Source: Amphiura filiformis (lineage: Eukaryota; Echinodermata; Ophiuroidea; Amphilepidida; Amphiuridae). Taken from it: DNA of 64,000 bases. The translations under genes were made by a program, and so were the position numbers. Positions within the stretch are counted from its first letter, which is position 1; each line of letters opens with the position of its first letter. Of this stretch, positions 1 through 64,000 are shown piece after piece. The notes under the pieces were generated by a model, which was given only the letters and a program-made list of their open reading frames with translations, did not search any database and was not told the origin of the DNA. Location: the NCBI RefSeq assembly GCF_039555335.1, contig NC_092637.1, positions 37,784,526 to 37,848,525 on the forward strand. The letters are read 5' to 3'.

Positions 1-751
1 AGCAAGGTAATTTCATAGTACCGGGTCACATAAGAGCTATTCGAAAAGGCCGTATACCTGCGTATAGTATAGTATAGTGGGAATCGCGCGTGTTCGATTT
101 TAGTGCAGCGTATACCGTCCAAATTTTAAAAACCTTAACCATATGTGGGCAAATTCATTTTTTAAATAGATGCACTATCTAATTCTGCACATTATGACAC
201 CTCATTGAATGCAATGTGACCTCAAGAAGTAAAGTTACAAGCATTTGATAAGACGAAGAAAATGGGTAAACTGACATACTCGCTATTCGCTATACGAAAT
301 ACGCTCATTCGATCAGGCTGAGTTCACATAGTATACTCCTATATGAACTCAGCCTGATCGAATGATCGTATTTCGTATAGCGAATACCGTATACCGTATA
401 CTTCTATGTGAACTCAGCCTAATGTACATATCGAGGGTTGAGTGCCAGAAAGCCTCAACTCACTATCACCTGCTCCCACAAAATGAGCATTAAGTCGCCA
501 GGGCACTATAGAAGATACAGTCCATTAATCATGACAAAATTCAATAGAAAGCAAAAGGCGCTAGACGTTGTGAAGGAAACTTATTTTTGAAGACCAAAGC
601 AAGGAGCCAACTTTATGCTCATTTTGCGAGAGCTGGTCATAGTGAGTTACGGCTTTCTGGTTCTGAACAATCGATATAGCCTATACATATTTTGGGAAAA
701 CATCCCAAACTTGGGCTTTTTATGTTGAAGCCTGATAATAGATCGTCGGCA
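1..751. other. No gene seen; AT-rich with a fold-back
   Basis: No open frame, splice-bounded exon or RNA gene could be supported here. The only structure seen is the inverted repeat at 283-388, listed separately. No integrin EGF-type exon was found, so the missing upstream exons of the integrin beta gene probably lie outside the window. Confidence 0.5.
283..388. repeat. Inverted repeat (fold-back) with about 50-bp arms
   Basis: The left arm (about 283-333) and right arm (about 338-387) are reverse complements with few mismatches. Both contain GATCAGGCTGAGTTCA or its complement, and the pair could fold into a long hairpin with a very short loop. Part of the motif recurs at 400-420. It is probably a small fold-back transposon; no target duplication was identified. 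Confidence 0.75.
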
Positions 752-1388
752 GAGTGCTACACTATCGTAAGTGCAGTTTGGACAGTTTTACAGGAGGGGC
801 ATATTTTGTGTTTTGCGTAGCCGTTTGTTTCCCATAAAATGACATGGGAATGTAAAGCAATTTGATTTTAATAATATAAACTATATAAATCGATGAATTA
901 TTTACTGATTTAGATGTCGTAAGTGCCACATACGATAGTGTAACACTCAAATAGAAATAAGTGTAGAATGCAACACTATCGTATGTGCCACATACGACAG
1001 AGTTGCACTGAAATAGAAATAAGTGTAGAATGCAACACTGTCGTATATATGTGCCACATACGACAGTGTTGCACTGAAATAGAAATAAGTGTAGAATACA
1101 ACACTATCGTATGTGCCACATACGATAGTGTAGCACTCAAATAGAAATAAATGTAGAATGCAACACTATCGTATGTGCCACATACGACAGTGTTGCACTC
1201 AAATAGAAATAGTGTAGAATGCAACACTTGTCGTATGTGCCACATACGACAGTGTTGCACTGAAATAGAAATAAGTGTAGAATGCAACACTGTCGTATGT
1301 GCCACATACGACAGTGTTGCACTCAAATAGAAATAAGTGTAGAATGCAACACTATCGTACGTGCCACATACGATAGTGTAGCACTCAA
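752..1388. repeat. Tandem array of about 62-bp palindromic units in a TIR-bounded element
   Basis: About eight units of 62-65 bp lie between 912 and 1388. Each has a core in which TGCAACACTGTCGTATGTG is followed, after one base, by its exact reverse complement, so a unit can form a hairpin with 19-bp arms. Units are joined by an AT-rich linker containing AATAGAAATAAGTGTAGAA. A matching half palindrome at 752-774 is the inverted counterpart of the array end, suggesting a TIR element with internally amplified ends. Open frames across the array on both strands come from the repeat and are not genes. Confidence 0.85.
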
Positions 1389-1842
1389 GTGCCATTTAAG
1401 GATAATACATTACTCGCTCAATGTGAGCACGGTGTTCCAAGGAAACTGGAGCTTGCAAACAATTCTTTTGCATATCTTTTCCAAAACATAACACTTTATT
1501 TTTTTGTGATGGGATGACACATTTTTTGTGATGGGATGGGATGGATGTGTACTTATACATTATACGTACACAGACAAAACATTAATGATCACAAAAAAGT
1601 GTAAATAAACAATTAATGTTCCCGAAATTCACTCAAAAGAGAATCTACTGTTGGAGATTTTAACTACAAAAACGCGTAGGGTTCACTTTCCGAAAATATA
1701 ATCTGAACAGACATTCAAGCGACCTTCATGATAAAGACAACATGAAGTGAATTTGTCATAGGTTTGCGTTCTCAAAAAGCGCCCTCTTATACTCTGTGGT
1801 AGATCGTACGATTGAGGCCTTAGAGAGTAATTCACTAACTCG
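1389..1842. other. No gene seen
   Basis: AT-rich unique sequence between the palindromic array and the first AACGTTTT element. No exon with usable splice sites, RNA gene or repeat structure was recognised. Confidence 0.4.
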
Positions 1843-2540
1843 CCCAGCAAACACAAAAAAACGTTTTTAAAACGTTTTAAATAAGTTATATTTTGGCTTT
1901 TGGTTTAGGTAAAAACGTTTTAATAACATTAAAATGTCGGGTTATATAAAGGTCATGATAACGTTTTAAAACGTTTTGTATGAAAACACACTAGGCCTAC
2001 AAAAATATTTTTAAATGTTTTCAAAAAATGTTATTGTAAACTATTTTTGCAAACATTTTTGCCAAATATTGTGTCAATACTTAAATAACATTATGTTAAA
2101 ATATTTGAACCCAGCAAACACACTAATGTTCTTCAAATGTTTTTTTCAAAACCTTTTAATAACATTTAAATGTCGGGTTATATAAAGGTCATGAAAACAT
2201 TTTTAAAAAGTTATTGAAAATATTTTGGGCAAACATTTTTCGCAAAATATTTTTTCAACCCCAAAATAACATTCTGTTTATAACGTTTTGTATCAAGTTT
2301 TCAAGAATGTTTTTGGAATGATATTAAAATGTTTAATGCCCTTTATATAACCCGATATTTAAACGTTTTCTGTAAAACATTTTTGTTTGCTGAGCAGTAG
2401 ATTATCAAAAATGTTTTTAAGGTTATGAAAACGTTTTATACTCTTAATATACCCTTTATATAATCCGACATTTAAACGTTTTCTGACAACCTTTTATAAC
2501 CTATTGCGAATGATGTCGAAAACGTTTTGTGTTTGCTGGG
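1843..2540. mobile_element. AACGTTTT-family TIR element, copy 1
   Basis: The element starts CCCAGCAAACACA and ends TGTGTTTGCTGGG, with many internal AACGTTTT/AAAACGTT motifs and repeated blocks containing GTCGGGTTATATAAAGG. Related copies lie at 25350-26039 and, inverted, at 50583-51272, all about 690-700 bp; a degenerate piece is at 55231-55522. No coding capacity is visible, so it is non-autonomous. Flanking dinucleotides do not match here (CG versus TC), so the target duplication is unclear. Superfamily not assigned. Confidence 0.85.
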
Positions 2541-2989
2541 TCAGGTAAGCATTCGTAAGTTACGAATACCCTTTTATTAGACGTAACTTTACGAAGGGTC
2601 CATGTAGTAAATCCCTATTACTTTAATACGAAGGATACAGATCGTAAGTCATAACAGTAAAGAGTTTACGATGCATGCGTCGTAAGTTACGATTGATTTT
2701 GACACTTAGCAAGCTTCGTAATTTTTAGTGAAATTGACCCCTGGTCTAGGTTAGGTTGTAGCGAGTGCCTTCGTGAGGTCTACGCCATCATCACAACATC
2801 TCTGTATCTGGATTCCTCTTTCTCCTGAGAGAACATGTGTCTCCATGTTGAAATATGGGATAAATCTGAATTTATTATTGTCTTGAACGAGTGTTTAAAC
2901 GTAAATCACTCTTTATTTACCAACACGTATGAAGATTCATTTCAATCTTGGTTATAGGTAATCAAAAATATCCAATATTATCGTATCAT
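2541..2989. other. No gene seen; CGTAAGTTACG motifs
   Basis: AT-rich sequence with several self-complementary CGTAAGTTACG-like motifs (about 2555 and 2680), possibly the remnant of another palindromic repeat. No coding exon is supported. Confidence 0.35.
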
Positions 2990-2993
2990 TTAA

Positions 2994-3405
2994 AGCCATA
3001 TTATAACATTTTCATACAAAATAGATTAGCATTTCTTTGCCATAAAATCCACGGCAAAGCAAAGAAAATTGGAATTTACTACCAGCGCATATGTCGCCAA
3101 TACGTACCACTCCTTCGGTCATGTTATGGTACGACCCTTTGTTGTGTAGATCACCGTCCCGCACGCCGTGTACGTACTGTGTGTTATGAACATCGTGTAT
3201 GCGTTCGACTAATAATTCCATCGTAATAATAAAACGCCGGTTCCGGCGTTTTATTCAATATCTCGGATTTTGACAAAAATACATCACCTAGAGTCTTGAT
3301 TTTTGCAGGGTATATTGGTTTAATAAAGTACAATATAATCGTGTAAAAAATGAATTTTAAAAAATCAGTGAGGGCGTCCGCCTCAGTAAATGTTATAATA
3401 TGGCT
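2994..3405. mobile_element. TTAA-flanked MITE, family A, copy 1
   Basis: A 412-bp element flanked by TTAA at 2990-2993 and 3406-3409. Its terminal inverted repeats are AGCCATATTATAACATTT and the reverse complement. The TTAA duplication fits piggyBac or Kolobok transposition. A second copy in the same orientation lies at 4040-4501. An internal hairpin (about 3229-3255) has the arm AATAAAACGCCGG. It ends about 40 bp before integrin exon A. The open frame inside is not considered a gene. Confidence 0.9.
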
Positions 3406-3445
3406 TTAATGTAATATGACATCATCAACGTTTCCTATTTTGCAG

Positions 3446-6400
3446 ACGTGTTTCGGTCTTTGCTCGTCATTTCGTGAATGCGTATTATGTAAAGTTTTTG
3501 ACTCCGGGTTATTGTCGTCTCAACAATGTCAAAATTGTTCCGTTGATATACAGACAGTTGAAAGTATCAAAAATGGTAAGGCATTTTATTTGTATGTTTA
3601 TTTATTTGTTTGTTTACTAACCTAATCCAGTCCTTATCATGCTTCCAGAAAATAAGTCAACGACTTTTATATTAAGACTAGAAAGAGTTTATGAGATCTA
3701 AAGGGGACGTTAAGAACGGGACAATGTGTTTTGAGTCTGGTCGATGAGATGTCACAGATTGCTGCAAAAAGACAATGAACCTTTCTTATACGTAAGTTCA
3801 TTGACTTTTGCGATAATCCAATGCATGGCATTTTATTCGATATTTTCCATACAATTAGCGAAATTAGAGTCATTTTATCCCCCACACACTATAAATCGGG
3901 ATTGTGATTAGGGACCAATCGAGTATTATATTTAAGGTTAAATCTTACAGATTTAAAATCAAATCTTAAAGATTTTAAATTCAAATCTATCAGATTAATT
4001 TTAAATCTACAATTGATTGGTCCCTAATTGCAACCTTAAAGCCATATTATAACATTTTCAAACAAAATAGATAAGCATTTCTTTGCCATAAAATGTTAGC
4101 TTTTACAGTCAGATATATCCCCTTTTATTTTTGAGCCGAACAACTACGGCAAAGCAAAGAAAATTGGAATTTACTACCAGCGCACATGTCGCCAATACGA
4201 ACCACTCCTTCGGTCATGTTATGGTACGACCCTTTGTTGTTTTTATCACCGTCCCACACGCCGTGTACGTACTGTGTGTGTTATGAACATCGTGTATGCG
4301 TTCGACTAATAATTCCATCGTAATAATAAAACGCCGGTTCCATCGTTTTATTCAAAATCTCGGATTTTGACAAAACTACAGCACCTAGAGTCTTGATTTT
4401 TGCAGAGTATATTGGTTTAATAAAGTACAATATAATCGTGTAAAAAAGAATTTTAAACATTCAGTGAGGGCGTCCTCCTCAGCAAATGTTATAATGTGGC
4501 TTTAAGGGTTTATTTAATTAAATCCTTGTAATTTAGAGTGCACTCTGTACACGTAAACAGGACCATCAAAAGAGATTTTGGAGTGATGACAAATAAACAA
4601 AAAGTAGAATCATTTACTTTGCCAAAAAGAGCCCAACATTCACATTCTAATTTGTATTTTTTCCTTTATTAACAGTGACTGTGGCTGCTGAACCACTGAC
4701 TTTATGTCAACATCCGGTAGATAGTAACTGCACAATACAGTATGGTTATACTACCAAGAATGATGGCGCATTTGTGGTATACGTACAAAAAACACAAGGT
4801 ATGAACTTGAGCTGAAAATTGTCAAATATTTCATTTGGTAAATTAGCTATACCCTCCAATACATTACTATATCATTCCAAGATTCCATTATTTCGAAGAA
4901 AGTAGGGCGTATCCTACATGGGTTATAATAAATGGCTTTCAGATTTGATTCACCAAACTTGACTCTTGGTCTGAAAGTCGATGCGAGTGATTTCAAACTA
5001 TCGAGTCAGGTAGAGTCGAATCGAGTCATTGCATATATAGTCAAATCAAGGTATTGCACGTCGAGTCATTTATGCTTGCACAATATGCATTATAGTTTAT
5101 AGAATTCATTTTGAACTGCATTACCACAGGAAGTTTTGTTTTTATCAAATTGGTGCTTGAAATGTGGTCGTTTTGTACCTTACACAAAATACCAGTACAT
5201 ATCGTCGGTCGCATCACATACTGGTCTATCTTGAAAAACACGCATTTCGAGAAAATCGCAATTGAAAATCTTCGTATGAATTTAACCTTTCTATAATTTA
5301 ATTAGACTATGGATTTCCATGAAAGTGGTTTTAAATTAAAGCATATACTTAACAGATTTATTTAAGTGGAATCTTTAATTATATTTACGTGTGCAATATT
5401 GCTTAAAACTACACTAAAGTTGTAGTTCTGTATGTGAAATAGTTAATTTCCCGATATCGTATTTAAAGTGCGTTTCATACTGGTCTATCTTGGGGGCTAT
5501 CTCGATTTCGCGAACAATAATGACAAAGACGTGACTTTAGACGCATCACATACTGGTTTATCTCGAGATAGACCAGTATGTGATGCACTTTCAATACGAT
5601 ATCGGGAAATTAACGATTTCACATACAGAACTACAACTTAAAGTGTAGTTTTAAGCAATATTACATACGTAAATATAATTAAAGATTCCACTTAAATAAA
5701 TCTGTTAAGTATATGCTTTAATTTAAAACCACTTTCATGAAAATCCATAGTCTAATTAAATTATAGAAAGGTAAACTTAATACGAATATTTTCAATTGCG
5801 ATTTTCTAGAAATGCGTGTTTTTTCGAGATAGATCAGTATGTGAAGATACGTATTTTGAAAATATAATAGATAGTTTAAATTTGACATTTGTAACTAATT
5901 ATCTAGGAAAAATTGAGGTCTGTAATTTGTTGTATTGGAAGAGCTCCGTAAAAAAGAACTATATACCAATTCGTCGGCTGTATTCCATAGTGGCGTATAG
6001 TGATTTTTGGTCATTTTTTGAAAATTGGCACACATATGTCTTTAATGATGTTCTCTTTCATTTTTCTAAGTCTCATCAGTCATAATTAGCTAATTAATTA
6101 GTAATTAATTAATTAAATGTGGCGTATAGTTACAAAGTGACATTTTCGTATTCCATAGTGGCGTATCGACCATACGCCACTTTTTATACACATTTTATAA
6201 TTATGAAATATCGGCAAAAATGAAAAACATCGTATGTCATAGTGGCGTACGCGTATCGGACCTATACGCCACTATGGAATACGATGTTTTTCATTTTGCC
6301 GATATTTCATAATTATAAATGTATAAAAAGTGGCGTATGGTCGATACGCCACTATGGAATACGAAAAAGGTTAGGGTATTGCGTTTTGTTCGTTTTCCAT

Positions 6401-8583
6401 AGTGACGTATAGTTTTATTGTCAGTTTGCCAGCAATAGTATGTATTTATTTCTTTTGAAAAATATATAACAATAAAATCTATTTAGTTTACTACAGAAAT
6501 TTCACATCATTTACAAAATATAATGAATGTCTGATTTACACAACTCGATTTTAAATTGGCATTTCTTCAAACCCGATTTTCTCGAAAAGTTGTTTATTCG
6601 CGGCGCCCCACTATACGCCACTATGGAATACGGACGACGAATTTTCTCAAAAAAGTCAAAAATTCAAGATAGACCAGTATGTGATGCACCCGACGATATA
6701 TTTATGTATTATACTCTGTTCTAATGCACCTACACATATTCAACTCATTTAATACGACTGAAATACGGTGGAGTTTGACGTTTATTGGGGTCTCGAGTCG
6801 AGTCGAGTCATTGAAGTCTCAAGTGAGTCAAGTCTTGTCAGAAGTTTGAGTCAGATTCATTTTGGATTTGATATAAATCAAGTCGACACTTTTAAGTCGA
6901 CACATTTTAGGACCTACAATTTCGAGCCGAGTCTGAGTCACTCGACTCATTCCAAGTCGGAATCGTTACACATGTTACAAGCCAATCATTGTTGTTTTGT
7001 TTGTTCATAGCTTGTCGTGAAATAATTTACATTGAGCCACCTGTCAGCAGTATAGACTTCAAATGGATAATTATGAGTATTGTGTTGTTGGTACTTTTAG
7101 CTGGACTCATGTGTATTATGCTAGTTAGACTTTGTATATATTGCCAGGATTCAAATGAATATGCTACATTCAGGAAGGAGACTGCTAATTCCAAATGGAC
7201 ATCGGTAGGTATCCAGATGTTGTCATTCTACTAAAACATAAGCCATATTTGTGGCGCAGTGGCTCGAGTCCCTACCTGAGACCCGAGTTCGATTCCCGAT
7301 GTGACCAAATCTGAATTTAATTGTCATGATTGGTATAGATGAAATATTTGCTGTTGTAAGTTTCTTTAAAGAGGGTCTTTCTACATGGGTCTCAATTAAT
7401 TATAAAATCGGGCCCCTGATTCTTGGGTATTATGCCTGATGCGGGTGTCTCCTTTATACCATTGTACTGTTAGTGCAATACAAGTAATTGAATACATGAA
7501 TTCAAAACCCACCCAAGTCCATGGGAAGTGATTTTGAGAAAAAAACCTGTGTATCATTTTAATTCCTTCAGTTAGCTTTACCTGGTCAATATGGTAAGTT
7601 TTACGTGCAAATGAGTGGGTTAAACTGTATTAGGTATCACGATTAGCATTTCAGGAACTTGGTGGGGTTCATTTTAAAATATACAAAGACAACAGTGTTG
7701 GAATGAGATTACCACTAGTAAGATAATACAAAATAAAGCACACAGGTATGTTTAATGTTGATAAGCATTCTGCCATTTAATATAAACCACACACTGTCCT
7801 TTATCAAACCCATTTTTTTTTCAAAAGTCACTCTCCAGCAATGAATGTGTTACAAGTGGTCTTTTATACATACTGGATTTCAATCAATGTGTTACAAGAC
7901 TCAAATCATGGACTTGGGTGGTTCTTTCATACATGCTATTTTTCACATGGCCAATAGACACAGAGGGTGAATTTGAGTTGTTCTTTCATACATATTACAG
8001 GCCTGTGTATAGCAATAATTTCCCATGCTTAACTCAAGTATGGACTTGGGTGGGTTTTGTATTCATATATTCAAATAAACTAACCTGTCGAATGTGATAA
8101 TAACAGTGTTAAGTTCAATGGCGACCTAATTTTTTTTGTTTGTTGAAAACATGTATATATATATAACTTCAATGCGAAAGGTCAAAATGTTCAATTGATC
8201 GGCTTTTCCTCCCAGCTACACACACTTTAAGTAGGCCTACAAATCATTAGATTTATTAAGTTTTCTTCGAGGACTGTTAAAAATAAAAATATTATATCGC
8301 GAGTTTAAAAAAAAAATCAAAATAATTTGATATTAGAAGGACATTCCTCGTATTCAGAATGAAATTCGATGTGTCTGATGTGTTCTCATGTCCCACAATA
8401 CTGTGCAAAAGTTGTTATCCGCTCCTTACTGATTGAGTATTTTTTTCTTTTGTTTGATTATCTGCTTTCTTTTTTGTTGTTGTTTTTCCCCAACAGGCTG
8501 ACAATCCGTTGTTCCGGCGATCCATTTCAACGTATGTCAATCCCGTACACGGAGTCGACGATATCAACCAGAATTTACTTTAG
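3446..8583 (+). CDS. Integrin beta subunit, C-terminal part (four 3' exons)
   Basis: Exons are 3446-3575, 4676-4798, 7011-7204 and 8497-8583 (stop TAG 8581-8583), all with AG/GT borders and phases that join (1, 1, 0). The first two encode the membrane-proximal beta-tail: a Cys-rich block with ECVLCKVFDSG, then a strand region ending VVYVQK. The third encodes the last ectodomain Cys, a transmembrane helix (WIIMSIVLLVLLAGLM onward) and the membrane-proximal tail NEYATFRKETANSKW, matching the family's REFAKFE...AKW pattern. The fourth encodes the rest of the tail with NPLF where NPxY is usual, NPVH at the second NPxY site, and a 10-residue C-terminal extension. Integrin betas pair with an alpha subunit for matrix or cell adhesion and bind talin and kindlin through these motifs. 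EGF repeats, hybrid and I-like domains must lie upstream of the window. Which integrin beta paralogue this is cannot be told. Confidence 0.9.
3908..4028. repeat. Small MITE-like inverted repeat
   Basis: About 120 bp bounded by TTAGGGACCAATCGA and its near-complement TTGATTGGTCCCTAA. The interior is a run of AAATCTTAGAT-like palindromic motifs. It lies in the integrin intron between the first two mapped exons. No coding potential. Confidence 0.65.
4040..4501. mobile_element. TTAA-flanked MITE, family A, copy 2
   Basis: A 462-bp relative of the element at 2994-3405, in the same orientation and flanked by TTAA (4036-4039 and 4502-4505). The terminal repeats match copy 1 except for one substitution at the 3' end. 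It carries about 50 bp near the 5' end (around 4090-4140) absent from copy 1. It lies in the intron after integrin exon A. Confidence 0.9.
4955..5080. repeat. GAGTC-rich tract, left part
   Basis: Irregular short repeats of GAGTC, AAGTC and GACTC in the integrin intron. A similar tract resumes at about 6775-6965, on the other side of the 1.5-kb fold-back insertion, so the two are probably one satellite-like tract split by the insertion. Confidence 0.55.
5199..6699. mobile_element. Fold-back TIR element in an integrin intron
   Basis: The outer inverted repeats are ATATCGTCGG followed by GCATCACATACTGGTCTATC, with the counterpart at about 6664-6699. The left part (5211-5845) is a large fold-back with about 270-bp arms (about 5211-5480 and 5575-5845) around a central palindrome built on the same CATACTGGT motif (about 5547-5590). 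A second element (5969-6643) is nested in its right part. No protein-coding frame is recognised. Flanks show TA-like bases but no certain target duplication. Confidence 0.8.
5969..6643. mobile_element. Nested palindromic element with GTGGCGTATAG ends
   Basis: Bounded by AATTCGTCG...TGTATTCCATAGTGGCGTATAG and its inverted counterpart at about 6609-6643. Its core is a palindrome (6147-6363) with about 100-bp arms and a short spacer near 6255. The element sits inside the fold-back element 5199-6699, so it is probably the younger insertion. Confidence 0.75.
6775..6965. repeat. GAGTC-rich tract, right part
   Basis: Dense GAGTC/AAGTC/GACTC repeats ending about 45 bp before the exon that encodes the integrin transmembrane segment. 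It matches the tract at 4955-5080 in composition. The open frame through it is a by-product of the repeat. Confidence 0.55.
7249..7312 (+). repeat. tRNA-derived (SINE-like) fragment
   Basis: GTGGCGCAGTGG resembles a pol III A box and GAGTTCGATTCCCG a B box. The arms do not fold into a proper cloverleaf, so this is read as a tRNA-derived repeat in the integrin intron and not a working tRNA. Confidence 0.4.
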
Positions 8584-8974
8584 ACTAGCGCTGTAATTTA
8601 TTTGACACATTTGATATAAGCTAATTTCTCAAAACGAAATGTTGAGAAAACTAATTATAATATATTTGATTCGAAACGATTTGTTTGTTTCAATTGTTAA
8701 TATTGTTTTCCGTCAATTAATTTGATATATTCACGATATTGATAGAATTTTAGCAATAATTTAACCTCGAATTTCTCAAAGCAGTTAAAGAGAATAGAAA
8801 ATTAGTGAGAGAAAGGGGAGGGGGAGTGACGGGGTAGAGCGAGGGGGAGACAGAGAGGGAGAGAGAGAGAGAGAGAGAAAGATAGAGATCTCGAAAGGAA
8901 GAGGGAGAGAGAGAGAAAATGAGGAGCAAGTGGGGAGAGATCAAAGTCAGAAAGCGATGCATAAGACGATCATA
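8584..8974. other. Integrin 3' flank and GA-rich low-complexity sequence
   Basis: AT-rich sequence follows the integrin stop codon and probably includes the 3' UTR, but no AATAAA was seen in the first few hundred bases. From about 8790 to 8960 the sequence is purine-rich, with a GA microsatellite core near 8855-8880. The frame on the minus strand across it is compositional. Confidence 0.5.
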
Positions 8975-9216
8975 GTGATAGTACGCCAGTTCTAAGTGGA
9001 ATGCATGGAGAACCATTTAGACTCCTTTGTATCCAACAAGTTGACACACATTAATGATCCATCGTTAAACATACAAGATGAGCGTTTGATTCGACGACAC
9101 AGAATTTTAACATGTTTAATCAGCAAACTGTTCCCCAATCACCAAGTTGTCGACGCTCTTCCAGTCTGCTGAGATGTTGTGAGTTTGCCTTTCCGATAAT
9201 CGTACTTCAAGAGTAT
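8975..9216 (-). pseudogene. Decayed SRCR exon fragment
   Basis: The minus strand resembles the SRCR exon at 32932-34707. It shares LEVRLSE and, in another frame, a stretch ending GDWGTVC followed by a stop. Relative to that exon there is a one-base deletion near 9175 and another frame change near 9045, where a CRQL-like motif is only readable by shifting frame. Both halves of the domain lie within about 240 bp, without the transposons that split the other copy. It reads as a dead partial duplicate; splice sites were not found. Confidence 0.6.
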
Positions 9217-9729
9217 TTCTATGCGTAAAAGAAAACAGTATTGCGAGCATGGTAAAATGAAGAACTATCTCCAACTCAGTGAAATTATCCCTCAGTGTTG
9301 CATTTACCTAAGGGTTTTAATAGCAAGTGGCATCGTTGATCGTTGTACCATTTGCGGAAGCAGCCGACTGATGATGAATTTGTGGAAGCAGCAGTATTTT
9401 AACGAAATTTGATTATTATACCGGAAGTAACCCCTAAATGACATGACATGACGTGTACACCCTATAGACACTGACTAGTATAACCGATGCATGTGTTTAA
9501 AAATAAAATAAAATAAAGGCTACTTGCTTACACACGTGTATGGCTACTCTAAAAATAGAACAGGAATGCAAATTATAAAAAACAAGACTTAAGAAGGAAA
9601 CAGGATGAAAAAGAAAGTTTTCACATGACCTTGCCCACCTGACTGAAGGAGGGCTACCATTTTTGTTTCCAATGGACATTTTATTGTGAAATATCATTGT
9701 ACAAGGAATACATTAAAAAAATCCACATA
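9217..9729. other. No gene seen
   Basis: AT-rich sequence with a short AATAAAATAAAATAAA run near 9500. No supported gene; the small open frames lack splice support or recognisable domains. Confidence 0.4.
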
Positions 9730-9995
9730 GCCCCCGAATGAAAAGTATTTAATTATCTTTGTAATCACTCAAAAAGCATTTTGTGTGAATTTTACATCCG
9801 AACTAAGTGCTATTAAATTTTTATGAGCCTTTTTATTTTACATGTAATTAGAAATGGACGGCAATATTGAAAAACACTCATTTCGGCCCATTTTAGACAC
9901 TAAAAAGAATACCACTAATTAGTTCGGATGTAAAATTCACACACAATGCTACCTGAGTGAGTACAAACATAAGTAAATACATTTCATTCGGGGGC
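9730..9995. mobile_element. Palindromic MITE with TA duplication
   Basis: A 266-bp fold-back with terminal repeats GCCCCCGAATGAAA and TTTCATTCGGGGGC, flanked by TA at 9728-9729 and 9996-9997. The arms stay similar for about 80 bp and share CATCCGAACTAA or its complement. The TA duplication fits Tc1/mariner-type mobilisation. No coding frame. Confidence 0.85.
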
Positions 9996-11696
9996 TATAG
10001 CAAAAACAAAAAATGTCCTATACCTTAATGGTTATGGAACAAAGGTGCCATGCCCCTGGATCAGGCTAATGGATTATATCCCCATCTGACGAACAGGGAA
10101 AGTGGCTTTCTACAGGACCATCTTTTCGGCCTGGTTGTCGACAGTGTTTTGGATACGATCGATGTACGTTTTCTATTTGTACCCTCCTGGTTGAATCGAT
10201 AATGCACCCCATCTTTGAGTCATATTTATACCACTCCATAGCAGTAGCGTAGCTAGCGGGGAGGGGGTGGGGGAAGGCAGAGTGCCCTCCTGACTTAAAA
10301 TGAAAGAAAAAAGTGCCCCTCTGACAAAAAATTAAAGGGAAAATCCGGAGGGCACAGGTAAAGAAAAGGACCAAGGAGCCCCTTTTCCACCAAAATTCAC
10401 CCCGATCATGGAACAAAATAGTGAAAAAATGCAATACACAATGCACAAACCCTTTTCATCCTGATCATGTGCGAAAATAGTGTAAAATACAATTTGTTAC
10501 GCGAAAACAAAACCGGTATATGTATTGTATGATGCGACTGCAATGTTTTTCGTCTATGCCCCAAAAATTTTATTTTGCCTCCCCCTCCCTCCAAGAAAGT
10601 TGGCTACGCCCTTGCTCCATAGTACTCGTTAGTGGATAAATTTGGTTCATTCTATGTAGCAAACGATGTCACCAAACCAAACAATAGTACTGCACAGATA
10701 GTGCTTGGTACTATATTAGTAGCTTACATTGGGCCACACTCTGTTGTAAAACGTTCCAGTAAACAATAAACAATGTCAACATCTGCGACACACATGTTAT
10801 AGTTGTCATCTTTGATATTCCGCTTTTATAGTTTCGCTATTATTGCATTGTTTTATTGTCTCTATGACGGTTAGAGCTCTATGACGGTCAGAGAATTTTC
10901 ACTGTGACGGTTAAGGCATTTTCCCTATGACGGTAGAGCATTAAAGGACAATAACATTGATTGCCTAATGATCTGCTTTTGTATTGAAAACAATCTTTAC
11001 TACATACCAATGCATCTTCTGAGCTTTAAAACCGAATGGTAAAGACAAAATTAAGCTAATAAGTGATATAATGAAAGACAGAGATAAAAAGACTAGTTTG
11101 CGTCTGACGTCATCTGTCAAGCAAACTCGAGCACAGTTTGTTTACAAGTGTCGTGATGATATGAGTTGCTGAACCGAGCACCTTATTGTTAATTTTGCAC
11201 TTTCAAACATATAAACCATCTCAAAAGTTAGGTCTTAATAGTAGGAAACTTTCTTTCGCGAAGGCACCATGTCAACAATGCCTAGAAAAGTTGCTTTTTG
11301 CCTTGTAAAAATACGTAATTTTTCGCCATTTACTGCTATTCCTTTTCTCCGATCAGCACCAGATAAATCGACCTTCCTTGTACGCGCTAATTAACCAATC
11401 AAGGATCGTAGAGTCTTTTTATCTTTGTCTTCAATTATAGACAAAACATCTTTTAAGACATACGTATGCTATTTTTGTCAGCAATATTAGCACTCAAACA
11501 TGCTCATCTGTCACGACAAAGTTCGTTTATCAATATACCGTAAAACCCCGTCTAGAAGCATATATCAAAGAAACGCCCTCAATAAAGTTTGAGCAACTAT
11601 AATTATATTGGCACCACCGTGTACTGGCAATAGGTGGCTATGTATGTATATTGTATCACCAATCAATTGTATTGACATAATAACGAATGTTTCATT
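9996..11696. other. No gene seen; short tandem motif at 10855-10940
   Basis: No exon was supported. About four imperfect copies of CTATGACGGTTAGAG-like sequence lie at 10855-10940. A block around 10740-10850 resembles 36060-36180 (shared ATCTGCGACACACA), so it is probably part of a dispersed repeat. The minus-strand frames between 10066 and 10594 have no domain or splice support. Confidence 0.45.
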
Positions 11697-12035
11697 TATC
11701 AGGATCATATAGCTCAATTGGTAGAGCGTCAGACTTTTGCAGTAAAAAGAGCATGGCGGCCCTGATTTGGTAAAATGATCTAACTTGAAATTAAAATTGC
11801 TGTTTCGAGAAAAAGAGCTTTTAAGTTTGAACACTTGACGTTTTTCTTTTTGAATAAAATAAATTATTAAACAGATCTAATGTCTTAGAAAATATAAAAA
11901 TCTCATTAGTTGGTCGCATGGTGGTGATTTGAGGATGTCACCAATGGAATGAGCGCCCTAACATTACCCAAGATATGGATTTATCTCAAAATGTCCAAAT
12001 TTCAAGTTAGATCGTTTTACCAAATCAGGGCCGAT
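11697..12035. repeat. Inverted repeat with a truncated tRNA-like head
   Basis: The arm GGCCCTGATTTGGTAAAATG continues for about 35 bp (11758-11792) and recurs inverted at 11998-12032 with two or three mismatches. Just left of it, TAGCTCAATTGGTAGAGCG (about 11709-11727) matches a pol III A box and D arm, followed by a lysine-like CAGACTTTTGCAG anticodon region, but the 3' half of a tRNA is missing. It is read as a tRNA-derived repeat adjoining a fold-back. Confidence 0.55.
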
Positions 12036-12672
12036 GGGCTGGGGACTGGTTCCGTTTTATGCTCGTTTTGATTAAACTTTTTGACATGTTCTTTTTATCT
12101 ATCTTCAAATCTACCTTTCTTCTTTTAGGGTTCCATTTCAGATTTTTTTTCTTCATTTTTTTATATTAATAGAAATATATATAGAAATTTTGTGGTTTTA
12201 AAGAACTAGTAAAAGCATTTATTCCAAACAATATCGAAATAGATACATATTATTGGGAGTAGAAGGTACCTAAATTGATGTTTTATGAACATTGACATTC
12301 TTTTGTGGCGAGTGACATGGTCTTTCAATTCGCGCCGAGTGTCCTTGACAGACTTGACTATTCTTCAGTGGTCATGAAAGAATTCAAAAGATAACCTCTG
12401 CCCCAATAATCTCAAGCTTTTGTCTAAAACTGCTCATCTCCATAAGGAAACGCGGAATAATATTGAATGAAAGACTTGTGATGACATTTAAAACAAATAT
12501 TATTTTGTTGCCACAACTGCAGGAATAATAACTATTCCATGTTTGAATCTATTATCCCATCATGAATAGAATGTCTTCCAAAACTTCAATCATTTCATCT
12601 TACAAAGACAACTATTTAGCTCATTCAACTACAAAGGCAACTCTTTTTTTATAGAGTTTGTGCGTGAAATTA
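12036..12672. other. No gene seen
   Basis: AT-rich sequence without a supported exon, RNA gene or repeat boundary. Confidence 0.4.
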
Positions 12673-13337
12673 TTGATTGGCTCAAAACAAAAGATTTGAA
12701 CCGGTGTCCTTCATGGCTCAGTGCATTCCATTTAGTCAAATGATGTCATCAACCTATTGATCATAGATTCATATGATTGGGAGACGAACTGTCGCGGTAG
12801 TCTGATTGCAATCATGCTTTTGTTGAATGCATTTGAGTAGTCCGCCATATTTACGGTGTGATTTACGTTATAGAGAGTTCCCGTGTTTTGGGTTACCCGC
12901 CATCTTGGAGGGAAACCTAAACTCCGTTTACAATTTTCAGAATACCAACACTCGCGCAATAATTAGCAAATGTTATTTTGTAGAATGTAGCACCAATAGG
13001 GTCATTGACCAAATCAAAGGAATGAGGAATACGGCGGTGCGAATCACGTTATAAACACTATTGTAGTCCGTTCCGCTTGAAAGCACGGGAACTCTCTATA
13101 TGCACACCCTCTATTCACCGAAGTAGTGATGTTACACTTACAGGGTTAATTACCATAACAATAACTTAAATCCATACTCCTATGCAAAGTTTATCCCTTA
13201 CATAACCTATGTCTTGAATACGCTGGCGAAGTTATGCAATAATCGGATTTACTACCATAGCAAATTGAAAACAATTTTTGAATATACCGCACTGGTACGT
13301 TCAAGCGGTACCTCTGCATTGAACCATATCATGCTGA

Positions 13338-16327
13338 CTGAACAGTTTCATCTGTAGGATTGGTTTGGTTATCAAAGTAAATTTAGGTAGACAAATCCAG
13401 TAAAACTACTCACGTCTTTAGCTTTCGCCATCTCGGATGATGGCTTTCTCAAAAGTGACTTGGTTCACTGCTTCTCCCGCGGAAAGCGGCTGTAGCCTCA
13501 TTCCCAGAGTGTGATGGTACAAGCAGTGAGTCATATACGTGATCTAGAGTGTATGAGCCTATGTCCCGGTTCATGGTGGCGGCCCCCTTTCGAAAGCTAA
13601 AGACGTGAGTAGTTTTACTGGATTTGTCTACCTAAATTTACTTTGATAACCAAACCAATCCTACAGATGAAACTGTTCAGTGAATTGAGAAGTCGTTACG
13701 GTCAAACCGCAGTAGTTCATTTACGTGATCTAGAAAACACAGACCAAAAACTCGCTAGACATCGGCAACACTTGACGTTTACACACAGATGTAAAGATAA
13801 TGGACTAACACCATCGAGTCTAAAGATCCGCTGCCCCATTAACACCGAGAAGGCTAGAAACATCATTAAAAGAGCGGAAAAAGAGCTGATTAACGAACGC
13901 ATCAGGGTCGTGAGTAATAAAATTAAATATCTCCAGGGAAAACGGGAGTTGCAAAATAACGATCTAGAAACACTGCTCGTAAACAACAACACGGAGCATG
14001 ATTCCGATGTGCGCCGCCATATTGAAAATCATATCGTAAACAAAAGGCAAAATGAAGAAAAGAAGACGAAAGAAAGACACATAGCTAAATTGGATAGGCT
14101 AAAACAGAAACAGCAAGCCAAGTTTGTAGACAAAAAGAACACAGAGCTCGATTTGAGTGGAACCAATCTGAAGAAATGGCGTGAAAGGTGGGTGAAAAAC
14201 TTGTCAGAAAAAGACCTTACTGATCCCAAGAAAGCTTACTCGCGCGTGGGTTAGGGTTTGCCGTGTCTGTCAACAAAATTCCTCATGATGAATTTATTGT
14301 CGCTTGTGAGTCGGCATGTGCCAAGCTACCACCGGGAGAGGCACAAAACGTCCGTATGGAAGTTGCGGGATCACTTAAAACCGCTAAAATTCCCACATCT
14401 AACATCACCAAAGAGGAGAGAAAGGCAATAAAGGAACTCCAAAAATCGAAAGATTTGCTCATCATGGGGGCAGACAAAAGGCAAATGCACGGTAGTGCAA
14501 ACAATCCAGAGCTATGAAAGTAAAGTTGAAACCATGCTGAGTGACACAAAAACTTATGAAAAACTTAAGAAAGACCCAACACCTACTTACAAGCGGAAGT
14601 TGGTTGGTATGTTACAAAAGCTCAAGGCAGAGAAAAAGATCGAGGAGGGCCAATATAGGCTACTGTACCCCACTGCAGAAAACACACCGAGACTGTATTG
14701 CACCACCAAAATACATAAACAAGGGGACCCGATCCGGCCAATCGTGGATTACATAGGTAGTATTGGGTACCAAACATCAAAGGCACTTGCAGAAATTCTC
14801 TCGCCGCTAGTAGGGACAACCGAACATCACGTCACCAACTCAAAACAACTTGCTGAAGAGATTACAGGTGTACTCATCGATGATGGAGACATTTTTAACT
14901 CTCACGATGTGGTCTCACTATTCACAAACACACCAATAGACAAGACTCTAGAGATCATAAGAGACCGGCTTACCAAAGACACAACGTTACCCGAACGCAC
15001 ACGACTGAATGCCACCGACATCATGGAGCTGTTAGAATTTATTCTCACGACGACATACTTCTCCTTCAGAGGTAACATCTACCGCCAGAAGTTTGGAGCA
15101 GCTATGGGTAGTCCTGTTAGTGCGATTGTGGCAAACCTATACATGGAATGGCTAGAACAGCAAGCTATTGCCACGGCACCACTCGATTGTGCACCAAAAT
15201 ACTGGCGCCGTTACGTGGATGACGTGCTTGAGGTCATCAGAAAGGACACCACAGAGAAACTAACTGATCATCTAAACAAGGTGGACGAAACGGGGAATAT
15301 TAAATTCACGTATGAGGAGGAGAAGGATTGTAGCATACCGTTCCTTGACACATTAGTGGTCCGTAAACAAGATGGCAGCATAAAACTTCTCATATACAGA
15401 AAGAAAACCCACACAGATCAATATTAACTTTGACTCACAACATCCCCTACATCAGAAACTCTGGGTCATTCGTAAACTGTTTGACAGAATGGATAGCATA
15501 GTGACAGAGGAGGAAGATAAAAAGGAAGAAAAGAAGATCAGAACTGCACTTCAAAACTGTGGCTATCCAAGGTGGGCAATGGACCGTGTTAAGCAGCAAA
15601 TGTCAACAAATAAGATCAAGAGCAACAGTTCAAAGAAGAGCACTGATGATAACCCGTCGAAGGGTATGGTAGTTTTACCGTACGTTGCAGGCCTCTCAGA
15701 GAAGCTCAAGCGCATCTTTTGGAAGCACAAAACCGCAACAGCCATGAAACCTCATAACACTATAAAGAGCTTATTAGTGCACCCTAAAGACAAAAGAGAA
15801 ACCAACCAGATGTGCGAGGTGGTCTATAACATCGACTGTAAGGGTTGTGAAAAATCATACATAGGTGAAACAGGGAGAGCGTTTGGCACACGGTTGAAAG
15901 AGCACCAGAAAGATGCAGAGAAAGCGGAAAACAAGAAGTACACCCGCGCAAGACGGAAAGAATCTACCACAGAATTCAACAAATCAGCAATTACGGACCA
16001 CGTCGCTGCCGACAACCATGTTATAGATTGGGAGGGAGCTACACTACTTGACAAGGAAGCGAATCAGTTCAAAAGAAAAGTCAGGGAGGCCATATGGATC
16101 AGGAGAAAGGGGGCCGCCACCATGAACCGGGACATAGGCTCATACACTCTAGATCATGTATATGACTCACTGCTTGTACCATCACACTCTGGGAATGAGG
16201 CTACAGCCGCTTTCCGCGGGAGAAGCAGTGAACCAAGTCACTTTTGAGAAAGCCATCATCCGAGATGGCGAAAGCTAAAGACGTGAGTAGTTTTACTGGA
16301 TTTGTCTACCTAAATTTACTTTGATAA
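13338..16327 (+). mobile_element. Penelope-like retroelement, near full length
   Basis: About 3 kb flanked by a 12-13 bp direct repeat, CATATCATGCTGA, at 13325-13337 and 16328-16340. The 5' end has an inverted repeat (13335-13437 against 13579-13681). The segment 13371-13585 is an inverted copy of the 3' end (about 16107-16326), and 13579-13640 also repeats 16267-16328 directly. This mixture of direct and inverted terminal repeats is typical of Penelope-like elements. The coding region lies between. Target duplication and intact ends point to a fairly recent insertion. Confidence 0.9.
13643..16247 (+). pseudogene. Penelope-like polyprotein (RT plus GIY-YIG endonuclease), frameshifted
   Basis: Four overlapping frames make up one decayed protein of roughly 850 residues. 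The N-terminal part (13643-14254) is basic and coiled-coil-like. The RT (about 14495-15420) has HDVVSLFTNTP, GAAMGSPVSAIVANLYME and the catalytic RYVDDV. The C-terminal GIY-YIG endonuclease (about 15820-15920) has VVYNIDCKGC and SYIGETGRAFGTRLKEH. Single-base frame changes lie near 14235, 14478 and 15426, with a stop after each shift. The order RT then GIY-YIG is that of EN-containing Penelope-like elements, which use the endonuclease for target-primed reverse transcription. With three breaks this copy should be inactive. Confidence 0.9.
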
Positions 16328-16351
16328 CATATCATGCTGATATTGACGAAG

Positions 16352-17126
16352 TGTCGAAGCCACATTCAAATACATGTAGCTAATTTTAACTGCCAGTAAA
16401 GAGATTGTGCATATGACGTATCATACAGTGGATATGGCGGACTACTAAAATGCATTCAACAAAAGCATGATTGTAATATACCGTGACAGTTTTTCTCACA
16501 AACATAACAAATACACTACGATCAAATAGGTTGATGACAACAATTATTGATTGAATGGACTGCACTGCGACTGCACTATGTTGAAGGACACCGGTTCAAA
16601 TCCTTTGTTTGGAGTCAATCGATAAAAGCATGCAGGGTCTCTATACGCCGTAGAAGTGACGTAGTTAATCGGATTAACTACCATAGCAATAGATGAATAC
16701 AATTTTGACTATATCGCCCCGCACTACAACGTTCATGCGGCACCGATGCATTGAACCATAGATGTCAAAGAAATGCTAATCAGTTGCACCTGTAAGATTA
16801 GTCTCTTTGAAAACAGCGGTATTGTATTCAATCTATTATATGATTAAAGACAGGTGATGAGTGCAACCTGTTGCAGTACAGCGCGGTATATTCAAAAATT
16901 GTATTCATCTATTGCTATGGTAGTTAATCCGATTATGACGTCACTTCTACGGCGTATATAAATTACAGATTCACGTGAATGCATTATATGCGGTTTTCGG
17001 CTGAACCACTAGCAGGCTATGTTAGCACATCTATGACAATGACAAAAGTACAAAATCTGAATTTTTTGATGATTTTTACGATCGTCCGGATGAGCAAATC
17101 ACTGAATGGGCATTTAGTTCACTCCT
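16352..17126. mobile_element. Family B TTAA element remnant, split by nested repeats
   Basis: CATTCAAATACATGTAGCTAA at 16362-16382 and the block from 16962 to 17126 (GGCTGAACCACTAGCAGGC, then GAGCAAATCACTGAATGGGC) match parts of the complete family B element at 48606-48973. The pieces are separated by other repeats, including the MITE at 16642-16958. The left TTAA end is not recognisable. Confidence 0.55.
16642..16958. mobile_element. MITE with TATACGCCGTAG ends
   Basis: A 317-bp element with inverted ends starting TATACGCCGTAGAAGTGACG and staying similar inward for about 60 bp (TTAATCGGATTAACTACCAT). Part of the same sequence occurs at 13180-13325, before the Penelope-like insertion. No coding frame. 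TA at each edge suggests a TA target site. Confidence 0.75.
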
Positions 17127-17149
17127 CTCCCTGACAATATGAATCAAAG

Positions 17150-17262
17150 AAAAATAAAGAAAAACAAACAAACAAACAAAAAAAAAAAAAAAGAAAAAAA
17201 AAGACAAATAAAACAAAGAAAAGAAACAACAGAAGAAAAATAATTATAGAAAAAATTAAACA
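17150..17262. repeat. A-rich low-complexity tract
   Basis: A run of A with scattered AAAC and AAAG units. It may be the tail of a retroposed sequence, but no body is recognised next to it. Confidence 0.6.
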
Positions 17263-17382
17263 CATATGAAAAGAGAGAACACGAAAATAGTATTAATAGG
17301 AGAATGTAAGAAAATATAAATACAACACCAAAATATAAATGAAAAGTTCGAAAAATATTTGGTTTATAAAATTCATGTGACC

Positions 17383-17480
17383 GTGATGAGGCTCGAACAT
17401 ACCATCTTTCGATCTATAGTCTAAAGCGCTCATGTACCAAAGAACTATGCCTTACCAAGTGAGCTATGCTCGTGAGATGC
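17383..17480 (-). repeat. tRNA-derived repeat (class II tRNA-like)
   Basis: On the minus strand, ATAGCTCACTTGGTAAGGC resembles an A box and TATGTTCGAGCCTCATC a B box, spaced as in a tRNA with a long variable arm. Stems pair poorly, so it is read as tRNA-derived and not functional. Confidence 0.4.
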
Positions 17481-19031
17481 GAAATAAAGTTAATAATACA
17501 TTGTATACCTGCTTGTGTCGGTAAATGATTTGCTCAAATTCCATAATGATATAATATTGTGGAGGGCGCTAGCGTGAAATTTGCTATCATCATAGTCGCT
17601 ACTATATGCTTGTAGACGGGTTTATACAGTATATATATGTATGGACATTTCTAGACTGACTTTTGAATGAGTTGGGTACACAGAATCACTCTCCACTAAT
17701 TGAGTAATGCCCAACTGGAACACTGAAAGCGTAAAAGCTTTTAACGCCGAAAGCGACGATTTTCTAACTAAGCAAATAAGTCTATAATTATACTTGTTTG
17801 TTTGTTGCAGGTGTACGAAAAACATATAATTATGCGAGACCCGTTCAAGGGGAAATGATGAGGTAAAAGAGAGATGGTGGTGTTACACACACGCTGCGTT
17901 AAAACGGCGCTCTATCATGATGCAGTCATGTCTACAGTAGAATTCATCTCGACCTTTGCAGGACTTAAACCCCATTAAAAGCTATTAAACCAAGATAACA
18001 CTCATTGAAGCAGCTCAACTGATTAAATCAGATCTTCTCTGGTTGTGCACAAGTGTCCGTTTTCAATGTGCGACATCGCAATAAAGCTGGTATTATAGCT
18101 TCAGTTGGGTAACCGATTATAAAGGAAACGAAAGGAAACAATGGTATGTGTACCTTTGTTCACGAAATGAGACAAAGACCTGCTTTTTGTTAACCAGCAT
18201 TCTTCAAAATGAGCAACATAATGATTGTTGACTTAACACGGTTTGGAAATAATTTCTTCATATTTTTGGTGTTATCTGTCGTTTACATATCCTTCCTAAA
18301 ACACAAAAGTGCGACCCTCTCCAAACATCTAAATTAGCTAAAATTGTGTAAAAAACATGTTACAAAAGTATATTTTCTAGAACCTATTTAGAATAGTTTA
18401 AATGTAGCTTGTACCGATTTTTTGTGGCATCCTTCAGAACGGAGCGGTCCGTTACCAATATAGCTCAATATTTTCGGTCAAATCTCCATTCAATTAACAC
18501 GGGGAGTTGGCTAGCTATGAGCTAGCTATGCTTTGCCCTCACTCATATTTTACAAAAGTGCGACCATTTCTGAACATCTAACCTAGCTGTAATTTTAGGT
18601 CATGTTAGAGAAACATATTTGCTAGAAGTTTGGAGAATAAATTAAATATTGGCTGGTTATTTTTAACACAGTGATGTTAACTAGGCAAGTGTCCATTCTT
18701 CCAACATACATCATTTGTAGAGGTCACGCGTCAATGGTGAGAGCACTGTGTATTGTGTATAGGAAAACGGACAGTAACTGCAGTATGTTAGTCTCGGATT
18801 GTGATTATTCGTCACGAAAGACAATAAGGCGGATGGAACCAAGACTAACATCTGATCTTGTCAATAGAGGGCGACGCGCTTAAAATTTAATGGTCACCGA
18901 GACCTATGCCTACTTCAATATAGCCTGCTTTAGATTTGGACAAAAAACCAAGGCAAACCATAAATTGTATTTCACCTTTTCATTCATAACATCTAAACGG
19001 AATGTATTTTCGTCCAAACATTTAACTGGGA
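17481..19031. other. No gene seen; weak internal duplication
   Basis: No exon is supported. Two stretches near 18300 and 18550 share ACAAAAGTGCGACC and similar sequence for roughly 120 bp. AAGTGTCCGTTTTC near 18052 has an inverted partner near 18763, so an old TIR element may span about 18050-18775; this is uncertain. Confidence 0.35.
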
Positions 19032-22000
19032 TTATGAAAAAATTATGAGCTTTCTTCTAATGCCAAAATCTCCAGTTCCTTTAGTCCCGCTGCCAAATGC
19101 AATTTTGCCACAAAGCTTGTTTTGCTGAATTTGGTCCTTCCATCTGGTTGGTGGACGACCTGGTGGTCTTTTCTTGCTAAAGTAATTAATGTAAGCTTGG
19201 TGGGGAAGCCGGTGTGGAGGCATCCTGAAGATGTGCCCAGCCCATTTCAAACGTCTCCGGCAGATAACATCATTGATGGAGCTAGTGATGTTGAGACTCT
19301 GTCTGATGGAATGTTGCGGATTTCGTCAAGTAGGGAAACTCCAAGCATTGCCCTAAGGCGTCGCATTTCAAAGACATCCAGTCTGTACGTAACGCCCAGG
19401 ATTCTGACCCATAGGTGGCAATAGGGAGGATGAGCGACTGGTAGATCCTTATTTTCAGCGATCTGGTGATGTCATGGTTAGACCAGATGGTATTTTTCAG
19501 TCTACCAAATGCCCAGTCTGCCAACTTTGTGCGACGTTTAATATCCTCTTCTACAGAGGGCACTCTGCTACCCAGAAAGACAAAATTATTTACTTTGTCA
19601 ATGGGCATTTGGTTCAGCATGATATCTCTTGGATCGTCAGACATGATCTTGCATTTTGTTTTTTCATTCCCCAGCTGCTGCATGCTTTTTCCAATTCATT
19701 AGTGGAGATTTGCAAGTCCATATCCATGAGTGTGGTGTCATCTGCATATCGCATGTTGTTAATGCACATGTCACCCATCTGCACACCTGAGCCTAAATTT
19801 TGGATGTCCTTCATGACAAACTCCAGATAGATTGAAGATGCATGGTGAGAGACGACATCCATGTCTAACACCAACTAGGACTTCAAACCAATCGGTGATC
19901 TTTCCATTTACCACGACTGAGCACTTAGTTTGCTCATACATTTTTGCAATGAGGTTCACCAGTTTGGTGTCTACTCCTACTGATCGCAGACATTTCCAAA
20001 GGGCCTCCCTCCATATGGTGTCAAATGCTGCTTTGAAGTCTACATAGTTCCAGTGTATTGGAATGCGTCTTTCTTTAGCCTTTTCAAAGATTTGGCGTAC
20101 TGTAAATACCGCATCTGATGAGGTGCCTCTGGAACTCCTGAACCCACACCGTTACTCTCTCAGATGGTTATATACAGATGGTTATCTACAGTCTGTTGTA
20201 TTCGGTTAAAAACCATCCTACAGAATACTTTCCCCGGGATTGACAGGAGGGTAATAGCTCTGTAGTTGGCTGGGTCCAGTCTGTCGCCCTTTTTGTATAC
20301 AGGGGTTATTAGACCTTTACTCCAGTCTTCAGGGATTTTTCCTTCAACCCAGGCGGTGCTGATGATCTTCAACAACATTTGTTTCAACATGGGTCCTCCT
20401 GCTTTCAACACTTCTGCTGAGATCTTATCCCAACCACACGCTTTGTTTTTAAGCTTCTCGATGGCCTCTTCAACTTCATCTATTGAAAAGGGCAAACTTG
20501 CTGTAGCAGGGTTGACAGGCTCCAGGATGGAGTTAAGTATATTACAGTCTCTGGGGAATTCTGTATTCAGATGTTTACTGAAGTATTCCTCCCAGCACTT
20601 CATTACTTCCTCTGGGGCTGTTTTCAGTGAACCATGCTTGTCATTGGCTGCAGTTTGAACTTTGGTTTTATCACCTGCTAGCTTTGTGACTTTCTTGAAG
20701 AGATCATGGCTTATGTTCTTTGCATGGGCTTCTTCCATTTCTTGAACGTCTTTTTCAAGAAGTTTTCTTTTCCACTGCTTCACTTGATATTTGACCCCTT
20801 TGTTCAGCTTCCGATAGCAGTTCTTCTTTGGCGCTGAGGGGTTGTTTAACATCAAGACTCTGGCTTTTCTTCTCAAGTGGCACATTTTCCTGACTTCTTC
20901 AGGCAATCCCTTCACTTGGCGAGCCCTCCTAATACCAACTGATTCTTCAGTAATTTTGTTTGTCGTGTCTCTGAACTACGCCCACAGGTCTTCTACATCA
21001 GTATCCTCCAGTTGAAGCAGGGGTTCATAAGTACCACCAAACTCTTCTGCAATCAGGGGGTTGGTAAGTCTACTGACGTCATAGCTTTTTGGAGTTGTTT
21101 TCCGGCGTTTGCTACTGACTGATGCTGACACCACTTAGTGATCACTAGATTGTGATCTGAGCCCACATCAGCTGAGCAGTATGATCGGCAATTCTGGATG
21201 GTACTTCGGTTCTCCTGTTGAGTTATGACGAAGTCAATCATATTTTTGTATTTCCCACAAGGTGAAGTCCATGTTACCTTTCTACAGGCTTTATGCTGGA
21301 AGTGTCAACTTGTGGAGCATGCAGAATTCCAACAGTTTCTCCCCTCTGCTGTTGATCTTACCAATACCATACTTGCCCATTGCGGGGGTCCAGGCTTTAC
21401 AGTCAGAGCCTATTTTGGCGTTGAAATCCCCCATCAGGATAAGTTTCTCCTTATTATTGACTTTCTGAAGGTGATGTTGTAGCTCATCATATAATTCACC
21501 ACTCTCTACATCACTGTGCGTAGTGGTGGGGTCGTAAACATTAATGATGTTGAATATTCCTTCTTTCCTTCCTGACAAGGCATTCAAGAAGTGGCTGTGA
21601 TATTAGAAGCCCAACATCTTCTATTCCAATGTCATCTTTCCTACCTGCTAGAAGGATGGTGTATTCGTCTTTGTTGATGAATGTCTCGGATTCTGTCAGG
21701 TGTGTTTCGCAAGGATGTCAAGACCAAATCTTCTAACCTCATCAAGGAGGATTTCCCAATGACCTTCCGTCCTAAGCGTTTTGACATTCCAGGTTCTTAT
21801 ATTAATACCACTGGAGCTCCTTTTCTTTGTAGGTTCCTCTACAGCAGTCTTTGTTAGAGTTGGCTGTTTTGTCACTATTGGCTTATTTGTCACAGTGCGG
21901 CTCATTGTATTTGAGGCCTGCTCAGCTGTGGCTTTTGTCACATTTTGGCATTTTGTCGACTTCCGGCTACGTACGCTGATCCTGGTTGTCTTCATTGTTT

Positions 22001-22140
22001 CTTCCTCTGGCTGTACCTGTGGAGATGGCAATCAATCATCCGGCGGATTCTTAGCACCCCTGCCACTCTGTTGCCGACGAGCAGCTACCGGGACTCGGGG
22101 CCTTAACGGGGAGGGGGGGCTTTCATGGTAGGATTTTACT
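19032..22140 (-). pseudogene. Decayed LINE with APE-type endonuclease and reverse transcriptase
   Basis: Read on the minus strand. An exonuclease-endonuclease-phosphatase domain (about 22000-21050) shows NIRTWNVKTL, LILMGDFNAKIG and ADVGSDHNLV. The RT (about 20915-19614) shows LKNKACGWDKISAEVLK, ITPVYKKGD, NYRAITLLSIPGKVF and MRYADDTTLM. The C-terminal part (about 19683-19032) ends in a GHIFRMPPHR...GRPPTRW segment, as in many LINEs of this type. At least five frame changes or stops break the reading frame, so it is a dead copy. The exact 5' and 3' ends and a target duplication were not found. The clade is not assigned with confidence. Confidence 0.9.
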
Positions 22141-22561
22141 CGTTAAGAGTGTTGACCTGCTTTACATACTGGGCACACGGCCAATGACTTCCCAGTCGGG
22201 TGAGTTGTTACATTACTTACATTACTTACAAGACCACCAATTTCAAAAATAGGTTTATTGGACCTCTGTCGGCATTGGGCATTTTGCGATATGGCGGGTC
22301 AAAGTTCATACAGAGGTCAAAATTCAAATTGCTCAAATGCTGTTGAAAAGTTCTCCAATTTATTCCAGTTGTCATGGCGATCCTGAAAAGTATACTTTTA
22401 CCAAGACCTATCTGTGACATACCCTTTTGGAGTTCAAAGCAAAAAGGTCAAAGGACACGATTTTTTTAGTTTTTTATTATATTATGTGCCGTTCTTTGAC
22501 CGGTTTTATTTTTAATCAAACTATAACATCTAATCTAATCCGTCGAAAGCATTCCACTGTA
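22141..22561. other. No gene seen
   Basis: Sequence between the LINE 5' end and the next TIR element, including a short TTACATTACTTACATTACTT repeat near 22210. No coding exon is supported. Confidence 0.4.
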
Positions 22562-25344
22562 TACACAGCAAAAAATAAAAGCTCAATATTGAGTAAAATA
22601 TTACTCATCACGATAGTAAAAAGGGAGCTAGTCGAATTTTGAGTAATTTTTACTCAGCTTCGGTTGATTAATTGTTTACTCAGCACATGTTGATTAAACT
22701 TTACTCAATATTGAGTAGCTCCCTTTTTTACTCAAAGATGAGAGTAAAATTTACTCTTTCACTTGGATTAATATTTGCTCAACCTTTGTTGAGTAAAATT
22801 TACTCAATATTGAGTAGTTCCCTTTTTTACTCAAAGATGAGAGTAAATTTTACTCATTGACTATGGAGTAATATTTGCTCAACGTTTGTTGATTAAATTT
22901 TACCCAATATTGAGTAGCTCCTTTTTGCTCTGAAACAAGGAAACATTTACTCGTTTAACCTTGAGTAAAGGTTTACGCAAGTGTTGATTAAAACGATTAC
23001 TCATTATTTGAGTAAAACTTAAGTGAAAAGATTTGCAAAATGATGAATAGTAAAGTGTTACTCAACATTTTGAGCAACATGAAACGTATTTTACTCAACA
23101 AATATTAAGCAAAAAACACTTTCGAGTTGTATTGAGGCTCCATCTGCAGCTGGAACAAAGCAGTATTTTAAACTAAAAGAATGAAAAGAATACAAAATTA
23201 AATATAATATTCTGCATTTTACCTGGTTTTATTTTCAAAATAGGTATCAAATAAATCACAATATAGCATGTCTATTGTCTCATTACCCAATGTGAGCAAA
23301 CATAGAATAGAAGCCGGTCACCTCTCCCAAAACTTTTGATGTGAAAAAGTCATTTGAAAATTAATGTTATAGATGCTGAGTGTTTTAAATGGGACAGAAA
23401 TTAAGTCTTCACTTCATTATGTTTTAACACTCAAGAATTGTCTAATGTCACCAGGTTCTTTAGTAGCTGATATAGTGTCCAGGAACTGCCAAATAGCAGT
23501 GATCAGCCTGTACTGGATATGCTAAGTCATTGTATGTGAAGGATTTGGTATATCTTGTCCACAAGTTCTACAACTTTCATCACTGTTGCGCATTGAAAAA
23601 GCTTGCCTATCCATTTATATAAAAACACAGTTCTGGATTCAACTTGCTTCACAAGTATATAAATGGCAGCGTGCGTCCAGTAAAGTTGGCGAGGAACCAG
23701 TCCAAAGCTGTGCCTTCCTGAAACATGTAAAATAAAAGAAAATGTAATAAAGGACATTAATTTCATGGATTGGGACTATTCAAGTGAAATAAAGCTGCCT
23801 TAAAATAGAAAATCCACCACCTTTTCATTGTATCAACCATAAATCAAAATTTGTTTGGTACTCGAAAGTGATGAAGCAGATGGAAGGTTTAAAACACAAA
23901 TAACTAAATTTATGCATGTCTTATTTTTAAACTGTCTATAATTGGTCAGATGGTATATAACCAAAAATGAAAACTCTTGCTGAAATTCTTGAAATATTAA
24001 AGCAAATATGACATATTTACATGTAATTTACATCATTGTAATCACCCATTGCATTGGCATTTCTACTTTCATGCGATTTTGCAAATATTTAAAATATCTT
24101 TATAATTATTATATTATTATTCCTGTGATAGCGGGCAATGCTATTTTCAAGGGGACACAAACTTTAGGAGACAAGAATTTACAGAAATGGTAAACAAGAT
24201 AATTATAAGATTCGCGGTTGATTATTCAAAGTTCACGATAGCCAACACCTGTCGGTGAGGATAAGGGGTTATATAGGGGGTTTTCCCCTTGGCATTTGAG
24301 GTTTCATGAACTACACATTCAATGAAGTACATGTATTCTGAAATGCACAAAGAAATTAACAAGTTAAATGCAACATTATTGATAGAAATTTACCTGTTGA
24401 CTGACGTTCGTGCATCTTTCTTCAATACCTTTCCTGGAAAGAGGTAGGGCAGCACAAAAATCCCAAAGTCACATCTGATCTGTAAGTAAAATATAGATCA
24501 ATATTATAAATGCACTGAAAAAGAAAACTGCCTATGGAAAAAAATTTCAAGTGATATTTTGCAATGTTTTCACTCTCCTACTACATATAACTGCAAAAAA
24601 AGTTATGTGGCACGAGTCAACATCAGGATCAGGGACGTAGCAACAGCTTTGGGGCATATGGACAAGGAGCAGTGTGAGGCCTTCTAAACATCTCCTTTAT
24701 CAGCCCTGATCCCTATCCACTTCATTTTCGCTTTTGCTTGGGGCCCATGGACTTTGTCCACCCTATCCGCTTGCTACATGTACGCCCCTGGTCCCCGGGC
24801 CTGGTCCACATCAGCGTATGTACTTCGAGGTTGCTCAGACTAGTACATTACGATCGCAAATACACAGCTAGCATGGTGAGCCGATGACAATTACTGATAA
24901 GCTTAACTAACTTAAAAACTTGTCTATATCCGGTTCAAATCATACAATAAGATTTCTAAATTGTGTAACAGGTATATGGACATAAAGTTATGAATAATAG
25001 TAATGAAATTAGTACCTTCAAACATTGGTTGTACTGCTGACAAACTCCATTCCACCAGCAGACACTGCACCCGCATCCCGGCTCCGCTTTTATACGCCAT
25101 GATGACATGAATTTTAATACGTCGTCGAATTAAACTTACTCCGCGTGTTGAATTTACTACGCGATTTGAGTAAAATACAATGTGGCGATTAAATTATTTT
25201 ACTTCTTTCCATTGACCATTTTTTACTCTGGCAAAGAGTTGTGTCAAATATCGTCTTTTACTCGTTGATGAGTAAATAATTGGTCTATTTTTTAATCAAC
25301 ATACTTTAGTCGGTAGCACTTTACTCCTTATTTTTTGCTGTGTA
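22562..25344. mobile_element. TIR element with TTTACTC/GAGTAAA subterminal repeats
   Basis: Terminal repeats TACACAGCAAAAAATAA and TTATTTTTTGCTGTGTA enclose 2.8 kb. Many copies of ACTCAATATTGAGTA-like palindromes and GAGTAAA lie at 22580-23110 and again at 25130-25320, near both ends. The interior differs in texture and holds a candidate spliced gene on the minus strand. The bases just inside and outside allow a TA target duplication. It abuts the AACGTTTT element at 25350. No transposase was recognised. Confidence 0.8.
23639..25108 (-). CDS. Candidate small three-exon gene inside the TIR element
   Basis: On the minus strand, exon 1 (25108-25016) starts with ATG and ends AAG/GTAC. Exon 2 (24479-24394) has a TTACAG acceptor and a GTAAAT donor. 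Exon 3 (23717-23639) follows TTTCAG and ends with a stop. The frames join without a break to give about 85 residues. The first exon is Cys-rich (CGCSVCWWNGVC) and the second contains FGIFVLPYLFPGK. No family is recognised. It could be captured host sequence, part of an element-encoded protein, or a chance combination of splice-like sites. A longer alternative frame exists in exon 3 (to 23527). Confidence 0.3.
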
Positions 25345-25349
25345 GTCAT

Positions 25350-26039
25350 CCCACCAAACACAAAAGCGTTTTAAAAACGTTTTAAATACGTTATATTTTG
25401 GCTTTTGGTTTAGGTAAAAACGTTTTAATAACATTAAAATGTCGGGTTATATAAAGGTCATGATAACGTTTTAAAACGTTTTGTATGAAAACACACTACA
25501 ACAATATTTTTAAATGTTTTCAAAAATGTTATTGTAAACTATTTTTACAAAAATTTTGCCAAATATTGTGTCAATACTTAAATAACATTATGTTAAAATG
25601 TTTGAACCCAGCAAACACAGAAATGTTCTTAAATTTTTTTTTTCAAAACCTTTTAATAACATTTAAATGTCGGGTTATATAAAGGTCATGAAAACGTTTT
25701 TCAAACGTTATTGAAAATATTTTGGGCAAACATATTTCGCAAAATATTTTTTCAACCCCAAAATAACATTCTGTTTAGAATGTTTTGTATCAAGTTTTCA
25801 AGAATGGTCTTGGAATGTTATTAAAACGTTTTTATACCCTTTATGTAACCCGACATTTAAACGTTTTCTGTAAAACATTTTTGTTTGCTGAGCAGTAGAT
25901 TATCAAAAAATGTTTTTTAAGGTTATGAAAACGTTTATACTCTTAATATACCCTTTATAAAACCCGACATTTAAACGTTTTCTGAAAACCTTTTATAACT
26001 TTTTGCAAATGATGTCGAAAACGTTTTGTGTTTGCTGGG
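25350..26039. mobile_element. AACGTTTT-family TIR element, copy 2
   Basis: The same family and orientation as 1843-2540, starting CCCACCAAACACA (one change) and ending TGTGTTTGCTGGG. AT lies on both sides, which could be a target duplication. It sits downstream of the receptor gene's last exon and next to the TTTACTC element. Confidence 0.85.
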
Positions 26040-26441
26040 ATATGACGAATATCGAATTACATAATACATAATAAATTATTTTAAAATTACCATACGCCTA
26101 CATTTGCAATTTAAAATACGCAAGTCTAAATCATCCTGGTTTTAACATGTTTAAGAGTGAATTGAATCGAATTATTATCTGAATTCACAGTTATTATCAA
26201 ATGCATGTTTACCTGGAATTTCTCCGAAATTGAAGTACTGTACCTTTTTGATTTTTTCTTACCTTAATAATATATCTTTGCATATTGCAAATGGCTCTTA
26301 TCTTATGCTCTAATGTAGCGTGTGTGACTCATGAACTGCGTATTTTAAACGTATTTTGAGTAAGAACAATTCGTAAGTGACGATAACAAAATTTACATAT
26401 AGTTTCTAGTTAGACCACATTCTAGAAGACAGTGGCGTAGA

Positions 26442-26447
26442 TTTATT
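26442..26447 (-). terminator. Candidate polyadenylation signal AATAAA for the receptor gene
   Basis: AATAAA on the minus strand about 200 bases after the receptor stop codon at 26644-26646. The position fits a 3' UTR end, but no transcript supports it. Confidence 0.4.
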
Positions 26448-26643
26448 TTTGACGTGAAAGGGGGGGGTTGGAGTTGGAATGGAAAAAATCTTGAAGCATA
26501 GTGAATCCAGCAACTTTTGGCGACAGAATAAGTTGGGGCTAAAATGGCCAAATATAAGGTTAATTTTGTCAGAAACCCACGTACAGGTCCCACCCCCTCG
26601 GGATCTACGCCTATGCTAGAAGATAACCAAAGCTTTCGATGTG

Positions 26644-29600
26644 TTAAGAAGTTTTCCACATCTGACGAGCGTTGTTATTGAATCCAAACGAGAAGAATAC
26701 GTGGACACCTTGAAGTGATGAAATCACGATAGCAATCCACCATATTACATCCACGTCAGCAGCGCTGGCTAACAACATCAGAATCCAACACAAACCCAGA
26801 ACAGAGGAAACCTAGGCAATATCAATAATGAAAAATAAAAATTATGATAAAGTGTATAGTTTGTAGGACAAGAGGTTTCTAGGTAAAAGGGGATTTTATA
26901 CACATTGGCACCATCCCGTCGGCCCTGACCAATATGTTAGTTCATTGGTCTTCCTTGGCCAATGTTAGTTCCACCGCAAATACCAATTGCTAACATTTAC
27001 GATGGTTCGATTCTAGACAGAAGTGGTTTCATTCTTGAGTCATAAGCAAGACACAAGGAAGAACTGCAACAACCCCACCTATCTCCCTTTGCATAGCAAG
27101 TAGCTTACCTTGGCAAATAGAATACATTCTTTCCATCCATTTTTATTGTGAGATTGTTGCTGCAGTGTGTTTGATCGATGTCTTGCCTTTCGCAGCTTAA
27201 TAAGCGTAAAAGTGACAAGGATGATGTTGATAATAAGACACATTGCTACAGGTATCCCAAATGCAAGCAGAGTCGCAGGTCCAGAGCGAAGCCAACATGA
27301 GGTGGCGTCATATACAGGGTTCAAACTTGAATGAAGACACTCGCATAAATGCAGGGACAAAGTTATGAGGACAATAGGCAAAGGTAACCCAAAACCCGCA
27401 AGTTGTAGTAAGAAGTTAATCTTAAAACGGTCATTAAATTTCTGCGTCACTTTCCATGCAAATCTGTAGAAGAGAATGCCCGCCAAAATAGATGTCCACG
27501 TGAACATAGCCAGCCAATAGTAATGAGATATAATGGAAAATATGATACATGGTGTTTCTGCAAGTGGCGCCATGTTAGACAAAATTGTAAACAACTGAGC
27601 GGAAAAGAGCGAAATTGAAAGTGAGATGATTCCGTTACCATAGGTATTTCGAAGCTTTTTAAATTTAATGTACGTAGTTAGTGTTCCAAGCGATCCAATG
27701 AGGGAGAAAGAGGATGTTACAATACTGACAATATCACTGGGGTTAAGAAAACCAGAATCCAATCTTTCTTCTTTATTTTGTCCAAATAACGAACTAATGC
27801 AAACCTGTGCCTTACCGTCAAATAATAGTAAGAAATCATTGTTCTTACTTTCCAGACCTTTGTAGATCAGAATCGTGCCATTTACATTGGTAGTAAACTC
27901 GCTGGCGTTTAAAGTTACGAATGCGCAATCAAGAATCGGGTTATCTACTTCATGACCACACATTAGTACTGTACGTTGACTAGATACATCGGGGGAGTCC
28001 AAAATACGCTTTTCATAGTAAACCATATATTTCGTGGTTATATAGATATTATCGGTTACGTATAACACCATATTCTCCTGTAGGACAGAAGGAACATGCA
28101 CAAATTCAAATGGGCTTCCAGAGTACCAGGTTTCTTTACAAAGGGTATTCAATGATTTGTCCCGTGATCTTTGTTCGCATGACATGAAGGCGTCCACGTT
28201 TGTTACACCACAGAGATACTGGTTATGTATGTCCAACTGTTTATTTTCGATCATGCGAATTAGTTCAAATCCGTATTCCGGACCAAATTCAAAAGCTATC
28301 CACTCCTTTTGCTTATCATTCATCATCATTATTTGACTATAATCATGTTCATTTATTTTTCTATTCCATGGTTTGCCCAGTGTTTCTTTTAGACATCGAG
28401 TTGTTTCTGACTGCGCTGATGCACTTCCAACATGTCCAAAGAAAAACGTACTTTTATGCTGACTACAATTCCAATTGTTAATAAAATGTAAATGTGACTT
28501 GTTATTTATAATACAATGACCAGAATGTGAAACGGAATATCCAGGTCTACACGTAATCTTACGGCACAATTTTGTCACCGGATCAAGAATTTCTCCAGAT
28601 GAGCATTTAACTTCAGTTGGGGCAGTTGCATCTGCTCTGCGGAAGTCCCACATATTTTGATATACGGATTTTGGTGAGTTATCACATCTAAAAATAGTCA
28701 TGTGAGGTATGGCATCATTACATATCGCACAGTGCGGGTTTTTGTACGCCAACTGTGTGCTGGTGTCACATCGTTTGAGTACGTACGATTTACATGCTGC
28801 AGACAATGATGAATTTGAAGATGTTGGACAATCATCAATGAAACACAGACGAATGCGTTTTCCGACTTTGAACTCTATGTCATATGATGTACTCCTAAGT
28901 AATGTTTCCCCGGTATTAAGAGCTGATTTGATGCACTCAGCAGAGTCTGCAGGATACACATTCCAAGGATGAACTTTCCTAAGCTCACGATAATGGCAAA
29001 TGGCGCAGAATATATTACGAAAGTTATAGCCAAAATCGTCAAGAACAGGCATTCCATTATTAAAAGCACTACTGCATTCTGATTTGATAAAGTTTTCTTT
29101 CCAGGAATATGGACATGAAGCTATCAGTTGGACTTGTACAGATTCCCGTATTGTATGACACACATGTGACTTTGGATCTACCCAATACGCCCATGTAATA
29201 TTGTCAGTTATCGTTAAGTCACAAGCAGATTTGTAATCTATGCAACAGTCTCCAAACTGTTGGCATTCTACGTCACATCGACAGGTGGTATGTTCTTTAT
29301 GATTGCATCGCCCTTCGCAACTCTCCTCGTGGGAAACAGACGTGTTCATCTTTAAGTTTTCAAGTTGTAAGACTGAAAAAATAAATAATTGTAAATCAGT
29401 ATAATTTTTCAACAAAGAATTCTTTTACACATTTAACACACCACAACCCACACACAATGAGGAATGCTATTGGACACTTCAAACCTTTTCTACAGTAGTG
29501 ATGACTTTGTACTAATCCATAGGTGGCGCAGGTGCCTCTTACAAAACCGATTTGCGGGTTCGTATAAGCATCAGTAAGTAAAATTGCAACTTTTGTCGAA

Positions 29601-32600
29601 TTCGATGAATAATGAATATTATGGTTTCTCGTTTTCTTGCACGTAATTTTATCAGAACCGAGTTTGAAGGGATGAGCGTCTTTCGAGCATAACTTGTACC
29701 ATTCCGACATGTCCTGTAGATTACGGACATAAATCATGAATAGATTGGTGGTGAATTCGTCCACTAGTACCAGACTGACATTCCATGCTGTTACTGGTAC
29801 GATATTCGTGTCTGAAATTATATTAAACATGAAAGTGATGATGGCAAGTAGTAGTGGTGGTGGTGATGATGATGATGATTTCATCCTTGACTAGGATTTG
29901 AACCTGCGACCTGCTAGGTATCTAGACCAGTGCTCTTACCAACTGAGCTATCAAAGAAGCAAATGGTATGAAAGCGTTTTAGTGTACTACATAAGCCTAC
30001 ATATGATCCAGCGATCATAAATCAGAATGCATGCTGCCCTCTCTTGACATTGTATTGCTATGTTTCATATTGATGAAGGGGTGATATTACATTTTTCATG
30101 GTGCATTTTATATCTGTCCTCATATGAGGACACGGCGCGTGAAAGGGTTAATTCCTACTACATATTACTCCTGCGTTATCATTCCTGCATTCACAGTTAG
30201 CTGTAATCTCGCCCTTAAGACACGAATCAAAGGTCCCGTAACATCTGGAAGATTTAAGTGTCCCGAATACCTCATTTGGTTTACTTTCTGACCCACTATT
30301 ATGAATAGTAAGCGCAGCTAAGGCCCCGTTGTATCCAAACTGACGACACAAAATGTGGGCACTATGAAGCTTCCAATTGTCGGTACAGATCCTCCCCCAT
30401 GATAAGCCATTGGAGATTTCCACAATAGCTGTTTTAGTTGGATTTCCGATAAGTCGAAGAGGTGTGGTATCATCTGAAAGAAGAAACATCATTCTATTTT
30501 GTAAACCTAAAGGTATATATGACCACATTGTCAAAACAATATCTTATGGGAAGTACAAGATCTAACCCAATGCTACTTCAAGTACAGAGATCATATGTGA
30601 CGTGTCATGTCAAAAGGAGACACTTTTGGAAAGGATCGTAAACGGAGAAATAGCCAAAAATCTGCCCGGGGTGATTTTTTCACAATTTGGGTTTGTTGCG
30701 AATTTGTGATGTTATTAATGTTAACAATATTTTCTGATAGTTTCAGACCAGAATATAACTGGCATCTTGTATTTTTTGAGATATATTTCAAGGTAATTCC
30801 TATTCTCAACATTGTCAATAATATTTTTAAAGGCCGATATCTCAATTTCCAATTTTATAATACTATAACTTACGAACTCAATAACTTCGCTTAGGCATGT
30901 CTGATTTCATTGGGGAAAACAGTGTTGTGGAGCAAAATATCTCTATATTTAAGATATGTAAAAATCTCAAAATTGATAACCTGCCCAAAAGTGTCTCCTT
31001 TTGACATGACACGTCACATATTTCATTGAATGAAGTAATCAACCCCTTCTGGGTTCAACCCAACTATAAATAATATACTAACCGATTAAACTAACTCTTA
31101 TACTTCCATCAAGTCTTTAATTAATCCACAAATTAGTCAATAAGATGTGACTAATTTGTTTTGTACCACCGTTTTCGAAAAGTCACCTTTTTCGGTGTGT
31201 ATATATTTGCAGTAACCCTTATCTCGAAAAATTGGCTACATCAATTGGTGGATTTTTCTTCTGAAAGCATGTTTGCTCTTGAATATTTTTTCCGAATTAG
31301 CTTGGCCGAGAAAACTTGCCAAGGAAATGTTAAAAACTGTTTTAACGTACAACAACCAAAATATAAATTTAAAACGGCAAAGTAACCGATGTTTCGAGAG
31401 CCCAAAACATCCCGTTTAAAAGGATAAATCAACGAGTGTCAGCAAGCACCACGTGTCACCCAACTGATTTGTTTTGTATGCTTTAGATCATGCAAAATGC
31501 AATCCTAATGATTGTTTAACCTAGTTGTTTTTCAAAGTAGCTCCGACTCCGTGCTTGCTGTCACAAGATCCTTCTTTCTTGACTATGTCAAAAGACTTAA
31601 AATACTAAAGAAAATATCAAAAGCTTACTCGGTGAACATCGGATGCTCAAAATTCGATCTTGACTGTACGAATTCATTGTTTTATGGGCACCGATTTTAT
31701 ATAAGAACTCATCATCAGGTTTGATACTGGTATATCCCAAAAATGAAGGAAACCCGAAGCCTATACAAATACGATGCAAGTAGTCAATGGCGTCAATTAT
31801 AGACTGACCAGGTTCCAGACCTATACTTCTCCATTGATCGTGGTCATCAAATCTGTATTCTAGGCGTCCATCGTACGGAGTGGTGCCATTCACAAGACGC
31901 CATCTGCCAATGGTTTGATTTCCTGTGATATAACGTAAAAAGCCGAATAATGACGAGTATACAGGGGGAGAGAATAACGCGTGTTATTGTTAAATTAATG
32001 TTTTTATATGTTTTTGTATTATACAGGGGCTCCAACAGTTTTAGACTATAGCTTCTCGTTACACCTCCTCCATTCTGCTACTATTTTTTCCGTTTAATAT
32101 ATTTGGTGTTTTTAATGTGTTTTGATGATGGGGGTTATTTAATGCCCTGAGTGCTATAGCCATAGACTTATAACTAATAGTCTAGGTTTTTAGATATTTT
32201 CTCAAATTATCAAGATCTATCTCCAGAACCACTGAACCAATGCTAGGCTTGTTTGTACTCATTTTAATGCATTTTTCATGCTGATTCCAAATATGTTCAT
32301 GAAAATTTACCTTTCTGTACTTTTCGAATTTCTTAAAGAAATTATGAAACACATCATTTACCGACACCCGCGTGTAGAGAGATAAACTTACCTGGATCGC
32401 AGGCGATGTGAACAACGCGATTGTCAACACAAGGAACATTTTTCCAGGAAACAGTGTCAGTGGCACTGGGTAAATGTAATTCATTCCAAATAGCTGCGCG
32501 TGGACTGTTTCCTTCCCAAATATATATTATCGGATTATTCGATGCATAACCAAGGGAAGTGCAAATGTAACGCACTTCATCTTCTGTGCTCAAATCTAAA

Positions 32601-32837
32601 CAGACAGATCCCCACGGCTCAGTATTTCTTCGTATTTCAAGTCTTCCTTTATAAGAGGGTTCACAATATTCATTTACTATTCTCCACTGAAAGATATCAT
32701 CCTCTGCGAAAAAAAAGAATGAAACAAATCAAAACAACAGGAATGGTTAAGATAACTGTTATTGATTATGACGGACTAAATACGTCAAAAACAACGACGT
32801 CGACGACGACGACGACGACGACGATGATGATGATGAC

Positions 32838-32875
<38 letters not shown>

Positions 32876-34707
32876 CAACGATGATGATTATAATCATTAT
32901 TATAAACTGGTTAAAACAAGTCAATAATTACCGGTGAGGCAAGAAAGATACAAATTATTCGATGAACCACACGACGGCTGTGACCAATTACTAAAGAGTG
33001 GTGTAAAAGACCATCTATTGAGTGAATTAAAATATCTATTTAAGTGTGTCAGTTCTAAGTGGACTTCAGATAGAGAATCATTTTGAGATCTTGTTGCGTC
33101 TAAACGATTACTGTATGAGAGAACGCCTTTGTACCCGCAAATGACGCACAGATGATGCATCGTTAAAAGTATGTCTGTATCATAAGCATGATAAGTGACT
33201 ATTCAGTATCGAAGTTACGTAATGTTACTATGCCAACGGGATCACGCGCCAGAGTAATGAACTACGATCGAAACAATCACCACACAAAGTATATGGTACT
33301 CGAAGGATATAAAAATAGCGTGATCCGGTAACCAAGAGAATTACGTAACCACTTCGATGCTGAATTACTCGATGTCACATAACAGTCTGCCGCCTGGACA
33401 ACCAATTCTTTAGAAATGCTTAGTCGCGCTAAAAGTCGATCGATACATGTAAAAATCAGCACAATTCAGAGATACACCTTTTTGCTATGAAATTAATTTT
33501 CTCCGTCAAATATAAAGCAATATTTTTTCTTTCTGCAGTAATGTCAGTTAAAAACTTGGTGCTTGAATATACATTTTTTAAAATCCTGGTGTTAAAATTA
33601 AGCATCAAATTGTGTCTTTTAGTGTGATATTTTTGATTTTTATAGGCCTTGAATTCGCCTGCGAGCTTTTTACGGAATTCATGTTTTAGCGTCTCAAACT
33701 AACATAGTTTGCTAAAGAAAGATATTTCCCACCTCTGTAAAGCACATCGTGTGGGTCTATATGTTATAGTTTTGTCAGAATTTCCGTATTTGTTTTACCC
33801 TTTTTCCATTCATGGTCCGAAAATGTCAAACTAAGTAAAAGTAGGCAATGGTGAGTACTTTTATCTCGAGAGCAACCAGCTGAAATAGTCGATATTTCCT
33901 TTGTTGTTATCCAGGTCAATTTTTCATTGAAAGCAAATTGCCCGACCAGCGATTAAATCCCCAATTGGGTGTTCTGGTTAAACATGATCAGTAGGAGCGC
34001 TATAGGTCTGGGAATTTCTTTGCTATATTGAAGTTCTGGCAACACTATAGCCATGCCGGTATTCCTATTAAACCCAGGGATATCGATCCATAATGCTAGT
34101 ACTAGCCTTTAGATTTCACGTGTTGATTTAGAAATTTTTTCAGCCGACAGTGAAAGATGGTGAAATCAAAACGGAAATTCTGACAAAACTATGATATATA
34201 GCTCACGGTGATGTGCTTTAGAAAGTTGGGAAAAATCCTTCATTAGCGAACTATATTACTTTGAAAAGCTAAAAGGTTGATCCAAGAAAAAGCTCGCGGG
34301 CCGAGCTGAAGCCTATAAAAATCGAATATCTTACACTAAATGACTGAATTTCAGGCCTAAGTTTAACACCAGGATTTAAAAAAAAATCAGTATCAAGCAT
34401 TATAGTTTTTCCAGCCATTTACTGAAAAAATGAAAATTATTGCTTTTCATTTGGCTGAGAAAAAAAATTTTACACTGAAAAGGTGTAACTCAAAATTTTG
34501 CTCATTTCAACACCAATTTCGATCGTTTGTATTGCCTCATTAAATGACTGAGTGAGCCTTGCAGAACAAAAGAATCGGTTGTGCAGGTAGCTGACTGATA
34601 AGTTGAGCAGCAAACTGTTCCCCAATCACCATGCTGTCGACGCACTTCCAGTCTGCTAAGATTTTGCTGGTTTGTCGATTCCGCTAATCGTACTTCAAGA
34701 TGTGGAT
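26644..34707 (-). CDS. Multi-SRCR, somatomedin-B, seven-transmembrane receptor (partial 5' end)
   Basis: Mapped exons, 5' to 3': split SRCR-a (34707-34598 plus 33190-32932), SRCR-b 32703-32392, SRCR-c 31922-31629, SRCR-d 30473-30159, unassigned exon 29811-29485, main exon 29372-27109, last exon 26811-26644 (stop). All ectodomain introns are phase 1; the last is phase 0. SRCR-d is clearest (WGRICTDNW, ILCRQFGY, GVIC). The main exon opens with a somatomedin-B domain (SCEGRC, CRCDVEC, FGDCCIDYKSAC). A long Cys-rich region follows, with two repeats of an N-x-x-CAIC-type motif, then a 7TM domain from about 27745. TM2 carries SLSISLFSAQ, and TM6/TM7 in the last exon carry SVLGLCWILM and SLQGVHVFFSFGF, like secretin/Methuselah-type GPCRs. 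No GPS cleavage motif was seen. The tail is very short. It is probably a plasma-membrane receptor with a scavenger-like ectodomain; ligand unknown. The signal-peptide exon is not identified, SRCR-a may be disrupted, and the 29485 donor is weak (GTTTGA). Confidence 0.85.
29485..29811 (-). CDS. Unassigned ectodomain exon of the receptor
   Basis: A 327-base exon in phase 1-1 between SRCR-d and the somatomedin-B exon. It encodes about 109 residues with four Cys, including YKLCSKDAHPFKLG and GFVRGTCATYG. The alternation of strands and the terminal C-x-x-YG faintly recall F5/8C or fucolectin-like beta-sandwich domains, but no diagnostic motif settles it. The acceptor TTTCAG/ACACG is good. The donor could be GTTTGA after AAAAG or GTAGAA a few bases earlier; both keep the phase. 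Confidence 0.6.
29884..29956 (-). repeat. tRNA-like sequence in a receptor intron
   Basis: On the minus strand, TAGCTCAGTTGGTAAGAGC is a good A box and D arm, and GCAGGTTCAAATCCTAG a good B box, 73 bases in all. The anticodon loop CTAGATA would give AGA, but the body lacks the long arm of a serine tRNA and the T stem pairs badly. A run of ATC/ACC trinucleotides follows. It is read as a tRNA pseudogene or SINE head between SRCR-d and the next exon. Confidence 0.5.
30596..31018. mobile_element. TA-flanked MITE with long near-perfect TIRs
   Basis: A 423-bp element with ends TGTGACGTGTCATGTCAAAA and the reverse complement. The match runs inward for about 35 bp, and TA flanks it at 30594-30595 and 31019-31020. 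It lies in the receptor intron between SRCR-c and SRCR-d. The open frames in it are not genes. Confidence 0.9.
31019..31628. other. Intron sequence, no further structure seen
   Basis: AT-rich intron of the receptor gene between the MITE and the SRCR-c exon. No extra exon with conserved SRCR features was found. Confidence 0.4.
32792..32910. repeat. ACG/ATG trinucleotide microsatellite
   Basis: Runs of ACG then ATG repeats, with interruptions, in the intron between SRCR-a and SRCR-b. The methionine- and threonine-rich frame across it is compositional. Confidence 0.9.
33195..33378. mobile_element. Fold-back MITE inserted in SRCR-a
   Basis: A 184-bp inverted repeat with about 50-bp arms: left arm GTGACTATTCAGTATCGAAG, right arm ending CGATGTCAC with a CTTCGATGCTGAATTACT block. 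ATAA flanks it at 33191-33194 and 33379-33382, consistent with a 4-bp target duplication. It lies next to the larger insertion 33383-34597 and shares the middle ATAA with it. Confidence 0.75.
33383..34597. mobile_element. CAGTTAGC-type TIR element (1.2 kb) inserted in SRCR-a
   Basis: Starts CAGTCTGCCGCCTGGACAAC and ends in the inverted form (TTGTGCAGGTAGCTGACTG), flanked by ATAA (33379-33382 and 34598-34601). A longer copy in the other orientation is at 38549-40815. No transposase frame is recognised, so it is non-autonomous. It interrupts the SRCR-a coding sequence just after the codons for TVCCSTY. Confidence 0.85.
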
Positions 34708-34776
34708 CTACATGTACAGTCAATGAATAAGGTGGCAGCTTATGAATCATATACTTACAGTAAAAGTGAGGGTATA

Positions 34777-35489
34777 AATAAACTTCAGAATGTTACTAAC
34801 AAGGATATATACTTTTATGATGGGAAAATTGTTTTTGTTGCATTAATGAATTGCACCACACAATTATATAGGAAAGCTATGATATCAAAGGTATCGACTA
34901 AACCAATATGTCAAACCTTTTGGGAAAATAAATTCAAAAACATGAAATTCAATTGGAGCAAAATTTGGAAAGATATTCTGGCAACAAAAGAACCTAGGCT
35001 AATGACATTAAATTGGAAAATAACCAGTAATATTTATGCAACAAAAGTCTTTCTTAACAAAATAGGAAAAGAAAAAAGTAATGTATGTGAAATTTGTAAC
35101 GAAGTAGACTATATTGAACATTTCTTTTTTAGGTTGCAAAAAAAAAAAAAAAAAAGATATGGAGCGAAGTGGACAAAAAAATTTTGCAACACTATAATGT
35201 TAAAATTAAAACCACACAAGCAGATGTTATCTTTGGTTACTACCATGCAGGAAAATGTAATACTATTATCAATAAAATAATAAGTGTTTGTAAACTGTCA
35301 ATTAGTAAATATCGTTACGGGAAATATCCCGATTTGATCAGTTTATTACATTCTGAATTAAGAATCAGAAAGCTTATGTGGTAATTGTAGTAATCAGTAA
35401 AATCAGAAATTAGTAAAGTGAGAACAAAATGAGTTATGTAAATATATGTGATGAAATCAACGAAGCAAATAAAATAAAAGATAAAAAAA
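34777..35489 (+). pseudogene. 5'-truncated LINE insertion (3' end of the RT protein)
   Basis: Flanked by a 13-bp duplication AAGTGAGGGTATA at 34764-34776 and 35490-35502, and ending in a short A-rich tail. The frame from about 34790 encodes the C-terminal region of a LINE protein with LNWKITSNIYATK, a NVCEICNEVDYIEHFFF zinc-binding-like motif and, after a shift in a poly-A run near 35150, ADVIFGYY and a stretch ending RKLMW before the stop at 35382. Truncation plus frameshift make it non-functional. It is a different lineage from the LINE at 19032-22140. Confidence 0.85.
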
Positions 35490-35502
35490 AAGTGAGGGTA
35501 TA

Positions 35503-36435
35503 TTTCAAAACATTCAGGTGAACATATTTTGCACAAGGATGCATTCTGTAATTTGTGATGGCCAAAATAAGCAGTGCATCATGAGAAAATGTCGACATCG
35601 AAAGCAAGCCCCCGTAATACCCAAGGGCGTAAATCGGGTGGGTGACGGGGGCCGGGTACACATGACGTGCCCACCCCAATTTTCAAAGTTAGGGAAACAA
35701 TATCAACCCCCCCCACACACACACATTTTGGTCCATTTTAAAGTCACAAGCACATGATGTTTGGGAGAATTGTGAGAAAGTACAAAAATCATTGCTAGAG
35801 TTGTCGTAAAATTACCAGATTTCATGTTTTTTCCTAAAACTGACTGAATTTATGTTGATTTGTGGACATGTTGGATGTTGAATTTACGGTACAATTTTGC
35901 TGGAATAAGATAAAAATGAAAGTTTTCGCATTATTTTGTGGCATTTAAAAAAAAGAGGTCATCGGGTATATTCAACTTCAAAAAAGGGGCCACATACCGT
36001 CACTTCTAAAGTTGAGTGCCTCCCCTCCCGTATTAGTAGCTTACCTTCTGGATTACTTTGTGCTGCACTCAGTTGCAAACCATCCCAACAAACAATTAAC
36101 AACGTCAATATCTGCGACACACAGGTTATTGTTGTCATCTTGAATTGGCTTTTTTCTGGTTTCGCGATTATTAATTAATTAAAGAAGATCAATAACATTC
36201 AGATTTTACATTATACTACTTTTGTGATCGTGATGTATCGATAGTTATCATCCACAACAAGCTCGTCTTGTTATGCAATAAAAACTCCCAACTTTTCCTA
36301 AGTTGAACCTTGGATAAATGTGAATTTTGTAAAACAAAGAAAAATAATTGACAGCCCAAAAACAATAAGTTATATTGAATTAAAAGCTTTTCATTCATTG
36401 GCGATTATTTCTATATCAACAACAGAGAAAATTGT
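35503..36435. other. No gene seen
   Basis: Contains a C-rich/CA run near 35710 and a block around 36060-36180 similar to 10740-10850 (dispersed repeat). No exon is supported. A possible 5' exon of the receptor gene could lie here, but no signal-peptide frame with matching phase was identified. Confidence 0.35.
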
Positions 36436-36790
36436 AGATGGATATGCTAGGGCTGCTGATGAGTGTAGCGTGTAGAACCCACCAAGACCTTTTAACGTGT
36501 TTAACGCCGAAAGCAAAATTCCGAGGAACTTTTTGTTCAAAATTGCGGGGCAAAATAATAAAATTCCTATGGATGTCCATCATATGGATATGCTATATAG
36601 GGATGTTGATGAGTGTAGCGTGTAAAACACACCAAAACCTTTTAACGTGTTTAACGCCGAAAGCAAAATTCAAACTAAAAACAATCTTTTCTGGCCTGAT
36701 GTTGCCGTGAGGTTTTTTGTCGGTTCGAGGAACTTTATGTTCAAAATTGCAGGGCAAAATAATGAAAATCCTTGGATGTCCATCATATAG
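36436..36790. repeat. Imperfect tandem duplication of about 150-200 bp
   Basis: The block starting GGATATGCTAGGGCTG with TTTAACGTGTTTAACGCCGA (36436-36590) recurs at about 36588-36790. The second copy carries about 60 extra bases (CTGATGTTGCCGTGAGG region). Both end near GGATGTCCATCATATGG/ATAG. No coding role is evident. Confidence 0.75.
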
Positions 36791-37171
36791 CAACTCATTA
36801 CGCGTCAGCTGCAGCATCATGCAGTATCAGTCCACGGTATATCAGTCCACTGCTGCAGTCTATACAATAAAATACCTACATCAATTTACAAATAGATCAT
36901 ATATTATAACCACATTGTCAAAAACAATTGTCACCCGCTGTAGCAGCCTACAAGACTTCAAACGGCAAAGATTTGAAGAAGGAAAGCAAGATCTTACCCA
37001 AACCAAATTGCATTTCGACAGGCTGTAGTAAAATTTGTATAATATCAATCTCTGTCCAAGACTTATTCATGTTATTATTGTTATATCAATACTCTGCATG
37101 TAAAAGCAACCGATTGCAATCAGTTTGCCATATAATCCAGTCCAGATGTCATACAGTTTGAGTTACATTAA

Positions 37172-37475
37172 AAGGGCATTTCGTGATCCACAGCCTCATC
37201 CCTCCACTTTTCTCAAAAAAGTTGAGATTTTTATATCACTGGAATACTCTGGCTACATAATGTTTATGTACAAAATATTTCTTGCAGATTAATTCGTTTA
37301 GCAAAGATATCGCGAAATTTGAATTACAACGTATTGTCTATGGAGCAATACACATAATCATGCATAACTCGCAAACGCAAAATCGGAATCAACTGAAATT
37401 TTGGGAATATGCTTTTTTGTGGATATGTACTGAAAATGTCATAAAAAGAGGATGCTAGGATCACAAAATACTCCT
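37172..37475. mobile_element. TTAA-flanked MITE, family C
   Basis: A 304-bp element starting AAGGGCATTTCGTGATCC and ending GGATCACAAAATACTCCT, flanked by TTAA at 37168-37171 and 37476-37479. The ends are imperfect inverted repeats. No coding frame. TTAA points to piggyBac or Kolobok type transposition. Confidence 0.8.
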
Positions 37476-38005
37476 TTAAAAGACTTTGTTTAGTCCAGCT
37501 TTCCAGAAAGTGACTATCGCCAGGGGCAATAAAGGTGTCAATTATTGACAAAAGTGTCATTTTGGAAGTATTGTTTTGGCCCCAGATGGTTGACTGAGTT
37601 ATTATCTTCATTTCAGCTTAAACTTGTTAGTAAAATAAAAAAAAATTAAAAGTTAAACTAATTGTTTAAGGAATGTGTAATGTAATGTAGTATTTGCCCA
37701 TAATGCATCTTGATTCTAACTTCGAAATACATCACATAATAAACTAACGTCAAATATATTGAACTAACATCTGAATGATTGTACTTCACAAAATGACAGA
37801 AATAAAAGGAAATATGCAAATTGTTCGTAATATTTGGCACAGAGATTTACATGTACAGCCCTCTTTTTAATTTATTAGTAAAAGTGGCACAATTTTGATT
37901 TTAACATTTCGTTGTTAACTAAACATATCTCGAGATTAAAACAAGCAAATTGAACAGAACAAACGTCATTTGAGAGCTAAGACTACGCCCTTGACGTTGA
38001 TGTAA
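37476..38005. other. No gene seen
   Basis: AT-rich, no supported exon or repeat boundary. Confidence 0.35.
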
Positions 38006-38241
38006 GGGACGCACCATTAGATTCTGGGGGGGTAGGATGTTGGGGTCGGGGTAATTTTTTTTCGCCGCCGAAGGCTGCAAGTTTTTTAAAACTTAATTTC
38101 ATGCATTTACACACAGTTAGGTGGGGAAAGTTTCTTTTTTAGTGTTGGTGGGGAATGGTTTTTTTTTTGCTCATGTAGTGGTTGAAGTTTTTTTTTTTTG
38201 AAACTTCCTACCCCCACCCTGAGAATCTAATGGTGTGTCCC
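38006..38241. mobile_element. MITE with GGGACGCACCATTAGATTCT ends
   Basis: Inverted ends GGGACGCACCATTAGATTCT and AGAATCTAATGGTGTGTCCC (one mismatch) enclose about 236 bp with G-rich and T-rich runs. The inversion extends into a GGGGGTAGGA/TCCTACCCCC segment. No coding frame. Confidence 0.8.
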
Positions 38242-38548
38242 AAAACGGTATTTTCTAATTGCCAAAGAGGGCGCTTTTCACTTGCACAATTTTTTTGAGA
38301 CAAGCTATACGTTTACAAGCTGGCGTTATGTCGTCAGTAGCGTAACCAGGATATTTTCAGAGGGGTGAGAGAAATATTCAACCAAAAGGGCCAAAAAATC
38401 TGAAATATCACGGCGGCTAGCATCCCAGCTACGCCGCCGGCTACTACCAATTTTGAGGTGAAACGAAGTATAGCCAAAATTATAACATTTTTATTCATAA
38501 TAATTATTTTAACCATGCTAACGATTAATTGTCTATCTAGTATCTAGC

Positions 38549-40815
38549 CAGTTAGCAGCCTGGACAACCGATTCTTTTGTTCTGCAAGACTCACTCAGTC
38601 ATTTAATGAGGCAATACAAACGATCGAATTTGGTGTTGAAATGAGCTAAATTTTGAGTTACAACTTTTCAATGTAAAATTTATTTTCTCGGCCAAATAAA
38701 AAGCAATCATTTTCATTTTTTCAGTAAATGTCAGGTCAAATTGTAGTGCTTGATACTGTATTTTTTTTTTCAAATCCTAGTGTTAAACTTAGGCGTGAAA
38801 TTCAGTCATTTCGTGTAAGATTTTCGATTTTGATAGGCTTAAACTCTGCCCGCGAGCCTTTTTTGGATCAACCTTTTAGCTTTTCAAAGTAATATAGTTC
38901 GCTAATGAAGGATTTTTCCCAACTTTCTAACGCACATCACCGTGAGCGATATATCATAGTTTTGTCAGAATTTCCGTTTTGATTTCATCATTTTTATTCC
39001 CGCCTGAAAAATTTCAAAATCAACGCGTGAAATCTAAAGCTAATACTAGCATTGTGGATCGATATCCCTGGGTTTAATAGGAATACCGGCATCCGGGTAC
39101 AGTGTTGCCAGAACTTCAATATAGCAACGAAATTCCCAGACCTAATAGCGCTCCTACTGATCACAGCCGCGTAGCTGGGATTTTTTCCAAGGGGGGTAAG
39201 CCTGTATGGGACGGTGGCCCAAATCCACCAAATTTCCCTGCACTTGGGGGGGGAGGGGGAGGGGGCCCAAATAGACCATTTTGCCAGGCTTATTGAATAT
39301 AATCGTATGGTATTGCATATCGTATGGATTCTCCATCTCTCTTCCCCTCTTCTCCCTCTGTCAGGTTTTTGTTTTTTAACAAAAACCTGTTCAAGCAATT
39401 ATTTAAAATTGCTTACCTAAAAACAGAATAACTTGGATGTTAATACTTGACGTAGTGTTTCAATTGTCACGAAGGTGACTGGGTATGGTGCCTTTTGTTT
39501 GTGTTTGTTTGAAACTGCTTTTGGAAACCCACCGAAAGTCATAGGCCCTAATGAAGCAGCCAAAACAATACCAGGTTAAACATGGAAGTTTATAAAAACC
39601 TATAAATAACCTTAAGGAAAAAAAACCATTTATGGCAACAATAAGCCTTGCATTGGAAGTCATGGTTAAAGTGTGTTGAGTACCACCCCAAAGTTTCCCT
39701 ACATACACCCCCACTACCCACCTCACACACCTCTGCACCCACCCCACCCCATAGGCCTACATGCACATGATATTACATAATAATATATTGCATAGCTATA
39801 CATTTAGGTATACGCCTACATGTCAATTAAAAACAAACCCGAACACAAGTCTGAAGGGTGTCATGAAAATGGCAACCCGCGATGGGGGAATACAAAATTC
39901 ACCTGGAGATAGGAGGGACAGAAGATTATAATATATAGACCCATACGATGTGCGTTACAGAGGTGGGAAATATCTTTCTTTAGCAAACTATATTAGTTTG
40001 AGACGCTAATAAACCAATTCCGTATAATAACACGCTAATTTTTCTAGGTTTGGACCGTGGATTTTCCCGTGGACCTCAAGCGTGCGTCTCTTTTAAGAGA
40101 AAATACGGACTAACCTAGGTAAACAAACAAACAGACAGACAAAATGGTTTTCATAATCATGGAATCCATATAAATTGAAATTGCAGGCTATCACGGGAGC
40201 AAATTTTTAAAATTCACCTCATTTACCAGAAAACCCAATTGGGGATTTGGGCTACTAAATCGCTGGTCGGGCAATATGCTTTTCAATGGAAAATTGCCCT
40301 GGATGACAACAATGAAAATATCGACTATTTCTGCTGGTTGCTCACGAGATAAAAGTACTAAGTTTGACATTTTCGGAGCATGAAGGGAAAAAGGGTAAAA
40401 TAAAAACGCAAATTCTGACAAAACTATAATATATAGACCCACACGATGTGCGTTACAGAGGTGGGAAATATCTTTCTTTAGCAAACTATATTAGTTTGAG
40501 ACGCTAAAAAACAATTCCGTAAAAAGCTCGCAGGCGAACTCAAGGCCTATAAAAATCAAAAATATCACACTAAAAGACACAATTTGATGCTTAATTTTAA
40601 CACCAGGATTTAAAAAAAATATATATATCCAAGCACCAAGTTTTTAACTGACATTACTGAAGAAAAAAAAAAAAATATTGCTTTATATTAGACCGAGAAA
40701 ATTAATTTCATAGCAAAAAGGTGTATCTCTGAATTGTGCTGATTTTAACATGTATCGATCGACTTTTAGCGCGACTAAGCATTTCTAAAGAATCGGTTGT
40801 CCAGGCTGCTAACTG
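38549..40815. mobile_element. CAGTTAGC-type TIR element, long copy
   Basis: The ends are exact 29-bp inverted repeats starting CAGTTAGCAGCCTGGACAAC, and TAGC flanks the element on both sides (38545-38548 and 40816-40819). It matches 33383-34597 in inverted orientation across both flanks but carries about 1 kb of extra sequence (about 39163-40195). That insert includes a fragment of the same family (about 39930-40030) and C-rich low-complexity sequence. No transposase is recognised. Confidence 0.85.
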
Positions 40816-41195
40816 TAGCTGCTACTGTTTTATCCTCTGGACCTTATGGTGCACGATTTTTTTGCATACCGAAAGTTGGACAATTTTCCTCTGTATAAAT
40901 GGGAGAAAAACACATATTATTGATATAAACGTTTTATAAATGTGGATAGGGCTGCCATATTTTAAAGTCCGAACGGTAGCGGTCAGAGCGTAAAGGAGCC
41001 GCCTAAGGTTATTTCTAATCGATATTAATATTAATTTCAATTAAAATGATAGAAAACAAAATCTCCAATACTTGACATTGGAAATTATGTTTGACACTCG
41101 CATGGCTTTGGATTTCTATTTAATTGTATTACTTATAATTAGGGCTCACCGTTACTTTTTTTTATTGATTTAGCTTGGTACGGACAAGAACTTAA

Positions 41196-42138
41196 AGACC
41201 CATTCAGTGATCCCAGCGAAAGTGTAAAAAAATTAAAATTGTTTAAAAATTGCTTAAAAGTGAATGATAAGTCATTCAAATTGTCATTTGCTATTTTTGA
41301 AATGAAAAATTTGGCAATACACAAAGAAAACAGCAGTATTAACGAACTTGAAGCCCCATTCAAATACATGTAGCTAAATTAGATACTGTCATTATCTAAA
41401 TTACAGATTCATGTAAATTCCTTATTTTTGTCTTAAATACATGGCTTTCGGCTGAACCACTAGCAGGCTATGTTCACATATTTATGACACACACCGACAC
41501 CGCCTGGCTAATAATTATTTGGTGCAGAAGGGACACTAAAATGAATACACGGGATCGATACACGTGAATTGCTATGCACGATTTTGATATCAGACGAAAA
41601 TCTTCTGATACCGGGTTAGAAAATGATGAATATCTCCCGTCATGATTTTTTTCTCAAGAAACCAGATTTGGTCTCATAAACTTTGAAATACGTGTTGAAC
41701 AGATATGATAGTCGCTAGAATGCGCTTTGAAAATTGGCCGTGCGCTTTGAACTCAAAATTTGACCATTTTATATTGCGTTGGTCCTGTTATGGACTACAG
41801 CGTGCAGCGTGTAGTACAGCTGCACTCACTGTAGGCAGTATAAAAGTCGATGACCATTGACCTCAATGGGGTATACAAGCTTAATCGCGCACAACCAAGA
41901 TCGATTACCCGGCTATTGTGAGTAGCCTTAGTTATGTCCCTCGACTAATTATTAGTTTAAAAGAGCTTTAAAGGTTTGAACCAAATGGCTAATCGTGGCT
42001 GTGGATTTAACCTACCATGGCGATTCCTGCCATGAAGATATAGGGTCGATGACACTGAGTGACAATGACAAAGGTACCAAAATCTGAATTTTGATGAATT
42101 TTACGATCGTCCGGATGAGCAAATCACTGAATGGGCTT
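41196..42138. mobile_element. TTAA-flanked element, family B, long copy
   Basis: TTAA at 41192-41195 and 42139-42142. Starts AGACCCATTCAGTGATCCC and ends AAATCACTGAATGGGCTT. It matches 48606-48973 in inverted orientation but holds about 570 extra bases (roughly 41490-42055). No coding frame. Confidence 0.8.
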
Positions 42139-42911
42139 TTAAGTATTATAACCTGTCCACTGCAGTATTTCAACTTGTGCGTTTTTGCCATATTTCAAGT
42201 TCAATACGAATTGAATACGCCGTTTACAAATAAACAAGTCGTCAAAATTGATTTACACCGCGCAATTTTATGACAAGACAATCATCATGCATATAAGTGC
42301 TACGTTTAATGGATCTTTTCCCTATGTCCCATCATGCACTAGTCCACTACTTTCGCCGTATTCTGCCTGGAGAGATCATCTTGGATGGTGGCAGGTGCCT
42401 TCATCGAGAAAAGGAATCTTCTTAGTTCACCAATACAAATGACGGACGATAACCGATACATTTCAATAATTACACATTTTGCAACATCGATGGATTTTAT
42501 AATGATCCACACAATAGAATCAACATAATCGCAAACATAGAGACCACTTGGTCATTGGGGATCATCATTTACACATCTAATAGATGATCTATGAGGTTAA
42601 TGCACTACGTCATATACCCTGGAATAGTGCATGATACATACGCATGACCTCCACAAATAGTGTATGTTAGAAGTATAGGCAATTGCCTAGTTATCGTCAC
42701 TGTGTGATAAATAATATAAATACAAGCTAAAAACCGTTGGGGTTCGATAATGAACCCCACAAAACTAACTGAGTATTTTGGAAAATGCCATACGGCCGGG
42801 CGGTTTCACGAGTTGCCGGCTCGATCATGTCATCCGCCGCCTGCATGTATAAGGTTAATGCACTACGTCATATACCCTGGAATAGTGCATGATAAAGTTC
42901 CGAATAGGTCT
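42139..42911. repeat. Direct repeat pair in otherwise unassigned sequence
   Basis: A 43-bp sequence starting AGGTTAATGCACTACGTCAT occurs at about 42592-42634 and again at about 42850-42892, almost identical. Nothing else in this stretch could be assigned. Confidence 0.6.
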
Positions 42912-43148
42912 AAAAATCCGTTGCGTAAAACATTTTAATACCCAACGTTGGGTAAATCTCACTACTTAATACTCATAATTTTCAGTAATTTGCCCAATGT
43001 AGGTAAAAATGTACCCAATATTGGCTAAAAAACTTGGGTACCAAACCCACGAGGGTTGCTTATATTATACCCAACATGGGTACATTTTGAAAATAACCCA
43101 AATCTTGGCAAACCCAATGGCAAAATGTTTTACCTAACGGTTTTTTTA
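42912..43148. mobile_element. TIR element with ACCCAACGTTGGGT palindromes
   Basis: Ends AAAAATCCGTTGCGTAAAAC and the inverted form near 43124-43148 enclose about 237 bp rich in ACCCAA/TTGGGT palindromic motifs, including ACCCAACGTTGGGT. It resembles the AACGTTTT and GTCGG elements in its arrangement of palindromic subterminal motifs. No coding frame. Confidence 0.7.
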
Positions 43149-45721
43149 TCCAGTGTTTTAACAGTGTACACTGAATAAATAATTGCCAAGAATTAGCAAA
43201 TGCCAAATCCGAGCTCTATTTCTGATACGAATATGATATATTCAACTGGCGATCCACCATGATCGTTTACTTTTTCATTAACTCTATATATCGGTTGAAA
43301 TATATATATAGTTTGGTTCTATAAAATTGCTTTCCGAAGTTTCCGTGGCCTTGAAATTGAGTCAAAAGTTCAGTTTATTGTCCAAACATTGTTAACAATC
43401 ACTTTGTGGTGCGATTCAATCAACAGAACTAGCAAACAATCGTGTCACTCTGAAAAGAAAAGTGTGGCTTTGGTTTTCCTATTATTACTTATTTCGTCGC
43501 AATTCACCACCTTCGTCGCTATTGGATGACCAATGTTAGAAATGCGGCGTGAGTAACCAAATGAGTCACTTGTCGCTATTACTAATTTTGAGATATGAGC
43601 AAAAGAAGCACCCAATTTCTTTTGTATTTTATTGTTTTCGGCAACATGAAAATAGTTCATATCTCAGGAACTCTAATTTCAATTTCAATCAGATTTTCAG
43701 CATATTATAGCATTTTACATTTGCAAAAATAATTTATGGAAAAATAAAAGTTATTTTTTTTTCTACAAACTATGCAAACGAGTCATTTTGTTTAGTGGAG
43801 TCTCTAGATGCAATTAGGTATAACTTTAAATAATAACAAACCACAAATTATATTTGTTAAACAAACGTTTTAATCATTAGTTTTTTTGTTGTAATGAGAA
43901 GCTTTGCGGCAAAATACGATACGAAAAAATAACAGTCAAATACATCCACAAAGGGACGTAATAGCTCATGCATCCGAAATGAGGGATGTGAGTCCATAAT
44001 GTGGCATCACTCCCATATCTGCCCCATTTATCATCATTCATTGTCTAAGTTTTGAGCTTGAAAATAGGATCGAGCTACTCACACGCTCACACACCCCCAC
44101 ATCCCAGTACACCCCGTCACGCAGACATGTTGCACGCAAATACCAAACGGTAGCCGCGCACCCTGTATATCCATAACCACACCCCCTGTATACCCCAACC
44201 TCCACGCGCCCGTAATATACACCCCGAACTATGCGCACTCCACTCCTGACACACCACGCATACCCCCACATATTATTCCAACGTGGTACCCAGTACGCCA
44301 ACCTTGACTCTTGCGCCTCATTCAACACTCATGCATATATTCTGGTCTTTTATTTCTATATATTATTTTCCGGTTTGAAACTATTTCTACCAACCGCACA
44401 TTTCAAATCGTGATTTTATGAAAATTTTGCTGATTTCTTTCATTCTTCAAAATGACTCTTAAACTATTTTGACCCCAGACAAATTTCAAACAGGAACCTC
44501 TTGTATATAGACTTAATGGGCAGTTTACACTTTCGGATTTCTTAAATAAATAAAGCGTTATTTGGGAAATTTAGAAATCTACAGCAGACAAGGTCGCCAT
44601 TATTGGGATAAAAAATAGCGTTCTAGTATTGTACATTTAAGACATCTTCATAAGATTAACTAGCCTTTTGCAAAGTCGAGGCAAATATGCATCAACAGCA
44701 CGTTATTTTTTTTATTAAGCTGGACTAGAGTTAAATAAAATTTACAGAAACAGAGAAATAGCCATTGACAGCAATAATTTGTTTAGTTGCCATATTGAAT
44801 GTTGCAGAAATGCTATTGATTTCTCTGTTTCGTAATTCCATATTGTTTCGTCCCTAAGGTATAAGCTTCCGGGAACCACTGGTGCAGCTAGGATTTTTTA
44901 GAGGAGACACCTTTTTGGGCTAAAAATTACCCACAAGCCTAAACATTTTAAATATTAGGTCGGCCTTCATCCCACAAAAAAGTGGGAAACGCTCGCCCGT
45001 CGTTCTTGCAAAACATTTCATTCTTCGTTCTTTCTCACTGCTTGCCCAAAACTTTCCAGTAATTTATTTAGGAATCCTGTTATGGCTGTTATGGGTCCTT
45101 CACCAAACAATAAGTTGCATTGTAGACAATTTTAACTCTTATTACATCATAACAAATTTCACAACACAAAAGCAACAAGCAAAAGCATAACAATAATAAA
45201 CATTGAAAAGGGGGAAAACCATATCTTAAACAAAAACAACTTTCAAGTTAAAAATAAATTATATCAACACACCAGAGCACACAAACGAATGGCTGTTTCA
45301 CACAATTAATGCACAAGCGATTGATTTGTCAAATGTCCCATCTTTCTTTTCCGCAAACATGACAACTCGTAGATTTGCCGAATAAATTTGTTTTTTAAAC
45401 ACCCTGTAAGTTTACCATTTGCAGGTAATATGGCCTATTGTCCTGATAGGCTTGACTTTGAACGACAAAATAAATCACACTCAATGCGGAACTATTGGAG
45501 TGCAACCACCACAACAGTCGCCGTCAACGAGCTATCATCATGATCAGGGATGAAATAGTAATTACGGATTAGCTTTACGGGATATTACTTGCTCGAATTC
45601 GGGTGATGCCCTGTGCTACTAAACTCTTGTAACATTCAAGGATTGACGATTGGAAGCAAAAAGGTAAAGATGATTTTCATTATGTATGAAGTTGAAAACT
45701 TTATTTCCATTTCTCAAGCGT
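43149..45721. other. No gene seen
   Basis: About 2.6 kb of AT-rich sequence with a C-rich patch around 44085-44280. No splice-bounded exon with a recognisable domain, RNA gene or clear repeat was found. The minus-strand frame 44038-44328 follows the C-rich composition and is not supported. Confidence 0.4.
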
Positions 45722-46058
45722 TAAGGGTAGACGAGGTATTGTTGGTCAAAGCAACCAAAAAATAGATTTTCATTATCTAGATCAATATATTATTGAAAAT
45801 TAACACCTTGATGTTTTGCACAAGTTCATTCTACAAATCGTATATTTTGCAAACTTGTTTAATTTATTGTTGTTATGTACGTTTTACAAAAGTGTTGTTG
45901 TTTCAGCCCTCTTTACAACGTAACTCAAGAACCGCAGCACCTATAAAAGTATATCTGTGATATTTTAATTCTTCTACACGCTCGCTATGAATTGAGCAAT
46001 GCAAGCGCACTACCATTCGTAAGATGCTGTGAGCTACCAAATCACAACATTAATAACC
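45722..46058 (+). repeat. Dispersed repeat, copy 1 (GGGTAGACGAGGTATTG)
   Basis: Matches 49724-50062 in the same orientation over about 335 bp, with small indels. Each copy is preceded by TTAA and TTAA also occurs near the right end, but no inverted ends were seen. Function unknown; probably a MITE or part of a longer dispersed element. Confidence 0.7.
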
Positions 46059-47041
46059 TTAACGGATTCTAATATGAGAGTTTTGGTTCCATTCGCGCGT
46101 GCCCATAAGGTAAACAGATGTATGTATGTTGCCACTTTGTAACGGGTTTGCAACAGAATGAAACCTAAGTCGGTGTAACTTAACAACAACATATAAATGG
46201 ATAAGCTCACTTTCAATAGCAACATTTTAAGTTAGTTCAAAAAGCGGGCAGTAAGATTTCCAAATGTGTTATAGTTGTGGGTTTAGAGTTAGCTATCAAA
46301 ACAAATTTAAGCTACTCCTCTGGCTCAAGATAAAAAGAAAGACAAAAAAACAACAAAGAATATTCTTTAAAAGTTGTCGTCAAGAAAACCCTTATTTTCT
46401 ATCATCTGTAGACACATTCGCGTTTATCGTTTTGTGTTTCCTAGAACGAATTTCTCGGGTGAATTTCAGGTTATGATTTTCCAAAAATAACATATTGTGG
46501 GCCAAAATTATGTATGATGAGTGTTAACATTGGCACAAAACCCAAGTTGGATTGACAGTTGCCAAATCTATCGCAAGCTACTACTTATTGCGAATTATGC
46601 TAGTACATATATTTAACGATGGTGTTTATACCCGGTTTGAGAAGTTAACTTACTATGCAAGCACTAGCTTTAAGCTTTAAAATATTTGTATTAACCTACA
46701 AGGTGTGCTACAAGAATAATTGTTTCTCAATCAATACCTCCCCCACCTTTAAGTCTGCAGATATTTCATAACAATTCCCAAATTCAATTTTCTCGAGGTT
46801 TATAACTGGTTGTTCTGTCTTGAGGAGTATAATATTATACTCCTCAAGATTAGTGTCCCATGTAATAATGTTTTTCGTTAATGGAGAACACGGGATGGTA
46901 TTCTTGCACGATTCTGAAATGCACTATTGTGAAAAATGACATGATTATTTACACATACTACTAGATTGACTGAAAGGTATGAACTGAATGAAAAAAAAAA
47001 ACACTTCGACAACTCAAATGAACAAGTTGTATTCAAACGAA
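46059..47041. other. No gene seen; perfect 32-bp palindrome at 46818-46849
   Basis: No exon is supported. A perfect palindrome, TCTTGAGGAGTATAAT followed by its reverse complement, lies at 46818-46849. It could extrude as a hairpin; no repeat family was recognised around it. Confidence 0.5.
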
Positions 47042-47183
47042 ATTTTACTATAATCACAGATGCAAAATTATTTAAATCTTGCAAAAGCTACAGCGTCCGA
47101 TTGTTGAATCATATTTTACTATAATCACAGATGCAAAATTATTTAAATCTTGCAAAAGCTACAGCGTCCGATTGTGGAATCAT
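47042..47183. repeat. Two-copy 71-bp tandem duplication
   Basis: The unit 47042-47112 is repeated at 47113-47183 with a single base difference (TGTTGAATC versus TGTGGAATC). Near identity suggests a recent duplication. Confidence 0.9.
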
Positions 47184-48601
47184 CATTATGTTAATAACTT
47201 TGAATATATTAATATATCCTATACATATTACATTTCAGTAAGACTGATGATTATACCTACAAGTTATACAAAGTTTATATGTTTTTAATATTAAATTCAA
47301 TATAAAAATTCCAGACCTATATAGTTCATTCTCACGCCGGAAAACAAACATACAACCTTATGTACATTATTCGTTTAAGTTGAATAAGTTAAGTGGGTTT
47401 TCGTAAATGCATTTTTACTTTTTAATACGCAAGCTCATCTCTACATCAAAAGTTCATCAGCAATGACACGCACCTTATTCAACCTCTAAATGGAACGCCT
47501 CCAGTGTCCAAACTCAGCCCCTCACTTTTCAATGTCTAAGCATGTCCATAACATAATGTGAATGGGTATGAACTTTGTCATTTGAAATGAGGTTATTAAT
47601 TCTTTCAGTAAAGTGCCATTGTAGCGGGTCAAAATGATCAAATATCAGCACTGGTTTACAGAAACTGTATTTGATCATTTTTCTTATACAATTGTTAAAG
47701 TCGTCAGGAAATCTGTGAATGAGAGTTTCACGCTTACTAACGTACCCTGGGACCTGTTTTTCCTATGGATTGCTATAAATATAAATTTAATTCAATGATC
47801 ATTGGTAATACTGCCCAATATTATCATGCAGAATAAAGGAAAACATATTATAAACATATTATTATTGTGAGCAAAATAAATAACTTTGGAAGAAGTACAC
47901 AAATGTATAACGAGTCTTTAACAGAAATAATAACATGTTTAAATATTTTTCAATATACGTCGTACATGTTCAGTATGATAGAATACATGATATTAAAACA
48001 GACTTAATTTGTACTGCCTATACAAAAATAATTGACTTTATGTTTGAACTCTTGCTATGAACACTATTTTCAGTTTCATACATTGTTTTTTATGTTTTGG
48101 TTTTCATCATTATATCTGCATGACTGTATTTTCTAAGTTTGTAATTTTATTTCTGAACAAATTTTTGTAATGTGTCTTTAAGTGGGAGTGCCTCCCCCCG
48201 GATTTCAGCACATCACATCAAAGCTCCCATTGGACGCCCATTCCTTTTTTAAAGGAATTTTTTTTATTTATGCTCGCGTTATAAGTTAATGTATGGTATT
48301 TGATGCATCTGATTGGCTGTAATTTGATATAAAATACAATCTTCCCGTTTTGGGTAGATACAAACATGTTTACAAAATCTGGTCAGGTTTGGTGTATAAT
48401 CCAAAATTCTGCTGTTTACATAAGAATCGTGACCTACTGACTCTTAAATCCGTTTTCTATTGCTATTGCGCACGAAATGCTTTGTGTATTTTGGCATTAA
48501 TTGATTACCGAACAAGGTGTCCGCAAAGTCGTTAAATACCTGTTGTAAATTTGGGTTTATTCCAGTTGAAACCCATACACCCTCTAGCTCTATGGAAGAC
48601 A
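47184..48601. other. No gene seen
   Basis: AT-rich sequence; no supported exon, RNA gene or repeat boundary. Confidence 0.4.
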
Positions 48602-48605
48602 TTAA

Positions 48606-48973
48606 AGGCCCATTCAGTGATTTGCTCATCCGTACGATCATAAAAATGATCAAAATTCAGATTTTGGTACCTTTGTCATTGTCATAGATGTGCTAACATA
48701 GCCCGTGAGTGGTTCAGCCGAAAGCCATGTATTTAAGACAAAATGAGACATTTTACACGAATCTGTAATTTAGATACTGACAGTATCTAAATTAGCTACA
48801 TGTATTTGAATGGGGCTTTAACTTCGTCTGTACTGCTGTTTTCTTCGTTTGTTGCCAAATTTGTCATTTCAAAAATACCAAATGACAATTTGAATGACTT
48901 ATCCTTCACTTTTAAGCAATTTATAAACAATTTTAATTTTTTCGCACTTGCACTGGGATCACTGAATGGGTCT
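48606..48973. mobile_element. TTAA-flanked MITE, family B, complete copy
   Basis: A 368-bp element with ends AGGCCCATTCAGTGAT and ATCACTGAATGGGTCT, flanked by TTAA (48602-48605 and 48974-48977). Other copies: 41196-42138 (longer, inverted), a left half at 52640-52815 and pieces at 16352-17126. No coding frame. Confidence 0.85.
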
Positions 48974-48986
48974 TTAACTTAATCTT

Positions 48987-49063
48987 TCACACAGGGAGTG
49001 TATTATTCAAATGGGATTACCCGAATTGGTGATTCCATTTGACAAGTACACCCTGTGTGGGAG
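48987..49063. repeat. Short fold-back
   Basis: CACACAGGGAGTGTA...TTCAAATGG at 48987-49015 faces the inverted CCATTTGACAAGTACACCCTGTGTG at 49038-49063, a hairpin with about 25-bp imperfect arms directly after the family B MITE. Confidence 0.65.
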
Positions 49064-49723
49064 ATTAATCTCATGTTTTCCATAGGGGGTAAGGATTTCA
49101 ACTGGAATAGCCCAATATTTCCAATAAGAACTCCGCAGAAACTAATTTTAATAGGTATTATTGACATTGTTACCTCAAATACAATAATTACGTGCATCGT
49201 AAAACTAATCTGATACCTGGTCTAGATTATCTGGTATGAAATACAATACATAATAGAATATACCAATCTTTAATATAGACCGAGACGATTATTTTCATAA
49301 TTAACCTTAATTAATAATTAGTTGTTATCCATTGAGTGTTTAAACTTATATTGTATAAGTGTTATAATTAAAATTATAGAATAAAATGCAACCTTACAGA
49401 AAAACGATTTGCCGGTCATAAACACGTACCCGGTCATCATTTTTAACCACAAAAATTTACATTGATTAAAAATGAACTAAACTAAAAATTGTAACAATGA
49501 TTGTATTTTTCAAGATATTATTGCTCTCTCTATTTCTGTAGTAACAAATATAATTACGTAGCCTAACGCGCTATAAACATATTTTATTACAGTGAGATAA
49601 ACATGGTAAAGAAACAATGTTAGCATATATCTTCTTTCAATTCTTATTTTTGGGAGTTGAAAGTATAACTGCAGAAATAGCTGCCGCGCCGCGTATTCTC
49701 AATCATGTACATGCCAATTAAGG
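49064..49723. other. No gene seen
   Basis: AT-rich; no supported feature. Confidence 0.35.
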
Positions 49724-50062
49724 GTATACGAGGTATTGTTGGTCGAAGCAGCCGAAAAAATTTCATATCTGAATCAATATATTATTGCAAAATAACACAT
49801 TGGTGTTTTGCAAAAGTTCATTCTACAAATCATATACTTTGAAAACTTAATTTATTGTTGTTAATGAGTTATGCACGTTTTACAAAAGTGTTGTTGTTTC
49901 AACCCTCTTTACGACATAACTCAAGAACCACAGGACCTAAAAAAGTATATCTGTGATATTTGAATTATTCTACACGCTCGCTATGAATTGAGCAATGCAA
50001 TTTTTGCTAAAGCTTACTACCGTTCGCAAGATGCTGTGAACTACCAAATCGCAACAGTTTAA
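49724..50062 (+). repeat. Dispersed repeat, copy 2 (GGGTATACGAGGTATTG)
   Basis: Second copy of the repeat at 45722-46058, same orientation, preceded by TTAA. Shared landmarks include TTCTACACGCTCGCTATGAA and AAGATGCTGTGA. Confidence 0.7.
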
Positions 50063-50582
50063 AATAGTTGCTAACCTTAGAGAGTTTGACTTAAACACTA
50101 CACTATTTTTCCCTCACCTGGAACGTTTCACTAGCTCGACTAGCGCCTTCAGCAGATGGTCTTACAAGATATATTATCTTGTTTTGCCAAATGGAATATA
50201 GCTAAATCCTAATCCTTTAGTTAGTTCTAATTGCCAATAAAAGTCAGATTTTAATATTTAGCCAATTTGAGGAAAAATGAGCGAAAAACATGCAAACAAT
50301 TGTAGTCACAAAATTTAAGACTTGGCACAAGTCTAAGCATCCAAAATCTTGAATATATACTAAGACTAAGAGTTAGCTCTTGCATCTTTTATGTTATTTT
50401 TGGTAATTGGTTATGAAAAAGATTAGAAAATGTGTTTCCCAAAAATTAGAATGCATTAACTTGTAGTCTTTGTACAAGTCTTTGGGCTTGATTATTACAG
50501 CATACGAAAAACGCACTATACATGTTTTGGGATCTTCTTTCCAAAAAGTTGACCAAATAGTACAATTTGACTTTTATTGCTA
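50063..50582. other. No gene seen
   Basis: AT-rich sequence before the third AACGTTTT element; a CAAGTCT/AGACTTG motif recurs but no gene is supported. Confidence 0.35.
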
Positions 50583-51272
50583 CCCAGCAAACACAAAACG
50601 TTTTCGACATCATTCGCAAAAGGTTATAAAAGGTTGTCAGAAAACGTTTAAATGTCGGGTTATATAAAGGGTATATTAAGAGTATAAAACGTTTTCATAA
50701 CTTTAAAAAACATTTTTGATAATCTACTGCTCAGCAAACAAAAATGTTTTACAGAAAACGTTTAAATGTCGGGTTATATAAAGGGTATAAAAACGTTTTA
50801 ATAACATTCCAAAAACATTCTTGAAAACTTGATACAAAACATTCTATACAGAATGTTATTTTGGGAGTTGAAAAATATTTTGCGAAAAATGTTTGCCCAA
50901 AATATTTTCAATAACGTTTTAAAACGTTTTCATGACCTTTATATAACCCGACATTTAAATGTTATTAAAGTGTTTTGAAAAAACCATTTTAATAACATTT
51001 CTGTGTTTGCTGGGTTCAAATATTTTAACATAATGTTATTTCAGTATTGACACAATATTTGGCAAAAATGTTTGCAAAAATAGTTTACAATAACATTTTT
51101 TGAAAATATTTAAAAATATTGTTGTAGTGTGTTTCATACAAAACGTTTTAAAACGTTATCATGACCTTTATATAACCCGACATTTTAATGTTATTAAAAT
51201 GTTTTTACCTAAACCAAAAGCCAAAATATAACTTATTTAAAACGTTTTTAAAACGTTTTTGTGTTTGCTGGG
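50583..51272. mobile_element. AACGTTTT-family TIR element, copy 3 (inverted)
   Basis: Begins CCCAGCAAACACAAAACG and ends GTGTTTGCTGGG, in the opposite orientation to the copies at 1843 and 25350. It is flanked by TA on both sides, the clearest hint of a TA target duplication for this family. Landmarks include TTATATAACCCGACATTTAA. No coding frame. Confidence 0.85.
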
Positions 51273-51620
51273 TAGTTAGAACTAACTAAAGGATCTAACT
51301 AAAGGATTAGGTGTTAGCTATGTTTCATTTGGCAAAGCAAGATAATACTTTTTTAATTCCAAAACATTAGTGCTGTATTTTTCTGGAATAAAAAGTAAGT
51401 ATATACCGGCATTGTAAGGTGTGGGCCAAGGCAGTACGCACAACCATACCCATGGCTTTTGAACAATCAGATAATATATTGTATATTGTTTAATAAACAT
51501 CATCATTAACACGAGATGATGTACTCCAAATATAGAAGAGAACAGAATAACCAGCATCGAATACACCACATTGATGGGCAACCATGTGATATTACTTGTA
51601 GGCTGTTGAGTGGTCAAACA
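51273..51620. other. No gene seen
   Basis: A hydrophobic minus-strand frame (51318-51617) has no domain or splice support and is not called. Confidence 0.35.
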
Positions 51621-52071
51621 TTAGGCGCCACCATCCATATCGTTCCAGCTACAATCCAGGATAAAAAGGTTGGCACACTTTGCCTGTCTTTTGGTATATC
51701 TCGTCCCCCGCTCCCCCAATTCATTGTTGGACCAAGCCATGTTGTCAACAGGTCCGTGAGACCCCCCAACATTGAAAGATGGGGAGTGGGGAAGGGTGAG
51801 ATATAGGGGGAGTCTGTACTTCACATATATTACATGCATGTTTCACTCGTCTCTCCAATTTTGATAGGGCACGCATTTCCATTGTTTAGTGCAAGTGTGC
51901 CAACTCTTTTTTTCCTGGATTGTAGACTATTTAGCATAATACCAGAAATTTACATTGGCCTGAATCAGAGAAGATTATACAATGCATTGTAGGAAGTGGA
52001 AGATAATTTCTCTGATGCAGGCGAATGTAAATTTCTGGAAGTATGCTATGGAGTCCCATTGTGGTGCCTAA
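51621..52071. mobile_element. Fold-back element with TTAGGCGCCACCAT ends
   Basis: TTAGGCGCCACCAT at 51621 faces ATTGTGGTGCCTAA at the right end. Inside are two hairpins: CTACAATCCAGGATAAAAAG (51649-51684) against its inverted partner ending 51925, and AGCATAATACCAGAAATTTA (51933-51977) against 52003-52046. The whole is a roughly 450-bp fold-back repeat with no coding frame. Confidence 0.65.
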
Positions 52072-52639
52072 TAGCCTACAGCCAGCCTGATGATGCGTCT
52101 TGGATGAGACGCGATACTATCGCTATCAAAAATAGTAAGTCCAGATGAAAAGATTTAATATTCATTTTACTACAGGTAGTATAGCATATCACATGGTTAT
52201 CAACGTGATGCATGGGGTGCTGGTTATTCTGTCCTATGCCATATTTGCAATTCCATTTTATTAATGCTGTTTATTCCCTGGCAAATAAAAAAGAAAGAAA
52301 AAAAAAAAAAAAAAAGAAAAGAAGCGCAGTGATTTATATTGCGCTACGCACAGGTACAACGCCTAGACGTTGATCCACAAGCCTCGGCACACTTTACAGG
52401 TTGTCGCTGACCACTACGGCCCACAAGATACTCTCCTATATGATTCTAGCCAACCAGACATTGGATCCTGCTAGCAATCTCATCATGATTATTTGCACGC
52501 TGGCTCAGATTGGCTGCTGGTGTGACAATGTTTATAATTGGATTTGTTTTTCTTGTTTGATTTTTCCATACTTGAACTCAAACTAGAACTTTATTGACTT
52601 ATTTCCATAACAAATGCATTAGTGGAATGTAGCTCTTAA
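52072..52639. other. Unassigned, with A-rich tract and GCGCAGTGATTTATATTG motif
   Basis: A run of A with some G (about 52285-52322) is followed by GCGCAGTGATTTATATTGCG and AAGCCTCGGCACACTTTAC, which look like part of a dispersed repeat. No gene is supported. Confidence 0.4.
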
Positions 52640-52815
52640 AGGCCCATTCAGTGATCCCAGCGAAAGTACAATTTTTAATTGTTTATAAATTGATTACAAA
52701 TGAAGGATAAATCATTATAATTGCCATTAGGTATTTTTAAAATTTGGCAAAAACTGAGGAAAACAGCAGTATTGACAAAGTTGAAGCCCCATTCAAATAA
52801 ATGTAACCAATTTAT
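52640..52815. mobile_element. Family B TTAA element, left half only
   Basis: Preceded by TTAA (52636-52639) and starting AGGCCCATTCAGTGATCCC, it matches the family B element until about 52815, where the similarity stops close to another TTAA-led sequence (GGTGGTACTACACC, 52822). Confidence 0.7.
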
Positions 52816-55230
52816 CTACTTAAGGTGGTACTACACCCATTGCATTTTTTTGCGTTTTGTTTTGAATTTTGTGAAGAAACGAGGAAAAAAATGGACAAAG
52901 TGGTATGCAAAATGAAGGGGCAAATCTTCTCGTTCTGTTGGTGGCATCGGATGTATTAAAGTTCTCGCATATTCATGAGGGCCGATTGTTCGATCGTGCC
53001 GTGTCTAACAATCACGCCGGCGCTGCGCGCCTTCGCGTATACGCGATAGAGCGTTGCGTACTTTCGCGATTACGCTATAGACCGTGAAAATACGCAGTAA
53101 TTGCGTAGCAGTCTCGCCTGTCGCATTCCATGGAACAATCGGCGCTCATTATCGGGTGATGCTGAGACTTTGACTGGTTGTACGCGCGCGCTCTGTTTTC
53201 TTTCTCCTCTGTGGTTCTACCATAAGTTGGCTATATGACCTTTGCCCCATTTGTGTAAGATTTATGCATTTTGATGTCGGTCATGTTGCAACTAATACTG
53301 GACAGACAATATTCTCTCACACGCGATATTTACAGCCATACTTCGCTCTGACCACCAAATAGACAAATAGCAGCTACTGAAATATAAATTGAAGCGATTA
53401 TTTTGGATTTCCGAGTCAATTTATTAAACGTCAAAACCAGCAGACAGCAACATCATTTAATACTACTATTTCAATGCGCCCAACTATCCCGCTTTAAATG
53501 AATTGTTAAAGAGAGACACACTTGCTAATACTAACAATGGGTAGCTTCAGGCAACGGATTTGTTGGTATTTCAGATAATTTGTATTTGACTATTATTGAT
53601 CAGTTGCAATATTTGTGTATAGAAATTTGCTTGTTACATAGGTAGCAATGTTTATGAAGTTTCAAAATAAATCTTTATTTTTTATAGCCTTACTTAAAGG
53701 ATTATGATTTAGGAAACAAGTAATATATGGAACTAAATCTACTACAATCGGATAAATTTAGAGTAAATATAAAACTGAAACTTTATTGATCACAGTCATT
53801 TAAGATTTATGATTTAAATTCTATGAGTTGGGAGTGAATTAAAATGATCCTATCTCAACTACTGCTGTCAATTACTGCTGGAAATTTCCATAAACATGCA
53901 AAAAAACAAAACAAACAAACATACAGAACACATTTTGACAGTGTCCTAATTAAATTGATGTTCTTACGTAATTATCTTCTATTATATATATCACTCATAC
54001 AGAAATTCGAGACATTTCACTGGATTATTGCTGATTACCATTTGATAAAAGTTATACCATACGACGCTTTAGCCGCATGTATAACGAGCCACCACGCCTT
54101 GGTCAGACATATGTTTATGCGTGTCGTTTACGTGCAGGGCAGAGACTGAATGCACTTTGACGAAACTTGCGCGTGCGTTACCGCATAGACCCGCCGATTA
54201 AGGTATAGGTAAATTTAGATGAAATTAATAAAGTCACGCTCTTGATGTTGCGTTGTAAAACATGAAAGATGTTTGAAATGTTATTAAATTTATATACGAT
54301 ATAAAACAAAATGTAACTGTTTTAAATTCGCGTAATGGTCGAAATATAACCACTCGGTGAAAGATATATGATTCCATTCCAATGCTGCCCATTGTGGAAT
54401 GGAACAATCCATCTTTCACCTCGTGATATTTTTCGACCATTACACTCATATATCAGATATAGTCAGGTATACTGACACCATTCATGGGCATTCCCCGATG
54501 AAAGTGTGTAAAACGAAATTGCTGGTACCTTGAAAATCAGTTGGTTAATCACTAGGATCCACAACATACTCATCTATCATGGCACAGTTCTTTAACCCCA
54601 ATACATTTGTACATTTATGAATGACCTTTGAAAATTTGGGTACGAAAACTCATACTCTGCAACTTGAGGTCAAATTTTGCAGTATGATTGTTTAACTGAG
54701 GTTATTGAACTATGCAACTTGGATGAGGCCATTGTGGTACATAGTGAATAATTGTCTAGATCTATTTTCTTAATATGCATTCCCTTTCTATGATTGGATT
54801 TCACGAAATTGGAGTTAAATTTTTTACCTTTCACAATCCTGTAACCCTAACACGATGATTAAGATATCTTTTCTACTGTTTTCGTTCAAATGGTGTACTT
54901 TGACTTTCCAAACAATAACAAACAATATTTGACGAATTAATGATCCATAAAACGACACTTTGTAATTTAAACACCAAAATCTCAAATATTTTGACCTGTT
55001 TTCTCCCTTTTGAAGGTAAGAATCAAATTGGCACTTTACAACGTAACGCCGACACTATTATTTTCTCATAAAAGAACTGGTAATGACCATCTTTACGTGT
55101 TAACAAATTGTTCCCTTTTCAATCTGCACAACCCTGCCAACTTTACAGGGTCAATTTTGTTTGCACAAGTCTTAAAATGGAATTTTGGAACCAGAATCTA
55201 TAGATAGATTGCAAATCGGGGTTGCATTAG
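52816..55230. other. No gene seen; CpG-rich patch and one fold-back
   Basis: About 52960-53130 is unusually CpG-rich for the window, with GCGTATACGCG and permuted CGCG/CGAT motifs. A fold-back at 54332-54447 has about 48-bp arms (TAATGGTCGAAA...TCCATTCCA and its inverse). No exon with a recognisable domain was found; frames at 53844-54149 and 55010-55207 have no support beyond being open. Confidence 0.45.
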
Positions 55231-55522
55231 CCTATTGTACCAAAAAGTTTTAATAACATTCAACAACATAATTTTTTGAAAACTTGCTGCAAACTAGATT
55301 CTAACATAATTATTATTTAAGTGTTGATGCAAAAATGTTTGCTAAAAATCATTTACAATAACATTTTGACAACATATCTAAAATGTTGTTGTCGTGTTTA
55401 TTTTGATATAAAATGATTTTTATGACCTTAAGTAACCAAACATTTGCATGTTATTTAAACGTTTTGACCATAAGCCAAACACGTGTATAAAGTTTTAAAA
55501 ACCTGTTTTGTGTTTGCTAGGG
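55231..55522. mobile_element. AACGTTTT-family element, degenerate fragment
   Basis: About 290 bp resembling the right half of the AACGTTTT elements (AACATTTTGACAAC, GTTATTTAAACGTTTTGACC) and ending TTTTGTGTTTGCTAGGG. More diverged than the other three copies, and its left end is missing. Confidence 0.65.
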
Positions 55523-55774
55523 CATTGCATCGCATACATGGTGTAGATTATTTCAGTAATGCATACTGCATGTTTATACAGGGTGTCTCAATCACTTACT
55601 GGCACCTGCCCTATCGTAATAGACAGTTGAATAATAATGAAGTTCAATGTCATTATAAGTTTATAGTGAAGTAGGATGTTGTGCAGAGCAAATTAAGCAA
55701 AATGAGTTATTCCAGTTAAAATCCATAAACCCATTATTTTGTCCACCTAACTTGGTATAGAATAATTAATTAAA

Positions 55775-55813
<39 letters not shown>

Positions 55814-57451
55814 AAACAAAAACACCTGGGCAATACTTATGTAAAAAGATCGCTGCCTCCGATGGCAAAAAAACCCCTCAACTCCAAGCAAAAATAAAAT
55901 AAATCGCCCAACCTCAACTCCAAGCCCCTCCGGAAGTCAAATGGTGCATCCCTGTACACAAACTTGTCTCGGTCCCAGCCGGTTTGTGTTCCTACGTCAC
56001 TAAACATACATTTTGTTTTGTCAACGATGAAAATCCGTTCACAAATAAAGTTTTTAAGACCTACTGCTTTTGCACAATATTGCTCCATGAAAAAGGATAT
56101 AAAATTGTACCCCTGCTGATATACTAACGCTGTCAACAAGTGTGAGTGGACTGCGCGGACCACTAATTCAACAAAAATCATCCTTTCTTGAAGCAATGAG
56201 CAAATAACTCATTACTAATTGATGTGTGGTTTGGGAGTGACACTAGTCGGGGGCGGGGGTAAATACCAGTAATATTGGGGTAGATTAGTGGCTTTGGTTT
56301 TATTCCTTTTTTGGTAGAGCAACTGGATAGTTAGTAGTCCTAACAATATAATCAACGCATTCAGAAAATAAAGATTGGATTGAGCCCGGGATGGAGTAAT
56401 CAGTCTTTTTGATCAGTAAACCATACATTGCGAATATATATCTTAAATAAAATGCCATGCGTTTAATGGATTGTAACTGAAGTGTACTAAATATTGGTAA
56501 ATGGTAAAACACAGAAAAGGTAAAAAGACATAAGTTTGGAGTTATGAATGAGAGAGTTCAGAGGAATATGAAGGGATTTATGTTATGGACATGATGGGTA
56601 TAAGCGGAAAATGTTGAAGGTCAGGTCAAGGTCATCCGAGGGGAATTAAGTATATATAGATTGTCTGATCTATTTTGCGCCAAAATTGTTAAAGGTCATT
56701 TGAGGTCGTCTAAGTATACTAGTTTATTGTTGGATTGTCAGAATGTTCAAAGTGGTGTTAAGCGCATTTGATGTCAACTGAGCATTGATAGTCGGATTGT
56801 CATAGAACGTGGTGCATGTAATCACAAAATATAAGCGTCAAAACCATCAAGGTCATATCAAGGTTAACAGCTACTGATAATAGATAGTTCCATTGTCATG
56901 AAGCCCGGTTGATATGAAATCCCTTAAGAAGCAAACATTCTTAAGGTTGTCTGAATCACTATAAGAAACAAAATCTGTGATCGGTTGAAAAACTGTGAAA
57001 TCTGTGATCCAACACAGATCTTTCACGGATTTTTTTAACCAGTCACAAATTTTTCACAGAAAAATGTCTCCTAGTGAATAAAGATTGTTGGATTGTATTC
57101 AGAGAATGTGATTTCCATTGAGCCCTTTGTTACAAGTACGAATTAAATGCAGATCTACCTACTTAGCACACATTTTTCAATTCAGCTTTCAACATGAAAA
57201 TTCTTGAGTATTTCCTTGTATGTCATTGGCATATTGGTGGTATTTACCAATATTTCCCACCGATTGGTTTTGCCAAACACACAAAATTACTAGCTTTCCA
57301 AGTACTTGCAATGCAAAATTATGAAACATGATTTTCATCCATGGCGTATTTCTTGGTATTGTTAAACCTGTCTAAAAATAACTGTGTACTTGCAAATACA
57401 TTCCTTTTCTATTTAAAGTCATCTCTCATAATTTTCTTATTACCTTTTCAG
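55523..57451. other. No gene seen; CAA microsatellite at 55771-55823
   Basis: CAA repeats at 55771-55823. A 119-residue minus-strand frame (55837-56196) has no recognised domain. The stretch 56610-56880 has several AAGGTCA motifs, including overlapping AGGTCAGGTCAAGGTCA at about 56619-56635. No exon is supported. Confidence 0.4.
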
Positions 57452-57557
57452 ATTCAAAGCATAATCATCATGGTAGATTTAACCGGAACAATAATCCCGT
57501 TTGTTGGTACAAACGGATTACTACCAATTTTAATATCGCTAATATCTGTTCGAACAG
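57452..57557 (+). CDS. Candidate orphan exon, hydrophobic
   Basis: A 106-base open stretch between a strong acceptor (TTACCTTTTCAG) and a strong donor (ACAG/GTGAGT). In phase 0 it encodes about 35 hydrophobic residues including VDLTGTIIPFVGTNGLLPIL. The exon-like borders are the only evidence: no partner exon or family was recognised on either side. It could be part of a membrane protein gene continuing outside the visible pattern, or a chance match. Confidence 0.25.
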
Positions 57558-57911
57558 GTGAGTGGCTTAGACTGCTGCCCTCATTCGTCATCTTTCTGGG
57601 TTGACGACTGAGAAACTTCTGTGTTAAAAAGTATCGGACGTTGGTGAACTGAGACTGCCCAGTTTAGTCCAAATTGACCCTTTGACTGCGTATCTTATTG
57701 AACATGTTGAACACGTATTTTGACGTATTATACGAGCGGTACGTTTTTCAGTTCATAACACAGATACATGCGCAGTGTTACGGGGGATTTAGTCTATGCG
57801 TGACCTGGAAGTGTTTCAACAATAAGAATACCTAAACAAAGAAGAATGTAATTGATTGGCACAGCAGTGACTGGGAGGATTCAAAGATCTCAGACAACAA
57901 ACAACAACAAT

Positions 57912-57943
<32 letters not shown>

Positions 57944-58221
57944 AAAACCACCTACAAAGTATAGGGCCTCATACATAACAGTACGACAGCAACTTAGCTC
58001 ACTTCCGGTAATTTTTACCGGCGTGACCTCTGCTGTTACGTAACGCAATGTTGAAAATCAGGTGGCAAATACGGGTTTTCAGAAAACATCAAAAAATGGA
58101 ATACACGAGTCATTCCTCCCTTCCTTTCCATATTGAGCCCCATAGATAAGATATGAAACATGAGTATAAGGCAAAGAATAACGTGTAAAAGTTGAATTAT
58201 TGTGGAAAATATGAATGCTTT
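57558..58221. other. No gene seen; CAA microsatellite at 57895-57944
   Basis: CAA/AAC repeats at about 57895-57944. No exon, RNA gene or clear repeat otherwise. Confidence 0.45.
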
Positions 58222-58527
58222 CCCTGATAACACAATGCCGTCGGCCCGACGTTGGCGACTGGTCGGCGAAGTCGGCAAGGGGTCGGGGTCCTGCTGAAGT
58301 AGTCGGGCGGACATCGGCCCTACGTCACTAAGTGAACGTCGGCCTGCTGACTTTGGGGCGACGTCGGATTGAGGTCGGCCCTACGTCACTAAGTCATGTC
58401 GGCTCGCTGACTTTGGGGCGACGTCGGGTTGAGGTCGGTGAAATTCCGGTGAATGAGTGCCGACCTATAACGTTGTATGGACGTCGTGCCGACGTCCATG
58501 ACAGAAGCAAAAGATGATAGGGGCCTA

Positions 58528-58563
<36 letters not shown>

Positions 58564-60161
58564 GTTCTTTAATAATTAATGTTATTATTATATTAGTGTT
58601 AATTATTATTATTTTTAATTATTATCGTTGTTGTTTTTCTTGTGAATTGTTCTCTTATTTTTTTATTGACCTTAAAATTGCGTGTGATATGGTTATACGT
58701 GTTGGGCCAATGTTATTAATCCATCCATTGACCAAAATTTTTATTTTTACATGTATATTACTTTATAAAGAAAACAAATCAACAAATTTAGTAAATTTAT
58801 CAATTTACAGTAAATTTGATCAAAATATTGCTTATATTAACTTAAATCACTTCATCAAATATAGAAACCTCGGTAGCTCAATCGGTAGAGCACCAGATTT
58901 ATAAACCGAAGGTCCCTGGTTCGAATCCCGGTAGGTCCATTAAGGTAAGTGACTTGTGTAAATTAAGCTAGGAAATTTGTGTTCGTTGTAAAATAGAGAG
59001 AAGGTAAGTGCAGAGAAGATGTAAAGAAAGGAGATAGATCCAGCTATCCTCAAACAAAAATATGTGTGTTGCCGCTCATTCAAAAGTAATCACGCTATTT
59101 AGGTTTAACAATAAAATACAACAAAAGGGTTCGAACCCATGACGGGTGTGATACACAAGTTGCTGCTTACTAGTTTTAGGAAAGGTCAGTGTCTGTATAC
59201 CATCAATACTATGCATACCATGCATGCAGATCCTAACATCCAGTTTATTTCAAATAAAATATGACCGAAGTTCCATGGCAAATAATAATTTTGCACGCTT
59301 GGTTACGCTTTCAACCTCTACGATGTATGATACAGACTATTTTCAATTATCAAAATATCTTTATTAGGTTTGCAGGAAATGACAGGAAAATACATTAAAA
59401 CAATAAAATATAGATGATCAAAAATCATCCCATTTCTAACAAAATCCTAAAACACTCTCCTAAATAATTAATATATGTTCCAAAATGGGTGGATTTTTTT
59501 GGAATCTTTACAAAACTACATTTCTTTCTTATAGTATCCACGTGTGGTATCCCTGCAGAGCAACATCAGGTACTTAACACACACGTGTCATACTTTCAAG
59601 GAATTATCTATAGAAACATTGGATATGGTTTCAATTCTGGAGTGAAAATTAATCAACCGTAGTCGGCAACACACATCACATCAAAGGCTACTTTCAAGTA
59701 GATGTGTAACTACTTGAGAATAAAGGACTATGAATAGGTGCGACAGGATAACCTACGGGATTATCTCAAGGATATAATTCCGTTCTTCCTCCTTCTTTTT
59801 CAACTTTCCTGGTAAGTGTAAGACTCGGTGTAAGCAGAGTATACGCTACTAAATAATATTTTTGATTTTTTTTTCATGATTTTTCGTCTCATTGGGCTAA
59901 CTTGCCAATCGTTGGATCGACGTTGGATAATGGTTGGTCCAACGTAGTTCCAACGTCGGGCCGACGTTGTTGAAGTCGGGTTAGGGTCGGCACCGGCTTT
60001 TAAGCAGTCGGCATTACGTCGGCCGGTGGTCGAACCGAAGTCGGGCCGACCTCGTCGGCAGGACATATACCCAATGAGCAGCCGACATCTGAGCCGACGT
60101 TCAGCCACCGTCCATGGCGACCAATACCCGACGTCGGGCCAACCTCTTTGTGTTATCAGGG
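58222..60161. mobile_element. TIR element with GTCGG/CCGAC subterminal repeats
   Basis: CCCTGATAACACAA at 58222-58235 and TTGTGTTATCAGGG at 60148-60161 enclose 1.94 kb. Both ends (58235-58500 and 59900-60145) are packed with GTCGGCCCGACGT-like palindromes in CG-rich sequence; the middle is ordinary AT-rich sequence with a tRNA-like stretch. A frame over the right-hand repeats (59800-60213, minus) reflects the repeat. No transposase or clear target duplication was seen. Confidence 0.8.
58867..58939 (+). repeat. tRNA-like sequence (lysine-like, degenerate)
   Basis: TAGCTCAATCGGTAGAGC and GGTTCGAATCCCGG are good A and B boxes at tRNA spacing (73 bases). The anticodon arm CCAGA/TTTATAA/ACCGA does not pair and the acceptor stem fails, so it is a tRNA pseudogene or SINE head inside the GTCGG element. 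Confidence 0.5.
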
Positions 60162-61690
60162 TTTGGTGCGCGAAGTAGCCTACAAAATGAGAGAAAATGC
60201 ATGTCACGATCACTAAAATGGTTATATCTACAGCTTGGAGGAAACGCCGGTCTAATGCTTTTCTGTTATGATAAACATTAATTAACCAGAGCTTGTATTA
60301 AATTTTCAGCGAAAGTGAGTGGTGGAACAACCTAGTCGTAGGTTGAAAAGTTGTGTTATTTGAGTTCTCGTGTCGTAAGCGCACGTTGCAAGTGTCACGA
60401 TGCTTCACGAAATAGATCCCAGCCGGCGCTGTCTATTATGCATGTTATATTGATCAATATAGCAATTAAAAACGTCTATTGTTATATATTTTATTAATGC
60501 AAAATACTCTATTGTCATGATTGTGTAACAAAATATTGTAGTCGTCAAAGAAGGTAGTATCATCTCATTTAACTGAAGTACACGCAGTTTTAAAAATACT
60601 GTTGATGAGTGAGATACTTGAACATGTTGAACGAGAAATAAGATAGCAAAATAATACCCGTTGCAAGAACAAGATACGATGGCTTAGTGGACAGAGCGAA
60701 GGTCTGCAGTGCGGAAGGTTGAGAGTTCGATCCCCATCATGTTATTCTTAGAATTTTTCAGTTCGTTTTTCTTTCTTTTTTTTTCTCTCCCTTTTGTCTT
60801 TAATAATATAGGCCTAATGAATGCAGCTTGAAGGCCCACCTTTTTCATGATTTATTTCTTGTTGCTAAGTATTTCATATTTAGGCCTAATCCTACATTCG
60901 ATTTGATCTTTTTTAAAAATTGCATTTAAGTTCAGTAGCTTTCATGAAATAATTTCAAATAAAGCATGTCAAACTTAAGTAATTTTTAGTTCAAGATTAT
61001 ATATAGGCCTATCAAATAAAGGAACATCAACACAGATTTTCACGATTTTTTAATTGGACTAGACCCCTCCCCTATCGACAACATATTTTATGAGCTTTTA
61101 TGCATTCATATTAAATCACGAGATGCATGAATTTCAAACCTAATATTTTGGCATATTTGTCATTTTTACACAATGTCCAACTTACACCTCGGATTACACC
61201 TAATTGGAATCAGCCAAGTTCGTTTTCCAGATAGAGGTTTGATGTCTTATTTAATCCCCCATATATAGAACACCACAGTTAAGCGGTCAAGATATATATT
61301 AGGTGTTTTCTTTCATTTTTATCTCGCTACTCCTGCTTCAAATGTAGGCCTAATGTGAAAACCTTCCTGACAGTTATTTATTAATATTATAAATATTGTT
61401 ATAATTTTTGGAATTACAAAACTTCAAATTTAATAAAAATATAAAAACTAGGATTTTAAAAAAAATTAGTTAAAATAAAATCAAAAATCAAAGAGAGGTG
61501 CTAGCGGGTTTCGAACCAAAATGGAACTTCCAAAAATTTAATTTACCCCCGGTATTTACCACCAAGCCATACCAGTGATTTGATAGATACGGTAATAATA
61601 GCAATGTTATTCCCACTCATGGCTCACTCGTATATTCTATTTCTGGAATGATTTAACACCGTCCAAATAATGTAACACAAACCTTTATGC
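60162..61690. other. No gene seen; two tRNA-like heads
   Basis: Plus-strand 60668-60742 has TGGCTTAGTGGACAGAGC and GAGAGTTCGATCCCC (A and B boxes) but unpaired stems. Minus-strand 61498-61590 has TGGCTTGGTGG and GGTTCGAAACCCGC with a long variable region. Both are read as tRNA-derived repeats. A TTTTTTTTC-rich run follows the first. TAGGCCTA-like octamers are frequent from 60800 on. Confidence 0.45.
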
Positions 61691-61727
61691 GGTACGGTGT
61701 ACCATCTCCGCCAATTTCCTTTTTAAT

Positions 61728-62158
61728 TTCCCCTTTTTTTTAATTTCCCTTTTTTTTTAATTTCCCTTTTTTTTTTAATTTCCTTTTTTTTTTTTAATTT
61801 CACTTTTTTTAAATTCCTTTTTTTTTAATTTCCTTTTTTTTTTAATTTCCTTTTTTATTAATTTCCCTTTTTTTTGAATTTCCTTTTTTTTTTGAATTTC
61901 CTTTTTTTTTTGAATTTCCTTTTTTTTTTTTTTTGAATTTCCTTTTTTTTTTTTGAATTTCCTTTTTTTTTTGAATTTCCTTTTTTTTTTTGAATTTCCC
62001 CTTTTTTTTTTGAATTTCCTTTTTTTTTGAATTTCCCTTTTTTTGAATTTCCTTTTTTTTTTTTTTTGAATTTCACCTTTTTTTTTTAATTTCCTTCTTT
62101 TTTTTTTGAATTTCACCTTTTTTTTTTTGAATTTCACCTTTTTTTTTAAATTTCCCCA
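61728..62158. repeat. T-rich minisatellite, unit GAATTTCC plus T-run
   Basis: More than 20 tandem units of AATTTCC/GAATTTCC followed by 7-15 T, about 16-22 bp each. A short patch of similar units is at 62784-62836. The lysine-rich minus-strand frame across the array is an artefact of the repeat. Confidence 0.9.
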
Positions 62159-62182
62159 AGTAAAATAAAGTTAGGTAGAGGC

Positions 62183-62262
62183 GGGGTTCGAACTCACGGC
62201 GCAGGGCTTTGGATACTCTGTGGGCCTAGCGCCTTAGACCAGTCGGCCACTTGTCATATTGT
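62183..62262 (-). repeat. tRNA-like sequence, leucine-like with long variable arm
   Basis: On the minus strand, GTGGCCGACTGGTCTAAGGCG matches the 5' half of class II leucine/serine tRNAs and GAGTTCGAACCCCGCC the B box. The anticodon region does not fold convincingly and the acceptor arms do not match well. It is most likely a tRNA pseudogene or SINE head, though a diverged tRNA is not excluded. Confidence 0.5.
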
Positions 62263-62465
62263 TAAGCCTTTGAAAATTATTTGAACATATGGTCGCAACT
62301 TCAACATAGGCCTACCACGTGACAAGCAAAGGCAGAAAATGCGGGAGAAAATGTACCATATTTTGGAATTTTATTTGTTAAAAACATTAATGTGTATTAA
62401 TAGCGCTCAATTGTTGAGAAATCCGACAATAATAAACATGATAAATGGGCAATTATTATACATGC

Positions 62466-62745
62466 ATTCCACCCACCAAGTTTGAGCCCGATCGGACAAA
62501 GTTTGAAATTTGACCCCTCCGTAATGACCTTTGACCTCGCTTGACCTCAATTTTATTTCGGGAATATATTCCCCTCGTATCAAGGATTCCACCCACCAAA
62601 TTGGAGCCCGATCGGACAAAGTTTGAAATTTGACCCCTCCGTAATGACCTTTGACCTTGGTTGACCTCGATTTTATTTCGCGCATTATATTCCCCTTGTA
62701 TCAAGGATGCCACCCACCAAATTTGGGCCCGATCGGACAAAATTT
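62466..62745. repeat. About 120-bp tandem repeat with TGACCT half-sites
   Basis: Two full units (62466-62585, 62586-62706) and a partial third begin ATTCCACCCACCAA-like and share CCCGATCGGACAAA. Each full unit contains TGACCT-T-TGACCT-NNNN-TGACCT (62525-62547 and 62645-62667), that is, AGGTCA half-sites in DR1 and DR4 spacing on the minus strand. Frames across it are repeat artefacts. Confidence 0.9.
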
Positions 62746-62836
62746 AATTTTTTGATGAATATGCATTTTTTTTTGCGAAATAATTTCCCCTTTTTAATTT
62801 CCCTTTTTTTAATTTCCCCTTTTTTAAATTTCCCCG

Positions 62837-64000
62837 ATATTTTTTTTGATGTGCGTATAATGTTGCAGCTAGTGGATTCATGTTAGTATACCGCGGGGAG
62901 CATTAGCCTTAGTCAAGGCTTCGTCCGTACTTTATATTTGAACACAGCTGTCCAACATGGATAGCGCTCGCATAGCTTTCTATTTTTTTATATTTTGGCC
63001 TATAGTGAAGACAAACATTAAATCCAAACCTAGTAAAACAATCCGAATCCAATAGAGTGATCACGAGGCTTATATTAAAGAAGGCCTAATTTGAATTAGA
63101 TTAGAATAATAATTGTTAATAATATATTAAATATTTAGACCCTTCCACTGTATAAGTCTTTATTCGGCCTATAGCTAAAGCCACGATTTCTCCGTGTTCA
63201 TGGTGTTACAAAATCTAAAATCCGTCTTGCAAATTGGACGATTCCGTGATTTATCCGTGTCCACTGTAAAGCACTAGGCCTATGGCCAGAATCTTGGATC
63301 GTAGGCCTATAATTAATGCTAGAATTGATTGTTTAATGGTTGATTACTGCTAAATAATCACTTTTCATTGTTTTATTTTACAAATCAACACAAAAGTTAG
63401 ACATTTTATACAGTTTTTCACTATTTGGTGGCATTTTCAAATTTCCCTGAGCAAACCCCGACATAAGATGAGTTTTTAACATCTTTTTAAACATAGTTAC
63501 ATTTTTAGCAGTTCTAAAATATATAGGCAATTCATTCCATGACGTGGAGCTGCAATTTCAAATGACTCATGTGCTCTTATTTTGTTTCTTGAAGAAGTTG
63601 CATGTTTCCAGATCGAAGAGTAGGCCTACGAGTGGGAACATAATTTGAAAGAAGTTCAGATAAATATGACGGAGCAATAGGCCTATCATTATTACATTTA
63701 TATACAATCAACATAAGTTAAACAACAATTCATTGGAACACAGGAAGCCAATGCAGTTCCTTACCAGTGTCTTATTAGTTTGTGAGAAAAATGCAAAAAT
63801 AGTCACATAGGCCTAATAGTCATAAAATAGCTCTATTAAATAGTACGAATATGCCGTCCCTTTACATGGCAATTTTAATGGCAATTTTAAAACATTTGGC
63901 ATGTGCAAAGGAGGGGGGGTTAGAAGGGAAGCAAGCAATTTTTTTGGCACGCCTTGGGAAAATTACACCCCCCCCCTCACGGGCCGGGATAAAACCACTG
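62837..64000. other. No gene seen; TAGGCCTA-rich
   Basis: AT-rich sequence with many GGCCTA/TAGGCC motifs and a C-run/G-run near the end. No exon, RNA gene or element boundary was recognised. Confidence 0.4.

Follow-up and report, generated by a model that had tools for sequence, protein, structure and literature searches.

The window, the whole stretch of DNA that was analysed, spans 64,000 nucleotides of the Amphiura filiformis genome. On its minus strand, exons running from 34707 down to 26644 code for SRCR, Somatomedin_B (SMB) and 7tm_2 domains, as identified with Pfam. This is a real receptor locus with an unusual domain order, in which a preliminary description had misread one exon as two; the outer exon ends given there (34707 and 26644) and the placement of all exons on one strand are confirmed. 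Our model begins with exon 1 (36138-36045), which falls beyond the interval first read (26644..34707) and supplies the start codon and a signal peptide (MTTITCVSQILTLLIVCWDGLQLSAAQ...); it ends in phase 1 at a donor (AAG/GTAAG) holding joint rank 2 among 554 GT sites. Next come exon 2 (34707-32932, phase 1-1), which carries SRCR unit 1 and is interrupted; the exon of SRCR unit 2 (32703-32392, phase 1-1), whose donor is 1st of 554 and acceptor 2nd of 446; the exon of a degenerate SRCR-like unit 3 (31922-31629, phase 1-1); and that of SRCR unit 4 (30473-30159), which has a weak donor. The model continues with an exon for a 109-aa segment without a domain match (29811-29485), whose donor is uncertain and which has a possible alternative ATG upstream, at 29884, and with a long exon (29372-27109) for SMB, a Cys-rich ectodomain and TM1-TM5. 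The last exon (26811-26644) encodes TM6, TM7, a short tail and the stop codon; an AATAAA lies at 26447 on the same strand, about 200 bases past this stop.

Exon junctions are in phase 1 across the ectodomain and in phase 0 from TM5 to TM6, in agreement with the preliminary description, the splice sites having been picked to fit these phases. Splice-site ranks (554 GT donors and 446 acceptors were ranked) are rough, being based on generic position frequencies. With the exon 2 inserts removed, the joined frame is 1,380 residues long and its sole stop is the terminal one; the same holds for an earlier, intron-based joined model of 1,391 residues. Codon scores, which distinguish reading frames poorly, rank the model frame above the two other sense frames in six of the eight pieces scored, the exceptions being the first exon and the last. 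Antisense frames outscored it in exon 2 downstream of the inserts (3/3), in the first exon (1/3) and in the last exon (2/3). Searches for related sequences gave no pattern match in a collection of viral contigs, and nine pattern matches but no relative by tblastn in a prokaryotic collection of genome contigs, both collections being silent on animals. Within the 64-kb window, no convincing homologues of exons other than 1 and 2 were found elsewhere.

The preliminary description had counted at least four SRCR exons. Four units are indeed present, but its first two "SRCR exons" are a single exon interrupted by two nested mobile elements. Element 1 (33383..34597, 1215 bp) lies inside exon 2, has terminal inverted repeats CAGTC(A/T)GC... 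and is flanked by a 4-bp TTAT target duplication. Element 2 (33195..33378, 184 bp) adjoins it, with inverted arms GTGAC...GTCAC and TTAT flanks. The boundaries of both were read by eye, and the arm alignment of element 2 is imperfect and gapped. A blastn search with 33382-34597 found a relative of element 1 at 38549-40816, with collinear pieces 88-91% identical and additional weaker matches between opposite arms; this distant copy has the ends CAGTTAG...TAACTG and TAGC on each flank. No further copy of element 2 was seen within the window. Once both elements are excised (1,407 bases, counting the additional TTAT copies), position 34598 meets 33190, and the exon pieces 34707-34598 and 33190-32932 form a stop-free exon of 369 bases in phase 1-1; reading through with the inserts kept meets 23 stops. 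In the sequenced copy, SRCR unit 1 can be produced only if splicing removes the inserts. If exon 2 is skipped instead, the frame stays open, its phases being 1-1, and a receptor of 1,257 residues with three SRCR units results. An ordinary intron between 34549 and 33174 was considered and rejected: its donor ranks 380th of 554 and sits inside element 1, nearly the whole stretch removed (34548-33175) is mobile-element DNA, and the unit spliced from the resulting two exons has no Pfam SRCR match.

Exons 1 and 2 have a partial, decayed copy on the minus strand at 8986-10844, from which the mobile elements are absent. The copy of exon 1 (10844-10724) is 78% identical in DNA by blastn and 74% identical in protein across 27 aa (10809-10729). 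The first match to exon 2 (9212-9121) is 87% identical in DNA, and a second, at about 9021-8986, covers the second half of the exon in a 37-column alignment with a score of 38, a value reached by none of 500 shuffles (best 28). Some 100 bases separate these two matches in the copy, compared with about 114 in the rejoined exon; the copy at 9212-8986 therefore has no inserts. Since exons 1 and 2 recur collinearly at 10.8-9.0 kb, we assign the signal peptide to the same gene as SRCR unit 1. The copy itself is broken by alignment gaps and by a stop codon, the latter read by eye.

The window contains other features. On the plus strand, exons for the C-terminus of an integrin beta (tail domain, transmembrane and cytoplasmic parts) lie at 3440-8580 and, joined by hand, match Pfam Integrin_b_cyt (2e-12) and Integrin_B_tail (8.8e-12). 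Plus-strand frames at 14432-16247, with Pfam matches to RVT_1 (7.6e-5) and GIY-YIG (0.0011) that both fall below the cut-off, belong to a retroelement that we take to be Penelope-like; the frame before them (13613-14254) has no Pfam match. A reverse transcriptase relic on the minus strand (19774-20151; RVT_1 3.9e-11) adjoins a frame (20163-20975) with only weak Pfam matches below the cut-off. Within the introns of the receptor we observed an open frame on the plus strand (34660-35277), possibly a LINE relic, which falls mainly within the first intron and matches zf-RVT weakly, below the cut-off (9.4e-5), and, before SRCR unit 4, an inverted-repeat element (30593-31021) whose 42-base arms are 95% complementary. 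A tRNA match at 58867-58937 (plus strand; Rfam, 34.1 bits) is absent from the ARAGORN output, and a short hairpin-like unit (cgtatgtggcacatacga...) in tandem copies was spotted by eye at 976-1395.

The Pfam search that had been proposed as a check was run on the joined translation and placed SRCR, Somatomedin_B and 7tm_2 all above cut-off. For SRCR (PF00530), the 1,391-residue model scored 3.1e-14 (53.6 bits, cut-off 26.1). Membership of the SRCR superfamily, taken as a PF00530 match above this cut-off, comes through two of the four units, which pass by themselves: unit 4 (30473-30159; 49.0 bits, 7.9e-13) and unit 2 (32703-32392; 27.7 bits, covering only profile positions 6-44). Unit 1, with the inserts removed, gives a full-length match below the threshold (16.1 bits, E 0.014, profile 9-99 of 100) and aligns with the other units at 19-23% identity. 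Unit 3 (31922-31629) alone has no Pfam match and is SRCR-like by alignment only. A profile built from the four units matched 28 distinct PDB sequences at E<=0.01, with M130 (CD163), CD5L and CD6 among the top. Unit 4 by itself matches 26 PDB sequences at E<=0.001 (phmmer), CD163 (M130) and CD5L included, and is therefore the main contributor to the result of the four-unit profile.

The 109-aa exon that follows (29811-29485) had been left without a domain in the preliminary description, and it stays so, with no trustworthy match in Pfam, NCBIfam or PDB. The sole Pfam result is a weak and implausible ETRAMP (0.027 and 0.019), and a single-sequence AlphaFold model is poor (mean pLDDT 37.9). We had suspected a truncated discoidin/fucolectin-type domain; this identity was dropped, Pfam giving only ETRAMP and NCBIfam and PDB nothing. 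The acceptor of the exon ranks 114th of 446, which counts against a single gene, though the rank is 108 for that of exon 2 and 86 for that of the last exon.

For the downstream part of the locus, a 7TM receptor that also carries SMB and a Cys-rich ectodomain is well supported. SMB is indeed fused to the long ectodomain and the 7TM region, as first described: the exon 29372-27109 alone matches Pfam SMB (1e-8) and 7tm_2 (4.8e-16). On the joined model, Somatomedin_B reaches 1.3e-7 (32.2 bits, cut-off 23.1) and 7tm_2 1.6e-17 (64 bits, cut-off 20.6), the latter over profile positions 6-250 of 250. The hydropathy profile of the 7TM region has eight local maxima at a loose cut-off, with two overlapping pairs, and five segments at a strict one; it supports the helices loosely, and the 7tm_2 match is the firmer evidence for them. 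Compared with the PDB at E<=1, the SMB-7TM part matched 23 distinct sequences: 8 through SMB and 15, adhesion GPCRs without exception, through the 7TM region. Neither Mth receptors nor secretin-type receptors are among the 23. Past SMB, the Cys-rich ectodomain extends for about 490 residues in the same exon as TM1-TM5 and includes two CAIC motifs (residues 704 and 796 of the 1,391-residue model); nothing convincing matched it between SMB and TM1 (best E 0.58 in PDB, 0.16 in Pfam).

The absence of a GPS before TM1, noticed at first reading, is borne out. Pfam lists no GPS, GAIN, HRM or Methuselah_N family, whether the whole model and the 7TM exon are searched at E<=1 or the post-SMB ectodomain at E<=5; these negatives are limited by the HMMER filters, which remove most matches above about 0.1. 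Furthermore, the 120 residues preceding TM1 contain neither an H-[LIMF]-[ST] motif nor a Trp. Of the traits of adhesion GPCRs (B2), the receptor thus has a 7tm_2 domain nearest adhesion receptors and a long modular extracellular region, the SRCR share of which counts only if there is one gene; no GAIN/GPS was detected before TM1. Methuselah_N (PF06652), the ectodomain of arthropod Methuselah receptors, and HRM, the domain of secretin hormone receptors (B1), were not detected either.

How the two parts belong together is less firmly established, and the weak point of the model is the SRCR-to-SMB join. We favour, as the probable arrangement, one minus-strand gene for a signal peptide, an array of four SRCR units of which one is degenerate, the 109-aa segment, SMB, the Cys-rich ectodomain and 7TM. 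Firstly, the SRCR, SMB and 7tm_2 domains all stand above the Pfam cut-off in the joined model, which counts for one gene. Secondly, a phase-1 acceptor precedes the 7TM exon, whose start shows no signal peptide; this exon hence needs another one upstream. Thirdly, the minus strand has neither AATAAA nor ATTAAA from 31121 to 28357, so that no such signal separates the SRCR exons from the SMB exons. The use of phase 1 throughout does not decide between one and two genes, because independent extracellular modules show it likewise.

The reading that competes best, though we consider it unlikely, is that of two neighbours: a secreted SRCR protein ending GVICSRN-stop at 30148, followed by a Methuselah-like 7TM receptor of the SMB type that begins with ATG 29884 and has its own signal peptide. 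It draws on the in-frame stop straight after the last SRCR unit, which ends 11 nt beyond the exon end, and on the weak and displaced donor of that exon: this donor ranks 117th of 554 GT sites and lies 1 base past the final Cys codon, against 7 bases in the three other SRCR exons, and the expected place reads AT, not GT. The upstream in-frame ATG at 29884 is followed by a hydrophobic run that matches that of exon 1 in strength (12-residue mean 2.56 versus 2.4), and SMB-7TM receptors of several animals are described with SRCR going unmentioned in the accessible text (PMC4768249, PMC3261222). However, the start of a separate downstream gene would sit only about 264 bases past the SRCR stop, and AATAAA and ATTAAA are absent from this space, although hexamers one base away from AATAAA are present between the two halves (TATAAA 30112, AATACA 30056, ACTAAA 29983, AATATA 29824, GATAAA 29653). 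Simple-repeat codons make up part of the alternative signal peptide, and the end of a tRNA-like element overlaps with its ATG, so this peptide may be a chance read-through of an intron. Moreover, 7TM receptors bearing SRCR do exist, according to the available parts of PMC2246102 and PMC4302439. The tRNA-like element is a tRNA-Ser-like sequence of 75 bases (29883-29957, minus strand), possibly a tRNA-derived repeat. It is also conceivable, but quite unlikely, that the locus has a dual output, unspliced transcripts giving a secreted SRCR protein and spliced ones an SRCR array on a GPS-less 7TM, with the weak donor and the stop acting as a switch. Very unlikely is a single decaying gene, a pseudogene or null allele: the inserts that give 23 stops when exon 2 is read through, the broken related copy at 9.2 kb, the degenerate third unit and the AT in place of GT at the last SRCR donor speak for it, but the 754-codon 7TM exon and the remaining SRCR exons are open, and exon 2 is symmetric, so that skipping it preserves the frame.

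The SRCR exons and the SMB-7TM exons are thus likely joined in one transcript. The coupling of a scavenger-type array to a G-protein-coupled core, put forward in the preliminary description, is well supported on its SMB and 7TM side and likely, if unproven, for the SRCR array. In a single-gene receptor, the SRCR array and SMB could bind microbial, matrix or cell-surface ligands; a role in pattern recognition is putative. Without a GPS, the autoproteolytic tethered-agonist route would not be available; a ligand or tension acting on the Cys-rich ectodomain might shift the helices, and this movement would activate G proteins. If there is a single transcript, modules often tied to innate recognition are wired straight to a G-protein core that has no adhesion-receptor cleavage site, and invertebrate microbe or matrix sensing via GPCRs becomes testable with one molecule.

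Sponges are very distant from bilaterians. The sponge adhesion receptors Aq712029 and Aq715659 likewise combine several SRCR repeats with a 7tm_2 core (PMC4302439), but a word search of the accessible text of that paper gave no somatomedin. In another sponge, Halichondria panicea, a Figure 1 legend lists symbols for SR (SRCR), SO (somatomedin-B-like), GPS and 7TM (PMC8242945), the comparison extending to this legend. The adhesion GPCRs of amphioxus include SMB, Kringle, C-type lectin and SRCR within the set of one species; SMB and Kringle belong to a ten-gene expansion, and SRCR and SMB might share a chain (PMC2246102, in its accessible part).

SMB-bearing Mth-like receptors have been described in sea anemone, amphioxus and acorn worm, the Methuselah_N ectodomain (PF06652) being confined to arthropod members (PMC4768249, accessible sections); in an earlier amphioxus survey, methuselah receptors were not seen there (PMC2246102, likewise in part). 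Nematostella XP_001628572, Branchiostoma XP_002608881 and Saccoglossus XP_006821924 thus resemble the present receptor in having SMB and the same broad 7TM class and in having no Methuselah_N. They differ in that SRCR goes unmentioned in the available portion of PMC4768249, a comparison by description only. NvX and planarian PARF1 also join SMB (single, or two in one planarian member) to an adhesion-like 7TM; again, SRCR is not mentioned in the part of PMC3261222 at hand.

The order proposed here had at first been matched to no named receptor class. No class with this order was found in our comparison either: within the accessible parts of freely available papers that include PMC6208332, PMC2396169, PMC13197933, PMC4769524 and PMC7308585, we found no description of SRCR, SMB and 7TM on one chain, though database records may well exist. 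The novelty does not extend to the pairings, which are already in print: SRCR with 7TM (PMC2246102, PMC4302439) and SMB with Mth-like 7TM (PMC4768249), each as given in the accessible text. If the single-gene model is true, SRCR capture and SMB capture by 7tm_2 receptors, known separately, can combine.
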